From contig CAJYLO010000018.1 of the NCBI GenBank assembly GCA_913776245.1, forward strand, positions 1 to 64,000: 64,000 bases of DNA, in the 5' to 3' direction. A model generated the notes under the pieces. It saw nothing but the letters and a program-made list of their open reading frames with translations. It searched no databases and was not told the origin of the DNA. Position numbers and translations under genes: made by a program. The stretch is from an uncultured Chryseobacterium sp. (GTDB taxonomy: Bacteria; Bacteroidota; Bacteroidia; Flavobacteriales; Weeksellaceae). Shown here piece after piece: positions 1-64,000 of this stretch; the stretch's first letter is position 1, and each line of letters begins with the position of its first letter.

Positions 1-225
1 CTATAAAATTAAATTATATTTGAATATTAACCAGTTTATTTAAATTTAAAATAATTAAATAATAGAAAAATTATCAATAACATACTTTTTTGATTAATGT
101 TAATTTGTATATTTGATAAAAATATATTCCATTGTTGGTGATTTTAAAATATATATTTCATAAAGAACAGAGGATATATTTCCATTATTGGTATTGATAC
201 ATATTTAATCTAAAATATATTTATT
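1..225. promoter_or_regulatory. AT-rich leader of the first hcp gene
   Basis: No gene is visible in this very AT-rich stretch. Two near-identical 13-base elements, TTCCATTGTTGGT (127-139) and TTCCATTATTGGT (180-192), stand 53 bases apart upstream of the first hcp start. They may be regulator sites or the trace of a small duplication. The promoter itself cannot be placed with confidence. Confidence 0.3.
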
Positions 226-612
226 ATGTCATTTAAAGCAAAATTCAAAGCCGCTGGTATAGAGCGCAACATCTTAGCTGTAGATTTCGGAATGCTACAA
301 GAAACCGACCCGACAGGAAGACCTTCTTCAGTAACCAGAGGCGGCAAAATTCATTTAACTGTTGAGGGAACAGGTGCAACCGATCTTTTTGAGTGGATGA
401 CCAATTCGTTTGAGAGAAAAGACGGAAGTGTTGTTTTTATCAAAAGAGACAGCGATGCCACACTGAAAGAACTAAAGTTCAAAGAGGCTTATATTGTAAA
501 GTATAGAGAGGATTTCGATTCTACAGGAGAAAATCCTTTAACGGAGTCATTTGTGCTTTCTGCGAAAGAGATTGAACTGGGAACAGCCAAACACACGAAT
601 GAGTGGGTTTAA
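226..612 (+). CDS. tssD: T6SS tube protein Hcp (TssD), copy 1
   Basis: Hcp forms hexameric rings that stack into the expelled inner tube of the type VI secretion system and carries small effectors in its lumen. The 128-residue product has the length and features of the Bacteroidetes TssD family: an N-terminal MSFKAKF strand, a central EWMTNSFERKDGSVVF segment, and a C-terminal DSTGENPLTE..SAKEIELG strand region. It closely resembles the next gene, which shares identical bases over the first eight codons, so the two arose by duplication or are being converted. It stands alone after a long AT-rich leader. The family assignment is strong; whether it is structural or cargo-specialised cannot be told from sequence. 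Confidence 0.88.
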   Translation: MSFKAKFKAAGIERNILAVDFGMLQETDPTGRPSSVTRGGKIHLTVEGTGATDLFEWMTNSFERKDGSVVFIKRDSDATLKELKFKEAYIVKYREDFDSTGENPLTESFVLSAKEIELGTAKHTNEWV

Positions 613-755
613 ACCTTCGAATTTATTTACCAATTAATTTTCATCTATTTGCTATCATCTTAATTAATCGGGCTATTATTTTACAAGTCAGATTATAGAA
701 GATTGATACTCATAATTAGATGATGAAACTATATTTATCACAATAATAATAAATT

Positions 756-1151
756 ATGTCATTTAAAGCAAAATTCAAAGTAGCAGGAAAAGAGTTCACT
801 GCGCTTAACGTAAGCTACGGATTATTCCAGGAAACAGATGCAACAGGGAGACCATCTACGGTAACCAGAGGCGGTAAAATCGATATTGTGGTAGAAGGTA
901 CCCATTCTACAGAACTTTTCGAGTGGATGACCAATTCATTCGAAAGAAAAGATGGAAGTGTGGTCTTCTACAAAAGAGACAGTGATGCCACTTTAAAGGA
1001 ATTAAAATTCACAGAAGGTTATCTGGTGAAGCACAAAGAAAACTTCGACTCTACAGGTGAAAATCCATTAACGGAAACCTTCACAATTTCTGCGAGAAAA
1101 ATTGAAATGGGAAGCGGTGCTTATGAAAATGAGTGGCCGGGTTCTTTTTAG
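756..1151 (+). CDS. tssD: T6SS tube protein Hcp (TssD), copy 2
   Basis: This is the second Hcp-type tube protein, 131 residues. It is highly similar to copy 1 through the central EWMTNSFERKDGSVVF and the FDSTGENPLTETF segments, but differs in the surface-facing parts between residues 10 and 25 and at the C terminus (GSGAYENEWPGSF). A strong hairpin terminator follows directly, and 143 bases separate it from copy 1, so it appears to be its own transcription unit. Several Hcp copies near one VgrG are common in Bacteroidetes T6SS loci and may let different effectors be carried. Confidence 0.88.
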   Translation: MSFKAKFKVAGKEFTALNVSYGLFQETDATGRPSTVTRGGKIDIVVEGTHSTELFEWMTNSFERKDGSVVFYKRDSDATLKELKFTEGYLVKHKENFDSTGENPLTETFTISARKIEMGSGAYENEWPGSF

Positions 1152-1163
1152 GATTTGATTGAT

Positions 1164-1196
1164 AAATGGGCAATATCGTATTGCCCATTTTCATCT
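1164..1196 (+). terminator. Rho-independent terminator after hcp copy 2
   Basis: A perfect 12-base-pair stem, AAATGGGCAATA paired with TATTGCCCATTT around a TCG loop, follows the second hcp stop by about 12 bases and runs into a T-rich stretch. It separates copies 2 and 3 into distinct transcripts. Confidence 0.85.
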
Positions 1197-1314
1197 TTTA
1201 ACTAAAAGATATTGATGAAATGATGATTAAATAAAATCACAGCTCTTATTTAGTTCAGAGTTGATCGGCTCATTAATTAATCATTTATAACTAATCATTT
1301 ATAATTAAAAAAAT

Positions 1315-1704
1315 ATGTCATTTTTATCTAAGTTAGAATTAGACGGCAATACGTACAATATTTTAGAGTGCAGATACAGTTTTGTTCAGGCTACTGACGG
1401 CACGGGAAAGCCGCAGGGAATGCCGCAGGGCGGAGAAATTATCATCCGCATCGAAAGTACAGGTAATCCTGAACTGTTGGGCTGGATGCTGGATCATAAC
1501 CAGACCAAAAACGGAAAAATCACATTTTTCAGGAGAGATGCAATGAGCAAGCTTCAGGAGCTTAGTTTTGAAAAAGCTTACTGTGTGAAATTTACAGAAC
1601 ACTTCAACTCCGTAAATGCTGAACCTTTGCAGATTGAAATGCATTTGGTTGCTAAAACCTTCGATGTGAATGGTGCGACACACGTAAAATCTTGGAAAGA
1701 GTAA
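1315..1704 (+). CDS. tssD: T6SS tube protein Hcp (TssD), divergent copy 3
   Basis: The third Hcp-family protein has 129 residues. It keeps the scaffold (N-terminal MSFLSKLELDG, the QATDGTGKPQGMPQGGEI loop corresponding to QETDPTGRPSSVTRGGKI, and C-terminal LVAKTFDVNG) but is much more diverged than copies 1 and 2. It lies 50 bases before vgrG and is probably co-transcribed with it, so it may be the Hcp matched to this spike and its cargo. Tube assembly is known for the family; the pairing with this VgrG is inferred from position. Confidence 0.85.
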   Translation: MSFLSKLELDGNTYNILECRYSFVQATDGTGKPQGMPQGGEIIIRIESTGNPELLGWMLDHNQTKNGKITFFRRDAMSKLQELSFEKAYCVKFTEHFNSVNAEPLQIEMHLVAKTFDVNGATHVKSWKE

Positions 1705-1754
1705 AGTCTCATTTCTGTAAATATAATTTGTACCAACTTTAAAACACAAATAAG

Positions 1755-3704
1755 ATGTCCAAAAAAATATATTCAGATGATATACTAAATAGTTTCCAGC
1801 AAGGCTCGGATGCAATCAATAACGGCAGACTGAACCATCCGGATGATATTAAAAAATATTTTTCTTCCAAAACTTTTAAAGATTTTTTATCCGACATAGA
1901 CAGTCCGTTGGTGTATTGTACACTTACATTGGATGGCAAAGCGTTTCTCGACAAATCGGGATTTTCCCTGCAATTGGAACAAAAAACGAATGATCACGAT
2001 AGTTTTACCATTACTGTTCCGGATGATGCTCTGGATAGCTTTCACGGCTATGTAATGGAAAATTCCAAAAATATTTTAGGAAAAAACATCAGTATTAATC
2101 TTCATCGTTTTGGAGATATAAAAAATATTTTTACAGGAATCATTACCAACATCCGTAACAAAAAAGAAAACGGGTATGGCAAGCTATTCATTATCGGTTC
2201 TGCACCAAGCATTCTTTTGGAAAGCGGAAAAGACTGTCAGAGTTTTGAAGATAAAACATTGGAACAGATCATCAATGAAGTTACTTCTGAATATCCTGAA
2301 TTGGCTAAAGTTTTAGTAGAAAACCCCAACACCAAATATTCTCTTCCTTATACGGTACAGTACAAAGAATCTGACTATGGCTTTATCAAAAGGCTAGCTG
2401 CGAGATATGGTGAATATTTTTACTATAATGGTCAACAGATGATTTTTGGCAACAAAGTGCAGCCAATTGTTACTTTAGAAGAAAACATTGATCTGATAGA
2501 CGTAGAGTTAGAGATGAACATTAAACCTCAAGATTTCGGTTATCATACGTATGATGCACAGGGGGGAAGCAAAGTTGAGAAAGCAGGTTCGTCGTCACAG
2601 ATACAATATAAAGAAAACCCTTTTCAGGCAATTGCGATTAATGCTTCCAAAAATGTCTATAAGAAAACCCCGGATATGCTGTTAAATCATATAGGGATCT
2701 CCGACACTACCGATACGGAATTGAAAGAAGCTACAAGGAGAGAAAAAGAAAACAGAGAAAATCTTGTTCAGGTAAAAGGCAAAAGCAAAGACCCTGAACT
2801 CAAGATAGGCGGAAGAGCCAAGCTTATCGATATTAATGGTAAAGCAATGGAAACCTACCGTATCACTGCTATCACACATTACCATAATGGCAACACTTAT
2901 TATAACGAATTTGTTGGAATTCCCGATTTGTTCAATGCGCCATATCAGGACAATGAGGCTTTACCAATCGGTGAAGAACAACCTGCGAGAGTGATGGACA
3001 ACAACGACCCGATGGGAATGGGAAGAGTTCAGGTACAGTTCCCGTGGCAGGAGGATAAAAATCAGAAAACACCTTGGATACGCACCACAACAGGTTACGC
3101 AGGAGCAAACCGAGGAGATTATAAAATTCCCGAAATAGGCGATGAGATTTTGGTAGGTTTTGAAAGTGGCAACGCAGAAAAACCGTTTATGTTGGGTGCA
3201 ATGTATAACGGTAATGAAGTGAGTGGTTATGCTACGCCGGACAACCGTTTTAAAGTGATTAAAGTAAAATCTAATGATTATTTGGAGTTTGAAGAATTTA
3301 AAAACATTACGTTGTCTGATGCCAAAGGAAATAAGTTGCACATTGATATTGAGGGCGATAACCTGAACATCCACGCCAATAAAAACATCAATCTTACGGC
3401 AGGAGAAGATATTAATATTACCGCTGGCAAAAATGTAAACGTGAGCGCAGGGATGAATATTTCTGAAACTGCTGGTCTGAATCATAGTAGTTTTGCAGGA
3501 GCGATGATGATGCAAAATGCGGTGGCTGATTATTCTCTGATGGCAGCGAATATTAGAGAAGTTGCACAAGGAGAAAGGAAGTCCAAAGCGAAGACAATGA
3601 ATGAAAACTCGTCTGAACATACTACAAACTCTGAAGGGAAAACTAATGTTCACGCAAAAAAGAATATTCACAAAAATAGTGGCGAAAAATCTAATTTTCA
3701 TTAA
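1755..3704 (+). CDS. vgrG: T6SS spike protein VgrG (TssI)
   Basis: VgrG trimers cap the Hcp tube and puncture the target cell. The 649-residue protein has an N-terminal phage gp27-like hub (about residues 50-370), then a gp5-type OB-fold (about 405-490, including EEQPARVMDNNDPMGMGRV and VQFPWQEDKNQKTPWIR), then a beta-helical needle built from repeats of the NINLTAGEDINITAGKNVN kind. The C-terminal tail after about residue 590 is hydrophilic. The effector gene starts 2 bases after the stop, so this VgrG very likely delivers it. Two 5'-truncated copies of the same gene lie downstream (near 5.4 kb and 10.9 kb), each in front of another effector set. Confidence 0.93.
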   Translation: MSKKIYSDDILNSFQQGSDAINNGRLNHPDDIKKYFSSKTFKDFLSDIDSPLVYCTLTLDGKAFLDKSGFSLQLEQKTNDHDSFTITVPDDALDSFHGYVMENSKNILGKNISINLHRFGDIKNIFTGIITNIRNKKENGYGKLFIIGSAPSILLESGKDCQSFEDKTLEQIINEVTSEYPELAKVLVENPNTKYSLPYTVQYKESDYGFIKRLAARYGEYFYYNGQQMIFGNKVQPIVTLEENIDLIDVELEMNIKPQDFGYHTYDAQGGSKVEKAGSSSQIQYKENPFQAIAINASKNVYKKTPDMLLNHIGISDTTDTELKEATRREKENRENLVQVKGKSKDPELKIGGRAKLIDINGKAMETYRITAITHYHNGNTYYNEFVGIPDLFNAPYQDNEALPIGEEQPARVMDNNDPMGMGRVQVQFPWQEDKNQKTPWIRTTTGYAGANRGDYKIPEIGDEILVGFESGNAEKPFMLGAMYNGNEVSGYATPDNRFKVIKVKSNDYLEFEEFKNITLSDAKGNKLHIDIEGDNLNIHANKNINLTAGEDINITAGKNVNVSAGMNISETAGLNHSSFAGAMMMQNAVADYSLMAANIREVAQGERKSKAKTMNENSSEHTTNSEGKTNVHAKKNIHKNSGEKSNFH

Positions 3705-3706
3705 TT

Positions 3707-5005
3707 ATGGCAGGTGGAACAATCACAAGAATAGCAGGTGGAAAACTCACTAAAGAAATAGAGGGTGATTATACCATTTGGACGGACAATTATACCATAA
3801 ACAGCGGAGGAAAAATTAGTTTTACTTCCGATAAAAAGATTATTTTTGGAACTCCGCCACCGCCACCACCTGCGGGACATTATTTTGTAAGAGGTTGGTG
3901 GACGGATGAGAATGATAAACCGATAAAGGAAGCCTTAATAGGGCAAAGAGTGAAATTTCATATCCAAATGGATAAAAGTAAGGTTCCCGCTGGGAGCAAA
4001 ATTGATTTTACTTTAAAAGATTGGGACGGAATGCTGAATTCCGATGATCCTATACCATTGTTTTCTACCGAGAAAGACCCAAAAACCGATACATATGCAA
4101 AAGTTAATGAGCTTTTTACAGATGCCAATGGAAAAGCAAGTCTTTCCATTAATCTTACAGAAGGGTTAGTAAAATTTACAGAAGATGACGGAGGAAATGA
4201 AATAGAATTGTATTTTGAATGTAGCTATTATGATAAAAGTGATAAAGAAACCGAGAAGCTAGATCTACCTTCGGAAGAATTTAATTATCTTATTGTTTAT
4301 GAAAAAGAGTTATTAATAACGGTTTTGATAGAGTTGCCGCATTCAGCATATTCTATTTTTAAAAAAGGTCAATTTGTAAGTGCTATTGGTTTAGAAGGAC
4401 ATTCAGCAATGGCAATAGGAGATAGGTATTTTGATTATGGTCCTAATAATACGCCAGGTATTTATAACGAAAAAGAATATGATTATGATTTTAATGATGA
4501 CGGAGATAAAAATGATGATGTTGATTTAAAAAATCCCAGCTATATGAACGCTCCTGGTAGACCTTGGTGGGGAGAAATGGTTGCTGGAAGATTGGGTATA
4601 AAAGCTGAAAAAGTAAAGCTTCAACAAGTCTTTGATTTTTTAAAAATAGATTGGAAAAAAACAAATATCTATGGCGAGGTTCATAAAATTGAATTTTACG
4701 TTAAAGAAAGTGAAGCAAAAAGAATGTTAAAATGGTGGGAAGAGCGATACAAACATCTAAAAGTATATAGTGTTTTTCCTTGGACAGGAGAACAATGCAC
4801 TACCGCTGTAAAAACAGCGATACAAGAGGGATATCCTTTTCATTTAGGGAAGGAGATTAATAGAATTTCTGATGAAACACAAAGGCCATCAGGTCTGCTT
4901 TCAGAGCTTAAAAAATTTATCTCGAGTTCTAAACAACATTTTAATGAACCTGCCACAAATACAATAATAAAACCTGAAGAGAAAACTTTTGTACCATCAC
5001 CTTAA
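3707..5005 (+). CDS. T6SS effector, predicted permuted papain-like enzyme
   Basis: This 432-residue protein lies directly after vgrG. Residues 1-50 form a spike-adaptor-like start, followed by a proline run (50-55) and a beta-rich delivery domain (about 58-200, beginning AGHYFVRGWWTDENDKPIKEA) that recurs in the effector near 12 kb. The C-terminal part carries a conserved-looking histidine in GHSAMAIGDRYFDYGPN (His232) and a cysteine in WTGEQCTTAVK (Cys364). His before Cys is the order of circularly permuted NlpC/P60 (LRAT/YiiX-like) and DUF4105-like enzymes, which act as peptidases, amidases or lipases. The toxin role rests on position next to vgrG and a lipoprotein gene; the substrate is not predictable. 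Confidence 0.7.
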   Translation: MAGGTITRIAGGKLTKEIEGDYTIWTDNYTINSGGKISFTSDKKIIFGTPPPPPPAGHYFVRGWWTDENDKPIKEALIGQRVKFHIQMDKSKVPAGSKIDFTLKDWDGMLNSDDPIPLFSTEKDPKTDTYAKVNELFTDANGKASLSINLTEGLVKFTEDDGGNEIELYFECSYYDKSDKETEKLDLPSEEFNYLIVYEKELLITVLIELPHSAYSIFKKGQFVSAIGLEGHSAMAIGDRYFDYGPNNTPGIYNEKEYDYDFNDDGDKNDDVDLKNPSYMNAPGRPWWGEMVAGRLGIKAEKVKLQQVFDFLKIDWKKTNIYGEVHKIEFYVKESEAKRMLKWWEERYKHLKVYSVFPWTGEQCTTAVKTAIQEGYPFHLGKEINRISDETQRPSGLLSELKKFISSSKQHFNEPATNTIIKPEEKTFVPSP

Positions 5006-5006
5006 T

Positions 5007-5357
5007 ATGAAAAATTATATACTTATCATATTAATATTAATTAATATTAATTGCCACAACGAAAAGAAAATAAATATGAAAATATTAAAAAATACTAAGG
5101 AATTTGTTGAATTGCAAGAGAAAGTAAAAGTTAAATTCACAGAAGCAGAGGCCAAATTTAATGATTATCATAGTAAAAAAGGATATAGTGAATTAAATAC
5201 TGTATTTTATTATTATAAAGATTATTATTATTATTTTGGTTACAAGACAGACCCCAATAATGACAAGCAAAATAGATCATTATTTTTTTATGAAGTAAAA
5301 ATAAATTCTAATACGGGAGAAATTGAAGCTATTGATGGACAAGCCAGTCCTCAATGA
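5007..5357 (+). CDS. Small lipoprotein, candidate immunity protein
   Basis: The start at 5007 (MKNYILIILILININC) gives a lipoprotein signal peptide ending in a lipobox cysteine at residue 16; an upstream ATG at 4989 would overlap the effector and spoil the signal. The mature 100-residue protein is charged and tyrosine-rich and not recognised. A lipoprotein one base after an effector stop is the usual layout for a periplasmic immunity protein, so it probably protects against the predicted papain-like toxin. The stop overlaps the ATG of the following VgrG fragment. Confidence 0.6.
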   Translation: MKNYILIILILININCHNEKKINMKILKNTKEFVELQEKVKVKFTEAEAKFNDYHSKKGYSELNTVFYYYKDYYYYFGYKTDPNNDKQNRSLFFYEVKINSNTGEIEAIDGQASPQ

Positions 5358-6364
5358 CAAAAGTTAATAGACAACAACGATCTAAGAACCGGGTGCAATT
5401 TCCTTGGCAGGAAAAGAAAGGAGAAGAAACACCTTGGATACGGTTGATACAACCCCACAGTGGAGCCGGAAAAGGTTTTTATTTTATCCCGGAGATTGGC
5501 GAGGAAGTTCTGGTAGGTTTTGAATCTCAAAATGCAGAGAAGCCTTTTGTGATGGGGACGCATTATAATGGTGGGGAAACAAGTTCTTATCATACAGAAA
5601 ACAACAATCTCAAGGTTATTAAAACCCGAAGCGGACACACCATTTTGATGAACGACAGCGAAGATAAAATGAGTATTACGATTTTGGATATTTCCGGAAA
5701 CACCATTTATCTTGATACCGTAAAAAAAAGCATCACCATACAAGCACCTGAAACCATTGATATTATTTGTAAAAATCTCAACATAAAAGTAGAGGAAAAT
5801 ATGAAAACTACGGTGGGACATAATCAAGAAAATATGATTGGGAAAAATATAAAAACCGTAGCCAAAGAAGAAATATCGCAAGACAGCGGAAAGAAAACCA
5901 TTATTGCAAGTGGAGACAATGCAGAGATTTCAGCGAAGAAAGATTTAGATTTGTATGGCAAGAAAAACCTCATTGGCTTTACAGACGGCAAAACCGAGTT
6001 TGGTGCAAAAGAACAAATGCACGTTTATGGTGCAAGTTCTTTGATAACTGCAAAAGATAAAATAGAATACAAAGCTCCTGCAATGAATAAACTGGCGGAG
6101 AGTGGGAGGTTTGAGTATGATAAAGAACCTAAGATAGTTGATGTAATTTGGCTTAATGATAATGCAGAAGAAAAAATTAAAAAACTTTATAAGGAGGAAG
6201 AAGCAAGTATTTTAGTTTTAACAAGAAATGCAAAAGATGGAGAATTAGTAAGTGTTGAAGTAGAAGAACTTAATGAAGAAGGTGAAAAATCAACAAATAC
6301 ATATAGTGGCAATGTTGACAATGAGGGAAAGGCTGTCTTAAAAAAAGTTGTAAAACATAAATAG
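5354..6364 (+). pseudogene. 5'-truncated VgrG (OB-fold and needle only)
   Basis: This 336-codon frame begins inside the VgrG OB-fold (RVQFPWQEKKGEETPWIR) and continues through the beta-helical needle and a unique C-terminal tail (EPKIVDVIWLNDNAEEK onward, about residues 255-336). The gp27-like hub is missing. The first dozen codons are read in another frame from the VgrG stretch encoding VMDNNDPMG, so the junction is degenerate. It looks like the 3' end of another vgrG brought in with its own effector by recombination. It could supply donor sequence for recombination into the full vgrG rather than make a working spike. An ATG overlaps the previous stop, so it may still be translated. Confidence 0.75.
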
Positions 6365-6374
6365 TAAAAATATT

Positions 6375-7535
6375 ATGTCAGAGAAATCAAAAAAAGCAAC
6401 AACATTATTTACAATAAAAAAAGCATCGGTAAATGGAAAAGAAAAAGAATTTACAGATAAAATCCTCAATAACGATATAGGGAAAGAATATATTATAATC
6501 ATTGCACCTCAAAATTACCAACACGGAGAGGGATGGTTTTCGGGAAAAGGAAAAGGAGCTGTAAAAGAAACTTGGAATTGGTTGAAAAATGATGCTGGCG
6601 TAAATGGCAAGTTTATGTTTGTACATCAAGGATTACGCAGGGTAAGATTAAACAAGGAGTTTGGCTTTAGTTGGACAATTTTAATGTACACTTCGGGTTA
6701 TACTGAGATGCAATTGTGCGAAACAAAAGAAGCTTTTAAAAATTTTGCTCCTAATTCTAATTTTGTAAGAATCAAAAACTACCAAGAAGCAATTAATTAT
6801 ATTAATACAAAAAGCATAAGTAAGACTATAGATGATAAAAAAGTACGAGAAAAAAATTCAGTTGAAAGAATATTTATTTATTGTCACGGATTTGTAGGTA
6901 AATTGGCAATGGGCTTAACTAATAGACATTCCGGAGATGAAGATTTAGATTGGGACGAAAAAGTGGTAGCAAAATTAAAGCAAAATGCTTTTTCTAAAAC
7001 AGCAAAAATCTATAGTTTTTCTTGTAAAACAGGATTAGGAAATCTTGAAATTGAAAAACACAATAATATCAATAAAAAAGTAGTAAATACTTCCGTAAGC
7101 ATTGGAGCATCACCTACTACTGGAATACCTTCCAGCAATGAAACTTATAAAACAGTAACATTACCATTGCTTGGAGAAAAAAGTTTGGCACAAAAATTTT
7201 CAAATATAACAGGTGCGATGACCTACGCTTATTGTTCAAGGTCAGAATATTCTGACACTTTAAATACAGCTGATGAATTAGATTTTATGGCATACTATGA
7301 AGCCGGTTCGGGCAAAAAACTTGATAGAAAAAATGATAGTTATAAATATTTATTAAAAAGGGAGAATAGAAAAAAAGAAGATATTAGAAGATTCGATGAA
7401 CTGCAAAAGATTCAAAACAAAAGATTTACGGTAGATAATGGCAAATTTGACCCGGAAGGGGCTCGCTATCCTGTAAGAGGTGGTGATACACCAGTTGGGG
7501 TTCCCAATGATATGAAAACATACAAAAAAAACTAA
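6375..7535 (+). CDS. T6SS effector, predicted caspase-like His/Cys protein
   Basis: This 386-residue protein follows the VgrG fragment by 10 bases. Two segments look catalytic: RIFIYCHGFVGKLAMGL (His171) and AKIYSFSCKTGLGN (Cys217), separated by a helix-rich stretch. A His-Gly after a hydrophobic strand, then a Cys after another strand, is the dyad layout of clan CD (caspase-like) peptidases, including DUF4347-type domains. No signal peptide or membrane segment is present. Toxin function is inferred from the VgrG fragment before it and the small membrane protein after it. The family assignment is by motif only. Confidence 0.55.
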   Translation: MSEKSKKATTLFTIKKASVNGKEKEFTDKILNNDIGKEYIIIIAPQNYQHGEGWFSGKGKGAVKETWNWLKNDAGVNGKFMFVHQGLRRVRLNKEFGFSWTILMYTSGYTEMQLCETKEAFKNFAPNSNFVRIKNYQEAINYINTKSISKTIDDKKVREKNSVERIFIYCHGFVGKLAMGLTNRHSGDEDLDWDEKVVAKLKQNAFSKTAKIYSFSCKTGLGNLEIEKHNNINKKVVNTSVSIGASPTTGIPSSNETYKTVTLPLLGEKSLAQKFSNITGAMTYAYCSRSEYSDTLNTADELDFMAYYEAGSGKKLDRKNDSYKYLLKRENRKKEDIRRFDELQKIQNKRFTVDNGKFDPEGARYPVRGGDTPVGVPNDMKTYKKN

Positions 7536-7536
7536 G

Positions 7537-8013
7537 ATGATAAAAAAGATTGTAGAAAAAAACCCATTGATATGGGCTTTAATAATGAGTATAGTTTCTT
7601 CTCTTATTTTATTTTTATGGGGAATATTCCAAATGTATAAAAGTAGTGAAATCAAGGAGTATTATGAAGACACCAAACCAATGCTCGATTTAATAAAAAT
7701 GATTTTCTATTTTGTCTTATTATATTTATTTTTCAATCTATTTACTTTTACAAAAAAAATAAAAGTGTTATATCGAATAATAAATGTCATTTTATTTTTT
7801 ATTGTACTTTTTGGCTCATATCTGATTTTTTCCGATAATATTGAATATTTGGCTAAGAAAATTCATTTTATTCCTGTAAAACAGTGGACGGAAAATGGAT
7901 ATGAACCACCAGAAGAAGAGTTATCTGATGTTTACTATTGGCTGATATTCATATGTTTATCATTCATAAATGTATTTTTCTTAAACCTGTTACCTAAAAA
8001 GAAGTTATTATGA
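7537..8013 (+). CDS. Four-helix membrane protein, candidate immunity protein
   Basis: The 158-residue product has four predicted membrane helices (about residues 10-32, 50-70, 78-99 and 132-152) and a short acidic loop (PPEEELSD) between the last two. No family was recognised. It starts one base after the caspase-like effector stop, and its own stop overlaps the next ATG by four bases (ATGA), so the set is translationally coupled. Inner-membrane immunity proteins of this kind are known for T6SS effectors, but the role here is inferred from context. Confidence 0.6.
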   Translation: MIKKIVEKNPLIWALIMSIVSSLILFLWGIFQMYKSSEIKEYYEDTKPMLDLIKMIFYFVLLYLFFNLFTFTKKIKVLYRIINVILFFIVLFGSYLIFSDNIEYLAKKIHFIPVKQWTENGYEPPEEELSDVYYWLIFICLSFINVFFLNLLPKKKLL

Positions 8014-8698
8014 AATACTTAATGAATACTTTCCGGGGGTATTATGATGTTACGGTTAAAATAACTGAAGATAGCTATCATTATATAGATGAAAATCGCC
8101 TTATCAATCCAAAACCAATGATTTTCGATTATAAAGAATTACAATGGTTAAAAGACAATCTGTATGATTTTGTTGTAAAAAGTTATCCTCAACTTTCAAA
8201 AGAAACATTGCAACAAATAAGAACAATTAATATTGAGGACTTAAATCAAGAACATATATTTTCACTGCCTATTCCCATACTTTTGACGAGGATATATATC
8301 TTCTAAAAATAAAGGATACCACAGGTCAAATCAACAATATTTATATGGTGAAATATCAAACGATGGAGGGAGTTTATAAAAATGATGAATTAATAAATCA
8401 CGAATTAGTAAAAAAAGTTCGTTTTGAAAACGAAGAATGGTACAGGAATTTTTTCAGCAATGATGAAGATTATAATAAAAATAAATATTCTGACATTACA
8501 ACGCAAGAGACTATGTACAAAATAATTAATAAGAGTAAATTCAGCACTTTAATAGAGGACGAAGAAAAGGAAGTTTACAAAACCTACGAAGGAAAAAATT
8601 ACACCTATGAAGAATGGAAAAACTTTGAAGATGAGCAATACAAAATCTATAAAGAGAAAAAAAATAAAAAAGGATTTTGGGATAACTTTTTCGGATAA
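8010..8698 (+). pseudogene. Frameshifted hypothetical gene (two frames joined)
   Basis: The first frame (8010-8306) encodes about 80 sensible residues and then a short unrelated tail. From about 8258 the reading continues without a stop in another frame (FTAYSHTFDEDIYLLKIKD...), joining the downstream frame that ends at 8698 in a lysine-rich tail (KKNKKGFWDNFFG). The pattern fits loss of one base near 8255-8270 in a gene of about 229 codons. It may be a real inactivation, a sequencing error, or phase variation. The product is soluble, of unknown family, and coupled to the membrane protein before it. Confidence 0.65.
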
Positions 8699-8710
8699 AT
8701 AAATAACACT

Positions 8711-9760
8711 ATGCCCCGACATATAACTGATACCACACAACTAAAGTGCGATAAAGGAACAGCAACTACACCTTTAGTAGTAACAAGTCAATCTTTTATG
8801 AAGATTGAAGGCAAGTTACAGGCAACGGAAGAAGACAAACAACCTAATGTAAATATTAAACCGTTTGGCGTATGTAGTATTACAAGAAGCTCTTGTTCAC
8901 CTGCTCCTATAAAATGGCAGGATACTTCTGTATTTGAGATTGATGGGAAAAAGGAACTTTTGGATAACTCCACTTGCCAATGTTCATTAGGAGGGAAAAT
9001 ATCTGTTATAAAATCTGCACAAAGTTTTGTAGAAGAGGGAGGAGCAACCATTTATGTAGAAGATGATGGTTTGGATGATAACTACACAGATAAAGTAGGT
9101 AATAATGAAAAAGATGAGCCAACAAACTCTTGGGTTATCAATTGGGTGCCTAATCAAAGAGGAAGTTTTGGAATATACAGATTAGCCAAATTCGACAACA
9201 CACAAAAAGGACTGAATCATTGGAACATATACGCTCATGGAATTATGGGTGGTGGTTTTCGAATAGAATATGGAAATGGTAATTTTATAGACATATATAG
9301 AGCACAACAAATCATATCTGCAATCAAAAAAATTAGTCAAACATTTGAGACTAAGTTAAATTCTCAAGAAGAAATTTCAATAAAATTTGTCGTTTGTAAC
9401 GAGCGTAGAAATTCTTCAGATGAGGGTTTGATTAAAACAATCAAAAAATTAACTCAGCTTCATTCAAATATAACAGCAGAAGTTTCATCAGGATTAGTTG
9501 TAGTTGAATATACTGATTCTTCAGCAGAACTAAAGGGAGTTTGGGATAAATTTGCAACTCCAGATACTGAAGGTAGAAAAGGTAGTTATGTAACTATCAA
9601 AAATGGAGAAATTGCAAGTACAGATCATTCTGTTGGACTAAAGCCAAGTACTCCAGAAGAAAGACAAAGTAATCAAGAATCTAAAGAACAGCAATATGAT
9701 AATCCTGACGATGATTATATTGATGTAAATAAAGAATGGAAAACAAAACCTAAATCTTGA
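8711..9760 (+). CDS. DUF4280 PAAR-like spike-tip protein with C-terminal His/Cys toxin domain
   Basis: The N-terminal 110 residues match the DUF4280 family: a cysteine-bearing start (TQLKCDKGTATTPL), then NIKPFGVC, TRSSCSPAPIKW and STCQCSLGGKISV. DUF4280 proteins are thought to act as PAAR-like tips on VgrG. The C-terminal domain (about 140-330) carries WNIYAHGIMGGGFRIEYG (His176) and IKFVVCNERRN (Cys229), again a strand-His-Gly then strand-Cys arrangement like caspase-fold enzymes, so this is probably a second clan-CD-like toxin. The protein would be a self-loading effector. The last 40 residues are hydrophilic and probably disordered. Confidence 0.75.
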   Translation: MPRHITDTTQLKCDKGTATTPLVVTSQSFMKIEGKLQATEEDKQPNVNIKPFGVCSITRSSCSPAPIKWQDTSVFEIDGKKELLDNSTCQCSLGGKISVIKSAQSFVEEGGATIYVEDDGLDDNYTDKVGNNEKDEPTNSWVINWVPNQRGSFGIYRLAKFDNTQKGLNHWNIYAHGIMGGGFRIEYGNGNFIDIYRAQQIISAIKKISQTFETKLNSQEEISIKFVVCNERRNSSDEGLIKTIKKLTQLHSNITAEVSSGLVVVEYTDSSAELKGVWDKFATPDTEGRKGSYVTIKNGEIASTDHSVGLKPSTPEERQSNQESKEQQYDNPDDDYIDVNKEWKTKPKS

Positions 9761-9764
9761 TATT

Positions 9765-10313
9765 ATGACGAAATACCTAGCCACAATTTCAATATTTTTC
9801 ATTTTGCATATTAATGGGCAAAAACTCGATTCTTTAGAAAGATATAACTATTATAAAAGCCAAGTTTATTTAGATTTAATCAATAAATTAGAATCTGGAT
9901 TAGGAAATTGTGATGATTACAATAAATATTCAAGAACAAAAAAAGATGTCAAAATCGTGCCTTTTACAAAAAAAATTGCTGAAAAATATAATTGTAAACA
10001 GGCTTATCAAGATTTATACACATTTTATTTTTTGTTAAATAAAAAACTATCTAATGAAAAAAATCTAAGTTGCGACACTTTGCTTTTAGAGAATTTGGAT
10101 AAAAGTAGTAGAAAATCTGCAATAAAAGCTCTTTTAAGAGCAGATATTGATAAATCTACAATTGCAACATATTACTATTTTGGTGTTTACGTGAAAAAAA
10201 ATCGTAAAAAAGCTATTGCTTTATATAGAAGTGATTATCAGTATGAAATTTCTGATAAGAAAATAATTGAAGAATTGGAAAGCAATAAAAACATGTTTGT
10301 TCCTTGTCAATAG
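9765..10313 (+). CDS. Secreted protein, candidate immunity protein
   Basis: The 182-residue product starts with a signal peptide (TKYLATISIFFILHINGQ) with probable cleavage after position 18. The mature part is helical and lysine/tyrosine-rich with four cysteines (in LGNCDD, KYNCKQ, LSCDT and VPCQ) and no recognised family. It begins 4 bases after the DUF4280-toxin stop, so it is the likely periplasmic immunity partner. Its helix pairs (AIKALLRADIDKS, KKAIALY) resemble Sel1/TPR-like helices, but not clearly enough to name. Confidence 0.55.
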   Translation: MTKYLATISIFFILHINGQKLDSLERYNYYKSQVYLDLINKLESGLGNCDDYNKYSRTKKDVKIVPFTKKIAEKYNCKQAYQDLYTFYFLLNKKLSNEKNLSCDTLLLENLDKSSRKSAIKALLRADIDKSTIATYYYFGVYVKKNRKKAIALYRSDYQYEISDKKIIEELESNKNMFVPCQ

Positions 10314-10407
10314 ATAATTCATTCAGCATAGGAAAAACTCATGGAAAAGGAGAAGGCAAGAAAACCGTAAATATAGGATTGAAGTGTTTAAATTTAAGAG
10401 TTGGAAG

Positions 10408-10863
10408 ATGAGAAAAATTCTTTTATTAATATTTTTATCCTTTGTTGTTTCCTGTACTTTACAAAAAGATATCGAATACCATTTTACAAAAGGTAACGCA
10501 CAAAGTAAATTAATCGAGGATATTAAAAACTATGAAAATTCAGGATATAATGTGTTCCTCATTTTTGGAAAAGAAGAAGGGTATAATATTATTGATATTG
10601 TGCCAGATATAAATAAAAATGAGAAAGTACAGGGTCTAAAATTATCTGAAACGAATAGAAAACTCATGTTAAATGGTAAATATTATTATGTTTTTTTTGA
10701 CTTTGATAATGAATAAGCAGCAACTGTAAAAGAAGAAATAGAAGATGGAGAAAAAGTCCAAATAGTAAAAAAAAGCGTTCCCATATATGATCACGCAACT
10801 ACTCTAGATTTCGACAAAAATTGGAGTTTTATTAAAAAAAGTAGCTTAATAAATTTCAAATAA
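10408..10863 (+). pseudogene. Lipoprotein gene with a premature in-frame stop
   Basis: From the ATG at 10408 the frame encodes a lipoprotein signal (MRKILLLIFLSFVVSC) and about 85 further residues to a TAA at 10714-10716. After that TAA the same frame stays open for 48 coding-like codons (AATVKEEIEDGEKVQIVK ... SSLINFK) to a second TAA at 10861. The simplest reading is a nonsense mutation in a gene of about 150 codons. The upstream GTG at 10384 is a less likely start. Context suggests another immunity-type lipoprotein. Whether the short form still works is unknown. Confidence 0.65.
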
Positions 10864-10890
10864 TCAACATAAAACTTTGTAGAAGAATAG

Positions 10891-11760
10891 ACAAAAGCCG
10901 ATAAAACTTACCGCATCATTGACATCAAACATATCCACGACCCGGGCGAATATTACAACGAGTTTACCGCTATCCCGGATTTGTTCAATGCCGCGCCCTA
11001 TATTGACACTGAAGATTTACCAATCGGTGAAGAGCAACCTGCGAGAGTGATGGATAACAATGACCCAATGGGAATGGGAAGAATCCGGGTACAGTTTCCG
11101 TGGCAGGAGGACAAAAACCAGATGACGCCGTGGATACGGTTGATACAGCCCCACTCCGGAGCAGGTAAAGGCTTTCATTTTATTCCTGAGATTGGCGAGG
11201 AAGTATTGGTTGGCTTTGAAGGCGGAAATGCTGAGAAGCCTTTTGTGATGGGGACGCATTATAATGGTAGTGAAACAAGCGGATATGCTACTTCCGACAA
11301 CAGTATAAAAGCAATCCACACAAGAAGCGGACATATTGTAAAGTTTACAGAAGATGAAAGTATTATCATCACCGATAAATCTGGAAATATTATAGAATTC
11401 GATACAGTGGGAAGTAATATTACTGTAACTGCTCCTGAAACAATGACATTTAATTGTAAGAATATGAACATTAGTGTTTCTGAAAATATGAATACTTCTG
11501 TAGGAATGAATAAGATTAATTCTGTGGGTATGAATATAACCGAGATAGCAGGGATGAACATTTTTCAGAATGCAACACAGGATTATTCTTTAAATGCAAC
11601 TAATATTACCAAAATTGCAAGTGAAACCTACTCCTATGATGCCAACGATATTCATAAAAATGCTACAGAAGGTATAGAAGTGGCAGCAGCGAAAGATTAT
11701 ATACAGAATAGTGAAAAAACGATACATAATTTATCAGGAGAGAAAGGATATAACGCATAA
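10891..11760 (+). pseudogene. 5'-truncated VgrG, second copy
   Basis: The open frame enters vgrG homology at about 10900 (KTYRIIDIKH.. then FTAIPDLFNA), equivalent to residue 360 of the full VgrG, and runs through the complete OB-fold and needle to 11760. There is no ATG; only a TTG at 10981 could start it. The stretch through EEQPARVMDNNDPMGMGR is almost identical to the full vgrG, so this is a recent duplicate suited to homologous recombination. The needle end differs (MTFNCKNMNISVSENMN...), implying a spike tip matched to the effector just downstream. Confidence 0.8.
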
Positions 11761-11770
11761 AACTCTAATT

Positions 11771-13582
11771 ATGGGAGATCAGGAGAAAAAAGGACAAATA
11801 CAGATCTTTGCTAAGAATATAAGAGGAAAAGCAAATGGACAAATACAGGAAGATAGCAAGATAACAAGAAATACCGTATATGGTAGACATATTCAAAATG
11901 GCGGAAATGGAGTGAATAATGATGTAAATACGTAAAGAAAGCCGTTAAAAATAGGTCATTATTTTGAAAGCGCTGTTTGGACAAATCACAAAGATGAACC
12001 TATAAAAAGAGCCATTTATGGACAAAGCGTAAGACTTCATATAACAATGAATAAAGAATATGTAAAAGTGGGAGAAGAAGTTCAGTTTAGGCTTTACACA
12101 GTTGATAAAATCACCAAAAAAGAAACTCATATAGGTTTAGTAGAGACAAGAGACAATAAAATTACTTATGACAAAGTAAAAATCGAAAATATAAAAGGAG
12201 AATATCAAGCTGTAATAAAATTTACTCTTACTCCGGATATTTTGGATAAGGGACTACCTCCTTATATGAAAAACCATTTGGAATGGTTGTATTGCGGATG
12301 CAGTTACCAATCTGAACATAAAGATTGGGAGCATAAACAGATACCTAAGAAACAGGCAGATTATCTGGAAATGGGAGTCTTGATCATAGATCGTTATAAA
12401 ATGCCCGGATTAAAACCTAATGGATCTGATATTGCTGATGATATGACCTATGGAACGGGGCAACCTCATAGAGACAGAATATACTCCGAAGAAAGAATGG
12501 CAAAATATAAAGAAGAATATAAAACCTTTGGTTTCGATTTTTCTAAGCACACCCTTTTTGCAGATGCAGAAGATGACCTGCTGATGGAACCCTATGAAAT
12601 AGAAGAAGAAGTAGTAATAACCAACAAAAAACAAGAAGAATACAAAGTACCAATAGATAATACCGCTGTTTACAAACCAAAGTTTCCGACCCTAACAGAA
12701 GAACAAAATGCGTTGATAAAGGTAAGAAACAAGAATGTAAAAGCGATTTATACTAAAGAGAAATGCTCTAGCACAAAATATGGTATTATTTCTACCGGGT
12801 TAGATGTCAGAATTTTTGATAATCTTTCTGATGAACAGCTGTTTTGGGATTTTGAAAATACTGCGGAACTCTATTTTGCGAGAGGAGAATTGCAAGAAAA
12901 CTTAGAAAGGATGATTGCTAAATTTAAGAGAAATAAAGGGGGAATATACGAAGATGAAGTCCTTACAAGAAATATAAAGGAGCATCCTGAAACTCTTGCA
13001 TATTGTCAAAAAGTGGAAGACTATATTGCAGAGCAACTAAAAAACAATTTTAGTAAATTAGAAGAAGTGGAAGATAAAGATCCTTATTTTGAAAAGAAAG
13101 AAGGAAAAGATAGTTTTTTTTCTAATTCGCAAGGAAAAAGAAGTGAAAAAAGAAAAAAATTTAGTAAACCAATGTATTCTTATGGAAATCCAGTAGAAGC
13201 GACAAAAGGACTTACGATAGCAACCAACGATATTTGGTCGGCAGAAGTTCTTTTGAAAGAAGTAAAATTTAGCGGAGATAATTATACTGGAAAATATGAG
13301 GTAACACTTTGGGATCATTTTGGATTAGATTTACCCGATATGGAGAAAATATTTAACATTATTCCAAGTGTAGGAGAAGTGTTTGTGTGTTGGTTTATTC
13401 TGCAACATTTACGAGGATACAAACCCTTTTTAACCAAAATAAATTTTACCAAAGAGTTTACGGGTAATCTACAAAAAGGAATGTTTGAGATAGAAACAGA
13501 GCGTGAAAAACAGAGAGAGGAAGATGCAAGAGAGTTAAACGAAAAAATACAAACAGATATTCGGACAAGCCCCAAACTTTAG
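11771..13582 (+). pseudogene. DUF3289-type T6SS effector interrupted by an in-frame stop
   Basis: From the ATG at 11771 the frame encodes 54 residues of adaptor (MGDQEKKGQIQIFAKN...), meets a TAA at 11933-11935, and then continues in the same frame as KPLKIGHYFESAVWTNHKDEP, which matches the delivery domain of the first effector (GHYFVRGWWTDENDKP). An ATG at 12047 could start a 511-residue downstream product lacking the adaptor. The C-terminal 120 residues (LLKEVKFSGDNYTGKYEVTL, WDHFGLDLPD, WFILQHLRGYKPFLT) match the DUF3289 family. The toxin domain is intact, but delivery of the shortened product is doubtful. The stop may be a recent nonsense mutation or a sequence error. Confidence 0.75.
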
Positions 13583-13585
13583 AAT

Positions 13586-14005
13586 ATGAAAAAAATATTT
13601 TTTTTAGCCATAATGTGTCTTTTATTAATTTCTTGTAAAGAAAAAAAAATAAAGGTAATACATTCAAAAGTTAGATCTAATCTGTTTTTAATTAAGTTTT
13701 CTTCTCAAAAAGATTCTTTATTAAAATCCGAAATTAAAAATTTCTTATTAAAAAATTTTAAAGACGTCAATCAGAATGATTATGATATATATATTTATAA
13801 ATACACAACCAACACAAAATATTTTATAGATAATAAAGAAGATCCAGGAGGTTTTAGTAGTGAAGAAATTTCGATGTATGAAGATGATTATATAGCAGGG
13901 TTTTATACATCAAAATGTAAAAGAGATTCTACAAAAAAAGTGGGTGTTTTTAGCTTTTATAAGACATATTCAAAACCAGATACAATTATAAATAGATGTC
14001 AGTGA
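13586..14005 (+). CDS. Lipoprotein, candidate immunity to the DUF3289 toxin
   Basis: The 139-residue product has a clear lipoprotein signal (MKKIFFLAIMCLLLISC, lipobox LISC). The mature domain contains NTKYFIDNKEDPGGFSSEE and ends with a cysteine (INRCQ). It begins 3 bases after the toxin stop. Two paralogues follow at 14215 and 14941, each behind a leftover toxin 3' end, which strongly supports an immunity role. The protein should sit on the periplasmic face, implying a toxin that acts in the periplasm or membrane. The family is not otherwise recognised. Confidence 0.7.
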   Translation: MKKIFFLAIMCLLLISCKEKKIKVIHSKVRSNLFLIKFSSQKDSLLKSEIKNFLLKNFKDVNQNDYDIYIYKYTTNTKYFIDNKEDPGGFSSEEISMYEDDYIAGFYTSKCKRDSTKKVGVFSFYKTYSKPDTIINRCQ

Positions 14006-14013
14006 GCAAAACT

Positions 14014-14211
14014 TATGTAATGGTTTATTCTGCAGCATTTGATAAGGTATAAACTGGTTTTAACTAAAATTACTTTTACAAAGAATTTTCAGAAAATCTT
14101 CAAAAAGGGAAATCTGAATTAAATGAAGAATGTGAAAAACAAAGAGAAGGAGATGCAAGAGAGCTAAACGAAAAGATACAAACAGATATTTGGACTAGCC
14201 CTAAATTTTAA
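14014..14211 (+). pseudogene. Orphan DUF3289 toxin 3' end, copy a
   Basis: These bases match the last 200 of the intact toxin gene: the section for WFILQHL..Y, an NFTKEF-like stretch with a frameshift, then a readable tail (ELNEKIQTDIWTSPKF) before the stop at 14209. No start codon or delivery domain remains. It lies directly in front of a second immunity-type lipoprotein gene, as expected for a displaced toxin-immunity cassette. Confidence 0.75.
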
Positions 14212-14214
14212 TTG

Positions 14215-14576
14215 ATGAAAAATATAATAATATTGATTTTACAAATTATTTCGTGTGCAAACAAGCCTGAGATTATAGAATCTAAAACAAATAGAGGGTT
14301 ATTTTTATTAAAGAATCCTAAATTTCCAAAGGATTCTAGCTTTTTGTTTTATCAATATACAAGAAACACTAAATATTTTATAAATAATAACGAAGACCCA
14401 AGCGGATTTTCTAGTGAAGAATTAATTAATTATCCCGAAGATGAAATTTCTGACTTTTTTATTTTAAAATGTAAAAGTGATTCAACAAAATTAGTAGGCG
14501 ATTTCATTTTTATGGACTGAAAGGTTCACGTAATGAAAAAGATGAAGTAGATACCCTCATTTATAAGTGCAAATAG
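14215..14576 (+). pseudogene. Second immunity-type lipoprotein, frameshifted near its end
   Basis: The start at 14215 gives a lipoprotein signal (MKNIIILILQIISC). The body parallels the first paralogue: RNTKYFINNNEDPSGFSSEE matches NTKYFIDNKEDPGGFSSEE. In the annotated frame it ends at 14520, but a neighbouring frame continues from about 14503 as FYGLKGSRNEKDEVDTLIYK to a TAG at 14574, which matches the C-terminal layout of copy 1 (FYKTYSKPDTIINRC). A one-base change near 14500 best explains this. The truncated 101-residue form may still fold. Confidence 0.65.
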
Positions 14577-14937
14577 TAGGTCGGCAGAAGTTATTCTAAA
14601 AGAAGTTAAATATACTGGTGATGATTAAACCGGAAAATATGAGGTAAAACTTTGGGATTATTTCGGATTGGATTTACCAGATGCGGAAATAATACTAAGT
14701 GAAGGTAAAATATATGCAATTTTAGCTGGCTTTCGTGCTTGGTTTTTATTGCAGCATTTATGGGGTTATAAACCATTACTAACTAAAATGAATTTTACTA
14801 AGGAGTTTTCTGGAAACCTCGCCAAAGGAATGAGTGAGCTAAAAGCTGAAAGAAAAGCAGAGGAACAAAGAAGAAAGGAAGATATGAAAAGAATTAAAGA
14901 AGAGATAAAGCTAAGAAACCCTACAATAAATTGGTAA
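14577..14937 (+). pseudogene. Orphan DUF3289 toxin 3' end, copy b, with internal stop
   Basis: The frame reads SRSAEVILKEVKYTGDD, a TAA at 14626-14628 where the intact gene has a tyrosine codon, then TGKYEVKLWDYFGLDLPDAE and FRAWFLLQHLWGYKPLLTKM to a stop at 14935. It is the most complete leftover DUF3289 domain but has no delivery module and no ATG; a TTG at 14668 could start the last 89 codons. Its charged C-terminal tail (KAERKAEEQRRKEDMKR) differs from the intact copy, so it came from another allele. Confidence 0.75.
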
Positions 14938-14940
14938 TGT

Positions 14941-15201
14941 ATGAAAAAAATATTTCCAATAATTCTCATTATACTATTTTTTTCTTTACAAGAAAAAAAT
15001 ATTGAGTTTATAAAATCAGAACCTTCAGACAATTTAATTTTATTAAAGAATCTTCCAAAAGAAGATTCTTTAATAAAAAATCAGATATCTGATTTTTTAA
15101 ATTTGAATTATGACAAATATGATAAATCTATTACAACTTTTGGCTTTTATAGATATAACACAGTTACAAAGTATTTTTTAAAAATAGAGGGATTAACATG
15201 A
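14941..15201 (+). pseudogene. Third immunity-type lipoprotein, truncated and without lipobox
   Basis: The 86-residue frame starts 3 bases after toxin remnant b. It aligns with the other two paralogues (signal-like MKKIFPIILIILFFS, then FIKSEPSDNLILLKN and NTVTKYFLK). The lipobox cysteine is lost: SLQEK stands where copy 1 has SCKEK. The protein breaks off right after KYF, where the others continue with EDPGGFSSEE. The following bases switch to toxin 3' sequence, so the gene was cut by recombination. It is unlikely to be functional. Confidence 0.65.
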
Positions 15202-15204
15202 AAA

Positions 15205-15276
15205 TAGAGAAAGGAAGATCCAAGGGAATTAAATGAAAAGACTCAGCGAGATATTTTGACAAGTCCTAAATTTTAA
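15205..15276 (+). pseudogene. Orphan DUF3289 toxin 3' end, copy c
   Basis: Only about 20 codons of the toxin tail survive (EDPRELNEKTQRDILTSPKF, stop at 15274-15276), matching the ends of the intact toxin and copy a. It is fused directly to the broken third immunity gene and precedes a fourth, unrelated lipoprotein gene. This conserved tail repeats four times across the array and may be the shared sequence at which the cassettes recombine. Confidence 0.65.
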
Positions 15277-15279
15277 GTC

Positions 15280-15770
15280 ATGAAAATGAAAACTAAAATA
15301 TTTTTCATTTTTTTCATCTGTTTACTATTGGTCAACTGTAAACATACAAAACCTTATAAACCTGAGTTTACTTATGTTTCTAAAGTTAGTGGAAAAAAGC
15401 CATATTATTATGAACCAAACATGGGAGATGTTTATATATAATGATGAATATTTTATCGAAACATCTCAAGATTATCAAAGTAAAAGTGTTCAAAAGATAG
15501 TAGATTCTTTTTTAAGAGAGAATTGTAAAATTTGTACAATATATACTACAGTAAATTACTATTCCTTTTGGATTATAGAAAAAAACAAAGTGTACCGAAA
15601 AATATTTAACAACAGGAATTAAAGATGGGTGTTGGGAAAATGATGATAAAGAAACAGGTGTTCGGGATTATTACACCATTTTGCACCGCAGTTATAAAAG
15701 ATCGGATAAAGATAAATCCATTTGGGTATCGAATCTGTCAGAAAAAAAATTAGGGAAAAACTTTATATGA
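15280..15770 (+). pseudogene. Fourth lipoprotein gene, broken by two frameshifts
   Basis: The start at 15280 encodes a lipoprotein signal (MKMKTKIFFIFFICLLLVNC) and about 33 more residues before a stop at 15439. Coding-like sequence then continues in a second frame (MFIYNDEYFIETSQDYQSK to about 15590) and in a third (TEKYLTTGIKDGCWENDD ... LSEKKLGKNFI, stop at 15768). The three pieces join into one protein of roughly 160 residues with a C-terminal YYTILHRSYKR segment. It does not resemble the three preceding paralogues and may belong to a lost effector. No single intact product is possible. Confidence 0.7.
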
Positions 15771-15995
15771 TACAATTTATTGCAGTCATAATAAGATCTG
15801 TTGAAGCTACACCAATATATATAATGCTATTAATTTTTAATACTCACTGATGGGAATATTCTTGGAGTTAATATAAGATGTGTTGTTATCTACCTTATTT
15901 CAATCATAGATGTACATAATCATAAAAATAGGTAGTATTATCATATTTTATTTCTATACACACAAAGTATTTTTTTTAGTAGAAAAGAAAAAAAA

Positions 15996-17066
15996 ATGAA
16001 CATAAGCATATCTACATATCAGGTAAAAAGAGGAGATACTTTGGAGTCCGTTGCAGGGCAATTGGGAATTTCGGCAGAGGCATTGAAACGTTATCACAAT
16101 ACTTATTGCGATTTGAAGAATCTTATAGGAAGTGATTTTAGAGGGGTTCAAGAAATTATGATTCCTTCATCCGAAAAAATTGCAGAACTAAAAGAAAGTC
16201 AAAAGCAAATATCTTTAATCAATAGTCTTCCTTCTTTCCATTTGAATAAGGATTTTTATGCATTAAACTATGAAGTAACAGAAAGGTTTGAACAACTGGA
16301 TAAAGAAGATTTAATAGTTGATTATTTGGTTTCCGTAAAGCTCAATGAAACGGAGGGTAAGGGATTTATTACCGAAGTAAGAACTTCAGACATTAAAAAA
16401 TACGGAATATCTCCCGATGAAAAGATGGCGATGATCTCACTTGCCTGCATGGAAAGTATTTCTCCAATTGCTTTTAGTATTCCGGCTCAAGGGAAAATAA
16501 AAAGTCTATACGACCATAAAGCTCTCGTTAAAAAACTTGAAAGCAAAAGACCGGATCTAGAAGACTTTTTTATTGGGGAAGTGAATAAAACCTATCTGGA
16601 TAAGTTTCATTCAAGTGTTAAGAATGAAAATTATTTGTTAAAACAATTTCAATCCGCATTGTTGTATCAAATTTTATTTCCCGAAATGGATTGCTTTCGT
16701 AGAAAAAATGAGTGGAAAGAAAGTTTTTACGTTATTCAAAATTCATTTCCGGTACAATGCCTGTTTCATACTAAATATAATTTTGAAAATCCATATGATG
16801 TAGAAATTATTATTAAAGGTAAAATAGAAGAAAGTTGCAGTTTACAGGAATTATTGAGACGAATGAAATTTGAAGAACTTCGTGAAGATAAAGTAACAGG
16901 TGAAATAGAATTACGTTATACTACCTCCAAAGAGACCAGGAAATTAAAGAACATAGAGGCAAGCATTATACTTTTGCATCAAGAAGAATTGTATCGGAAG
17001 CAGAGTCTATTGCTTAGGGCAAAAGAAGAGAATCCGGCAAGAAAATTCAGCACATTATTAGATTAA
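15996..17066 (+). CDS. LysM-domain protein of the T6SS cargo cluster
   Basis: The 356-residue protein opens with a LysM fold (about residues 7-58: YQVKRGDTLESVAGQLGIS, then LKRYHNTYC and VQEIMIPS). The rest is a soluble mixed helix/strand domain (about 85-350) with no family recognised. It has no signal peptide, so the LysM does not mark an exported cell-wall protein. In phage tails and T6SS-like machines, cytoplasmic LysM proteins join hub and spike parts, so an adaptor or assembly role is reasonable. The next gene starts with a similar LysM motif 8 bases on, suggesting one operon. Confidence 0.7.
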   Translation: MNISISTYQVKRGDTLESVAGQLGISAEALKRYHNTYCDLKNLIGSDFRGVQEIMIPSSEKIAELKESQKQISLINSLPSFHLNKDFYALNYEVTERFEQLDKEDLIVDYLVSVKLNETEGKGFITEVRTSDIKKYGISPDEKMAMISLACMESISPIAFSIPAQGKIKSLYDHKALVKKLESKRPDLEDFFIGEVNKTYLDKFHSSVKNENYLLKQFQSALLYQILFPEMDCFRRKNEWKESFYVIQNSFPVQCLFHTKYNFENPYDVEIIIKGKIEESCSLQELLRRMKFEELREDKVTGEIELRYTTSKETRKLKNIEASIILLHQEELYRKQSLLLRAKEENPARKFSTLLD

Positions 17067-17073
17067 AAAACCG

Positions 17074-17898
17074 ATGAAAAAATACATTGTACACAAAGGA
17101 GATACTTTGGACTCCATTGCAGAGCAATTTGGAGTACAAGACGGACAGACTCTCCGTTCCTATCATAATATCTATTGTCCTCTTGAAGATTTGCTGGGAC
17201 ATGATGTTGTTCCTGGAAAAGAACTTTTCGTTCTTGAAGATTCTCAATATCTGAAAGATGATGATGAAGTAAAAGATTCCATTAACGGTTATGACGATGA
17301 AGCTGAAGCTGAAGAAACTGTGGAAGTTTCAGAAGAACAGCAGGAAGAATCTAAAGAATAAAAAAAAGAAGATCAGAAAAAAGAACAGCAAGCCGAAAGC
17401 GATTCCAGTGAACATGACGGTAAATATTTTGTTGTACAAAAAGGAATGTGTCAATGCAACCAAGGCTTTAAGTTTCCAAAATTTAAAGTAACCAGCCATC
17501 AGAAACATTACTGGAATGATTCTGATGGGCAGGCAGATTATCTTGCTGTTACAGAAGATGATTTAACATTAGATCCTCCTGCAATGCCATTCGGTAATTG
17601 TAAGCTAAAACCTTCTTCGGGAGGATACTTGCCTTGTGCTTTTGCACCGGCAGGAAAATGGACAAAAACCTATGACAAAGTAAAAGTAATGGGCAAAAGC
17701 TGTCTAACAGAGCTTTCCGAATTGATTTGTGCAACCGGAGGAAAGATAACAATTTTCAAGCATGGTCAGCAAAGCGAAGCAGGAAAAAGCAATGTAAAGA
17801 AAGCAGATGCAAGAGAACAGCAAATCTATAATCCTGTAATGAATTTTGAGGAGTTTCAGGAAGAAATAAATGGAGAGGATTCATTTGAGGTTGAATAA
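17074..17898 (+). pseudogene. LysM-DUF4280 spike-tip protein interrupted by an in-frame stop
   Basis: The frame from 17074 encodes a LysM domain (YIVHKGDTLDSIAEQFGV), an acidic linker, and a TAA at 17359-17361. It continues in the same frame through a lysine/glutamine-rich linker to an ATG at 17446 (CQCNQGFKFPKFKVTS) and a complete DUF4280 domain (MPFGNCKLKPS, CAFAPAGKW, GKSCLTELSELIC, GGKITIF). The whole is best read as one 275-codon LysM-linker-PAAR-like gene with a nonsense codon in the linker. Because the linker is tolerant, both halves might be made separately: a 95-residue LysM protein and a 150-residue DUF4280 protein. It lies 14 bases before the cell-wall effector it would help load. 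Confidence 0.75.
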
Positions 17899-17912
17899 AA
17901 ACACAAAGAATT

Positions 17913-20015
17913 ATGAAAATCATCAAAGGAAATACAAGTCCAAAGGCTGAAGAAAAAACATTTTATGAACTATCCATTTTGGTTCCTGATTTCAGCAACC
18001 CTATTTTCAACAATAAGCCGAAAGAAAAATATATCTGCACATTGTTCAAAAAAGATAAAGCAACCGGTTGGAAACAAGTTTCAAAAAATATTAAATATGG
18101 TAAAAAAGTACCTTATACTTTCGGAGAGAAAGTGGTAGGGATTCCTTATAGAATAGAAGTCCACACAGAAACTAAAAATCTTCTGAATGTAACGGAAAAA
18201 AAATTTGTGGCTAACTTGATTGTAACCCCAAGAACAGCAAAAGAATCTGTTATCGGAAGGGTTATATTACTGAACAGAGGAAATATAGATGTCAATAAAG
18301 CAAAATTTAGTGAATCATTATCAGCAGAAGCAAGAACCTCCAATTTGTTTGCGAAAGAAATTACATTTTATCTTTGGGAGGAAGGAGTTTCAGAAGCTGA
18401 CAAATACAAAAAACCTAAAAAAGCTTTTGTTGATAAAAACGGAATAGCCAAAGTAACATTTAGTTTGTCTGAATATGCTACGCCGAAAACCCTTATGAGT
18501 TTTTTTACCGGAGATGAAAATACAACGAAGAAATTTTTTGTATCAGCTGTTTATGAGAATAAAAAAGTAACAAATAAAACACCTGTAGTAGCAAGTGACG
18601 GAACAACACAACCTGCAAGTACTTCTGCAAGTAATAGTAATAATAGGGGTTCTGGTATAATAAGTAGATTAACTGAAATAGTTGCTGAAGGAATGGAAAG
18701 TATTACAAGCAACAATCAAGAAAACACGAGAAGTGCAACGAGTGTAGAGCAAATACAACCTGCAAAATCTAATACTGAAAATAAATGTCCTAATTGCAGC
18801 AAAGATATCACAGTTGAAGAACTTAAAAAAATATTTTCAGATGCAAGTGATACAACTTTAAAAGAAGCAGCAACGGCTTATAATAAGTATATGAAAAATT
18901 TGAATATGAACACTTGTTGGAATAAAGCACATTTTTTTGCGCAAGCATCTATAGAAGTAGGATCTTCTTTTACTTTAAAACAAGGAGAAAGTTTAAATTA
19001 TTCAGCCAGAAGACTTAAGGATGGAGACTATGTAAGCGGTTCAGGATGGATAAAAGATTTAAAAAATGGTGGACACTATACTTCCGGAAAATGGAAAACA
19101 GGGCCTTTTTCGTACTTTAAAAGTCATCAAGATGATGCTGATAAATATGGTAGAAAAGACTTAAATAAATATGGTGATGGGGGTATTCAAAAGGCCAATT
19201 ATGAAATGATTGCAAGTTTAGTTTATGATGATGAAAATAGATCATCTAAAGAAAAATTAGGAAATACTCAGGCAGGAGATGGGTGGAAGTTCAGAGGAAG
19301 AGGTTTGGTTCAATTAACAGGGAGATCCAATTATAATGCTGTTAATAAATATACCTTAAAAGAGGAAAACATAGATATTTTATTAAATCCAGATAAGGTT
19401 AATGAAGTTAAAATTGCAGTTTTGACATCAATGGGATATTGGAAAAATCACGGAGGAGACACAAAATCTAATGGACAAAAAGACGAAGATATCCTTTCTC
19501 GGCTCGTAGGAAGTGATGTAGATTATGCAGGTAAAAAAAGAAACTTTGATAATATAACCTCAAAAGTTTTTAAGATTAATGAATGTAAACTTACAAAAAC
19601 ACAAAAAGCAGAGAGTAGATCTGAAAAAAAAGGCAAGTATGATATAGAAAAAGCAGTTGCTCATCTTGATAGCAATGCATTACCAAAATCTAAAGGAAAA
19701 TGTGCTTTATATGTAAGGCAGGCTATAAATGCTGGAGGAATATATCATTTATCTGGCCACGCAACAGAATACTATGATACTGATAAATTATCAAAATATG
19801 GTTTTACTAAAATAGGAAGTGATTTAGATTTAAATTCTGTTTCATTAAAAAAGGGAGACATAGCAACATTTAGTTCTGTAAAAGGGCATCCATATGGGCA
19901 TATAGCAATGTGGAATGGTAAACAATGGGTTTCAGATTTTAAACAAAAATCTTTTTGGGTGGCTACTCAATATTCGATAGATAAAAAATATGCCATATAT
20001 AGATGGGTAGAATAA
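17913..20015 (+). CDS. T6SS cell-wall effector with GH19 and CHAP-like amidase domains
   Basis: This 700-residue effector has three parts. Residues 1-220 are a beta-rich delivery region, followed by a serine/asparagine linker. Residues 295-540 are a GH19-type lysozyme/chitinase domain: ACWNKAHFF-like helix with HFFAQASIEVG (likely catalytic Glu348) and the hallmark GDGWKFRGRGLVQLTGRSNY. Residues 575-700 are a CHAP/NlpC-like amidase domain with GKCALYVRQAINAGG (Cys597) and HPYGHIAMWNGKQWVSDF (His663). It would cut both the glycan and the peptide parts of peptidoglycan in target cells. The CPNCSKD motif (Cys292/295) before the GH19 domain may bind a metal. The DUF4280 protein before it is the likely tip, and the lipoprotein after it the likely immunity protein. 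Confidence 0.85.
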   Translation: MKIIKGNTSPKAEEKTFYELSILVPDFSNPIFNNKPKEKYICTLFKKDKATGWKQVSKNIKYGKKVPYTFGEKVVGIPYRIEVHTETKNLLNVTEKKFVANLIVTPRTAKESVIGRVILLNRGNIDVNKAKFSESLSAEARTSNLFAKEITFYLWEEGVSEADKYKKPKKAFVDKNGIAKVTFSLSEYATPKTLMSFFTGDENTTKKFFVSAVYENKKVTNKTPVVASDGTTQPASTSASNSNNRGSGIISRLTEIVAEGMESITSNNQENTRSATSVEQIQPAKSNTENKCPNCSKDITVEELKKIFSDASDTTLKEAATAYNKYMKNLNMNTCWNKAHFFAQASIEVGSSFTLKQGESLNYSARRLKDGDYVSGSGWIKDLKNGGHYTSGKWKTGPFSYFKSHQDDADKYGRKDLNKYGDGGIQKANYEMIASLVYDDENRSSKEKLGNTQAGDGWKFRGRGLVQLTGRSNYNAVNKYTLKEENIDILLNPDKVNEVKIAVLTSMGYWKNHGGDTKSNGQKDEDILSRLVGSDVDYAGKKRNFDNITSKVFKINECKLTKTQKAESRSEKKGKYDIEKAVAHLDSNALPKSKGKCALYVRQAINAGGIYHLSGHATEYYDTDKLSKYGFTKIGSDLDLNSVSLKKGDIATFSSVKGHPYGHIAMWNGKQWVSDFKQKSFWVATQYSIDKKYAIYRWVE

Positions 20016-20054
20016 AAACTTACTTTACAATAAATAATGCTTAACTTATATTTT

Positions 20055-21089
20055 ATGAGAACTATAATATTTTTATTCCTATTTGTATCAATAACCATAA
20101 GCTGTAAACAAGAACCTGAGTCAGTTAAAAGTAATACAATAGATACTCTAAAAATCAATAACTCTGAAAAAGCTATTCAAGCCTTAACAGAATTTTATGT
20201 ATTGTTCTATGGTAGTGATAAACCTTTGAATGATAAAAATAAGATGAAAAATTATGTTTCAGAACGTATTTTAAAAAAGATAGATAGTCTTACTTCAAAT
20301 GAAAAAAATTTAATTTTAGATTATGATCCTTTTATTAAAGGGCAAGATTATGATGGTGATGTAATCAAAAAAACACTAAAAATTGAACCTTTAAAAAATG
20401 AAAACGAATATAGAATAAGCTTTTTATTATTTGATGATAAAAATGAAAAAAGAACATATGTAGATGTTTTGTTGAAAAAAGATAAAAACAAAAATTTCTT
20501 GATTTACAGTATTCTAAATGATGAATATTTGAATTTTAAAAAGGATAATTCACCTATATCTACAAATTTGGTAGCAAATGAAAATGAAATCATCAATTCT
20601 TTGAAGTTTGATAACTATCATATTTTAAAAAATGAAAAATGTGATTTGAATGAAGATGGGCTAAATGATATTATATTAATATTTAGTATATCAAAAGAGT
20701 TTAACCAACAGGATGAAACAACTTTAGACTCGCCCGTTTATATTTTAATAAATACAGGAGAAAATAATTTTGAAGTGTATAAAAATAAACATATTATTTA
20801 TACGTTTATGCCTAATACGCCAGCAGAAGGATTTAGAAATTTGGCAATCAAAAATAATTTTTTCACTATTGAGCAACAAGAAGGTGGTGGCAAATTCTTT
20901 ATTGATACCTACACCACTTTTAAATATGATAAACAGAATAAAACAATTATCCTCAGTAAATACGGTAAATCATATACAGATAGAAATGACCCGGATAAAT
21001 TGATTCCAGACAAAATATATACTTCCAAAAATTTTAAAATTATAACATTTGAAGAATTTAATGCGCAAACCATAGAGAAAAAATTTTAG
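20055..21089 (+). CDS. Lipoprotein, candidate immunity to the cell-wall effector
   Basis: The ATG at 20055 gives a lipoprotein signal (MRTIIFLFLFVSITISC); the ATG six codons upstream (20037) would add residues before it. The 344-residue protein has an N-terminal helical part and a C-terminal beta-rich part with an EF-hand-like loop (NEDGLNDIILIF) typical of FG-GAP/VCBS-like lipoproteins. It is the only gene after the GH19/amidase effector, so it probably guards against one or both activities in the periplasm. After the TAG at 21087 the same frame continues into an SH3-like remnant. Confidence 0.65.
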   Translation: MRTIIFLFLFVSITISCKQEPESVKSNTIDTLKINNSEKAIQALTEFYVLFYGSDKPLNDKNKMKNYVSERILKKIDSLTSNEKNLILDYDPFIKGQDYDGDVIKKTLKIEPLKNENEYRISFLLFDDKNEKRTYVDVLLKKDKNKNFLIYSILNDEYLNFKKDNSPISTNLVANENEIINSLKFDNYHILKNEKCDLNEDGLNDIILIFSISKEFNQQDETTLDSPVYILINTGENNFEVYKNKHIIYTFMPNTPAEGFRNLAIKNNFFTIEQQEGGGKFFIDTYTTFKYDKQNKTIILSKYGKSYTDRNDPDKLIPDKIYTSKNFKIITFEEFNAQTIEKKF

Positions 21090-21314
21090 GGTGATGATAA
21101 TTTAGATGATAAAAAATATCTAGTCCAAGATCCCGACGGTTATACCAACCTCCGCAAAGAAAAAAACACACAATCAGAAATATTACAGAAAGTAAAATCT
21201 GGAGAAAATATTGAAGTTTTAAATAATACAGGAGTTTGGTATTTGGTAAAAACCAAAGAAGGTAAAACATGATATGTACATAAGAGTAGAATTAAAAATT
21301 GTAATTTTGGCTAA
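21090..21314 (+). pseudogene. SH3b-domain remnant in frame after the lipoprotein stop
   Basis: Directly after the TAG at 21087-21089 the same frame encodes a bacterial SH3 domain (DPDGYTNLRKEKN, IEVLNNTGVWYLVKTKEG), then a TGA at 21270-21272 inside the expected GYVHKSRI motif, then YVHKSRIKN and a final TAA at 21312. Either the lipoprotein once had a C-terminal SH3b domain that two nonsense mutations removed, or this is the tail of another lipoprotein joined here. SH3b tails bind peptidoglycan, which fits an immunity protein against a cell-wall enzyme. Confidence 0.6.
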
Positions 21315-21615
21315 GGAAAAATATAGGCAACGCTTTTTGATACTGCTATTTTCAAGCTCAATTTCTAAATTCCTCTAGACGAATTCTCAAATTCCTCAAG
21401 ACGAATTTCCAAACTCCTCAAGACGAATTACAAATTTCCTCAAGACGAATTCTTAAACTCCTCAAGACTGATGATTAAAATGCGAAGCCAAACAAAGATT
21501 TTGCTCCAATAAAGAATTTATAAAAGCAAGGTGAACATCGCTCATACGCAAATGAAAGCAAGAAGTTACCTAACGTATCGGGGATATAGGCGGGCAGAGT
21601 AGTATCGATCAATGA
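21315..21615. other. Gene-free stretch at the island edge
   Basis: No supported gene lies between the SH3 remnant and the first minus-strand gene. It holds the 22-bp tandem repeat listed separately (21360-21469). The base composition changes near here from the AT-rich cargo island to the more balanced sequence that follows. Confidence 0.6.
21360..21469. repeat. Five tandem copies of a degenerate 22-bp repeat
   Basis: Five units abut without spacers at 21360, 21382, 21404, 21426 and 21448; the consensus is AATTCTCAAATTCCTCAAGA followed by CG. The CCTCAAGACGAATT core is nearly invariant (the first copy has CTCTAGACG), while bases 4-10 vary. The period of 22 is not a multiple of three, so it is not coding, and it equals about two helical turns, which would place protein contacts on one face of the DNA. 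Confidence 0.9.
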
Positions 21616-21966
21616 TTACAGCTCGTATTGGCCTATCATCCTGCTGAGAATAAAGTTGACGTATTCATCATCCACCATTTTGGTGTCCATCAGTTTGTTG
21701 CGGTATTCGTAGGAAGCCAGGATTTTGGCCAGCCTGAGATACTGCGGATGGTAGGCCTCCTGCACTTTAATCCTGCTGTTGCCATTCACAGTGTTGATGA
21801 TGGTATCGTCTACAGTCCTGAGCTTGATGATGAGGTGGTGAAGATTTTGAAATCCGGCTCCTGAATACCTCTCAATAATATTAACTTTAAAACTCTTGAA
21901 GTAAATGGTTTTAAATTGAAGTTTTGATTTTCGGTCAACATGTTGAATTTCGAGTCGGAATTCCAT
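21616..21966 (-). CDS. Conserved-looking hypothetical protein
   Basis: The 116-residue minus-strand frame has balanced composition and a coherent strand-then-helix pattern: a basic N-terminal beta region (MEFRLEIQHVDRKSKLQFK), a middle segment IIKLRTVDDTIINTVNGNSRIKV, and a helical C-terminal half with EAYHPQYLRLAKILASYEYR. No family is recognised and there is no signal peptide. A plus-strand frame over the same bases (21628-21864) looks like a shadow. It is the first gene outside the T6SS island, and its divergent orientation supports a boundary here. Confidence 0.6.
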   Translation of the reverse strand: MEFRLEIQHVDRKSKLQFKTIYFKSFKVNIIERYSGAGFQNLHHLIIKLRTVDDTIINTVNGNSRIKVQEAYHPQYLRLAKILASYEYRNKLMDTKMVDDEYVNFILSRMIGQYEL

Positions 21967-22116
21967 TCGTGTCTGATTTGTTAGGGAATAATATGATAGG
22001 ACAAAAATAAAAACTATTATGAACTATCCCTTATGATCGGCTCATTTATTTTATAAAATTTAGTTTTTTATAACCGGATACATTGATTTGAGTACGTCAA
22101 GTGTCAAATCATTGTG

Positions 22117-22944
22117 CTAAACTGCCGCTGATTCCCGATAAGCCATCGGAGATATCCCTTTTGCCGATTTAAAATATTTTCCAAAGTGCGAATTATCTGT
22201 AAAACCGAGTTCGTACGCTATTTCTCGGACAGAAATTGTGGAGTGCAGCAACAGTCTCTCGGCTTCCAGAATGACGCGGTTTTTCACAGTCTGTCCTGCT
22301 GTAATGCCGGTTTGTTGCCTGACCAAAGTATTCAGATAATTGGATGTGACATTGAGTTTTGCAGCATAATGCCCGGTAGATTTAGATTCTTTGAAATCCT
22401 GGTTGACCATTTCGGTAAAATCTTCTGCAATCTGTTTCTTATGATCTACAGAACGGCTGACTGCAATTCGTCTTTTGGAACTTCTGATTAATTTCAGGAT
22501 CAGTACTTTCAGAAGCAGAGAAGCTATTTCTTTTCTGAATTTTTTGGAACTGTCAGATTCCTGGCGGATGTCTTCAAAAACATTTTTGAACACAGTGATG
22601 TGGTCGCCGGTATCGACTGAAAGCGGAACATTTTCCAGAGCGCGATCGCTTTTAATCATTTTGTTACCGGTATAGACATGATTATAAAACAATTTTGTAA
22701 ACAAAAGAACGCTACCTTCCACCATTTCACAATTTGCAATATTATAGACCTGATGATCATTAAGGAAGAATATTTTTCCCGGGTTTACGGTATACTCGCA
22801 ATCATCGATCAGAAGAGAACCTTTGCCAGATTCCGGCAACAACACTGCAAAAAAACGGTTCCTGCGATTAAATCTTTCCAGCTGAACGGCTCTGAACTCA
22901 TCAAAAGAAATTATTACACAGCCTGATTTCACTGATGGTTGCAC
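22117..22944 (-). CDS. AraC-family transcriptional regulator
   Basis: The 275-residue protein has an N-terminal cupin-like sensing domain (GKGSLLIDDCEYTVNPGKIFFL) and a C-terminal AraC DNA-binding domain with two helix-turn-helix units. The second carries the signature VREIAYELGFTDNSHFGKYFKSAKGISPMAYR (read in two parts around GFTDNSHFGKYFK). The first HTH region (KLNVTSNYLNTLVRQQTG) is also clear. The ligand is unknown. It lies upstream of nothing obvious on its own strand; the stress/racemase operon ends about 100 bases to its right and is a possible target. Confidence 0.9.
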   Translation of the reverse strand: MQPSVKSGCVIISFDEFRAVQLERFNRRNRFFAVLLPESGKGSLLIDDCEYTVNPGKIFFLNDHQVYNIANCEMVEGSVLLFTKLFYNHVYTGNKMIKSDRALENVPLSVDTGDHITVFKNVFEDIRQESDSSKKFRKEIASLLLKVLILKLIRSSKRRIAVSRSVDHKKQIAEDFTEMVNQDFKESKSTGHYAAKLNVTSNYLNTLVRQQTGITAGQTVKNRVILEAERLLLHSTISVREIAYELGFTDNSHFGKYFKSAKGISPMAYRESAAV

Positions 22945-23048
22945 TGTAAATTGATCAATCGTTAAAGTTCTAATCGTAAGTTCCAGAAGCTTATTTTTGA
23001 ATCAAAGATAAGGATTGCAGGACAAACCGGTTTTTAAGATTTTTTAAT

Positions 23049-24164
23049 CTAGTTTTTACACTGGAGGATTTTAAACTCATTCAGCCTGATTTTACGTTCC
23101 ACATGCTTGTCAATGTAATTGGAATTCATGGCACGCAGGACAGAGAGATAATTAGGGCTGAAATCCAGCTTGTCACCTACACGCAATTTTTCCGGATTAT
23201 CTGCGACATCCAGAATCATCATATCGGAACTGGCACCGAGAATCTTCATCGCTTTGTTCATAGGCTGGATGTGTTGAGCTTCGATGTCCAGAATCCCAAC
23301 ATCCACAATAGCACGGAAGGACGTTCTGCTACGGTCCGTATCATCGAAACGGATCTTGTTTCCAGTAAGGTTAGTTCCGGAATTGCCGGCGGGAACCATT
23401 GGTTTTTCATGGATTTCGATGATCTCTGCGGTGAGCGTAAAAACATCCTGATACATTGGCGGAATCACATCGTCATGGAAAACATCCGTACCGAAAAATA
23501 ACGACTCACCGACGCGGAAATGATTAATACCTCCGGGAATCTGATTCTGATAAATCAGCGGAATGGTGACAGATGAGCCTGCAGAAATATACGGCAGCTG
23601 TACATCGTAAGTTTTCTCCACAATGGTCTTGTAACGATTTAGCTTGCGCAGTTTTTTCTCATCAGGCAAGATGCCGTTCAGGCAATTGAGATTAGTCCCG
23701 ATGCCCACAATTCTGATGTTCGGAAGTTTTCTGATCTTGCCATAAAATCTTGACAGATCTCTGGCCATAATGCCTTCACGTAGCTCACCCATTTCTACCA
23801 TGATGACAATTCTATGCACTTTATTCTGCGTGCAAGCCTCTTCCGAAAGAGCCCGGATGGTTGCTACCTCACTATTGAAGCTGACATCTGCATACTTTAC
23901 GATGTCTTTTGCAAGATGTTTAGCAGGCGGCTTAATGTATACAGTCTGCTGATCTGGCGACAGCTTTTTGATTGTTTTAAGGTTGCTAAGCCTGGAATCG
24001 CAGATATCCTTATGGCAAAACTGAAGCAATGCCTGCAGAAATTTCTCATTCCCACACAACAATTTGGCCACCACAGACCATTCAATGCCATTGGCTTCAA
24101 AAAGCTCGTTCAGGTAATCGAAGTTATATTTTAGTTTAGGAGTATTAAGTGTAATGTGAGCCAT
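23049..24164 (-). CDS. PLP-dependent amino-acid racemase (alanine/ornithine racemase type)
   Basis: The 371-residue protein has the fold-type III PLP barrel pattern of alanine racemase relatives. The segment WSVVAKLLCGNEKF holds the likely PLP lysine (VAK), SAGSSVTIPLI resembles the phosphate-binding loop, and NHFRVGESLFFG the C-terminal barrel motif. It is closest to the ornithine racemase/YhfX-like group rather than to canonical Alr. The reaction would interconvert L- and D-forms of an amino acid, the exact one uncertain. Its ATG is one base after the stop of the acetyltransferase gene, so the two are coupled and may act on the same substrate. Confidence 0.8.
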   Translation of the reverse strand: MAHITLNTPKLKYNFDYLNELFEANGIEWSVVAKLLCGNEKFLQALLQFCHKDICDSRLSNLKTIKKLSPDQQTVYIKPPAKHLAKDIVKYADVSFNSEVATIRALSEEACTQNKVHRIVIMVEMGELREGIMARDLSRFYGKIRKLPNIRIVGIGTNLNCLNGILPDEKKLRKLNRYKTIVEKTYDVQLPYISAGSSVTIPLIYQNQIPGGINHFRVGESLFFGTDVFHDDVIPPMYQDVFTLTAEIIEIHEKPMVPAGNSGTNLTGNKIRFDDTDRSRTSFRAIVDVGILDIEAQHIQPMNKAMKILGASSDMMILDVADNPEKLRVGDKLDFSPNYLSVLRAMNSNYIDKHVERKIRLNEFKILQCKN

Positions 24165-24165
24165 A

Positions 24166-24609
24166 TTATTTTTTTAGTCTCATTTCCAGATATTTACTAG
24201 TGAATCCGAGTTTGGTATAGAGTTTCATGGCCGGATTTTCCGGCTCGCAATGCAGGGCAATATCGCCCTCAGCTTTTTGTATCGCATGCTCCATAAGTTT
24301 TTTGCCAATGCCTTTGCCGCGGTGATTTTCGTCTGTGGCAATGTAAACCAGAATATTTTCCGGGATGTAGCCGCCCATTCCCGTTTTATTGACAATGACT
24401 GCGCCGAGTATATTTTGTTGATCGTCTCTTGCCGTGATCACGCAACCTCCGGGCTTGCCATGCATACCATTTGCATAATCCAAGGCACTGGCGATCTGAT
24501 CTTGCGGATCACCATAGCTTCCCAGATGTTGGAACAGGAAACGGACGACTGCTGATTTTTCATCCTCTGTCATTTGTTCTTTTTCGGTGTATTGTTGTAG
24601 TGTAATCAT
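24166..24609 (-). CDS. GNAT-family N-acetyltransferase
   Basis: The 147-residue product is a single GNAT domain. The acetyl-CoA loop is seen in VYIATDENHRGKGIGKKLM (motif A, R-x-K-G-I-G-K) and the C-terminal motif in ENPAMKLYTKLGFTSKYLEMRL. It sits between a universal stress protein gene (12 bases upstream) and the racemase gene (downstream), forming a three-gene minus-strand operon. The acetyl acceptor may be an amino acid handled by the racemase; that is an inference from the pairing. Confidence 0.85.
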   Translation of the reverse strand: MITLQQYTEKEQMTEDEKSAVVRFLFQHLGSYGDPQDQIASALDYANGMHGKPGGCVITARDDQQNILGAVIVNKTGMGGYIPENILVYIATDENHRGKGIGKKLMEHAIQKAEGDIALHCEPENPAMKLYTKLGFTSKYLEMRLKK

Positions 24610-24621
24610 AAAAATTTGTAT

Positions 24622-25530
24622 TTATCCCGGGTGGGGAAGTGTGATGTCAATACCACTTGGTAAAGACGGATTGAGCTTCTTTCTCAGGTATTTGTTTTTT
24701 AGAAACAGCAGCGGAATATTGGTGCCGTTGATCACCTTTTTGAAGAAGTTTTCCATGAAAAAGGATTTCCAGCTTTGCTCGTCCTGATAATTGAGGATAA
24801 TGATGTCTGCACGTTCATCCTTAGAGCACGCCGCAATTTTACCGGCTTTGTCTTTTGTGATGTAAAATGATGCCTGGTAATCCTGAGATTTATAATCCAG
24901 GGATTTCCGGAGCTGCTCAAATAAGGCGCTCAGATCTTCCACATCTTCCTGCGAGCTAAGTCCCAGCAAGTTGATGATGCCGCGGTTTTTGCGTGCAATA
25001 GCGACAGAAAGATCTACCTTATCCAGAAGGTTTTGCAAGACGCGTATGGGAACGAGAATATTATCAAAAGTATATTTTCTGCATTGTTCCGGTACCAGAA
25101 GTACAGAACAATTAGTGCCGGTAAGCAGTTCGTAGGATTCAGATCCCAGAATGACCTGGGAAAAGTTTTGCGTCCCAGAAGTGCCGCACACCATCAGATC
25201 CACATCTTCATTGGAAACCGTTTCATTCACGGCTTGTATCAGGCTATCATTCTTCAGCACGGTTTGTATGATCAACTGCGGAAACTGCTTTTTTAAGAAA
25301 ATTTCTATTTCACCGAGTGCAGTTTCTGCATTGCTGACATTTTCTGCCACTGTATCGGACCCCAAAACCTGACGACCTGTACGGTCTGTAACAAAAAAGT
25401 TATTGATGTTATGAAGAATAATAACTCTCGAATGATGCCTGCACGCCATCTGCAGAGCAAGCCTCATGGCATTTTCCGATTTTTCAGAAAAGTTAGTGGT
25501 CACAAGTATGGTGGAAATAGACTGCTTCAT
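24622..25530 (-). CDS. Tandem universal stress protein
   Basis: The 302-residue product has two UspA folds. The first (1-145) begins STILVTTNFSEKSENAMRLALQMA and contains VDLMVCGTSGTQNFSQVILGSESYELL, whose G-x-x-G..G-S-x-S layout matches the ATP-binding signature. The second (about 150-280) begins FDNILVPIRVLQNLLDKVDLSVAIA and is more degenerate, lacking the nucleotide loop. Such proteins help cells survive starvation and oxidative stress. It is the first gene of the operon with the acetyltransferase and racemase. Confidence 0.88.
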   Translation of the reverse strand: MKQSISTILVTTNFSEKSENAMRLALQMACRHHSRVIILHNINNFFVTDRTGRQVLGSDTVAENVSNAETALGEIEIFLKKQFPQLIIQTVLKNDSLIQAVNETVSNEDVDLMVCGTSGTQNFSQVILGSESYELLTGTNCSVLLVPEQCRKYTFDNILVPIRVLQNLLDKVDLSVAIARKNRGIINLLGLSSQEDVEDLSALFEQLRKSLDYKSQDYQASFYITKDKAGKIAACSKDERADIIILNYQDEQSWKSFFMENFFKKVINGTNIPLLFLKNKYLRKKLNPSLPSGIDITLPHPG

Positions 25531-26042
25531 AGAATGTTTTGCAAAATTGATTTTGCTTATGCAAAGTTCCGGCTTCTAGGCAAATTACTGTGTGACATAA
25601 GCTTTCAATAATGGTATATTTCATTGATAGAAGATACTTTGAAGGACGATTTAACTGGTAGAAAGACATTGTGTCTCTTTTATTATTCAGAATGTTAAAA
25701 GAATTATTCCAGACTTAAACTAGAATTCCCGTTTTGAAAATTGTTATTTGAAAACATCAGATTTACAACAAATAGAATGATCTCTAATTGAGATTTATAC
25801 ACTTTGTCCAATTTTATAATAATCAGTGGAAATCTACTGAGAGCAAATATGGAATATAAACCAATCTCAAAAATGACTCAATTCTTTATGTTACAGCCAA
25901 AGATAATGTACCGCCTGGAATAAATGCCAGCGCAGCATTAGCAGTTTATAATTATTTACAAACAAACTTTAATGCGAGTGCAGCGCAGAGGATTACTTTT
26001 AAAGAAAATCATGTTGGATATTGACTAATGATCAGCAATAGA
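25531..26042. other. Intergenic stretch with a probable gene remnant
   Basis: Between the stress-protein start and the CLC gene end no complete gene is visible. A plus-strand frame at 25860-26024 without a start codon reads like protein (VTAKDNVPPGINASAALAVY, then NYLQTNFNASAAQRITFKEN), suggesting the tail of a lost gene of unknown family. The rest is AT-rich and holds the promoter region of the minus-strand operon, which I cannot place. Confidence 0.4.
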
Positions 26043-27890
26043 TCAGTTGGAATAACCTTTCAGCAATTCCCGGTAGCCGGTGAGGATTGAGGATTTTGAA
26101 ATAAAACCTACGAAGACATTTTGAGGATTGACAACAGGCAGATTCCAGGTATTGGTATTATCAAAGACCTGCAGGATTGCCTTAGGTTTGTCATCCATAT
26201 TCACAATTGCTGCCGGACTTTTCATGATTTTATTGATGGTTACCGAGAGTTCAATATCCTTATTGAAGAGATAAGGTCTGATGTCATCCAGAGTCAGAAT
26301 GCCACGCAATTTACCGCTGTCATCCGTTACTGCAAAAATGTTTTTATTGCTTTTTTTAATGACTTCGAAAAGATCTGTAAGCAATGCATGCTCGTTGATG
26401 GTCTCAGCCTGGCGGTCAATAAAACTTTCCGTACGAAGGGAAAAAAGCAGGTTTTCATCATGCTGACTCGTAAAAATCTTGCCTTGTGCCGCCAGGGATT
26501 TCAGTTCCGGAGAAATGGGTGAAAACCATTTGGCCATAAGGTACGAGATCACAGATACTATCATTAGAGGAATGAATAGATCATAACCAAAACTGGACTC
26601 GGCGATTAGAAAAATAGCTGTAAGCGGTGCATACAGCACGCCGCTCATTGCACCTGCCATGCCGACCAACACCAGATTGGAAGTAGGCACTTCTGTAAAT
26701 CCGATCTGCTGACAGATAACCGCAAATAAAAATCCCACCGAACCGCCGGCAAACAGAGATGGCGCAAAATTACCACCATTACCACCACCAAAGATTGTGA
26801 ATGAAGTCGCAAAGGCCTTCAGCAGACAGATAAGCGCCAGGAATACGATGACGGTCCATTCGCTGATCTCGAAATAACGGAAAAGACTGTTTTCGATAAT
26901 AGAATTGGTCTCACCATTGGTGAAGGCCTTTACCGTTTCGTAACCCTCTCCGAATAGAGGCGGGAACAGTACGCACAGCAGCGACAGCACGCCGCCGCCG
27001 ATCATGGCTTTGCGAAGGGGTGATACGGTAATGCCCTTAAGGAAATGTTCCACTTTCTGAGAAATGACCAGAAAATACCTGGCGTACAGACCCGTGACGA
27101 TTCCCAAAATCAGGTAGTAGGGTAGATTTCTATAATTGAAAGCTTCTCTGGTGTGAAATCTGAAAAGGATATCTTCCTGCAGTAAAATCCGCGAAAGAAG
27201 GCTTCCGCAGACTGCCGCTACTACCAATGGAATAAAATCCGTGAAGACGACACCGGTAAGGAGGATTTCAAAGGCGAACATTACGCCGGCAATCGGTGCA
27301 TTGAATGCGGAGGCTACACCGGCCGTAGCGCCTGCAGCCAGTAGTAAGGTTCTTTCTTTATAATTCAGCCTGTAAGTCTGTGCATAGTTGGAACCAATAG
27401 CGGCACCGGTCACAGCGATCGGACTTTCCAGACCGGCAGAACCTCCAAGTCCTACCGTTATCGCACTCTGAACCACCTGCGAATACATCTTCACCGATGA
27501 AACGATGCTGCTGTTCTGTGCGATTTCATAAAGGATAGCGCCAATTCCCTTGCGGTCCTGGCCCTTGAAAACTGTTTGTACAATCGTAACCGTGAGAACG
27601 ATCCCAAGAAATGGAAAAATGATATAGAACAGAACCTGGTACTCGAAATGAACTTTATTGGTAATAAAGAAATGGATATTATGGACAATGGTTTTCAGCA
27701 CCACGCCGGCCAAGCCTGCAGTGCATCCTACGAGAATGCCTGAAAGCAGCAGAAACTGACTCCTGTTAAGGCGCTTGCTGAGCCAGTGAAGAATAAGCTC
27801 GTAACTGCGTGCTTTCTCAAGACCGTAGTGCTGAAAGTCTCTTTTGAACTTGAGAAAACTTAGATATCTCTTTCTGTTATGTAAATTCAA
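26043..27890 (-). CDS. CLC-family chloride channel/transporter with two CBS domains
   Basis: The 615-residue membrane protein has about ten hydrophobic segments of the CLC fold. The ion-pathway motifs are visible: GGSAGLESPIAVTGAAIGSN (the E aligns with the gating glutamate of GREGP), LLAAGATAGVASAFNAPIAG, and GGGNGGNFAPSLFAGG (the GxFxP region). Residues 480-615 hold a CBS pair (LLTDLFEVIKKSNKNIFAVT; VNMDDKPKAILQVFDNTN), which usually binds adenine nucleotides and regulates gating. It moves chloride, or chloride against protons. The gating glutamate favours an exchanger, but that is not certain. Confidence 0.9.
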   Translation of the reverse strand: MNLHNRKRYLSFLKFKRDFQHYGLEKARSYELILHWLSKRLNRSQFLLLSGILVGCTAGLAGVVLKTIVHNIHFFITNKVHFEYQVLFYIIFPFLGIVLTVTIVQTVFKGQDRKGIGAILYEIAQNSSIVSSVKMYSQVVQSAITVGLGGSAGLESPIAVTGAAIGSNYAQTYRLNYKERTLLLAAGATAGVASAFNAPIAGVMFAFEILLTGVVFTDFIPLVVAAVCGSLLSRILLQEDILFRFHTREAFNYRNLPYYLILGIVTGLYARYFLVISQKVEHFLKGITVSPLRKAMIGGGVLSLLCVLFPPLFGEGYETVKAFTNGETNSIIENSLFRYFEISEWTVIVFLALICLLKAFATSFTIFGGGNGGNFAPSLFAGGSVGFLFAVICQQIGFTEVPTSNLVLVGMAGAMSGVLYAPLTAIFLIAESSFGYDLFIPLMIVSVISYLMAKWFSPISPELKSLAAQGKIFTSQHDENLLFSLRTESFIDRQAETINEHALLTDLFEVIKKSNKNIFAVTDDSGKLRGILTLDDIRPYLFNKDIELSVTINKIMKSPAAIVNMDDKPKAILQVFDNTNTWNLPVVNPQNVFVGFISKSSILTGYRELLKGYSN

Positions 27891-28192
27891 GTGGTCCTGA
27901 TTTATGCCGTGACGGATTAAAACACAAATTTACCAAAATCTATTCACTTTGCCGGTACAATCATCGTAATTAATAGGCAGAGATTATTACATTTTAATTT
28001 CAAATATTTTGTCAGGTTCAATTTGAATCCGTTTCGTTTAATGAGAATTACAAATATAATGTTAACATCATTATAGAGGCTATACTTATCATTAAGTGGA
28101 AAATTCATATAAAAAAGTTAGCTGATTGAGTGCAGATCATTGATGTGATTAAAAAAATAAAAAGATTGATCATTAAAGGCTTAATAATTGAA

Positions 28193-28200
28193 TACCTTTG
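28193..28200 (+). promoter_or_regulatory. Bacteroidetes -7 box for the GAF-PAS kinase gene
   Basis: TACCTTTG matches the TAnnTTTG -7 consensus 32 bases before the ATG at 28232. A TTG at 28166-28168 is a weak, slightly distant -33 element. The box lies downstream of an alternative start at 28130 and so argues for 28232 as the true start. The rest of the 340-base gap from 27891 shows no gene. Confidence 0.6.
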
Positions 28201-28231
28201 CAGACTAACTCAGCAAGTTGTCCTAATCAAT

Positions 28232-30271
28232 ATGGCCGAAAACACTTCAACAAACGAGGAAAAAAGGCTGGAAGCCTTGAAATCTTACAATATTCTGGAT
28301 ACAGATACCGAAAAAGATTTTGATGATCTTACAGCTTTGGCCGCCGCAATCTGCGAGACGCCCATTTCCCTCATCAGCTTTGTAGACCTTGACAGACAGT
28401 GGTTTAAGTCGCATCATGGTTTAGACGCCAGACAAACCGACCGTTGTCACTCATTCTGCTCGCATGCCATACAGGATCCGGAACAGCTGATGCAGGTAGA
28501 AGATGCACAGAGAGACATCCGATTCCAGGATAACCCTTTGGTGACAGGAAGTCCAGATATCCGTTTCTATGCCGGAATGCCGCTTTTGGATGAGGATGGT
28601 TATGCCTTAGGCTCCCTCTGTGTGATCGATCAGAAGCCGAAGATACTTAGCGAAGCTCAGCAAAAAGCACTTAAAATTGTGGCCAGACAGGTGATTGATA
28701 AATTACTGCTACGCAGGAATAACAGGAAATTGATGATTGCCAATAATGATCTCACCGAAAGCAACCGTAAACTGAAAGCAGCGGAGGAAAGTCTGAGAAA
28801 TGCGGTTTCTGACCTCCGAGAAAGCAAAGATAAGATCCAGAACATCCTTGATATCGTGGGCGAAGGCATTAGTATCACGGATTCTGAAGGACTGATAACA
28901 TACACCAACGGTCGCAATCAGGAGATTTTCCAGATGGATGAGCAAAGTATGCTTGGGTTATCCATAACAGCTCCCGTATGGCATAACCGCAAACCGGATG
29001 GAAGCAGGCTGCGCTGCGATGAGCATCCTGTGACATTAGCCTTAAAGACCGGCAAGCCTGTGCTCGACTTTGTTATCTTAATTATCGATCAAAATGGTCA
29101 TCCAAAATACCTCCGTATGAACGCCATGCCGATAAAAGACGGCAGTGGAAAAGTGGATGGTGCTATCGGAAGTTTTGCAGATATCACCGAGAGTTATCTG
29201 TTGCAGGAACGATTGAAAGAAAGTGAAAACAGTCTTAAATCTGCTATTTCATCCGCAAATCTGGGAACCTGGCAGATGAATATCGATTCGGCAGTGCTGG
29301 AAGCATCGGGCAGAATGAAAGAACTTTATGGTTTTTGTCCCGATGAGCCAATGTCGTTTGAGGCTGCAGTTGCTCAGATCCCGGAATCGCATCGTCAGGA
29401 AGTCATTGCTATTATGAATGCTTCCAATACTAAGGATGAACGTTACGAATTTGAATATCCTGTTACCGGCTACCATGATAAAAAGTTAAGGTGGCTTCGC
29501 ACCACGGTTCAGACTTTCAAAAATCCGGGCGATACAGCTGTGTCCTATCTGTCCGGAACCATCGCCGACATCACAGAACGTAAACTGGACGAGCAGCGAC
29601 GCACCGACTTTATCGGAATGGTAAGCCATGAATTGAGAAATCCATTAACAGCCATCAATCTATATATTCAGTTGCTGAGCAGATCTGCAAAAAGCATCGG
29701 TGATACAGTTTTGGAGGATAAAATCTCAAAAATTGACAGTCAGGTGCAGCGGATGGAGAGTCTGATCAATGGCTTTCTGGATGTAGCGCGAATGGGCGAA
29801 GGCAAAATCCAACTGGAAAAATCAAAATTCGACATAGCCGATCTTATCAGGATGGCTCAGGAAGAGTGTCAAGCCACCATCAATTCTCATCGTGTCAATT
29901 TTGAGCCTTTGGAACTGATGCATGTTGAGGCAGATCGCAGTAAAGTGGAACAGGTACTAACCAATTTTATCAATAATGCGGTAAAATATTCTCCTGCTAA
30001 TACAGACATTAAGGTAACTTGTCATCAAAAAGACGGTCATGTACATATCTATGTTCAGGACAACGGCATGGGAATACCAGCAAAAGATCAGCCCTACATT
30101 TTCGACCGTTTTTACAGAGTGGAAAGTGATGAAATGAAAAACAAAAAGGGGTTTGGAATGGGTCTCTATATCTGCAAGGAAATTATTGAAAGACATAACG
30201 GCCACATCGGTGTTAGCAGTACAGAAGGCGATGGCAGTACATTTTGGTTCACATTACCAATATCTCAATAA
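28232..30271 (+). CDS. Sensor histidine kinase with GAF and two PAS domains
   Basis: From the ATG at 28232 (MAENTSTNEEKRLEALKSYN) the protein has 679 residues. A GAF domain (about 10-160) carries the usual ICETPISLISFVDLDRQWFKS and FYAGMPLLDEDGYALGSLCVID. Two PAS domains follow (about 200-325 and 335-450). The HisKA helix contains the phosphorylated histidine in IGMVSHELRNPLTAINLYIQ (His466), and the ATPase domain shows NFINNAVKYS, DNGMGIP and GFGMGLYICKEIIE. There are no membrane helices, so it senses a cytoplasmic signal. No response regulator is adjacent, so its partner lies elsewhere. The GAF lacks an obvious bilin-binding context. Confidence 0.92.
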   Translation: MAENTSTNEEKRLEALKSYNILDTDTEKDFDDLTALAAAICETPISLISFVDLDRQWFKSHHGLDARQTDRCHSFCSHAIQDPEQLMQVEDAQRDIRFQDNPLVTGSPDIRFYAGMPLLDEDGYALGSLCVIDQKPKILSEAQQKALKIVARQVIDKLLLRRNNRKLMIANNDLTESNRKLKAAEESLRNAVSDLRESKDKIQNILDIVGEGISITDSEGLITYTNGRNQEIFQMDEQSMLGLSITAPVWHNRKPDGSRLRCDEHPVTLALKTGKPVLDFVILIIDQNGHPKYLRMNAMPIKDGSGKVDGAIGSFADITESYLLQERLKESENSLKSAISSANLGTWQMNIDSAVLEASGRMKELYGFCPDEPMSFEAAVAQIPESHRQEVIAIMNASNTKDERYEFEYPVTGYHDKKLRWLRTTVQTFKNPGDTAVSYLSGTIADITERKLDEQRRTDFIGMVSHELRNPLTAINLYIQLLSRSAKSIGDTVLEDKISKIDSQVQRMESLINGFLDVARMGEGKIQLEKSKFDIADLIRMAQEECQATINSHRVNFEPLELMHVEADRSKVEQVLTNFINNAVKYSPANTDIKVTCHQKDGHVHIYVQDNGMGIPAKDQPYIFDRFYRVESDEMKNKKGFGMGLYICKEIIERHNGHIGVSSTEGDGSTFWFTLPISQ

Positions 30272-30329
30272 CGGGTATCAGAATTTATTTTTTAAAATTT
30301 GATTTATCACTTTTTTAATTCGAAATTAA

Positions 30330-31223
30330 TCACTCAGGTTGCACGATCACATACCTCACCAGCGGATATGTTATTTTGATGCGATCCCTGATCCGCTGAA
30401 TGGCACCGGTTATTTCCCCGGTCTCCAGATGATCCCTGAAATCGATGATCAGGACAAGAACAACTTCCTGTGGTGACTGGTAAGTGGACAAAATCGTCCT
30501 GATGCCAATGATTGCCGGATCATCTTCGAAAAGTAGTTTGATTTTTTGCCTTGTTTCCGGCGCAATTCCTTCACCCATCAGCAGACTCCTGCTTTCCCTG
30601 GCCAGTATGGAAGAAACAAAGATCAGTATCAATCCCACTATGACAGAAGCTACACCGTCCAGCTCAGGAATGTTGTAAGCATGGCCTATTCCCATCAATA
30701 TCATTACCACCACAAGTCCGGCCACTGCAGCGCCGTCCTCGAAGACCACCAAAAAACTGGACGGATCTTTACTTTTAATTATAGAATCCCACCAGCCAAG
30801 CCCATTTCTGGTTTTATTGAATTCCTTGATGGAAATCCACAAGGATGTACCTTCAAATAACATTGAGAGAATCAGGACAATATAATTCCAAAATGGATCC
30901 TTCATGATTTCCGGCTCGCGAATATGCAGAATGCCCTGATAGATTGACACACCACCACCTAAACCAAAAATAAGAATAGATACGACAAAAGACCAGAAAT
31001 AAAGTTCTTTACCATAGCCGAACGGATGATTTTCGTCCGCTGCTTTTTTGCTTCGTTTGATGCCATATAGCAACAGCAGCTGATTGGTAGTGTCTACAGT
31101 AGAGTGAATCCCTTCTGAAATCATCGAAGAGCTGTTCGTAAATGCGCCTGCTACAAATTTGGTCAGCGCAATCATTAAGTTGGCGGCCAAGGCGCTATAG
31201 ATAGATTTTCGGTTATTAGCCAT
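30330..31223 (-). CDS. Cation diffusion facilitator family transporter
   Basis: The 297-residue protein has the CDF pattern of six membrane helices. Helix 2 carries SSMISEGIHSTVDTTNQLLLLYG, where the usual HxxxD metal site appears as EGIHSTVD (His and Asp retained). The loop after it shows KAADENHPFGYGKE, a CDF signature. The C-terminal cytoplasmic domain (after about 210) has the normal beta-alpha fold. Such carriers expel zinc or other divalent metals by proton antiport. The metal cannot be fixed from sequence. A DUF202 membrane protein gene starts 37 bases upstream on the same strand. Confidence 0.9.
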   Translation of the reverse strand: MANNRKSIYSALAANLMIALTKFVAGAFTNSSSMISEGIHSTVDTTNQLLLLYGIKRSKKAADENHPFGYGKELYFWSFVVSILIFGLGGGVSIYQGILHIREPEIMKDPFWNYIVLILSMLFEGTSLWISIKEFNKTRNGLGWWDSIIKSKDPSSFLVVFEDGAAVAGLVVVMILMGIGHAYNIPELDGVASVIVGLILIFVSSILARESRSLLMGEGIAPETRQKIKLLFEDDPAIIGIRTILSTYQSPQEVVLVLIIDFRDHLETGEITGAIQRIRDRIKITYPLVRYVIVQPE

Positions 31224-31259
31224 TTTAAAAATTTGATTTGATCATACTTGCCAAATTGA

Positions 31260-31637
31260 CTAGATGCTTAGAAAAAGATAAATAATCAAAAAAACACCGA
31301 CAGCTATCATCAGTAAAGTAACGATGAGAATCAGCGAGTTGCTACCGGTGAATGCATTACTTCTGATCTTCTTTTGCGTAAGCCTGTAATTGAAATACGA
31401 TAATGTGAGGATAACCAGGCCGCTTGCCAGCAGCACGAGTCCTGTGACACCTGAGTAATCGCGTTCTGGATGTCGGATCAGGTTTCTAGCATCGATGAGC
31501 ATCACCTGTTTTAGAAATACGGAAAACTTTACCAGAATAAGTCCAAATCCCATCAATGCCACCGCTGTACGCAGCCAGGCAAGAAAAGTCCGCTCATTTG
31601 CGAGATAATCTGAGGTTTTATTTTTAATATCATCCAT
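31260..31637 (-). CDS. DUF202 (YidH-type) membrane protein
   Basis: The ATG at 31637 (MDDIKNKTSDYLANERTFLA) fits the family start better than the one eight codons earlier. The 125-residue product has the DUF202 N-terminal signature ANERTFLAWLRTAVALMGFG and three membrane helices. The function of the family is unknown. It precedes the cation diffusion facilitator gene on the same strand and may share its transcript. Confidence 0.85.
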   Translation of the reverse strand: MDDIKNKTSDYLANERTFLAWLRTAVALMGFGLILVKFSVFLKQVMLIDARNLIRHPERDYSGVTGLVLLASGLVILTLSYFNYRLTQKKIRSNAFTGSNSLILIVTLLMIAVGVFLIIYLFLSI

Positions 31638-31857
31638 TGTTTGAAAAATAATTAGCAGCAATGCAAACTGTAATCCATCTCAGCTATCTGTAGGCTTTTT
31701 TGATGAATTAAAAGAAAGTTTAAGCGCTCTTACATCAAAACAAATTAATATCAAAACCAGCTGTGGCATTTTGGTTGCAGACATTAAGAAAATTTTAATT
31801 TAACAATTTATTACTTGATCTAGGTTTGATGATCAGTAATCTAATACAATCCACTGA

Positions 31858-33015
31858 ATGAAATCAATCCAGATCATCAGCGTAGATTCTGCATCCTTAC
31901 ACAAGGAATTTCTAAACTTCAGCGCACGTTTATACGGCAATAATCAGAATTACGTCCGATCGCTGGACCAGGATATTGAGCGGATTTTTGATCCATCTAA
32001 AAATAAATTATTTGAAAACGGACAGTGCGAACGATTCTTATTTGTTGAAAATAAAAAAACGGTTGGAAGAGTTGCGGTTTTTCGCAATCCCAAGTACCAA
32101 CAGGCTCAGCCGACAGGAGGATTCGGTTTTTTTGATTGTGTGAATGATCAGGATGTGGCCGATGTCATTTTCAATCATTGTAAAGAATGGCTTCAGGAAA
32201 GAGGAATGGAGGCTATGGACGGTCCGATTAATTTTGGCGAGCGGGACAAATTCTGGGGACTTTTGGTGGAAGGCTTTGAAGAACCTTTGTACGGCATGAA
32301 CTATAATTTCCCCTACTATCAGACGCTATTTGAGAATTACGGTTTTAAGAATTATTTCGATCAGCTTTGCTTTTCCAGAAAGATTGGGGCAGAAGTTTCG
32401 CGGGTTTTTAAGGTGATGCATAAGAAATACAGCAGTAATCCGTCTATTAAAGCAGTACCGCTGAGGAAAAGTCAACTGAGAAAATTTGCCATAGACTTTG
32501 CTGAAGTTTATAACAAAGCATGGACAGCCCACGGAGAGGGTAAACACCTGGAGCCCAGGGAAGCCGTCAAAATGTTTAAAGAAATGACTCCGGTGATTAA
32601 TGAACATATTTCCTGGTTTGTTTATGAAAATGAAAAACCCATTGCGATTTGGCTGAACATCCCCGATCTCAATCAATGGTTTAAATACCTGAAGGGTAAG
32701 CTCGGCTTATTTGAGAAACTTAAATTTTTATGGCTGAAAAAATTCAGGAAAAACAAGAAGATGGTCGGTTTGGTTTTCGGAGTTGTTCCCGAATGGCAGA
32801 AAAAAGGTATTGAAGGCTTCATAATCTGTGAAGGAACCGAACATATCCGAAAGTATACAGATTTTGAAAGCATCGAACTTCAGTGGATCGGCGATTTTAA
32901 CCCGAAAATGATCAAAATCGCAGAAAATCTGGACTCAAACGTTACCAGAAAACTAACGACATACAGATATCTTTTTAATAAGAATCAAACCTTCGAGAGA
33001 CATCCGGACATTTAA
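31858..33015 (+). CDS. GNAT-like N-acetyltransferase family protein
   Basis: The 385-residue soluble protein belongs to a group of long, double-GNAT-like proteins. The first half contains FLNFSARLYGNNQNYVRSLDQDIERIFD and the glycine-rich DGPINFGERDKFWGLLVEGF. The second half contains WFVYENEKPIAIWLNIPDLNQW and GLVFGVVPEWQKKGIEGFI, which resembles an acetyl-CoA loop. No substrate can be predicted. It is a single gene with its own leader. (Motifs are quoted in part; the segments lie near residues 18-46, 119-137, 258-279 and 303-321.). Confidence 0.7.
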   Translation: MKSIQIISVDSASLHKEFLNFSARLYGNNQNYVRSLDQDIERIFDPSKNKLFENGQCERFLFVENKKTVGRVAVFRNPKYQQAQPTGGFGFFDCVNDQDVADVIFNHCKEWLQERGMEAMDGPINFGERDKFWGLLVEGFEEPLYGMNYNFPYYQTLFENYGFKNYFDQLCFSRKIGAEVSRVFKVMHKKYSSNPSIKAVPLRKSQLRKFAIDFAEVYNKAWTAHGEGKHLEPREAVKMFKEMTPVINEHISWFVYENEKPIAIWLNIPDLNQWFKYLKGKLGLFEKLKFLWLKKFRKNKKMVGLVFGVVPEWQKKGIEGFIICEGTEHIRKYTDFESIELQWIGDFNPKMIKIAENLDSNVTRKLTTYRYLFNKNQTFERHPDI

Positions 33016-33327
33016 CAAGTAAGATAATAGGAATCAGTTTATCAGAATTTTCAGATCAAAGATTTATGATTTTGATGATCATAAATCATTACAACAGAAA
33101 TATTTGAACAATAATTACAGCCAGCGAAGATCCCTGTTAAAAAAAAACTTCCCCGAAGGGAAGTAAAAACACAAATGATGAAAAAACTCCCAGATTGGGA
33201 GATTGCAAACATATTAAAAAAATTAAAAAGCAAAGTATGACCTTGATCAGTTTTTTAATTTTTTTTTTCAATAAAAATAAGTTTACTGGTAAAAAAGGTC
33301 ACCGTTTCCCGATGACCTTTCATGATA
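33016..33327. other. Intergenic stretch with stacked hairpins
   Basis: No clear gene. It holds two short perfect hairpins, each preceded by an A-run on the plus strand: ACTTCCC/GGGAAGT (33147-33164) and CTCCCA/TGGGAG (33187-33201), plus the SDR terminator at 33291-33319. A 21-codon frame (33175-33240, MMKKLPDWEIANILKKLKSK..) overlaps the second hairpin and has amphipathic, basic character; it is discussed as a finding and not called as a gene. Confidence 0.5.
33291..33319 (-). terminator. Rho-independent terminator of the SDR gene
   Basis: On the minus strand AAGGTCA pairs with TGACCTT (33295-33301 with 33313-33319) and is followed by a T-run. It begins nine bases after the SDR stop. Confidence 0.8.
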
Positions 33328-34236
33328 TTATGGCTGGCCGCTTCCTCCGGCAGAACCATATATTTGTCCGGTGGCAAAACTCCCGGTATTATCCGCAAGC
33401 TGAACAAAAATGGAAGCAAGTTCCGCAGGCTGTCCGGGTCTTCCGAAAGCAGTATCATCCCCGAATTTCACCAGATTTTCCTGTGTCTGTCCGCCACTCA
33501 CTTCCAATGCTGTCCACACCGGCCCTGGCGCAACACCGTTTACACGGATACCTTTTGGCCCCAGCTGCTTAGCGAGTGATTTGACGTAACTCGTGGTTGC
33601 GGCTTTCGTCTGAGCATAGTCATAAAGATCGGCGGAAGGATCATAAGCCTGTACCGATGACAAACCGATGATACTGGAACCCGGCTTGAGATGACGCAAG
33701 GCAGCTTTGATAATCCAGAACGGCGCATAGATATTGGTCTTCATCGTGCGGTCAAAAGCTTCCGTGGAGATATCCAGAATAGATTCATTGCTTTTCTGGT
33801 GTCCTGCGTTATTCACAAGAATATCAAGTCCGCCGAGCTGGTCTGCTGCATCGTGAACGAGTTTTTCGCAGAAACTTTCTTCACGAAGATCTCCGGGTAT
33901 GGCAACAGCTTTTCTGCCGGCTTCTTCAATCAGGGTAATAACCTCTTGGGCATCGGATTCCTCTTCAGGCAAATAATTGATGGCGACATCCGCACCTTCG
34001 CGGGCAAAGGCAATAGCCGCTGCACGGCCAATTCCCGAATCTCCGCCTGTGATTAGTGCTTTTCTTCCGGCAAGCCGTCCGGAACCGACGTAACTTTTCT
34101 CCCCGTGATCCGGCACAGGATCCATTTTACCAGCCAGACCCGGGAAGGGCTGAAATTGCTTGTTAAATGGTGGTTTTGGATGTTTGTCTCTTGGATCTTC
34201 CAGTCCTTTGGCTGTGTCTGATACTTGATCATTCAT
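33328..34236 (-). CDS. Short-chain dehydrogenase/reductase (YghA-like)
   Basis: The 302-residue protein has a 45-residue N-terminal extension rich in proline (HPKPPFNKQFQPFPG), as in YghA / general stress protein 39 relatives. A classical SDR fold follows with ALITGGDSGIGRAAAIAFA (dinucleotide loop), LVNNAGHQ, the catalytic serine in GLSSVQAY, and the Y-x-x-x-K pair in DYAQTKAAT. It reduces or oxidises a carbonyl or alcohol using NAD(P)H; the substrate is unknown. It ends in a clear terminator. Confidence 0.92.
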   Translation of the reverse strand: MNDQVSDTAKGLEDPRDKHPKPPFNKQFQPFPGLAGKMDPVPDHGEKSYVGSGRLAGRKALITGGDSGIGRAAAIAFAREGADVAINYLPEEESDAQEVITLIEEAGRKAVAIPGDLREESFCEKLVHDAADQLGGLDILVNNAGHQKSNESILDISTEAFDRTMKTNIYAPFWIIKAALRHLKPGSSIIGLSSVQAYDPSADLYDYAQTKAATTSYVKSLAKQLGPKGIRVNGVAPGPVWTALEVSGGQTQENLVKFGDDTAFGRPGQPAELASIFVQLADNTGSFATGQIYGSAGGSGQP

Positions 34237-34408
34237 AATAATATAATTTGGTGATTAATATTGATAGGCGCTATGCTATACAATCGGCATTCCAAGAATG
34301 TCTATATTTTATTAATTTCGAAATCGTATCATTTTATGAGAGCAAATTCAATGATTGCTCGCCAAAATATCATCACCCTTAAAATATTAAGGTTAATTAA
34401 GAACAAAT

Positions 34409-35971
34409 TTGATTATTAGGCACAATTCTGGTAAAGCCTTCATCAAAATTAATCAATTGGACAATATTACTCATAACGATATCAATCTGTTTCAGCAAGC
34501 ACTTGATTCTTCCAACTCAGGAATAATCATTACGGATAACAACCTGGAAGATAATCCCATCATCTACTGCAACAAAGCTTTTGAGAAGATTACCGGTTAC
34601 ACCCGGGAAGAGATCATTGGGCATAATTGCCGTTTTCTGCAGAATAATGACCGTGCGCAACCTGAGCGGAACATCATCAAAAAATCTGTGGAGGAGGAAA
34701 AAGAAAGCCGGGTAATTATCAGAAATTACAAAAAAAATGGTGACCTCTTTTATAATGAGTTATTTGTATCGCCTGTAAAGGATCGAAACGGAAAAACAAC
34801 GCATTACATTGGCGTTCAGAATGATATCACCCATTTGAAGGAAATAGAGCATGAATTGCGGGAAGAGAAGGCTTCAGTAGATCGCAAAGTGAACGACCGC
34901 ACCAAAGAACTCCGCGAGAAAGAAATGTTTCTATCCAGTATTGTGCAGACTGTGCGGGAAAGTTTGCTGGTATTAGATGAGAAATTTGTGGTTTTAAGCG
35001 CTAATACGCACTTCTTTAAGACGTTCAAGGTGTCTTCCGAGGACACCATCGGAAAGGTGCTTTATGATTTAGGTAACAATCAATGGGATATTCCTCAGTT
35101 GCGCGAGTTACTGATGAAAATCCTCCCGACCAGCAATCCCGTAATCGATTTCGTGGTGGAGCATGACTTTCCGCATATCGGAAGAAAAACGATGATACTT
35201 AATGCGCACAGGATCGAGTTTGACGGAGAATATAAAGATCGCATTCTTCTGGCGGTAGAAGATGCTACGGATCGCACGGAAATAGAAAGACGGAAAGATG
35301 ATTTTCTTTCAATTGCCAGCCATGAGCTGAAAACACCGCTCACCAGCATTCACGGACTGGTACAACTTCTACAGAGACTTCCTGATGGAAATGCAAATCC
35401 GCGATACAGAGGATTGTTGGAAAAAGTTGCCATGCAGGTAGACCGTCTCAACAATCTCATCTCCGATCTTCTGGATACCTCTAAGATACAATCCGGTTTT
35501 ATTGAGTCTCATAAAGAAGATTTTCAGCTGAATGATGTTATTCAAAGCTGTGTAGATCAGATGGCGATTGCGCACAAAAACCATCATATCAAACTGGATC
35601 TCTACACCATAGAGGACAATGTATGCGCTGATGAACTGCAAATCACGCAAGTCATCAATAATCTGCTTACCAACGCCATTAAGTATTCTCCCAACAATAT
35701 GGAAATTGCAGTAAGTGTTTCGAAAGTTTCCGATTACCTGAAAGTTTCGGTAAAAGATCACGGATTCGGAATTTCCAAGGAAGATCAATCCAAGGTTTTT
35801 CAGCGATTTTACCGCTCCGGAGAGACACAGAAAAAATTTCCTGGAATGGGAATCGGCCTTTATATATGCAAGGAAATCATTGATAATCACAATGGTTCAA
35901 TCTGGATAGAATCCGAACTGGGTACTGGTTCTGTATTTAATTTCACTTTACCCGTAAAAAGCAAATCGTAG
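34409..35971 (+). CDS. LOV-domain (blue-light) sensor histidine kinase
   Basis: The 520-residue kinase begins with a LOV-type PAS domain. GHNCRFLQ at residues 71-78 is the flavin-binding signature with the photoactive cysteine (Cys74). The other FMN contacts are present: Asn106 and Asn116 in RNYKKNGDLFYN and Gln137 in GVQNDIT. A second PAS domain (about 175-290), HisKA (SIASHELKTPLTSIHG, His305) and an ATPase domain (NNLLTNAIKYS, FPGMGIGLYICKEIID) follow. LOV kinases change activity when blue light forms a flavin-cysteine bond. The start is a TTG at 34409 and not certain; no ATG precedes the LOV domain. The response regulator gene starts 1 base after the stop. Confidence 0.9.
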   Translation: MIIRHNSGKAFIKINQLDNITHNDINLFQQALDSSNSGIIITDNNLEDNPIIYCNKAFEKITGYTREEIIGHNCRFLQNNDRAQPERNIIKKSVEEEKESRVIIRNYKKNGDLFYNELFVSPVKDRNGKTTHYIGVQNDITHLKEIEHELREEKASVDRKVNDRTKELREKEMFLSSIVQTVRESLLVLDEKFVVLSANTHFFKTFKVSSEDTIGKVLYDLGNNQWDIPQLRELLMKILPTSNPVIDFVVEHDFPHIGRKTMILNAHRIEFDGEYKDRILLAVEDATDRTEIERRKDDFLSIASHELKTPLTSIHGLVQLLQRLPDGNANPRYRGLLEKVAMQVDRLNNLISDLLDTSKIQSGFIESHKEDFQLNDVIQSCVDQMAIAHKNHHIKLDLYTIEDNVCADELQITQVINNLLTNAIKYSPNNMEIAVSVSKVSDYLKVSVKDHGFGISKEDQSKVFQRFYRSGETQKKFPGMGIGLYICKEIIDNHNGSIWIESELGTGSVFNFTLPVKSKS

Positions 35972-35972
35972 T

Positions 35973-36341
35973 ATGAAAAAGACCAAAATTATACTTTGTG
36001 ATGACGATTTGGGGATATTGGATGTTTTGGATCTGATTCTTGAAATGGAAGGTTTTGACATTGTAAAAGTCTCGGACAGCACCTTGCTGATGAATCTTCT
36101 GGCTACTGAAAATCCTGATCTTCTGATTCTTGATCTTTGGATGCCGGTGCTGTCAGGCTACGACATCATGAAAATGCTGAGAAGCCAAGAGATCAAGGCT
36201 GATTTACCAATTCTGGTTCTGTCTGCAAGCCGTAATGAGGAACAAGCTGCAATACAGGCTGGTGCCACGCAGTTTATGTCTAAGCCATTTAACATAGATG
36301 AACTTGTAAAAACCGTTAAACAAATTCTGGCAAAATCCTGA
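35973..36341 (+). CDS. Single-domain response regulator, partner of the LOV kinase
   Basis: The 122-residue protein is a lone CheY-like receiver. The acidic pocket is CDDDLG, the phosphorylated aspartate is in LLILDLWMPVLSGYD (about Asp53), the conserved Ser/Thr is in LVLSASRN, and the lysine is in MSKPFN. There is no output domain, so it must signal by protein contact. It starts one base after the LOV kinase stop and must be co-transcribed. It converges on the S24-type regulator gene with two bases between the stops. Confidence 0.92.
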   Translation: MKKTKIILCDDDLGILDVLDLILEMEGFDIVKVSDSTLLMNLLATENPDLLILDLWMPVLSGYDIMKMLRSQEIKADLPILVLSASRNEEQAAIQAGATQFMSKPFNIDELVKTVKQILAKS

Positions 36342-36343
36342 TA

Positions 36344-37114
36344 TCAGCTCCGGATCTGAGTTTTGATGGTTTTTAGATCCTTTTTAATGTCAATAAACAG
36401 GTTCTGGATATTATGTGAGGAAAATTCGTCCGGATCATATTCCTGGGTAGAAATGCTGCATGCAAATTCCCAAATCTCTTTGATATCCGTAAGCGGAATT
36501 TTATAAGGCTCGTAAAAATCATTATCAGCTTTTACGCAGATGGAATCCGCCTCATGAAACTGAAATCTTTTGTAGGTAATTCCATCATTCAGTGTTATAA
36601 AAACGTAGGTCTTATCGGTTTTAAGTTCAGAAAGGTCCTCAACATATTTCCCCACGATGTAAGTTCCGTCCTTATAAGGCGGCATAGAATCACCATCCGC
36701 CGGAAATGCGCGAAATTTCCCGTTTCTGAGAAAGGGCAGCGATATCGTCTGGAGACTCTCGATATATTCCGGATCGCTGAAACCATTCAGGTAACCCATA
36801 GAAGCTTTTTGAGGAATGATCTCAATCTGGTTATTTCCCTGCGTATCTACACTTACAGGAATGATGATTTTATTTTCCGCAATTTTCATCATATCCTCCG
36901 GAGGAAATTTCCTCAGATCAATATTGATAAGCAAATCTACACTCACGCCGAAGTATCTTGCAATTTTATTCAGCAGATCAAGCGGAGGTTCGGACGTAGC
37001 GTCTTCATACTTAGCATAGCGCACTCTCGTGATTCCCAGCTCATCTGCCACGCGCTGTTGTGAAAATTGTTTTTTAGATCTTAAAAATCTGATGTTTTCG
37101 GAAAGGTAAGACAT
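36344..37114 (-). CDS. XRE/S24-family phage-repressor-like regulator
   Basis: The 256-residue protein joins an N-terminal XRE helix-turn-helix (FSQQRVADELGITRVRYAKY) to a C-terminal LexA/CI-type S24 domain. The serine nucleophile lies in PADGDSMPPYKDG, and the likely catalytic lysine in DGITYKRFQF. A classical Ala-Gly cleavage bond is not obvious in the linker (QKASMGYLNG). Relatives are self-cleaving or simply dimerising repressors of SOS-like or prophage responses. An inverted repeat around its own promoter suggests autoregulation. No prophage genes are in the window. Confidence 0.9.
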   Translation of the reverse strand: MSYLSENIRFLRSKKQFSQQRVADELGITRVRYAKYEDATSEPPLDLLNKIARYFGVSVDLLINIDLRKFPPEDMMKIAENKIIIPVSVDTQGNNQIEIIPQKASMGYLNGFSDPEYIESLQTISLPFLRNGKFRAFPADGDSMPPYKDGTYIVGKYVEDLSELKTDKTYVFITLNDGITYKRFQFHEADSICVKADNDFYEPYKIPLTDIKEIWEFACSISTQEYDPDEFSSHNIQNLFIDIKKDLKTIKTQIRS

Positions 37115-37121
37115 TGCTATT

Positions 37122-37157
37122 AATTATATCAACAAAGATAAACAAAATGATATTAAT
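37122..37157 (-). promoter_or_regulatory. Promoter and possible operator of the S24 regulator
   Basis: On the minus strand TATCTTTG (37140-37133) matches the TAnnTTTG -7 box about 20 bases before the regulator start. It is flanked by an imperfect inverted repeat, AATTATATCA (37122-37131) and TGATATTAAT (37148-37157), matching at 8 of 10 positions with 16 bases between. Such placement suits an autoregulatory operator. The -33 element is not clear. Confidence 0.45.
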
Positions 37158-37265
37158 AATAACATTAACTTTTAATCTGAATTTGATTTCATTTTAAATT
37201 ATGAATCGGTAATGAAAATTGTTTGGCAGATTCTTTGTAATTTATTGATTGCTAAATTTAAAATA

Positions 37266-37721
37266 ATGAAAAATACAATCAAAATACTAGCAGCATCCGT
37301 CGCTATTACATTGACATCCTGTATGGCTACGAATGGAAATTATGCCTATAAAGATCCTTATTCACAAGGTTACTCGGATGGTTACACGGATGGCTATTAC
37401 AGAGCGCCTGATGGCTATTGGTATGCGCCAAACGTGGTTTATCTGGATAATAACGGAAGTTATTACAGAAATGGAAATATTTACAACTCCAGAGGCAGGC
37501 TCAGAAATAACATTGTCATCTCGCCGATGCGAAATTCTATGCACAGCGGCAATGTCCGCGTTCAGCAGGGAAGCCAGAGAAATAGGGGCATGATCAATAC
37601 CCAACAGCCCAACGTCCGGACTCAGCCTGCGCCACAAGGTCAGCGCGCGATTCAGAATATGCCGCAAAGGCAAAGCCAGCAACAGGGCATGCGTTCTGGA
37701 CAAAACAACGGAAGAAGATAG
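37266..37721 (+). CDS. Low-complexity lipoprotein
   Basis: The ATG at 37266 gives a lipoprotein signal (MKNTIKILAASVAITLTSC); an upstream ATG (37212) would add 18 residues and is less likely. The mature 130 residues have a tyrosine/glycine-rich repeat (SQGYSDGYTDGYYRAPDGYW), a segment NGNIYNSRGRLRNN and a tail dominated by Q, R, N and G. No family is recognised. It should be a surface or periplasmic lipoprotein, possibly disordered. It ends in a strong terminator. Confidence 0.75.
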   Translation: MKNTIKILAASVAITLTSCMATNGNYAYKDPYSQGYSDGYTDGYYRAPDGYWYAPNVVYLDNNGSYYRNGNIYNSRGRLRNNIVISPMRNSMHSGNVRVQQGSQRNRGMINTQQPNVRTQPAPQGQRAIQNMPQRQSQQQGMRSGQNNGRR

Positions 37722-37727
37722 AGAGTA

Positions 37728-37753
37728 AAAGCTGCAGATAGCAGCTTTTTTTT
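37728..37753 (+). terminator. Rho-independent terminator after the lipoprotein gene
   Basis: AAAAGCTGC and GCAGCTTTT form a stem around AGATA, followed by a run of T. It lies 6 bases after the stop. Confidence 0.85.
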
Positions 37754-37775
37754 ACGCTCGTAATTTGCAGTTTTA

Positions 37776-37808
37776 TTTGAATCTGAAAAAAAATTTATAG
37801 TACTTTTG
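37776..37808 (+). promoter_or_regulatory. Promoter of the uridine kinase gene
   Basis: TTTG (37776-37779) and TACTTTTG (37801-37808) match the Bacteroidetes -33 and TAnnTTTG -7 elements with 21 bases between. The ATG follows 15 bases after the -7 box, implying a very short leader. Confidence 0.75.
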
Positions 37809-37822
37809 TAAAAAAGTTTAAA

Positions 37823-38440
37823 ATGCTCGTGATCGGTATCGCCGGAGGAACAGGTTCCGGAAAAACAACTGTGGTTAATAAAATCCTTCAACAGCTTAAT
37901 CTGGAAGGCGTTAACGTCCTGTCTCAGGACAATTATTATCACGATAATCCGAATCTTACTTTATCAGAAAGAGAAGTCCTGAATTATGATCATCCAAAAT
38001 CCATCGATTTTGAGTTATTACTGGAGCATGTGAAAGCACTTAAAAATAATCAGAATATAGAACAGCCCATTTATTCTTTCGTAACACATTCCAGAACCGG
38101 TGACCATGTAGTTGTAGAACCTAGAAATGTTCTGATCGTGGAAGGAATTTTGGTCCTGACTAATAAGGAATTATTAAAAGAATTCAATCTCAAAGTTTTC
38201 GTACACGCAGATTCCGACGAGAGATTGATTAGAAGAATCCGCAGAGATACACAGGAAAGAGGAAGAGATTTGCAGGAAGTTCTGCACCGTTATCAGACAA
38301 CTTTGAAACCAATGCACCAGGAATTTATCGAACCTTCCAAAAATGAAGCAGACCTTATCGTTCCGAATATGAAACAAAATTCTGTAGCGATCGATTTTCT
38401 GACCACTGTGATCAATAATTCACTTAAAAAAGTTCATTAA
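37823..38440 (+). CDS. udk: Uridine kinase
   Basis: The 205-residue enzyme phosphorylates uridine and cytidine in pyrimidine salvage. It has the P-loop GIAGGTGSGKTTVVNKI at the start, the Udk signature SQDNYYHDNPNLTLSEREVLNYDHPKSIDF (residues about 37-66), and the lid region RRIRRDTQERGRDLQEVL (residues about 135-152). Its length is normal for the family. The FtsB/DivIC-type gene begins 11 bases on, an arrangement common in flavobacteria. It has its own well-formed promoter. Confidence 0.95.
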   Translation: MLVIGIAGGTGSGKTTVVNKILQQLNLEGVNVLSQDNYYHDNPNLTLSEREVLNYDHPKSIDFELLLEHVKALKNNQNIEQPIYSFVTHSRTGDHVVVEPRNVLIVEGILVLTNKELLKEFNLKVFVHADSDERLIRRIRRDTQERGRDLQEVLHRYQTTLKPMHQEFIEPSKNEADLIVPNMKQNSVAIDFLTTVINNSLKKVH

Positions 38441-38451
38441 TAGTATCCACA

Positions 38452-38802
38452 ATGAAAGAACTCATCAAAGATATCAGGAAAAAATCGCCGGCAATGCAGT
38501 TTTTCCGGACCTACGTTTTCAATAAGTATGTTCTGACTCTCATAGGATTTCTGGTATGGATGATATTTTTTGACAGCACTTCTTTTCTCGTTATCAATGA
38601 ACTGAATGGCGAAATCAAAAGGTATGAAAGCCAGCTGAATTTCTACAAATCCGAATATGAAAAAAATGACAAATTCTACCGGAAACTGATGAACAACAAA
38701 GAAGAAAAGCAAAAATACGCGCGCGAAAACTACTTTATGAAGAAACCCAATGAGGAAATCTTTATCCTGGTGGTAGACAGTTCCAAAATTGCAAAACAGT
38801 AA
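38452..38802 (+). CDS. FtsB/DivIC-type septum formation initiator protein
   Basis: The 116-residue protein has one membrane helix (about 25-43, YVLTLIGFLVWMIFF) followed by a coiled coil (INELNGEIKRYESQLNFYK) and a short C-terminal strand region (NEEIFILVVDSSK). This is the layout of FtsB/DivIC, a part of the FtsQBL divisome complex. It follows udk by 11 bases and is followed by a terminator. Confidence 0.88.
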   Translation: MKELIKDIRKKSPAMQFFRTYVFNKYVLTLIGFLVWMIFFDSTSFLVINELNGEIKRYESQLNFYKSEYEKNDKFYRKLMNNKEEKQKYARENYFMKKPNEEIFILVVDSSKIAKQ

Positions 38803-38810
38803 TATTAACT

Positions 38811-38841
38811 AACCTTCTTACACACTAAGAAGGTTTTTTGT
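38811..38841 (+). terminator. Rho-independent terminator after the division gene
   Basis: AACCTTCTT and AAGAAGGTT pair around ACACACT and run into TTTT. It closes the udk transcript before the mutase gene. Confidence 0.88.
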
Positions 38842-38921
38842 TTTTACAAAATTTTTATCCGGAGATATTTTACCGTGTTTGCTGTGAAATTTGTACTTTT
38901 CAGAATTAAATTTCTCACACG

Positions 38922-40079
38922 ATGAATGGATTTGACCAATGGGAAAAACTGGTTCGGAAACAATTGAAAGCAGAAGATATATACACAATACTCGAAAAGG
39001 AAAATCTGGAAGGTATTGTTGTAAGGCCTTATTATCAAACTAATTCCGAGAGCAGAATACTTCCCAAAGTGGAGGAGAGCACGCATCTGGTGGCGCTTTA
39101 TCAGGAAGTTTTGGAGGAACAGGCCTTTGCTTTCCTTTTGAATGAAAATGTAGAAGGCCTGCAGGAAAAAGCGATTTTCATCAATAATCAGGATTTGGCT
39201 GAACATATTCTGACCGAAGAATCCAACCGCTATTTTTCCCTGATTGATGTATTTTCGGATGATAAAAACGCCGTAATCGATGAACATTCAGCTGGCGAAT
39301 TATTATCAAAATCTTTTGAAAGACAGATTGGCGTTGATGTCAGTCTGCATCAGAATGCCGGCGCTTCTATCATTCAGCAGTTAAGTTTCGCTTTGGCGAA
39401 GTCTAAAGAATTGGTAGAGAAATTCGGTCCGGAGATTCTTGAAAAATTGGTTTTCAGGTTTGCGATTGGTTCCAATTATTTCTTTGAAATCGCTAAAATC
39501 AGAGCTTTCAAATATCTGTTCAATCAGTTGTCAAAAGAATTTGAGAAAGATCTGATTCCCTACATTTTTGCCGAAACATCATTAAGAAATAAAGCTAAAA
39601 ATGATGAAGAAAATAACCTGATCCGTTCTACGCTGGAGCTGGCTTCCGCGATGATTGGCGGCGCAGATGCGGTTTTTTCCAATGACTACAAACTTGAAAA
39701 TCAAAGCGGATTGTCTAAGGAAATATCTTTCAAACAACAGATTGTTCTGGCGTACGAAAGTATCATCAATGTGTTTGAAGACGCGGCTTCCGGAAGTTAT
39801 TTCGTGGAAGATATCACACAACAATTTGCAGAAAAATCCTGGAAATTATTCCTGGAAATCGAGGAAAAAGGCGGTTATCTGGAAGTACTGAAATCCGAAG
39901 AGATCCAGAAAATGATCTTTGACCAAGCTGTGAAAGAGCAAAGCCTGGTAGAAGATGGCAGAATCAAATTGATCGGCGTGAATCTTTATCCAAAATTGGA
40001 AGTCATAAAATCGGCAGAAGAACTTTATCATGCTGATGAAATCAGAAAAGTTCGTCTTGCTGAGATGTTTGAATCATGA
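38922..40079 (+). CDS. Methylmalonyl-CoA mutase small (beta) subunit
   Basis: The 385-residue protein resembles the small subunit of heterodimeric methylmalonyl-CoA mutase: a (beta/alpha)8-like mutase domain with QWEKLVRKQLKAED, VSLHQNAGASIIQQLSFALA and the region FRFAIGSNYFFEIAKIRAF (residues about 184-202). It lacks the B12-binding DxHxxG domain, as expected for the non-catalytic partner. The large subunit gene is not adjacent: the next gene is a broken DinB whose ATG overlaps this stop by four bases. The large subunit must be encoded elsewhere if the enzyme is active. Confidence 0.88.
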   Translation: MNGFDQWEKLVRKQLKAEDIYTILEKENLEGIVVRPYYQTNSESRILPKVEESTHLVALYQEVLEEQAFAFLLNENVEGLQEKAIFINNQDLAEHILTEESNRYFSLIDVFSDDKNAVIDEHSAGELLSKSFERQIGVDVSLHQNAGASIIQQLSFALAKSKELVEKFGPEILEKLVFRFAIGSNYFFEIAKIRAFKYLFNQLSKEFEKDLIPYIFAETSLRNKAKNDEENNLIRSTLELASAMIGGADAVFSNDYKLENQSGLSKEISFKQQIVLAYESIINVFEDAASGSYFVEDITQQFAEKSWKLFLEIEEKGGYLEVLKSEEIQKMIFDQAVKEQSLVEDGRIKLIGVNLYPKLEVIKSAEELYHADEIRKVRLAEMFES

Positions 40080-40524
40080 AAGACCATTTCAAAAACCTTT
40101 TAGAATACCATCTGTATTTCAACCAATTGTAGATTCAGAATTTTCTTGACAATGATTCTGCGTGGTCGGAGAGAGGAAAGAATCTTCTTAACCATATTCT
40201 GAATGCTCATCAGATTTGGAATGCAAGAATCCTTAATCTGGATACGTTTCAAATCTGGCAGATTACCCTGATGATCAACTGTTAAGTATCAATTCAGACA
40301 ATTATTACCAAAGCTGCAAAATCGTAAATGAACGAAGCCTCGACGAATTGATTAGCTACAAAACTTCAAAAGGAATGGCGTTTACAAATGTGATTCAGGA
40401 TGTTTTGTTCCATTTTATTAATCATTCCACTTATCATCGTGGTCAGATTGCATTACAGGAAGGAAGCTGGTTTGGAACCTATTGCTACGGATTATATATT
40501 TTTTACAAGAACTCTTTAAGATGA
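40076..40524 (+). pseudogene. DinB-family gene broken by a stop and frameshifts
   Basis: From the overlapping ATG the frame reads MKDHFKNLLEYHLYFNQL, then a TAG at 40130-40132, then IQNFLDNDSAWSERGKNLL and LNAHQIWNARILNL. Near 40265 the coding sense changes frame (YPDDQLLSINSDNYYQSCK), and near 40455 again (LEPIATDYIF). The DinB/YfiT helix motif with metal-binding histidines remains visible (HFINHSTYHRGQIA). DinB-like proteins act as bacillithiol- or thiol-related transferases or metal proteins of unclear role. At least three lesions make this a true pseudogene rather than a single sequencing error. Confidence 0.85.
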
Positions 40525-40623
40525 CCGCATTCTCACTTTCCGCTTTAATCAATCCTATGCAATCGTTATAGTGCCATTAACATTTGGAATTTCAAATAAA
40601 TAGCGATTTCTTAAGTAATTCAC

Positions 40624-40631
40624 TATCTTTG
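40624..40631 (+). promoter_or_regulatory. -7 box of the pseudouridine synthase gene
   Basis: TATCTTTG matches TAnnTTTG 15 bases before the ATG at 40647. No good -33 element is seen. Confidence 0.5.
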
Positions 40632-40646
40632 CAAAAATTTTAGTAA

Positions 40647-41666
40647 ATGAGCGGAGACGGAAATCAATCAGGTAGAAACAGAAAACCAAGACCATCCGGA
40701 GGCAGCAGACCTTCCGGAAACGCCCGTAGCTCCAGCGACAGAAGAGGCAGCGCCGGTGGAGGAAAATCTTTCGGAAATTCCAAAGGCCCAAAAACCACAC
40801 GAGGCGGAGACCGTTTCGACAGCCGTGACAAATACGAAAACGGCGATAGAAAATTTGGCCCGAAAAAGCCTTTCAGCCGCGCCGAAAGAGATGAGGACAA
40901 AACGAAATCTTTTATCCAAAAAAGAAGATTTGAGAAAATAAGCAAGGAGGTTTTTAAAGATTCTATCCGACTTAATAAGTATATAGCCAATTCGGGGATT
41001 TGTAGCAGGAGAGAAGCGGATGAACTGATTACGCAAGGTCTTGTAGAAGTAAATGGAAAAGTGGTAACCGAAATGGGCTATCAGGTTCAGAAAACGGATC
41101 GCGTGGTCTTTGATGGGCAGAATATCACCCCGGAAAAACCGGTATATGTTCTTCTCAACAAACCAAAAGGCTATATCTCTACCACCAAGGATGAGAAAGC
41201 CAGAAAGACCGTGATGGACCTGACAGCCAATGCATCGCCGTACAGAATTTTTCCTGTTGGGAGACTGGACAGACAGACGACAGGTGTTATTCTTTTGACG
41301 AACGACGGACACATGACCAAGAAGTTAACGCATCCATCTTTCAATATGAGAAAAATCTATCACGTGACGCTGGACAGAAAATTATCGACTGAAGATTTAA
41401 GAACCATTGCAGATGGTATCCGCCTGGAGGAAGGTGTAGCGGAAGTAGACAGCATTTCATTCATTGAAGGAAAACCGAAGAATGAAGTGGGCATCGAAAT
41501 CCATATTGGCTGGAACCGCGTAGTCAGAAGGATTTTCCAAAAGCTGGGTTACGAAGTGGAAGCGCTGGACAGAGTAATGTTTGCTGGACTGACCAAGAAA
41601 AACATCAAACGCGGACACTGGAGAATCCTTACCGAGCAGGAAGTGAACAACCTGAAAATGTTATAA
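40647..41666 (+). CDS. Pseudouridine synthase (RluB/RsuA family)
   Basis: The 339-residue protein starts with about 95 basic, glycine/serine/arginine-rich residues typical of flavobacterial versions. An S4 RNA-binding domain follows (IRLNKYIANSGICSRREADE) and then the synthase domain with the catalytic aspartate in FPVGRLDRQTTGVILLTNDG. It converts a uridine in 23S or 16S rRNA to pseudouridine. The disordered N-terminus may help RNA binding. The gene ends in a terminator and stands alone. Confidence 0.93.
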   Translation: MSGDGNQSGRNRKPRPSGGSRPSGNARSSSDRRGSAGGGKSFGNSKGPKTTRGGDRFDSRDKYENGDRKFGPKKPFSRAERDEDKTKSFIQKRRFEKISKEVFKDSIRLNKYIANSGICSRREADELITQGLVEVNGKVVTEMGYQVQKTDRVVFDGQNITPEKPVYVLLNKPKGYISTTKDEKARKTVMDLTANASPYRIFPVGRLDRQTTGVILLTNDGHMTKKLTHPSFNMRKIYHVTLDRKLSTEDLRTIADGIRLEEGVAEVDSISFIEGKPKNEVGIEIHIGWNRVVRRIFQKLGYEVEALDRVMFAGLTKKNIKRGHWRILTEQEVNNLKML

Positions 41667-41720
41667 ATAGCCTTTTGCTAATCGCATTTGGCATTTGGCT
41701 TTGAAAATGAAAAATAGATT

Positions 41721-41748
41721 AAAGACTGAAGAAATTCGGTCTTTTTTT
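41721..41748 (+). terminator. Rho-independent terminator after the pseudouridine synthase gene
   Basis: AAAGACTGAA and TTCGGTCTTT form a stem with one wobble pair, followed by T7. It lies inside the upstream extension of the next reading frame and so rules out a start at 41695 for that gene. Confidence 0.85.
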
Positions 41749-41760
41749 GATTGTATGAAT

Positions 41761-42402
41761 ATGAGCACAATTTATATCTTTAGTGGACTAGGAGTCGATA
41801 GACGGGTTTTTGATCCTATAGATTTCGGAAATCTGGATGTTGAATTTATCGATTGGATTAAACCTTTGGAAAATGAAACTCTGGAAAATTATGCCTTTAG
41901 AATTTCAAAAAATATCACCGCGGAAAATGCCATTCTGATCGGTTTATCTTTTGGCGGAATGGTGGCAGTTGAAATTTCAAAAATTATTAAGCTAAAAAAA
42001 ATAATTCTCATTGCGTCCGCCAAAAATAAGTTTGAATTGCCATTATTATATAGAATAACAGGAAAAATAAAATTAAATCGTATAATTCCGAATGTCATTC
42101 TTAAACATCACAGCTTCCTGGCGAACTGGTTTTTTGGAATATCATCAGCCAATGATAAACGATTATTGAAGAACATTCTTAATGATACAGATCCCAGATT
42201 TTTAAAATGGGCCGTCAACCAAATCGTCATTTGGAAAAATGCAAGTTATCCCGCAAATTGTCTCCATATACACGGCAATAAGGACAGGCTGATTCCTATC
42301 AAGAATATTAAGGCTGATTTTGTGATAGAAAATGGAGGACATTTTATGGCAGTGAATAAAGCGAAGGAGATCGAAAAAATTCTTAAGCGAATTTTAAAAT
42401 AA
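41761..42402 (+). CDS. Alpha/beta hydrolase
   Basis: The start at 41761 (MSTIYIFSGLGVDRRVFDPI) follows the terminator of the previous gene; 41755 is two codons earlier and equally possible. The 213-residue protein has the oxyanion region SGLGVD, the nucleophile elbow LIGLSFGGMVAVE (serine in GLSFGG), an acid in HGNKDRLIP and the histidine in ENGGHFMAV, a complete catalytic triad. Substrate unknown. A shared hairpin separates it from the convergent small gene. Confidence 0.88.
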   Translation: MSTIYIFSGLGVDRRVFDPIDFGNLDVEFIDWIKPLENETLENYAFRISKNITAENAILIGLSFGGMVAVEISKIIKLKKIILIASAKNKFELPLLYRITGKIKLNRIIPNVILKHHSFLANWFFGISSANDKRLLKNILNDTDPRFLKWAVNQIVIWKNASYPANCLHIHGNKDRLIPIKNIKADFVIENGGHFMAVNKAKEIEKILKRILK

Positions 42403-42403
42403 A

Positions 42404-42427
42404 AGAGCAGGAATAAACGCCTGCTCT
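42404..42427 (-). terminator. Hairpin between convergent genes
   Basis: AGAGCAGG (42404-42411) pairs perfectly with CCTGCTCT (42420-42427). Minus-strand T-rich sequence follows it, so it ends the small minus-strand gene; it may also slow plus-strand transcripts. Confidence 0.75.
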
Positions 42428-42432
42428 CTGTC

Positions 42433-42654
42433 TTAAAAATTAACCCGTATGTCTGCGGGGTTTCTCATCTTGATGACCACCTTATCCAGGTCGTCGGAAA
42501 TTTCGTAATCTACTTCTTCATATTGTTCGCCTTCTGTTGCTTGTTTTACATCGATCTCTGCAAACCCGATCTCATCTCTTGGAATGTCGAGGTAAAATTT
42601 GTTGGAATTAGCCGGCCTCGTAAAATGCTCTTTTTTGAAATCTATAAACTGCAT
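42433..42654 (-). CDS. Small acidic hypothetical protein
   Basis: The start at 42654 (MQFIDFKKEHFTRPANSNKF) gives 73 residues; the longer frame from 42714 adds an unlikely hydrophobic leader. The product is acidic in its second half (EGEQYEEVDYEISDDLDK) and ends NPADIRVNF. No family is recognised. It has its own terminator and appears to be a real small gene. Confidence 0.65.
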   Translation of the reverse strand: MQFIDFKKEHFTRPANSNKFYLDIPRDEIGFAEIDVKQATEGEQYEEVDYEISDDLDKVVIKMRNPADIRVNF

Positions 42655-42934
42655 AACTATAATATTTTTTAGTTGGTGTACGATCCTTATTACAAACACC
42701 GTGCTAAGAATCAACCAAATTCATCAAGCAGCCATTGCAAAATTCTATTTTCCTGGCTTTACACGATTTAAAAAATGCCTTTTCATCGTTATTAAGCCGG
42801 AACCGGTGTCTGTTCATAAATCTAAACAAATAATTGAATCCAACACCATAACATCTCATTATTTTTAATTACACTTAATTTTCTACTTTTCAGAAGTATG
42901 GCAGTGATTTTGATTATGAAGAAAAAATTTTCCT

Positions 42935-43435
42935 ATGGATTTCTCAAGCATTCTTCTACAGCGTATCAGCCACCATCTTCTCAGAAGAGGTGAAAGCATC
43001 TCAATTTTCGAAAATTGTACGTCCGGATTTTTACAGATAGCGTTTTCACAAATGCCAGAATCTGAAACGTTTTTCAAAGGCGGGCTTACGCTTTATGGAA
43101 AATCTAAAATGGCAGGCTTTGAGAATAATGAGGATGACGCTGAAAACGAGAGAGCTTCCTGCGAGAGAGTTTCGCTTAATATTGGGGAAAAGTTTGACTC
43201 AGACTGGGCTATCGCACTTAGCGGTTACACCGCACCTTGTCAGGATTCCGGCGACAGAGTTTACACTTATTATAGTATCAGTTATAAGAATGTAATTATC
43301 CGAAGCGATATCATCGAGCTTCACCCAATGACCAAGCCAATTGATGCTCAAAAATATTTCGCAGAATATATTCTAACCTGTCTGCGTTGCGAGCTGAAAC
43401 GTCACAATCACTATATTGCACAAACTACTGCATAA
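42935..43435 (+). CDS. CinA C-terminal-domain protein, altered active-site motif
   Basis: The 166-residue protein is a lone CinA C-terminal domain, the fold of nicotinamide-nucleotide amidohydrolase (PncC). It keeps SISIFENCTSGFLQIAFSQ followed by FFKGGLTLYG, the SDWAIALSGYTAPC core and the C-terminal helix. The usual A-E-S-C-T-G-G is changed to F-E-N-C-T-S-G, so enzyme activity is doubtful. A similar gene lies at 44419. The start at 42935 is the first ATG giving the full helix. A terminator follows. Confidence 0.8.
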   Translation: MDFSSILLQRISHHLLRRGESISIFENCTSGFLQIAFSQMPESETFFKGGLTLYGKSKMAGFENNEDDAENERASCERVSLNIGEKFDSDWAIALSGYTAPCQDSGDRVYTYYSISYKNVIIRSDIIELHPMTKPIDAQKYFAEYILTCLRCELKRHNHYIAQTTA

Positions 43436-43442
43436 TCTAATT

Positions 43443-43470
43443 AAAGCCGCTTCCATAAAGCGGTTTTTTT
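43443..43470 (+). terminator. Rho-independent terminator after the CinA-like gene
   Basis: AAAGCCGCTT and AAGCGGTTTT pair with one wobble around CCATA and run into T7. Confidence 0.88.
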
Positions 43471-43649
43471 GTGGAATATTTTTATGTACAGATTTTGTTT
43501 GACTTTCCTTTTTTAAATTAAGCCTACATAATCAATCGGATCACCAATTATTATTGAGAAATTGCAAAATAAGCTTTACTATATTCCAAATAAAAAGGAG
43601 ATAAAAAATTATATCTTTTATCTCCTTCATTCAATTTTATTAATTGAAA

Positions 43650-44099
43650 TTAGTGAATGTGCTCCAATGCATCGAAATTAGCATAAGAAGCTCTCAGTTT
43701 TTGTAGCTGTTGTGTTACTACGGTTGTACTTTCCAAGCATAGATCTCCACTTTCTAAAGCATTTTCGTACGCTTCAATCGCAGCTTTCTCTCCGAATACT
43801 ACATTTTCTAATGTACTTTCATCTTTGTCACCGGAGAAGGAATTTTTCACATCAATCCAGGCTCTGTGAATGGCTCCGGAAACGCTGGTTGTATCGTCCG
43901 GATTTCCACCCTTTGAAGTAATCAGGTTGATCAGGTCATTTCGCATGCCGGACGCTTCGCCCACCATAATGTCGTAAGCTGGTCTCAGTTCCGAGTAATT
44001 GTCCCATACTTTGTCTGCTACTTTAGCAAATCCGGCGATTCTGTCATTTGTGATTTTCAGCAGGTCATTAAGAGCTGCAATAGTCTTGTCGTTACTCAT
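43650..44099 (-). CDS. DUF2383 / PA2169-type four-helix protein
   Basis: The 149-residue protein matches the PA2169/DUF2383 group: helix 1 KTIAALNDLLKITNDRIAGF, and later helices with VWDNYSELRPAY, FGEKAAIEAYENALESG and VTQQLQKLRASYANFDAL. The fold is a ferritin-like four-helix bundle, but I do not see a complete di-iron E-x-x-H set. The family is found in stress-adapted bacteria, function unknown. It lies on the minus strand between two CinA-like genes. Confidence 0.85.
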   Translation of the reverse strand: MSNDKTIAALNDLLKITNDRIAGFAKVADKVWDNYSELRPAYDIMVGEASGMRNDLINLITSKGGNPDDTTSVSGAIHRAWIDVKNSFSGDKDESTLENVVFGEKAAIEAYENALESGDLCLESTTVVTQQLQKLRASYANFDALEHIH

Positions 44100-44418
44100 A
44101 ATAAATATTTTTTAGTGTACCTGTATTTTTACAATAATGATGCCTGTACGCTGTACTGAAGGCACTTTAAGAAAATCTTAGCCTTTTTGATTGATGATAT
44201 TCCCCAGTTTCGAAGGCCTTGAATAAAAATAGAAATCATATAACCAATTATAGAAGGATATATTTCGCAATCAACATTTAAAAATGTGAAGAAAGCGGTA
44301 TTTAATAACTGCGCGCACCATTAAAAAATTCAAAATAATCAGCATTTATCATTTAGGATCTTTCAATGGTTCACTTATTGTAAAGCTGAATCATACTAAC
44401 TATATCCGCACACATATA
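44100..44418. other. Intergenic stretch
   Basis: No gene or RNA is visible between the divergent DUF2383 and second CinA-like genes. The sequence is AT-rich and must hold both promoters; I cannot place them confidently. Confidence 0.5.
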
Positions 44419-45012
44419 ATGATTGTAAGACCGTCTCAGATTGGTGTCAATGCCGATGAACTTTCCGTCCGCTCACTCATCTATTTCTTCATAGAGCTCG
44501 AAAATCTTCTCCATTATATTGGGAAGCGACTACGCAAAAGTGGTGAATCCATTGCCATTGCGGAAGGTGTAACTTCCGGATTTCTGCAATTTTCCTTTTC
44601 TCAGATGAGGGACGCCGCCCGGTTTTACAAAGGCGGTGTCACTACCTATACTTTAGATGATGTCAGCAGAGTTCTGGAAATAGATAACGGAACACATTCG
44701 CTGAATTTCGTGTCTGCAGAGGTTGCCGAATCTATGGCCAAAAAAGTAGGTACACTATATCAATCAGACTGGTCCATCGCAGTTACAGGATTTGCCAGCA
44801 CCACAGATTCCGCTCACGGGAAACTGTATTGCTATTTTGCAATTGCTTACAAGGGAAAAATTATCCTGATAGAAAAACTGGATCTGCATTCGCGCACTAA
44901 GTCCGTGAATGCTCAGCTGTATTATTCTGAGTTTATCCTCGGCTGCTTTAAAATTGAGCTGGACAAGCATCGCATGGAGAACGAAGCAGACTCAGAAGAA
45001 CCAACGCATTAA
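44419..45012 (+). CDS. CinA C-terminal-domain protein, second paralogue
   Basis: The 197-residue protein has a 30-residue N-terminal extension, then the same domain as the gene at 42935: SIAIAEGVTSGFLQFSFSQM, RFYKGGVTTYT, SDWSIAVTGFAST and a C-terminal helix. The motif is A-E-G-V-T-S-G instead of A-E-S-C-T-G-G, so both the serine and the cysteine are missing and classical amidase activity is unlikely. It may be a stress-related non-enzymatic form. The pyridoxamine-oxidase-like gene follows by 22 bases. Confidence 0.8.
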   Translation: MIVRPSQIGVNADELSVRSLIYFFIELENLLHYIGKRLRKSGESIAIAEGVTSGFLQFSFSQMRDAARFYKGGVTTYTLDDVSRVLEIDNGTHSLNFVSAEVAESMAKKVGTLYQSDWSIAVTGFASTTDSAHGKLYCYFAIAYKGKIILIEKLDLHSRTKSVNAQLYYSEFILGCFKIELDKHRMENEADSEEPTH

Positions 45013-45034
45013 ATTAACCAATATTACTGAAAAT

Positions 45035-45454
45035 ATGAAAAAAGCTTCTTTAAAAACTGTAGCAGAAAAGATGAAAAATCTTGATTTCTGCATGATGGTC
45101 ACACAGGATGGCCACCAGATCTCACATTCCAGACCGATGAGTAACAATGGCAAAGTGGATTACGACGGCAACTCGTGGTTTTTTACTTACGAGGATAGCA
45201 ACAAGGTAAAACAGATCAAAAAGAACAAACATGTCAATCTTATTTACCAGACGGATGATATGCTCTTCATTGCATGTACGGGAAATGGTGAAATTATCAA
45301 AGACAAAGAAATCCTAAAAGAAAAATGGGTGAAAGGTTTGGAGCAATGGTTTCCGGATGGTATCGATACAGAAGGAATCTGCCTGATTAAAGTGATTGCT
45401 GGCAAAGTAATGTTCTGGCACAAGGAGGAAGAAGGCGAGTATAACGCCAAATGA
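45035..45454 (+). CDS. Pyridoxamine 5'-phosphate oxidase-like general stress protein
   Basis: The ATG at 45035 (MKKASLKTVAEKMKNLDFCM) starts the 139-residue product; the longer frame overlaps the previous gene. The split-barrel flavin-binding fold is seen in MMVTQDGHQISHSRPMSNNG, SWFFTYEDSNKVKQIKKNK and WVKGLEQWFPDG. It belongs to the general stress protein 26-like flavin/F420-binding family. The reaction is unknown. It lies 22 bases after the CinA-like gene. Confidence 0.88.
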   Translation: MKKASLKTVAEKMKNLDFCMMVTQDGHQISHSRPMSNNGKVDYDGNSWFFTYEDSNKVKQIKKNKHVNLIYQTDDMLFIACTGNGEIIKDKEILKEKWVKGLEQWFPDGIDTEGICLIKVIAGKVMFWHKEEEGEYNAK

Positions 45455-45634
45455 TTTGTCTGATTGCATAAAGAAGCCGATCTGGATGGTAAACTTTTTT
45501 TGCATTAGAGTTACAAGATTTGGCTATTGATTGCGAGGGTCTATATTATTTTACCAAAACAGTCAAAATTCCAATGATTATAAAACCTTGGTACACATTT
45601 GGAATAGAAGTTTTCATCAAAACAATATATCACT

Positions 45635-45799
45635 ATGGGAAAAACAACTACAGCGGATAACAATGCGTCCTACGAAACCAAAAAAGCGGACCGCGAAAAA
45701 GCATTGAAAGTACTTGAAAAAGCGAAACTTATCGCCAGAAAAACTGTTTTTCTGCCTCGCGGCATGTCCGGCTCTAACCTGAGAGTGGATTTACTTTAA
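45635..45799 (+). CDS. Small 54-residue hypothetical protein
   Basis: The frame from the ATG at 45635 encodes MGKTTTADNNASYETKKADR, a basic helix (EKALKVLEKAKLIARK) and the tail TVFLPRGMSGSNLRVDLL. It is too short for most gene callers but has protein-like composition. The next gene starts 30 bases on. No family is recognised. Confidence 0.5.
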   Translation: MGKTTTADNNASYETKKADREKALKVLEKAKLIARKTVFLPRGMSGSNLRVDLL

Positions 45800-45829
45800 T
45801 TTATATAGCCGCAAAAAGCTGATAAAAGG

Positions 45830-46657
45830 ATGGATAACGCTAGAAAGAAAGTAAAACAGCAGGCTTTTGCACTTACATTATGTACGGTCATTTTTCTGCT
45901 GGTTTACAATCTTGCGATGCTGTATGCTACGTCGCTTTACAGTGTTCCTTCCATCACTTTTGATTTTGAAAAATCAATTCCTTTTATTCCACTATCCATC
46001 ATTCCATACATGGCGAGTGGATTTTTTTTCTGTATGGTTTTCTTCTCCTGTCAGTCGGCTCATCAACTGAAGATTCTTACATACAGGATGCTGTTTGTCA
46101 TCCTCGTTGCGGGCATTTGCTTCGTCCTTTTTCCGCTCAAGTTTGCTTACCAGAAACCTGATATCTCGGAAAGCATTCTAAAATGGCCATTCAATCTACT
46201 GAAAAGCGTAGACTCACCTTTTAATCAGTCACCATCACTACACGTTGCCTTTGCATACGTATTTTGGTCAGTCTTTAAAGATTTGTCTAAGTGGAAGACA
46301 ATTCTGATGATCGCCATGATTTTAATCGGAATTTCCACGCTTACCACGTATCAGCATCACCTTCTCGATATAGCCACTGGTTCTGTACTGGCACATCTCA
46401 GTTTCATCATCATACCTTACCGTAAGGACGAGATCGCATTCAGAAATCTTTGGCTTGCCAATTTTTATTTTCTCTCGGGTTGGATTTTAATTCTAGCTAC
46501 TTTATTTATTGCCAACCATTTCGGAAACAGCGGCCTGGTCTTACTGCTTCCTGCTTTCATAATTTTTGGCTTAGGCTACTGCTGCCAGAACAATTACAGA
46601 CTGATCACACGATTTCTTCCTGAAGAACGGAGACTTCTGGAACCGAAAAAAAATTAG
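45830..46657 (+). CDS. PAP2-superfamily membrane phosphatase
   Basis: The 275-residue protein has about six membrane helices and two of the three acid-phosphatase motifs: SPSLHVAFAY (S-x-H) and YQHHLLDIATG (H-x-x-x-D). The first K-x6-R-P motif is not clear; KFAYQKPD stands in its place. This pattern is closer to inositolphosphotransferase/sphingomyelin-synthase-like members than to simple lipid phosphatases. It would act on a lipid phosphate in the inner membrane. A second membrane protein gene follows by 37 bases. Confidence 0.8.
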   Translation: MDNARKKVKQQAFALTLCTVIFLLVYNLAMLYATSLYSVPSITFDFEKSIPFIPLSIIPYMASGFFFCMVFFSCQSAHQLKILTYRMLFVILVAGICFVLFPLKFAYQKPDISESILKWPFNLLKSVDSPFNQSPSLHVAFAYVFWSVFKDLSKWKTILMIAMILIGISTLTTYQHHLLDIATGSVLAHLSFIIIPYRKDEIAFRNLWLANFYFLSGWILILATLFIANHFGNSGLVLLLPAFIIFGLGYCCQNNYRLITRFLPEERRLLEPKKN

Positions 46658-46694
46658 ATTCCTGAATAAAACCTAACCATCAAAAATTACCATC

Positions 46695-47891
46695 ATGGAT
46701 CCAAGGCTGAAACGTATTTTCCTAAGATCAACGGCCATCTTGCTCATCCTGCATCTGGGCTATTTTATTTACGGCTATCTGACTTTCAGAAGCATTGTCC
46801 ATTACGATATTTACACTGAATTTTACCGATTCAAGTTTTACGATGATGTTTCTATTTCTCACTTTTTCGTTACTTCCATCTTCCTATTCGTTTTAGTGAT
46901 TGTTTTGATTCGCTGGCGACCGTCGGTCAGTTTCAAGACGTGGAGGAACCAATTATTTTCAGCTTTATGGTTAATGCTAATTGCGCTGTTTTCAGTCAGC
47001 TTCTTTATCAGTTACAGTTTGGGATGTAATGCCAAAATGCGTACGGAACTTCCCGAGAAAACATTTACCAAAGACAAACAACTGATCAACCTTCTGCAGC
47101 CTTTTCTCTATTATTATCCTGTTTACAGTTCGGAAAACATCTTCAAACCGGAACATATTCTCTACCCAAAACCTTATCCCGTAGTGATGGAGCGCGATAC
47201 GATTTTTTACAATCCTCAGAATAAAAGCGACTACTCAACAGAAAAAAAATACTATAGCATTGATACAATCATGCTGAAAGATACCACGCTTAAAACCATT
47301 GATTCAAAAACCAAATCGATATTGTATACCTTAGGTCTGGATGAAGACAGTCTTCAGAAACGCATTATTTCTAAGAAAAACTTGGGAGACAGTATCCAGG
47401 TTATTTACAAAGGCATCCAAGCATATCCTGACCATGATGAAGCTATATCAATCTTCCTTGAGGATAAAAATCTTTACCTGCCGATTAAAAGTATCGATAA
47501 GAAAACGCAGCAGTACAGCAATGCTGTAAAGCGGTATCAACTTCTAAATCAATATCCCAAAGATTCATTGATCCAGGCATTCGAGAAGCTGAATACGATC
47601 TTTAAAAAATACAAAATTGAAAGCGAAATTAAGCCTGCGGATCTTGCTCAGGATGTTTTTTATTTCAGGGATCACAGGGATGAACTTTTCAATGAGATCA
47701 GGAACAACCATGACAGGGCTGCTCTGAAAGAAGAATTCAGTGTCCTCGAAAGGCTTTTCTACCAACCTAATTACCTGCATCCTAACATTCGAGGTATTTT
47801 CTTCTCGGTCTGGATCGGCGTATGGTTATTTCTTGACCTGCTTTTGCTGACCGTGGGCCTTATAAAGCTGAAAAAAAAGCAAGTATTTTAA
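46695..47891 (+). CDS. Membrane protein of unknown function
   Basis: The 398-residue protein has three N-terminal membrane helices (about 8-32, 54-76 and 90-112), a large hydrophilic middle part (about 113-365) and a final membrane helix (about 370-392). No family is recognised. The middle part is rich in lysine and tyrosine. It is sandwiched between a PAP2 phosphatase and a YagU-type gene, all on the plus strand with short gaps, so the three may form one operon. Confidence 0.7.
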   Translation: MDPRLKRIFLRSTAILLILHLGYFIYGYLTFRSIVHYDIYTEFYRFKFYDDVSISHFFVTSIFLFVLVIVLIRWRPSVSFKTWRNQLFSALWLMLIALFSVSFFISYSLGCNAKMRTELPEKTFTKDKQLINLLQPFLYYYPVYSSENIFKPEHILYPKPYPVVMERDTIFYNPQNKSDYSTEKKYYSIDTIMLKDTTLKTIDSKTKSILYTLGLDEDSLQKRIISKKNLGDSIQVIYKGIQAYPDHDEAISIFLEDKNLYLPIKSIDKKTQQYSNAVKRYQLLNQYPKDSLIQAFEKLNTIFKKYKIESEIKPADLAQDVFYFRDHRDELFNEIRNNHDRAALKEEFSVLERLFYQPNYLHPNIRGIFFSVWIGVWLFLDLLLLTVGLIKLKKKQVF

Positions 47892-47897
47892 TCTTAA

Positions 47898-48431
47898 ATG
47901 ATAGAAATTATGAATACATTGACTAAGAATATCATCAAAGGGATCGCTGTAGGACTTTTTGCTTCCTGGATCAAATCACTCGTGGAGCCGCCATTGCAGA
48001 AAATTGGTGAAGAATATTTTCCGCCTTCCGAAGATGAGCTGAAACTAAAGGGCGCAGATGTCATCCATCAACCTGAAAATATGCCGCCTGCCATCCTCGT
48101 CAAAAAAATATACCGTTGCACAACCTCCGAGGAATTGTCTGATGATCAAAGCACATTTGCCATGCCTTATATTCATTATGGTTTAGGAGCTGTGCTTGGC
48201 GCTGTCTATGTAGAGTTTGTTAATAACCACAGATTTTTAGCTTTGGAGCAAGGTCTTGCCGCGGGCGCTGCGGTATGGGCATTGACGCATGGAAGCACGG
48301 TTCCGGTGCTCGGTCTCCAGGGAAAGGTTTCTGAAATGCCAAAATCCTGGTGGGTTTGGGAATTCGGATCTCATCTTGTATTCGGATTCGCAATGGAACA
48401 GGGTAGAAAAGTGGTAAACCAATTTTTTTAG
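47898..48431 (+). CDS. YagU-family (DUF1440) inner-membrane protein
   Basis: The 177-residue protein matches the YagU/DUF1440 family: IIKGIAVGLFASWIKSLVEP, YIHYGLGAVLGAVYVEF, EQGLAAGAAVWALTHGS and WVWEFGSHLVFG. Four hydrophobic segments are seen. The family contributes to acid resistance in Escherichia coli, mechanism unknown. An internal ATG at 47910 (MNTLTKNIIKG) is an equally good start. Confidence 0.85.
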   Translation: MIEIMNTLTKNIIKGIAVGLFASWIKSLVEPPLQKIGEEYFPPSEDELKLKGADVIHQPENMPPAILVKKIYRCTTSEELSDDQSTFAMPYIHYGLGAVLGAVYVEFVNNHRFLALEQGLAAGAAVWALTHGSTVPVLGLQGKVSEMPKSWWVWEFGSHLVFGFAMEQGRKVVNQFF

Positions 48432-48470
48432 AATTTGATTTCGATAGTTTTTTCCTGACGATTTAAACTA

Positions 48471-48499
48471 TTGTTAAAAAAACGATTTACTTATATTTG
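48471..48499 (+). promoter_or_regulatory. Promoter of the PIG-L operon
   Basis: TTG (48471-48473) and TATATTTG (48492-48499) match the Bacteroidetes -33 and -7 elements with 18 bases between, 17 bases before the ATG. Confidence 0.7.
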
Positions 48500-48516
48500 C
48501 CTTCAAAGCAAATCTA

Positions 48517-51015
48517 ATGTTCAAAAAAGTATTCATTACGGGAATTCTCAGTCTCAGCGCTGTTTTGATTTCTGCGCAGCAAGTTCGGCCTTCAAAATCC
48601 TCTGAAATTTACCGTGAACTCAAAACCCTTAAAAATCTTCCCAAAGTTCTATACTTGGCGGCTCATCCGGATGATGAGAATACGGGATTACTTTCCTGGC
48701 TGATCAACGACCAAAACGTAGAAACGGCCTACCTGTCTTTGACACGGGGCGATGGCGGGCAGAATTTACTGGGTACAGAACAGGGCGCAGCATTGGGTTT
48801 AATCAGAACGCATGAACTTTTGGAGGCAAGAAAGTTAGATGGAGCCCAACAGTTTTTTACCCGTGCGATTGATTTCGGTTTTTCTAAAAATACAACCGAT
48901 ACTTTTAAACAATGGAATGCAGACAATATTACAGCAGATGTCGTTTGGGTAATCCGTCAATTTCGTCCGGATGTGATCATTTGCCGTTTTCCGCCGACTG
49001 CTGCGGCAGGACACGGACAACACGCAGCTTCGGCGGTGGTTGCAGAAAAAGCTTTTAATTTGGCAGGCGATAAAAATGCTTTCCCTGATCAATTAAAATA
49101 TGTAAATGTTTGGCAGCCAAAACGTCTTCTTTGGAATACTTTCCGCTTTGGAAATAATAACACGACAGCTGAAAATCAACTGAAAATTACCGTGGGACAA
49201 TACGATGCGCAATTGGGAATGGGCTACGGTGAACTGGCAGGATTAAGCAGAAGTTTACATAAAAGCCAAGGTGCGGGAACGCAATCTGTAGCCGGCATTA
49301 AAACCGAATATTTTTCTCACGTCGATGGCGAGCCTGCGAAATCAACACTTTTTGACGGCATTAATAAAACCTGGAAAAAAGAAGGAAATCCTGATATAGA
49401 CCAATCCTTAGATAAAATTATTTCAAATTTCAACTTCAACCGTCCAAATCTTAGTTTGCCTGATTTACTTGTTTTGCGAAAAAAAGTTTTAGCATTAAAA
49501 AATTCAGATTTAAAAAATGATAAAATAAAATCACTTGACCATATCATTTTAAGCTGCGCCGGATTTATGGGCGAAGTGGTGACCAATCAGGCGGAAGCGG
49601 TTGCCGGAGAAAGTCATAATTTCAGATTAAATGTGATTTCAAGAGCTGAAAATCCTGTCGTTTTAGAGAATGTAAAATGGTTAAATCAATTAGAAAACTT
49701 AAACAAGAAACTCTCGAAGGATTCTTTAATCACCATTCAGCACGAAATTCAGATTCCCGCAGATGCAGTGCTTACAGAACCTTATTGGTTGGCAAAACCA
49801 GCGAAAGACGCTGCCACTTTCTCAGTCCCCAATGAAACTTTAATCGGTTTGCCCGAAGCAGAACCATCACTGAATGTTTTGCTTGATTTAAAGATCGGAT
49901 CAGAAAACTTCCAGGTTAAGCTTCCTTTATCATTCAAAAAATTAGATCCTGTTCGTGGCGATGTGGTTGAAGCTTTGCGTATTGTCCCAGCGCTTGAGTT
50001 GAAATTTACACAACCTCTTTATTTAGTTAAGGAAAATGCAGATCTGAATGTGAGCTTAAATTTTAAAGTTAATTCCAAAAAACAATTTACTAATGGAACT
50101 GTAAATCTGATGTTTAATGGAGAAACATTAGGCGGCGGCGATTTAAAATCGATCAATGGAAAAGATTTTACCGTCGATTACATTATTCCAAAAGCAAAAT
50201 TGACTTCAATCAAACCAAATCAGTTGCAATTGGATGCCAATTTTGTCGCTGACGGAATCATTTACAATAAAAGACAGGTATTAATTCAATATCCGCATCT
50301 ACCAGCTTTACAATACTTTGCGCCTGCAACGGTTGCCGTGATGAAAGGCGACATTCAGTCTAAGGTAAAAAAAGTCGGTTATGTACAAGGTGCAGGAGAT
50401 TTCATTCCTGAATTCCTCCGAATTGCAGGAGTTCAGGTTGATGTTTTGAAGGACGAAGATTTTTACGGCAATTTAAATGAATCTGGAGCAAATCAAAATA
50501 AACTATCGCAATATGATGCCATCGTTTTAGGTGTCAGAGCCAATAATACCGAGAAAAAATTGGGTCGCTGGATGCCATTTTTATGGTCTTATGTAAAAGC
50601 CGGAGGTAATCTGGTGATGCAATACAACACCAATCAGGATACATCTGTTGACCAATTGGGAATGTACAATTTTACCATTGCCAACAAACGTGTTACCGAA
50701 GAAAATGCTGAGGTTAAATTTTTAAATCCCAATCATAAATTACTGAATTTCCCAAATAAAATCACTGCGGATGATTTTAAAGGCTGGGTACAAGAGCGAG
50801 GAGCCTATTTCCCTGATAAATGGGACGCAGCGTACGAACCGCTTTTTGAAATGCATGATACAGGTGAAGAACCTTTGCAGGGAGCAACGTTGTATGCAAA
50901 ATACGGAAAAGGTAATTTTATTTACACACCTTTGGCATTTTTCAGGCAGTTACCTGCCGGAAATGTGGGGGCAGCTCGTTTATTTTTAAACTTTTTATCG
51001 GCACAGAAAAACTGA
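48517..51015 (+). CDS. Secreted PIG-L-family deacetylase
   Basis: The 832-residue protein has a signal peptide (MFKKVFITGILSLSAVLISA) and an N-terminal PIG-L/LmbE domain (about 38-260). The zinc site is seen in LAAHPDDENTG, RTHELLEARK and AGHGQHAAS. The remaining 570 residues are beta-rich, ending in a gatase-like or carbohydrate-binding part with IVLGVRANNTEKKLGRWMPF and NLVMQYNTNQD. It removes an N-acetyl group, probably from a sugar, outside the cytoplasm. It is followed without a gap by a small membrane peptide and a sodium:solute symporter, suggesting uptake of the product. Confidence 0.9.
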   Translation: MFKKVFITGILSLSAVLISAQQVRPSKSSEIYRELKTLKNLPKVLYLAAHPDDENTGLLSWLINDQNVETAYLSLTRGDGGQNLLGTEQGAALGLIRTHELLEARKLDGAQQFFTRAIDFGFSKNTTDTFKQWNADNITADVVWVIRQFRPDVIICRFPPTAAAGHGQHAASAVVAEKAFNLAGDKNAFPDQLKYVNVWQPKRLLWNTFRFGNNNTTAENQLKITVGQYDAQLGMGYGELAGLSRSLHKSQGAGTQSVAGIKTEYFSHVDGEPAKSTLFDGINKTWKKEGNPDIDQSLDKIISNFNFNRPNLSLPDLLVLRKKVLALKNSDLKNDKIKSLDHIILSCAGFMGEVVTNQAEAVAGESHNFRLNVISRAENPVVLENVKWLNQLENLNKKLSKDSLITIQHEIQIPADAVLTEPYWLAKPAKDAATFSVPNETLIGLPEAEPSLNVLLDLKIGSENFQVKLPLSFKKLDPVRGDVVEALRIVPALELKFTQPLYLVKENADLNVSLNFKVNSKKQFTNGTVNLMFNGETLGGGDLKSINGKDFTVDYIIPKAKLTSIKPNQLQLDANFVADGIIYNKRQVLIQYPHLPALQYFAPATVAVMKGDIQSKVKKVGYVQGAGDFIPEFLRIAGVQVDVLKDEDFYGNLNESGANQNKLSQYDAIVLGVRANNTEKKLGRWMPFLWSYVKAGGNLVMQYNTNQDTSVDQLGMYNFTIANKRVTEENAEVKFLNPNHKLLNFPNKITADDFKGWVQERGAYFPDKWDAAYEPLFEMHDTGEEPLQGATLYAKYGKGNFIYTPLAFFRQLPAGNVGAARLFLNFLSAQKN

Positions 51016-51119
51016 TGGACAAGCCACTTAAAAACTGGAATATCTGGTACATTCTATTGGCCTTTGCGTTAATTGGTCAGATCGCATTTTATTATTGGTT
51101 CACTAAATTCTGGGCATGA
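51015..51119 (+). CDS. 34-residue single-helix membrane peptide
   Basis: The start shares one base with the PIG-L stop (TGATG) and the stop overlaps the symporter start by four bases (ATGA), so it is translationally coupled on both sides. The peptide MDKPLKNWNIWYILLAFALI begins a single membrane helix that ends with FYYWFTKFWA. It looks like a small subunit or stabiliser of the symporter. Gene callers would miss it because of length. Confidence 0.75.
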   Translation: MDKPLKNWNIWYILLAFALIGQIAFYYWFTKFWA

Positions 51120-52807
51120 GCACGATAGATTGGATCGTTCTGATTTTTACATTGGTTGCCGTGGTGGTTTATGGCGTATTTATCGGTCGCGGACAGAAAA
51201 GCAACGAATCTTACCTGAAAGCAGATAATAAAATGCCCTGGTACATTGTACTGATCGGGATCATGGCGACTCAGGCGAGTGCGATCACCTTTCTGTCGGC
51301 ACCGGGGCAGGCGTATACAGACGGGATGCGTTTCGTGCAGTATTACTTTGGTTTGCCTTTGGCAATGATTGTGATCTGTATCACGTTTATCCCGATTTTT
51401 CAGCGGTTGAATGTTTATACTGCTTATGAATATTTAGAAAACCGTTTTGATAAAAAAACAAGAATACTTACTTCACTACTTTTTCTTTTTTCGAGAGGTT
51501 TATCTACGGGAATCAGCATTTATGCTCCGGCTATTATTTTATCAAGCGTTTTAAACTGGAATATTTATTTAACGAATGTTTTGACTGGTGGAATTCTGTT
51601 GATTTACACTTATGTTGGCGGAGCAAAAGCGATTGCTCACACTCAAAAATTGCAGTTTCTGATTATTTTAGGAACAATGGCCTTTGCAGGTTATTTGTTG
51701 ATTGAAAATATGCCGAACGGAATTGGTTTAAATGATGCTTTGTATTTGGCAGGAAAGTCAGGGAAGCTGAATGTCATCACAACGGAATTTGACTGGAAAG
51801 ACAAATACAATATCTGGAGCGGAATCATTGGCGGTTTTTTTCTGGCACTTTCTTATTTTGGTACAGATCAGAGCCAGGTTGGTAGATATATTACTGCAAA
51901 AGACAATACCAACGCAAAAATGGGTTTGCTGCTCAATGGACTGGTAAAAATTCCGATGCAGTTTGCGATTCTTCTGATTGGTGCTTTGCTTTTTGCATTC
52001 TTTTCCCTAAAGCCGGCTCCAATTTATTTTAACGAACGCTCTTATCAACATTTAAAAGAAACAAAACCTGAACAGGCTGCGGTTTTCGAAAAAGAACATC
52101 AGAATTTACAGGCAAAATTTAATGCAGAATCGAAAGAAATTTTAAAGTTGAAAAAGACTCAGTCTTACGAGCTTACTAAAACAATTCAGGATTTTAAAAA
52201 TACACAAACCGAAGTGAAAGCGTTGCACGGAAGAGTAGAGGAAGCCATCAATCAATCCAACTTTAATGCAGAGAAAACAGACACAAATTATATTTTCCTT
52301 TATTTCGTGAAAAATACTTTGCCGGCAGGAATGATCGGTTTGCTGTTTGCCGTCATATTTCTGGCAAGTTGGGGTTCCATTTCTGCGGCATTGAATTCCC
52401 TCGCCGCCTGTTCATTAAAGGACGTACATTTAATATTTAGAAAAGAAAATCCTGATGATGCAACAGAACTGAAATACAGCCGTTTGCACACTTTAGCCTG
52501 GGGCATTTTCTCTATTGGTGTCGCGATGTTTGCCACACAAATGGGATCGCTGATTGAAGCGGTGAATGTTTTGGGCTCACTTTTCTACGGTCCTATTTTA
52601 GGAATTTTTCTGGTCGCATTTTATTTCAAAAAAATTAAGGGAGGTAATGTATTTATTTCATCGATTTTAGCTGAAATTACGGTGATAGCGGTATATCAGT
52701 TCGACATTGTTTCTTTTCTTTGGCTTAATGTGATCGGAGCGGCGGCGGTCATTATATTTTCTACCATCGGGTTAGTGTTTTATAAGCCAAAAGAATTAAC
52801 TTCGTAA
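51116..52807 (+). CDS. Sodium:solute symporter (SSS family)
   Basis: The 563-residue protein has about 13 membrane helices and SSS features: GIMATQASAITFLSAPGQAY (sodium-site region), YEYLENRFDKKTRILTSLLF, YTYVGGAKAIAHTQKLQFL and ALSYFGTDQSQVGRYI. A long hydrophilic coiled loop (about 310-385) is unusual. The solute is unknown; the adjacent secreted deacetylase suggests a sugar or amino-sugar derivative. Confidence 0.92.
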   Translation: MSTIDWIVLIFTLVAVVVYGVFIGRGQKSNESYLKADNKMPWYIVLIGIMATQASAITFLSAPGQAYTDGMRFVQYYFGLPLAMIVICITFIPIFQRLNVYTAYEYLENRFDKKTRILTSLLFLFSRGLSTGISIYAPAIILSSVLNWNIYLTNVLTGGILLIYTYVGGAKAIAHTQKLQFLIILGTMAFAGYLLIENMPNGIGLNDALYLAGKSGKLNVITTEFDWKDKYNIWSGIIGGFFLALSYFGTDQSQVGRYITAKDNTNAKMGLLLNGLVKIPMQFAILLIGALLFAFFSLKPAPIYFNERSYQHLKETKPEQAAVFEKEHQNLQAKFNAESKEILKLKKTQSYELTKTIQDFKNTQTEVKALHGRVEEAINQSNFNAEKTDTNYIFLYFVKNTLPAGMIGLLFAVIFLASWGSISAALNSLAACSLKDVHLIFRKENPDDATELKYSRLHTLAWGIFSIGVAMFATQMGSLIEAVNVLGSLFYGPILGIFLVAFYFKKIKGGNVFISSILAEITVIAVYQFDIVSFLWLNVIGAAAVIIFSTIGLVFYKPKELTS

Positions 52808-52837
52808 AAATTAAACTCACAAAACAAATTAAACAAT

Positions 52838-53356
52838 ATGAACACAATCTTCAAATCGGCGACCATGATTGTTGCTGCCATGACCATCTCGGTCAACACA
52901 TTTGCTCAGGAAACTAAAAAACCGGCAAGTCCTCCTGCCACTGCAACAGGAAAAATTAAAGATGCGAATATCACGATTGCTTACAGCAGTCCGTCTGTGA
53001 AAGACCGTACAATTTGGGGTGATTTGGTACCTTATGATAAAATCTGGCGTGCCGGTGCGAATGAAGCAACGACTTTTGAAACCAGTAAAGACATTACCGT
53101 CCAGGGTAAAAAACTTCCTGCGGGTAAATACAGCTTTTTTTTAGTTCCAAAAGCATCCGGAACCTGGACTGCAGTTTTCAATAAAGAGTCAAAACAGTGG
53201 GGCGCTTATAAATATCAGGAAGCGCAGGATGCTTTGCGTGTCGATGTGAAAACAAAGGCTCTACCGGCAAAACAGGAAGCCTTGCTATACAAAATCAACA
53301 AAAATGGATTTACGATGGATTGGGATAAAATCTCTGTTCCTGTTGAGATAAAATAA
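52838..53356 (+). CDS. DUF2911 secreted protein
   Basis: The 172-residue protein has a signal peptide ([20 protein letters not shown]) and a DUF2911 domain with [33 protein letters not shown] and [12 protein letters not shown]. The family is common in Bacteroidetes and its function is unknown. It ends in a terminator and is 30 bases after the symporter gene. Confidence 0.92.
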
Positions 53357-53376
53357 ACTCAAAAATAAGAATTTGA

Positions 53377-53401
53377 AATCCCGTTAGTCCGGGATTTTTT
53401 T
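53377..53401 (+). terminator. Rho-independent terminator after the DUF2911 gene
   Basis: ATCCCG and CGGGAT pair around TTAGTC and are followed by T7. Confidence 0.88.
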
Positions 53402-53633
53402 ATGGCACTGTTTTCAAGATTTCGAGAATTTCACGGCTCTGCAAATGGATGAGATGTTTGAGCTCAACAATAATCGCTTTGACTTTTTGACATTCGAGAT
53501 TTGCGGTGATAATTTTGATCTGTAATCTCTTCATGTTTAATTCAATGTCCTGAATAGCAGATTGTGGAATCTCAAACATAAAATGGTTTTGAGTACTTTG
53601 TGATATATTACCTCGTCTTTTCATTGAAACCAT
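53400..53633 (-). CDS. Small hypothetical protein
   Basis: The 77-residue minus-strand product is mainly helical (IPQSAIQDIELNMKRLQIKI, VKAIIVELKHLIHLQSREIL) with no signal or recognised family. Its end meets the convergent terminator of the DUF2911 gene. It may start at 53633 or three codons later (MKRRGN). Confidence 0.45.
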   Translation of the reverse strand: MVSMKRRGNISQSTQNHFMFEIPQSAIQDIELNMKRLQIKIITANLECQKVKAIIVELKHLIHLQSREILEILKTVP

Positions 53634-53827
53634 AAAAACCGGATTTTCAAATTCTTCAGATTTAACATCATATCACATCCAAGCAATTTTAATTATTATA
53701 AAAAAAGAGATTTTATTTATTAAAACTTTAATTGTAAATAATTATTACTGTACTATCAACAATTAAAATAAATTATGGTAATCCAAGATTAAATGATGAA
53801 AATCCCCGTTTTTGGTCTTGCTGGCAC

Positions 53828-54535
53828 ATGCTTTGTCTAAATCAATTCATGACACCAGCACACCAATCACAAAATACAGTACAGCCAGAGCACGTCAGGA
53901 ATGCTTTTCATGCATTCATTGATAGTAAAGAATTTCCATGTGTTGCGGCAAAAGCAGCGCTGGCAAAAAGCCACATGAAGATCTTTGTAGCGGAACACAT
54001 GGCCTGCCCGAAGGATGATCGGGATATCTTGGAATTCATTTACCAATTTGTAGACGATTATAGAAATTCGGACAAGAATTTCCACACAGCCTGCGTTATT
54101 TTTCCTTCCACTGGAAGTATCCCGGAAGAGGAATTCGATTTATTACTTTGGAAACGTCTTCAGGCTCTGTCGGATCTGGATGCAAAACAATTCTCCTATG
54201 ACCAGAGAGTAGAAAGTGATCCTTCTTCGTCCAAATTCAGTTTTAGCCTGAAAGAAGAAGCATTCTTCATCATCGGGCTTTATCCGGACAGCAGTAGAAA
54301 ATCGCGTCAATTTAAATATCCCACGATTGTATTTAATCCTCATGAGCAGTTTGAAGAACTCAGAAATCTGAAGCGCTACGATAAGATGAAAAATATTGTG
54401 CGAAAAAAAGATGTCGAATTATGCGGCTCTATCAATCCAATGCTCCGGGACTTCGGAGATGATTCCGAAGTCTACCAATACAGCGGCAGGGAATACGACA
54501 GATCCTGGGAATGCCCTTACAAATACAATAACTAA
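53828..54535 (+). CDS. YqcI/YcgG (GntA-like) family protein
   Basis: The 235-residue protein matches the YqcI/YcgG family: FPCVAAKAALAKSHMKIFVA, FHTACVIFPSTG, FFIIGLYPDSSRKSRQF and PTIVFNPHEQFEELR. A member, GntA, is a heme-dependent N-hydroxylase in guanitoxin synthesis, so a heme-based oxidation is plausible. The true start may be at 53849 (MTPAHQS..). Its stop shares one base with the DUF1989 start, so the two proteins are coupled. Confidence 0.85.
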   Translation: MLCLNQFMTPAHQSQNTVQPEHVRNAFHAFIDSKEFPCVAAKAALAKSHMKIFVAEHMACPKDDRDILEFIYQFVDDYRNSDKNFHTACVIFPSTGSIPEEEFDLLLWKRLQALSDLDAKQFSYDQRVESDPSSSKFSFSLKEEAFFIIGLYPDSSRKSRQFKYPTIVFNPHEQFEELRNLKRYDKMKNIVRKKDVELCGSINPMLRDFGDDSEVYQYSGREYDRSWECPYKYNN

Positions 54536-55119
54536 TGAATGTAATACCACCAAGGAGCGGCACAGCTTTTACCCTTAAAAAAGGAGAAAAACTAAAGGTT
54601 TTTGATATCGAGGGCCAGCAAGTCTCAGATTTTGTTTGTTTTAACCTCCATGACAATCGGGAATACCTGTCTTCCGGAAGAACCATAGACTATGCCGAAA
54701 CTATTTTTCCGGGCATTGAACATCCTTTTTACTCGAACAGAAGCAACATCATGTTTAGGATTCTCGAAGATACCGTTGGCAGGCACGATTTTTTGTTAAC
54801 GCCATGTAGCGCAGATACGTTCAGGATTATTTATGGAGATCAGCATCCGCATCGTGGTTGTTTCGGAAATCTTTGTGAAGCCTTGGAACCTTTTGGTATC
54901 GAACCCGATGCTATTCCTATCTGCTTTAATATTTTCATGAATGTCACCGTAGATGGCGAAACAGGGAAAATCGCAGTTTTACCACCTAAAAGTAAGGCTG
55001 GAGATTATACGATTGTACAGGCAGAAATGGATCTTATCATTGGAATGACAGCCTGCTCAGCAGAAATGTCAAACAATTATGCCTTCAAACCTATTGGTTA
55101 TGAAGTGCTTAAGGAATGA
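54535..55119 (+). CDS. DUF1989 (urea-carboxylase-associated) family protein
   Basis: The 194-residue protein matches DUF1989: LKKGEKLKVFDIEGQQVSDF, SSGRTIDYAETIF, GRHDFLLTPCSADTFRI and HRGCFGNLCEALEPFGI. The two cysteine-bearing segments and a histidine (HPHRGC) resemble the metal site of this beta-barrel family. The neighbour is a YqcI/YcgG oxidase-like gene in an overlapping pair seen in other bacteria. The joint pathway is unknown. Confidence 0.88.
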   Translation: MNVIPPRSGTAFTLKKGEKLKVFDIEGQQVSDFVCFNLHDNREYLSSGRTIDYAETIFPGIEHPFYSNRSNIMFRILEDTVGRHDFLLTPCSADTFRIIYGDQHPHRGCFGNLCEALEPFGIEPDAIPICFNIFMNVTVDGETGKIAVLPPKSKAGDYTIVQAEMDLIIGMTACSAEMSNNYAFKPIGYEVLKE

Positions 55120-55124
55120 TTAAT

Positions 55125-55925
55125 CTATATAGTTCCTAAGACGAACATGTTTTCCATCGTAGGCGTATCGCTGCCACCTTCTTTTTCAAGCGTGATGGCG
55201 AAAGCCTGCGCACTTTCGATGGAAGAGATTGCTACACTGAAATTTTTATCCTGAACATATAAACCCGCACTCACAGGCTTTCCATCTTGAATAGCCCAAA
55301 GCTGATATTGCATGCCTTTAGGAGTTTTGGGCAAATCCTGAGCATTCAGATAAACTTTTTTACTGGTTTTATCCCAGTAAACCATTGCCTGGGCATCCGG
55401 ATGTTTTTCCACGCCTTTAAGATGAATGGTTTCGATGTCAGGATTGGTCAATACAGCCAGCTGCTGAGCCAGCAGATTATTTTCTATTTTATAGCTTTCG
55501 TTTTTCGCCTGGAGGTCATGCTTCTGTTTTTGGTACCCGCTGCGGTCGTTAACAAAAAATAGATTACCGGCGAGACTCAACAATAAGAGTACAGATGCTG
55601 CTACTGCAGACATTTTCCAATTGGAGGACTTTGCAGATCCTTTTTTTGGAAGTGTGGCTAAATTATGTGACTCTCCAGCAGGTTTTTTGTCACTATGATC
55701 TTGCTCTTGTATCCTTTTCCAGACTTTCTGCTTCAGTTCCGGCGGCGCTGGCATGGCCTGAACTTCCGCAAGAAGCTCCAAGGTTTTCTGAGTATCTTCA
55801 TAAGCAGCTCTCACCTCAGCATTATGAGTCATTACACACTCCAGAATAGCCGCTTCCTCGGGAGAAGCGAGACCTAGAGCGTAAGACTCCAGTATTCCGG
55901 ATGATATGTATTCGTTCGTATTCAA
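55125..55925 (-). CDS. Anti-sigma factor (RskA type)
   Basis: The 266-residue protein has an N-terminal helical sigma-binding part (SSGILESYALGLASPEEAAI), one membrane helix (about 104-122, SAVAASVLLLLSLAGNLFFV), a coiled coil, and a C-terminal periplasmic RskA domain (KKVYLNAQDLPKTPKGMQYQ, PVSAGLYV). It holds the sigma factor next to it inactive until an envelope signal appears. The gene is one base after the sigma factor stop. Confidence 0.9.
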   Translation of the reverse strand: MNTNEYISSGILESYALGLASPEEAAILECVMTHNAEVRAAYEDTQKTLELLAEVQAMPAPPELKQKVWKRIQEQDHSDKKPAGESHNLATLPKKGSAKSSNWKMSAVAASVLLLLSLAGNLFFVNDRSGYQKQKHDLQAKNESYKIENNLLAQQLAVLTNPDIETIHLKGVEKHPDAQAMVYWDKTSKKVYLNAQDLPKTPKGMQYQLWAIQDGKPVSAGLYVQDKNFSVAISSIESAQAFAITLEKEGGSDTPTMENMFVLGTI

Positions 55926-55926
55926 T

Positions 55927-56439
55927 TTATGTTCTGTCCTTTAACAGTTGTTTCAGTAAAATTAATGCTTTTCTCAGTTTTGTCTTTACTGTTCCAAGCG
56001 GTATTTTCAATTTTTCGGCAATCTGAATCTGTGTATAACCCTGGTAATAAGCAAGATCAATAAGTTCCTGCTTGTCGTTCTCCAGATTTCCGATGACATT
56101 TTTCAAACCGATATCTTCCGATGAATGATCAGATTCGGAAAACTCCGTTGTATCGCAAATATATTGAGATAATGACTGATTTTTCAAGCCGTTCTGAAAT
56201 GATTTTGATTTAAGATAGTCGATGGCCGTACGTCGGGCAATATTGATGATCCAGGTGTAGAAGCGCCCTTTGGAAGAGTCATACTGGTCAATGCAATTCC
56301 ATATTTTAACAAATACGTCCTGGATGATTTCTTCCGTACACTCCCTGGAATGTACAATTCTGAGAATTACGCCGTAAAGCGCACCGGAATAATGGTCATA
56401 CAAATAATGAAAACCATTTTCGTCCCTTCTTTTCAACAA
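55927..56439 (-). CDS. ECF RNA polymerase sigma factor
   Basis: The 170-residue form has region 2 (FHYLYDHYSGALYGVILRIV, EIIQDVFVKIWNCIDQYDSS, FYTWIINIARRTAIDYLKSK) and region 4 (DLAYYQGYTQIQIAEKLKIP, LGTVKTKLRKAL). It would direct a stress regulon that may include the fasciclin and ferritin-like genes. The listed start at 56439 is a TTG; homology to similar sigma factors continues upstream (KTHYSEEELVAL) to an ATC codon at 56475 where an ATG is expected, so the start is anomalous. The anti-sigma gene follows. Confidence 0.88.
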   Translation of the reverse strand: MLKRRDENGFHYLYDHYSGALYGVILRIVHSRECTEEIIQDVFVKIWNCIDQYDSSKGRFYTWIINIARRTAIDYLKSKSFQNGLKNQSLSQYICDTTEFSESDHSSEDIGLKNVIGNLENDKQELIDLAYYQGYTQIQIAEKLKIPLGTVKTKLRKALILLKQLLKDRT

Positions 56440-56485
56440 GGCAACAAGTTCCTCTTCAGAATAATGTGTTTTGATAAAAATCTTT

Positions 56486-56883
56486 TAGCGGCATCAAATT
56501 TACTAAATTAAAACAATCCCGACAAAATTTTTTAAAAATATTACACAAATCAACAATAATAATGGATACCGAATAAACATTTCGCATCGAAAATAAATTG
56601 AAGTTATAAAATTGCTTCATAAAGATCACGTGAACGATTTATTCCTAATCAAATTTATTTTTATGTCTTCTAATTAAAAATTCAAAATTCAAAACTAAAT
56701 ATTGAATTGATTGAAATCAGGATTAAAAAAAACATCAAGAGTGATATAGTTAATTTTAATTTTCTGTAAATCAAATATTTATAAATAAATCATCATTTTT
56801 TTTTGAATTTGTAAATCCAAAAACAATCTCTTCTTCGTAAATGCTAGTAACACCAAAATATTAATAAAAAAAATTGATTAAAG
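56486..56883. other. AT-rich divergent intergenic stretch
   Basis: No gene is visible between the sigma factor and the fasciclin gene. The stretch must carry both promoters. I do not see a clear TAnnTTTG box for the fasciclin gene, which would fit control by the ECF sigma factor next door, but that is only a suggestion. Confidence 0.4.
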
Positions 56884-57453
56884 ATGAACAAGCGTAAGAC
56901 AATTACATTCGCAGCCATTGCACTATTATCGATCACTTTCAGCAATCAGGTTGCCGCACAGTCTATGAAGGAAAAGACTGTAATGGTAGGTGGAGCAGCA
57001 ATGTATCCATCCAAAAATATTATTGAGAATGCAGTCAACTCCAAGGATCACACAACATTGGTAGCGGCGGTTAAAGCAGCGGGATTGGTAGAAACCCTCA
57101 GCGGTAAAGGGCCATTTACGGTTTTGGCGCCCACAAACGAAGCATTCAACAAACTGCCAAAAGGAACTGTAGAAAACCTTTTGAAGCCTGAAAATAAGGA
57201 AACACTAACGAAGATTCTAACTTATCACGTGTTGTCCGGAAGGTTTGATGCCAAAAAAATCTGGGCAGCGGTGAAAGCCGGTAACGGAAAGGCAATGATG
57301 AAAACCGTCGAAGGCGAGGATGTCACATTCTGGACTAAGGGGAACACGCTTTACGTGCGTGACGCAAAGGGCATGGATGCAAAAGTGACCATTGCTGATG
57401 TCAACCAGTCTAATGGCGTTATTCACGTCATCGATACCGTGCTGATGCCTTAG
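56884..57453 (+). CDS. Secreted fasciclin (FAS1) domain protein
   Basis: The 189-residue protein has a signal peptide ([20 protein letters not shown], cleavage near AAQS) and one FAS1 domain: [39 protein letters not shown], the YHVLSGRF motif and the C-terminal [16 protein letters not shown]1 domains mediate adhesion in many organisms. It lies next to the sigma/anti-sigma pair and ahead of two ferritin-like genes. Confidence 0.92.
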
Positions 57454-57463
57454 CACATTACGG

Positions 57464-57494
57464 AGCAGCCAGGACTACCGGCTGCTTTGTTTTT
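57464..57494 (+). terminator. Rho-independent terminator after the FAS1 gene
   Basis: AGCAGCC and GGCTGCT pair around a nine-base loop and are followed by TTGTTTTT. Confidence 0.85.
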
Positions 57495-57529
57495 AACCAT
57501 TCAGTAAACCAACACTAAAAAATTATATT

Positions 57530-58240
57530 ATGAAAAAAGCAATTACGGTGTCCAATCACGGAGCAACCATGGATACCGGCAGAAGAAATTTCTTGAAGCT
57601 CAGTGGAATAGGACTGGCGGTAGCCGGACTGGCGCTGGTAGGATGTAATGATGACGACTTGATCATCGGCGGAGACCCTAATGTTTTCGACCTTGGAAAG
57701 GGTGATGTCGGCGTTCTGAATTATGCCTATGCGCTGGAACAGTTGGAAGCCGACTTTTACACCAAAGTGGTGAACAACTTTTACTCGGGCATATCGTCCC
57801 AGGAAAAACAGATTTTGACAGATCTCTATAATCACGAGGTGATTCACAGAGACTTTTTTAAAGCAGCCATTTCCGGTGCTACAAGTAATATTCTGCCGAC
57901 GCTGGAATTCCAGTATAATGGAGTCAACTTTAATGACAGAAATTCTGTACTGGCTACCGCCAAGGCACTGGAAGATACCGGTGTAGCTGCTTACAATGGT
58001 GCAGGAAGACTGATTACCAACCCGGATTATCTGGTGATTGCCGGCAAAATCGTATCGGTAGAAGCCAGACATGCTGCTGCTATACGGGACCTTATCAGTC
58101 CACGCACGGCTGCATTCTCAGGTGATGATATCATCAATGCCAACGGTCTGGATCTGGCCAAGCCACCAAAAGATATTGTAGCCGCAGCAGGATCTTTTTT
58201 CAAGACACCATTCACATGGAAAGAGCAGGGTATTGGATAA
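57530..58240 (+). CDS. Exported ferritin-like protein with Tat-like lipoprotein signal
   Basis: The 236-residue protein has a twin-arginine-like start (GRRNFLKLSG) followed by a hydrophobic stretch and a lipobox cysteine (LALVGC), so it is probably a Tat-exported lipoprotein. The rest is a four-helix ferritin-like bundle with iron-type residues: YALEQLEADFYTKV, NHEVIHRDFF, ALEDTGVAAY and VSVEARHAAAIRD. It may bind iron or protect during desiccation. The start is at 57530 or 57569 (MDTGRRNF). A paralogue follows by 22 bases. Confidence 0.88.
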   Translation: MKKAITVSNHGATMDTGRRNFLKLSGIGLAVAGLALVGCNDDDLIIGGDPNVFDLGKGDVGVLNYAYALEQLEADFYTKVVNNFYSGISSQEKQILTDLYNHEVIHRDFFKAAISGATSNILPTLEFQYNGVNFNDRNSVLATAKALEDTGVAAYNGAGRLITNPDYLVIAGKIVSVEARHAAAIRDLISPRTAAFSGDDIINANGLDLAKPPKDIVAAAGSFFKTPFTWKEQGIG

Positions 58241-58262
58241 CACTAACTTTTAAATCACTATT

Positions 58263-59075
58263 ATGAATATTCTTAAATTACTAGATAGACTTTCGGATGA
58301 CAAATTCTTCACAAAAGAAGCATCCCGATTAGAAACCATCAGCAGCCTTGGAACTTTCGGAAAAAAAGCAGCTGTTGCAGCTATTCCACTAGGACTTGGC
58401 GCCCTGATGACCACACCGGTAAAGGCCGGAACCACGACTTCATCTTCTTCGATGGCATTTAAAAGTACACTTTCAGATGCTTTACAGTTAGCCTTAACCC
58501 TAGAATATCTTGAGGATGAATATTACCGAGTCGGCTTAAACACCGCCAATCTAATCCCTTCCGGCGACCGGGCCGTATTTTCGCAGATCTCCAAACACGA
58601 GACTGCTCACGTGGCATTTCTGAAGAGTGCACTTTCCTCACTTGGCGAAACACCGACTGCTAAGCCAACTTTTGACTTTACTGCCGGCGGTAATTTTGCA
58701 CCTTTCTCGGATTATCAGCAATTTTTGATTCTGGCGCAAGCCTTCGAAGATACGGGTGTGCGCGCTTATAAAGGACAGGCAGGAAATGTGATGTCTAACA
58801 AAGATGTGCTGACTGCGGCTTTGCAAATTCATTCCGTAGAAGCCCGCCACGCGTCTGAGGTCAGAAGAATGCGTAATAACAAAGGATGGATAGAGCTGAA
58901 TGATGGCGGCAATATGCCTGCAGCTACCAATCCGGTATATGCGGGCGAACAAAACATCTCACAGGCAGGCTTTAACACTTCCACAGCATTTGGAGCTGCG
59001 GCTGGTTCTGCGGCGTTTGACGAAGTACTTAGTGGCAGCGATGCTGCTGCCATTGCAGGATTATTCATTAAGTAG
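58263..59075 (+). CDS. Ferritin-like protein, paralogue of its neighbour
   Basis: The 270-residue protein has an N-terminal hydrophobic region (GKKAAVAAIPLGLGALMTTP) and the same four-helix ferritin-like bundle: ALTLEYLEDEYYRVGLN, SKHETAHVAFLKSA, AFEDTGVRAYKG and HSVEARHASEVRR. The E and H positions match the gene before it, so the pair arose by duplication and may form a hetero-complex. The C-terminal 60 residues are alanine-rich and low in structure. Confidence 0.88.
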   Translation: MNILKLLDRLSDDKFFTKEASRLETISSLGTFGKKAAVAAIPLGLGALMTTPVKAGTTTSSSSMAFKSTLSDALQLALTLEYLEDEYYRVGLNTANLIPSGDRAVFSQISKHETAHVAFLKSALSSLGETPTAKPTFDFTAGGNFAPFSDYQQFLILAQAFEDTGVRAYKGQAGNVMSNKDVLTAALQIHSVEARHASEVRRMRNNKGWIELNDGGNMPAATNPVYAGEQNISQAGFNTSTAFGAAAGSAAFDEVLSGSDAAAIAGLFIK

Positions 59076-59104
59076 CGTCATAATTAATATTTTAGTTTGT
59101 AGAG

Positions 59105-59135
59105 ACCCTTTCCGATGACTTGGAAAGGGTTTTTC
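59105..59135 (+). terminator. Rho-independent terminator after the ferritin-like pair
   Basis: ACCCTTTCC and GGAAAGGGT pair around GATGACTT and run into TTTTT. Confidence 0.88.
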
Positions 59136-59314
59136 GTGATTTTAGATCAAAACTATTTCTATAGAATGCAAAGTATCAGATCAAATTAGCCAACATTGGA
59201 TCAATTTGATTTGAGTATAATATTAATTACTAATGATAATTTAATTGTTATTAAATTAATATTTCGAATTGATTACGAATATGATAAAAATATCTATTTA
59301 TGTCAATTTTATTT

Positions 59315-59343
59315 TTGATATATCAAAAATTAAAGTAGATTTG
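59315..59343 (+). promoter_or_regulatory. Promoter of the small secreted-protein gene
   Basis: TTG (59315-59317) and TAGATTTG (59336-59343) match the -33 and -7 elements with 18 bases between, 16 bases before the ATG at 59360. Confidence 0.65.
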
Positions 59344-59359
59344 CACAAACTCAAAACAC

Positions 59360-59917
59360 GTGATGTTAAAAAATAGAGGACAAGCTATTCTGCTGTTTTT
59401 TTTCCTATCATTTTTTTCATTTTTCTCTCAAGCGCAGGTACACGTCTCCGATGGAAGTTTTGTGTTTATTGCCGAGGGCACGCAGGTTAGCGAAAACTTT
59501 CGGGAAGCGGGTGAAAAGACTAAACCTGCTGACCATTCCCATGCACTTTCAGCTCAGCATAACGCGAGCGACCAGAACCGCAACATTGTCAAAGGCGAAA
59601 AGTCTCCAAATAAGAAAAAAAAAGATGTGCTGAAAACGCGTCAGTGTAAAGCCAAAAGTATGGCCGCCAGCCAGAATCATCCTCAAAAAATCAACTATAA
59701 ATATAATTCCGGAAATTCTTTCAGCTTCTCAATTTCAGACTCCGCCAGCAAACCCGTAATATCTCCCGACAACTGGGGCAAATGGTTTCTGGTGTGTGCT
59801 GTAATATTTTTAAAAATATTAAGCTTTAAAACAGAAGTCCGGAATCATTATTATACAAGAAGTCTGCTACGGACACTCACCAGGATTTTCTACATCCGGC
59901 CTCCGCCTGTAGCTTAA
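59360..59917 (+). CDS. Small secreted hypothetical protein
   Basis: The 185-residue protein has a signal peptide (LLFFFLSFFSFFSQAQ, cleavage near SQAQ), a short strand (VHVSDGSFVFIAEGTQV), a basic disordered middle part (SPNKKKKDVLKTRQCKAKSM), and a possible membrane segment (about 142-157, WFLVCAVIFLKILSF) before a basic tail (RSLLRTLTRIFYIRPPPVA). No family is recognised. It precedes the giant adhesin gene by about 110 bases and may be functionally linked to it. Confidence 0.65.
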   Translation: MMLKNRGQAILLFFFLSFFSFFSQAQVHVSDGSFVFIAEGTQVSENFREAGEKTKPADHSHALSAQHNASDQNRNIVKGEKSPNKKKKDVLKTRQCKAKSMAASQNHPQKINYKYNSGNSFSFSISDSASKPVISPDNWGKWFLVCAVIFLKILSFKTEVRNHYYTRSLLRTLTRIFYIRPPPVA

Positions 59918-60029
59918 AATTCCCTTTGCCAACAGAATTGGCATCATTACACTTCCATTTATTTCAGCATGTTTTGGCTCTCTTAGATAGAGCTTAAGTA
60001 TTTACATGCCTTATTTTAAACATTCTTTA

Positions 60030-63000
60030 ATGAAAAAAAATATCTTTTATACCGCACTGCAAATCAGTGTGGGCAGGAAGCTGCATGTACTTGTACTTCT
60101 CCTGATTATTTTAATAGGTTTTCAGACCGCTACAGCTCAGCAGAATAATTCGTTGGTATTGAGTGTTCCGGGACAGAATCTCAGTTTTCTGAATTCCAAC
60201 CGGACGCTGATCACCAATACAGGGAATAATGGTCTTGCGCCAGGTTCCGTGTGGCGCTATGACAACCTTATCACAACTAACGGTATTACTATCTACGGAA
60301 TACTTACCATCAAGGAAATTAATGGTACAGGTACGGCCATTACCATACTGGACGACGAGACCGCAAACACCGGACTTGCCAGCAGATTTCAGCCACGAAT
60401 TACGACACCGGCCAGTGGTGGAAATGTTTTATTCGAACTCGAATTCTACGAAGTAACGACCAATAACAGAGCTTACATTTCTGAATACAATTTCACGGCA
60501 GCCGACATCGATGGTGGTGAGTTTGTGGAAATAGGCGGATATTCTACCTATCAGATTGATAGCAGCAGCGGGCTTACCATTACTCAGCAAGCCTCCGGCA
60601 GAACGAGATTTGCGGGTATAACCACAGAACTGGATGGTATCAACTTCGAAAATACCGCAGCTTTTATCGCTCAGTATAAATTCCCATACACAAAGGTAAC
60701 CTTTGCCCTGGGAAAAAGCAACGCGGGGACTTCTAGACAGTTTTCCCTTCAGTTCGGTACGGCTGGCGGCACTTTTACCAATCCTACGACGGTGAGAAAC
60801 CCCATCAAACTGATGTACATTACGAAAAAAGCGGACACGGATTACTTTGTCGCCGGAACTACGCGGAAATATTCCATTGTTTTAGATAATATTGGTGCCA
60901 CCTCAGAAAATGTTACATTATCAGATCCATTGCCAGCAGGTCTTACCTATGTACCGGGCACAACGTCGGTGTCAGTTCCCGCAATCAGTGTTAATGAAAG
61001 TGTGGCGGATAATTTCAATTCAGTTTCTTATGCGAGAAATAACGGCGCATCCTGGTGGAAGAATGAATGGGCAGAGATTGGTGAGACCACCGATCCGGCA
61101 CAAGGGCAGATTACCGTGACTAACAATGCTCTCCGTTTTGTGACCCTGCCGAATGGTCGTGGTATAGAAAGAACAGTCAATCTTTCCAAAGCATCTTCCG
61201 CAACATTGACATTCAACTACACGCAGACAGCGGCTACGGGATCTCTGGATGTTCAGGTTTCCCTCAATGGCGGTACGTACGTTTCGCTGGGCAATGTTTC
61301 CGGGTCTAACAGTGGAACATTTACGGCATCCATCGGTTCCGCCTATTTTTCATCGGATACGCGGATAAGGCTTGTCAATTCCGCAAGTACATCATGGCAA
61401 ACCAAGACCACAACGGTGGACGATCTGACTGTGAACTACACTCTGTCGCAGACTGCCCAAAACAAAAGTAATACTGCGGGAGGCGGACTTTCCGATGGTG
61501 TTCCGCCCAATATTCTCGTGAGTGGAGACAATCTTACATTGCTACCCGGCGCCAAAGCAACAATCACATTTGACGTTGCCGTGGGATGTAATGCGCAGGG
61601 AACTATAGTCAATACAGCCACTGCCGCTACGCCGGGTTTGTATGAGAATACAATTTCTGCATCGCATACCGCTTATGTCAATCCTGTGAATGTAACCGGA
61701 TCTGCAAGATGTGGTAACGGTACACTGAACCTTACAGCCACTGGAGCGCAAGGCAACCAGCAATACAGATGGTATACTGCCGCTACAGGTGGTAGCCCTG
61801 TAGCCACGGGAGCTACATACACCACACCATCTATCACCAGCACCACAACATATTATGTCTCGTTCTACAATCCTGTTACAGGATGCGAATCTGGTCGTGC
61901 GCCAGTGGTTGCGACTGTATCATCAGCAGTACCTGTTTCCGGTTCGGGGACCATCAGCAGTACCACAGGCCTCAACGGAACATCAGGAGATTCCGGAATT
62001 ACTCCAGTTACTGGTACAGCAGCAAGTACCGGAACCGGCAACAGCACGGCATGGACCGGTCTTGGTAATCTATCGTCCAACAATAACAGCTCTGCCACAG
62101 CCTCATCGATTGCTGCCAATGGAGGTACAACGAGATTTCTGGACATTCCATTTCCTACCATTACGCCTCCTGCGGGCTATACAACCAATGACATCACGGG
62201 CATCGTGGTGGGTGTGGGAAGAAATGCGAGTGCCACAAACAGCATCCGGGACAATGTGGTTCAGCTTCTGAAAAATGACGTTGCAATTGGTGACAATAAA
62301 GCAAACACAACAACTTTCTGGCCTGCAACTTATGGCTTAGTAACTTATGGCAACAGTACAGATCTTTGGGGAACCAGCTGGCAGCCGAATGATTTAGCAA
62401 ACACTAAACTCAGAATTCAAGTCGTGAACGCAGCAACAACTGCTCAGACTGCAAATATCGATTACGTGTATGTGAGAATTTACTTTGCTGCATTCGGTGA
62501 TGATCAAAGCAGCGTAAGTTTCAAAATTTCTGGAGTAACGGGAGCGACATCCTATAACTGGACAGCTCCTGCAGGCGCTACCATTACTTCCGGACAAGGT
62601 ACAGATTCCATTTTGGTTAACTTTAATAACGCCGGACAGAGCAACACTTACAATGTATGTGCAACACCAGTTAACAATTGTGGTAGTGGAACCCAGGTTT
62701 GCCGGCAAATTGCAATAACGAATAACGTTAACAACGAAATTTCGGGAATCGTGTATAATGATCCTAACGGATCCGTAGCACCACAAAAGGTAGATGGCAC
62801 ACCGATTTCTCAGGTTGCCGGGCAGCAGCTCTATGCGATTCTCACACAGAGTGCCACCACAGGAACACCGGCCGCTAATCGTGCGATCTCCACGGTAACC
62901 ATCGCACCGGACGGAAGTTATAAATTCTCATACCTGGCCAATACATCTGCAACCTTTTATAGAGTTTATATTAAAACCACACCTTATGGAGACGGTAGTG

Positions 63001-64000
63001 CAGTACCGGCCACTTCAGATTTGCCAGGCGGAGCTACATTCAACGGCGCCATAGACAATGATGCCACTAACTCTCTCACAGGCGGTAATTCTACACTAGG
63101 TTATTTGGATGTGACTGCTGGAAATAATACGAATAATACGAATGTTAATTTTGGAATTTTACTCAGTAATCCAGTAGCTAACGCGGATAGTGCCACCACG
63201 CTGGAAGATAATGCAGTCACCTTTAACATTCTAAGTAATGACAGCGCAACTTCCGGAACTTTAAGTGCATCTACGGTAGATCTTGATCCCGCAACTCCGG
63301 GAAGACAGACGACTATTACCACAGCTAACGGAACCTGGACTGTTGATAATAATGGTAATGTGACTTTTACGCCTGTTGCAGACTTTTTTGGTAATGATTC
63401 CATCACCTATACTGTAGAAAACTCGTTAAGCTACAAATCCAACATCGCAACAATTTCTGTGACTGTAACGCCTGTGAATGATGCTCCGTCTTTCGTAAAA
63501 GGCGCAGATCAGGTTAATATTCAGAATTCATCGCCTACAACTTACACCGTTTCAAACTGGGCCACTGCCATCAGCAAAGGTCCTGCTAATGAGTCATTAC
63601 AGACCGTAACGTTCCTGGTCACTAATAATAACAATTCACTATTCTCGGTGCAGCCCACTATATCCTCACTTGGTCAGCTGCAATATACCGTAGCAGGCAA
63701 CGCGTTAGGAACTGCAGTAGTCACAGTGAGAGTTCAGGATAGCGGCGGAACAGCCAATGGTGGAATAGACACGTCTCCTGCGCAGACATTTAACATTACA
63801 GTCAATTCGTCGCGCTGCTATAAGCCTGCAGTCTTAAACAATGGCGTCACCATACCATCCCAGCATGGCATCACAGCACTCAACAGAGCAGGATCGGATA
63901 ATGGTAACTGGCCGATGACGAGACAAAGTGCCTGGACAGTTTTGGAATCCAAGGAAAAAGGTTTTGTTATCAATCGCGTCAGCACTACGGCGTCAGTCAG
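60030..64000 (+). CDS. Giant secreted adhesin-like protein, cut by the window edge
   Basis: The ATG at 60030 opens a frame of more than 1320 codons that runs off the window. A long signal region (VLVLLLIILIGFQTATAQ) is followed by a DUF11-type repeat (YSIVLDNIGATSENVTLSDP), Ig/PKD-like segments (VTGATSYNWTAPAGATITSG; an earlier CHU-type Ig-like segment near 61.7 kb with QYRWYTAATGGSPVATGATY), and a VCBS/cadherin-like repeat (VANADSATTLEDNAVTFNIL). Such flavobacterial proteins are usually sent through the type IX secretion system and end in a sorting domain, which would lie beyond the window. It probably acts on the cell surface in adhesion. Confidence 0.85.
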   Translation, partial: MKKNIFYTALQISVGRKLHVLVLLLIILIGFQTATAQQNNSLVLSVPGQNLSFLNSNRTLITNTGNNGLAPGSVWRYDNLITTNGITIYGILTIKEINGTGTAITILDDETANTGLASRFQPRITTPASGGNVLFELEFYEVTTNNRAYISEYNFTAADIDGGEFVEIGGYSTYQIDSSSGLTITQQASGRTRFAGITTELDGINFENTAAFIAQYKFPYTKVTFALGKSNAGTSRQFSLQFGTAGGTFTNPTTVRNPIKLMYITKKADTDYFVAGTTRKYSIVLDNIGATSENVTLSDPLPAGLTYVPGTTSVSVPAISVNESVADNFNSVSYARNNGASWWKNEWAEIGETTDPAQGQITVTNNALRFVTLPNGRGIERTVNLSKASSATLTFNYTQTAATGSLDVQVSLNGGTYVSLGNVSGSNSGTFTASIGSAYFSSDTRIRLVNSASTSWQTKTTTVDDLTVNYTLSQTAQNKSNTAGGGLSDGVPPNILVSGDNLTLLPGAKATITFDVAVGCNAQGTIVNTATAATPGLYENTISASHTAYVNPVNVTGSARCGNGTLNLTATGAQGNQQYRWYTAATGGSPVATGATYTTPSITSTTTYYVSFYNPVTGCESGRAPVVATVSSAVPVSGSGTISSTTGLNGTSGDSGITPVTGTAASTGTGNSTAWTGLGNLSSNNNSSATASSIAANGGTTRFLDIPFPTITPPAGYTTNDITGIVVGVGRNASATNSIRDNVVQLLKNDVAIGDNKANTTTFWPATYGLVTYGNSTDLWGTSWQPNDLANTKLRIQVVNAATTAQTANIDYVYVRIYFAAFGDDQSSVSFKISGVTGATSYNWTAPAGATITSGQGTDSILVNFNNAGQSNTYNVCATPVNNCGSGTQVCRQIAITNNVNNEISGIVYNDPNGSVAPQKVDGTPISQVAGQQLYAILTQSATTGTPAANRAISTVTIAPDGSYKFSYLANTSATFYRVYIKTTPYGDGSAVPATSDLPGGATFNGAIDNDATNSLTGGNSTLGYLDVTAGNNTNNTNVNFGILLSNPVANADSATTLEDNAVTFNILSNDSATSGTLSASTVDLDPATPGRQTTITTANGTWTVDNNGNVTFTPVADFFGNDSITYTVENSLSYKSNIATISVTVTPVNDAPSFVKGADQVNIQNSSPTTYTVSNWATAISKGPANESLQTVTFLVTNNNNSLFSVQPTISSLGQLQYTVAGNALGTAVVTVRVQDSGGTANGGIDTSPAQTFNITVNSSRCYKPAVLNNGVTIPSQHGITALNRAGSDNGNWPMTRQSAWTVLESKEKGFVINRVSTTASV

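Follow-up and report, generated by a model that had tools for sequence, protein, structure and literature searches.

Sequential displacement as the probable origin of a decayed immunity-gene array behind a BtpeA-type (DUF3289) effector gene in Bacteroidota

In Vibrio cholerae, T6SS loci have been described in which one effector gene is followed by several immunity genes, the old ones being retained and pushed downstream. The report also gives an example of an old effector's 3′ end that was shifted back, takes the immunity phylogeny to speak against duplication, and proposes a homologous anchor upstream combined with an illegitimate join downstream (PMC5361080). Rhs loci of Snodgrassella alvi likewise start with a complete toxin gene, behind which lie decaying orphan toxin ends, each paired with an immunity gene; these orphans retain an entire toxin domain downstream of a motif that marks the core/tip boundary, and they can be toxic (PMC5727410). 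In Bacteroidales, the AID and rAID systems are arrays of orphan T6SS immunity genes; rAID is characterized by a tyrosine recombinase, numerous immunity genes unrelated to one another and motifs in the intergenic regions (PMC12247911). Proteobacterial effectors with the toxin domain DUF3289 are described as colicin-M-like and paired with either DUF943 or a 95-aa three-helix membrane protein as immunity, and T6SS-dependent secretion and periplasmic toxicity have been reported for such DUF3289 members (PMC11148199, PMC12135965). Judging by the entry titles, BtpeA–BtpiA is an effector–immunity pair from Bacteroides fragilis (PDB 9jdi, 9jg8, 9jg9). A literature search covering papers accessible without subscription returned none on BtpeA–BtpiA and none linking DUF3289 or BtpeA to such arrays.

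Here, we analysed a 64,000-nt stretch of DNA from an uncultured Chryseobacterium sp. (this whole stretch is called the window), in which the initial annotation had placed four immunity-type lipoprotein genes and three effector 3′ ends (tails) behind a DUF3289 effector gene. tblastn searches and DNA repeats establish that this array is real, and we consider it likely (probability about 75%) that sequential displacement at the gene of a T6SS effector of the BtpeA type (DUF3289, colicin-M-like) gave rise to this now decayed row of immunity genes. We class it with the sequential-displacement arrays of V. cholerae and Rhs loci, as a version from Bacteroidota: evolutionary records of this sort are already known, the bacterial group is a new one for them, and the example in this genome has largely decayed. 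Like V. cholerae loci, the window holds several immunity genes, immunity alleles that do not cluster and three displaced effector 3′ ends. It departs from those loci in phylum and T6SS type, in that all tails and immunities 1–3 belong to one toxin/immunity family rather than to modules of different types, and in that tails stand between nearly all immunity genes, with joins at the immunity stop codon. The proposed resemblance to Rhs/CDI loci survives as far as displacement and retention are concerned; it fails in that tips of different kinds are absent, all tails being of one DUF3289 family. Unlike Rhs orphans, the remnants begin at varied points inside the toxin domain, within which they stop, and there is no Rhs core; Pfam matches of the 20 proteins scanned (18 from the window) included no Rhs or CdiA domains. 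With rAID the locus shares orphan T6SS immunity genes, whereas the apparent spacers here are toxin tails rather than intergenic motifs, and none of the rAID hallmarks named above was seen among the ORFs of the locus.

The window starts at base 1 of its contig (CAJYLO010000018.1) in a 3.13-Mb draft genome and opens with three TssD/Hcp genes (226–1698), downstream of which lies a complete VgrG gene (1755–3704) with both PF04717 and PF05954. TssC was not found in this draft, in which the contig begins at base 1; in G017, a nearly identical second assembly (contig CAJYWD010000023.1), it is found just beyond the stretch corresponding to the window start. Because of the TssD/Hcp trio, the complete VgrG and the nearby TssC of G017, we place the array within T6SS cargo, as the annotators had when they spoke of displaced effector 3′ ends with retained immunity in a Bacteroidota cargo region. 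Across window positions 3141–22641 the two assemblies differ at only three bases (9626, 15851 and 19513); there are zero differences within 10894–15770, and the array is letter-identical, stops included. On its right the array is bordered by a conserved LysM-domain gene (15996–17066), which, like all array features given below, lies on the + strand.

The effector frame (11771–13582) begins at ATG 11771, the same start as in a relative's gene, and is interrupted by an in-frame TAA (11933–11935), the longest ATG-initiated ORF downstream of it being 12047–13582 (511 aa). PF11692 covers aa 301–504 of the 547-aa frame (E 1.6e-15, 57.8 bits, cut-off 25), and a second match to this model (14587–14808, 27.2 bits) falls within tail 3. 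Compared with the BtpeA structures 9jg8, 9jdi and 9jg9, an effector profile of 14 rows gave best values from about 1e-98 to about 6e-94, led by 9jg8_B (E 1.1e-98) and 9jdi_A (5.6e-94). The effector is probably a weapon against the cell walls of rivals. Upstream of it lies a vgrG 3′ remnant (10894–11760) equivalent to residues 339–626 of the complete VgrG of G185 (tblastn); it retains PF04717 and lacks PF05954, the N-terminal hub part of about the first 338 residues being missing. A whole effector beside a complete VgrG is thus not found in the window; it is found in G185 (Chryseobacterium) and G819 (Flavobacterium genus), whose effectors are unbroken. The arrays of these two relatives look alive, and that of the window is largely ruined. 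A phage or plasmid was considered as carrier and set aside: with a 65-aa tip piece, 32 pattern matches in IMG/VR yielded 0 confirmed, and among 72,556 plasmid records the effector query matched seven, all from Gammaproteobacteria, at <60% identity and over ≤40% of the query.

The first immunity gene (13586–14005), whose ATG lies 3 nt past the effector stop, is whole, encodes a 139-aa lipoprotein and has an 81% identical orthologue in G067 (dN/dS 0.10). Relatives of it at 14251–14511 and 14983–15183 (tblastn) bear out the view that three of the lipoproteins are paralogous. Immunity gene 2 (14215–14576) is broken; its open frame spans 14215–14520, an internal stretch is missing and the frame is lost before the end, with homology continuing in another frame. 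Its nearest kin is immunity 1 of G245 (54% aa identity). Immunity gene 3 (14941–15201) is truncated to 86 aa and has no lipobox cysteine. The fourth lipoprotein-type gene (15280–15760, the 3′ end being approximate) is interrupted; it matches the immunity profile over 20 signal-peptide-like residues alone (E 0.02), and save for this start it is not recognisably homologous to immunities 1–3 at the sequence level. A 70-aa piece of it, searched against 316 family genomes, gave outside its own species weak matches only (24–38% identity), and assignment to a known family was set aside. The immunity family has a lipobox-like ..LLISC motif, with the cysteine invariant across 16 aligned rows, and these putative lipoproteins would neutralise the effector in the periplasm. 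DUF943 gave no Pfam match at E 0.1 in the immunity proteins, which are periplasm-facing lipoproteins in place of the immunity types described for Proteobacterial DUF3289 effectors, the toxin domain family being common to both. The sequence profile does not detect the immunity family from BtpiA; a probable effector/immunity pairing, which would count in favour of displacement, comes from comparing the effector profile with 9jdi and 9jg8 and an immunity model with 9jdi_C in the BtpeA–BtpiA complex.

From these reading frames, immunity 1 is the only lipoprotein gene of the window that could still work. This corrects the initial annotation: immunity 1 is whole, and the effector with its in-frame stop, the headless VgrG and lipoproteins 2–4 are not. 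Its idea of stockpiled immunity is not supported as stated for the window genome, where the stock is mostly dead: with immunities 2–4 broken, protection by four genes is not shown by the sequence. Whole orphan immunities do exist in relatives, namely immunity 2 of G185, immunity 2 of G819, and immunities 3 and 4 of F. hibernum.

The tails were located by tblastn with the effector tip (aa 433–547 of the 547-aa frame) as query. Tail 2 (14013–14211) is frameshifted and matches the tip in two frames at 14021–14110 and 14074–14208 (E 1e-7 and 1.5e-15); its DNA shares 78.5% identity with the local effector across 191 nt, and it ends in ELNEKIQTDIWTSPKF. Tail 3 (14573–14937), which holds the second PF11692 match and one internal stop, matches at 14581–14910 (59% identity, E 2e-39). 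Tail 4 (15201–15277) comprises about 25 codons, matches at 15208–15270 (76%, E 2e-6) and ends in RELNEKTQRDILTSPKF. The DNA itself contains two repeat families of three copies, 105 and 111 nt long, as well as a pair of 122-nt repeats at 82%; chance repeats were set aside in view of E values down to 2e-39. A common ELNEK..TSPK end, claimed for all tails, is present in the effector, tail 2 and tail 4 and absent from tail 3, which ends differently (KEEIKLRNPTINW, ..KLRNPTINW).

The joins between units are regular. In 9/9 junctions tested, tail homology starts no more than 12 nt to either side of the point where the preceding immunity stop ends, with one value lying at the edge of the search, the pairs having been picked because a tail follows, and the test excluding the immunity 3/tail 4 join of the window and three short F. 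hibernum spacers. The immunity 2–tail 3 join of the window and the immunity 1–tail 2 join of G245 correspond to effector positions 13230 and 13226 (window numbering), and the two immunities concerned are sisters; this shared breakpoint together with the sister immunities indicates that a join is heritable or movable as a unit. On the opposite side of the tail, in all 17 listed units, the immunity ATG lies 3–5 nt past the tail stop (14 at 3, two at 4 and one at 5), even where few tail codons remain. Outside this list the gaps are 4 nt in G841, 6 nt in G731 and G776 and 43 nt in Taibaiella, with an overlap in G028, and the 43-nt and 6-nt cases mean that the spacing is no universal rule. Two intergenic-looking spacers of F. 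hibernum are also tail remnants, of about 20 codons. These arrays are distinguished by the single toxin family throughout, the stop-codon joins and the spacing between tail stop and immunity ATG.

Relatives were found in 53 of 320 family genomes with the P0001 query and in 29 of 320 with immunity 1. In the genus to which F. hibernum belongs, 23 of 299 genomes matched the immunity profile, a good number of them weakly, and an order-wide search with a tail-3 piece (15/395 genomes) added little, since 14 of the 15 belong to the family of the window. Among 40 distinct loci scanned for tips and immunities (31 after dropping 3 duplicates, plus 9), seven have an array or orphan tip: the window and G185, G067, G245, F. 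hibernum, G028 and G819, which share its layout. Orphan effector 3′ ends outside the window were identified in G185, G067, G245, F. hibernum and G819. The G067 locus has a frameshifted effector and a whole immunity 1. In G245, the series tip–immunity–tip–immunity adjoins a response-regulator-like gene close to the end of a contig; a search of this 99%-complete genome found no TssC and no TssD. This is a further likeness to AID/rAID systems (PMC12247911), and it suggests that such units can spread purely as defence. Another effector type, 452–480 aa long where measured, shows one tip and one immunity within about 1.5 kb at 13/13 loci, with a gap of 41–53 nt in the six loci measured. Among the genomes searched, no strain with an identical module was found that could have served as donor.

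Several lines of evidence bear on how the array arose. In the immunity tree, the kin of window immunity 1 is G067 (100/99) and that of immunity 2 is G245 (83/77), while for immunity 3 it is F. hibernum immunity 3 (93/80), both belonging to a clade of the genus Flavobacterium (97/87, 95/89, 96/89) into which immunity 1 of G819 and immunity 1 of F. hibernum also fall. Kin of the orphan immunity 3 thus stand directly behind complete effectors elsewhere. A single clade of window immunities 1–3 is rejected (AU p 2.8e-4; 1.4e-5 on a smaller set), and the same test gives no rejection in G185 (p 0.069), F. hibernum (0.055), G245 (0.145) or G819 (0.444). The tail tree joins tail 3 with the complete effector of G064 at 78/94, being too short and poorly resolved, and does not reject a clade of window effector and tail 3 (p 0.315).

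The divergence of the tails from their local effectors is mostly synonymous, with whole-tail dN/dS values of 0.18 for window tail 2 (44 codons), 0.13 for window tail 3 (100 codons) and 0.12 for tail 2 of G185 (93 codons). We simulated orphan branches that were neutral from birth beside an effector evolving at 0.1 (1000 runs per comparison), and for 10 of the 11 comparisons no more than one simulated run came to the ratio actually observed. These comparisons are not independent, since they share ancestry; some were restricted to alignable blocks, so that pN is lowered, and mutation was modelled in a simple way. The exception is the 3′ part of G067 tail 2, which has five differences and whose ratio was reached in 271 of 1000 runs. 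Together, the synonymous bias and the simulations indicate that most of the divergence of the tails took place while they belonged to functional effectors, and that they were severed late. Along the locus, window and G185 are 71–89% identical in 150-nt bins over 11504–13603 and drop to 63–66% from 13604, at the immunity gene; the flanks of the array are at 78% and, in the LysM-domain gene, 79% DNA identity. This drop between conserved flanks implies that effectors and flanks are orthologous and the first immunity genes are not.

We propose that a foreign effector–immunity module with a homologous effector would recombine into the locus, an upstream homologous crossover replacing the effector and a short illegitimate join downstream connecting the site just behind the incoming immunity stop codon to a point within the old effector gene. 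What is left of that gene at its 3′ end would thereby be shifted one place downstream along with its immunity gene, repeated events would build the order effector–immunity 1–tail–immunity 2–tail–immunity 3–tail–immunity 4, and older units would decay afterwards. The homology and order of the units, the positions of their junctions, the differing ancestries among the immunities and the synonymous bias of tail divergence are directly observed; that the recombining DNA was foreign and horizontally acquired, and in what order events took place, we infer from these.

The layout might also be explained by tandem duplication in place, with the effector 3′ end and the immunity gene copied within the genome and then diverging and decaying. 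All units are indeed homologous and in a single orientation, two F. hibernum spacers are identical at 66 of 68 nt, the one-clade tests do not exclude duplication for G185, F. hibernum, G245 and G819, and in G185 the effector tip shares 96% identity with the first orphan tip across 282 nt. Beside these tips, however, immunities 1 and 2 of G185 are only 47% identical in protein and 62% in DNA. For the window, duplication is already disfavoured, with the clade of immunities 1–3 rejected; the tail ratios of 0.12–0.18 in the window and G185, as if inside working genes, and the 10 of 11 comparisons at or beyond the limit of the neutral-orphan simulations also speak against it. The rejected clade and the mostly synonymous tail differences make displacement the better account, and we regard duplication in place as improbable. 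Old duplications with differential loss could also mix an immunity tree, and the F. hibernum spacers look like duplication or conversion at that locus. It is conceivable, too, that tails are kept alike by gene conversion, being overwritten by the effector, or by selection, for example for translating the next immunity gene. The 3–5-nt spacing in the 17 listed units and the orphan tip ORF of G185 (6097–6384), which overlaps the end of immunity 1 (6106), would suit this explanation; the window tails, on the other hand, carry frameshifts or upstream stops, the C-terminal end of tail 3 is a different one, and the gaps in Taibaiella, G731 and G776 do not conform, which leaves it improbable.

Somewhat less improbable, yet still unlikely, is that the tails are recombination handles, providing homologous ends before every immunity gene in an integrase-free cassette array behind one effector, with the short spacing from tail stop to ATG coupling immunity translation to the tail. 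Ordinary homologous recombination between tails would then add, swap or delete immunity genes, and the contrast in G185 between tips and immunities, the stop-codon joins, the breakpoint common, within a few nt, to the window and G245, and the near-identical F. hibernum spacers fit such handles. A different question is whether the array still has any protective role in the window genome or is a pseudogene graveyard. The VgrG remnant, the in-frame stop of the effector and the broken immunities 2–4, identical in two assemblies, make a dead module a real possibility, one we hold tentatively and at less than even odds, as immunity 1 is whole and strongly constrained relative to G067. This constraint may partly predate the breaks, and the G067 effector is also broken. 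A dead module concerns present use and not origin, is compatible with sequential displacement, and both can be true together.

Sequential displacement at this locus would take the model of effector displacement beyond Vibrio and Rhs loci, to a Bacteroidota T6SS and to a single, structurally solved family, BtpeA–BtpiA. Because every unit is homologous, cross-protection of immunity alleles against effector alleles becomes directly addressable, as does the question of whether a retained orphan ever protects against its old toxin. The tail comparison, in which synonymous-biased divergence marks a late cut, offers a simple dating and proof of displacement at other loci. Elsewhere in the window, a second VgrG remnant at about 5390–6022 begins about 33 nt past the stop of the gene at 4989–5357, and is the same event one level up.

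A second effector-like gene lies at window positions 3707-5005, the N-terminus of which matches that of the DUF3289 effector (33% over aa 3-144); the two genes would have a delivery domain in common and carry different toxin ends. Two headless VgrG 3′ remnants (5354-6364 and 10894-11760), each located behind another module, are also present, and displacement thus seems to operate at the vgrG level too.

Further cargo in the window comprises two DUF4280 (PAAR-like) genes, a GH19-like effector, recognized by a weak match, and, behind this effector, a DUF3828 gene (8711-9760, 17446-17898, 17913-20015 and 20037-21089). The fourth lipoprotein-type gene (15280-15760) is broken, and a search with one 70-aa piece of it against 316 genomes of the family returned no clear relatives. 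In a lipoprotein-like small gene (10384-10861), an in-frame stop occurs at 10714-10716, with the frame continuing to about 10859.

Immunity relatives were also encountered in other genomes. Genome G117 carries an orphan relative (locus L088, ~5073-5594 of the reverse strand) between a transglycosylase-like and a VgrG-like gene; an effector match is absent from the matches listed for this genome. G054 (L092, 5898-6524), G096 (L091) and G095 (L093; both 6415-7101) hold longer relatives, of 208-228 aa, in which an N-terminus resembling a membrane helix replaces the lipobox; no DUF3289 effector lies nearby within the stretch read. In G245, where neither TssC nor TssD was found, locus L050 (347-2846, minus strand) has the order tip-immunity-tip-immunity; its second immunity gene carries, as a fusion, an end that resembles a metalloprotease (Reprolysin_4, E 1e-4), perhaps displaced from a different toxin, and is followed downstream by a further lipoprotein.
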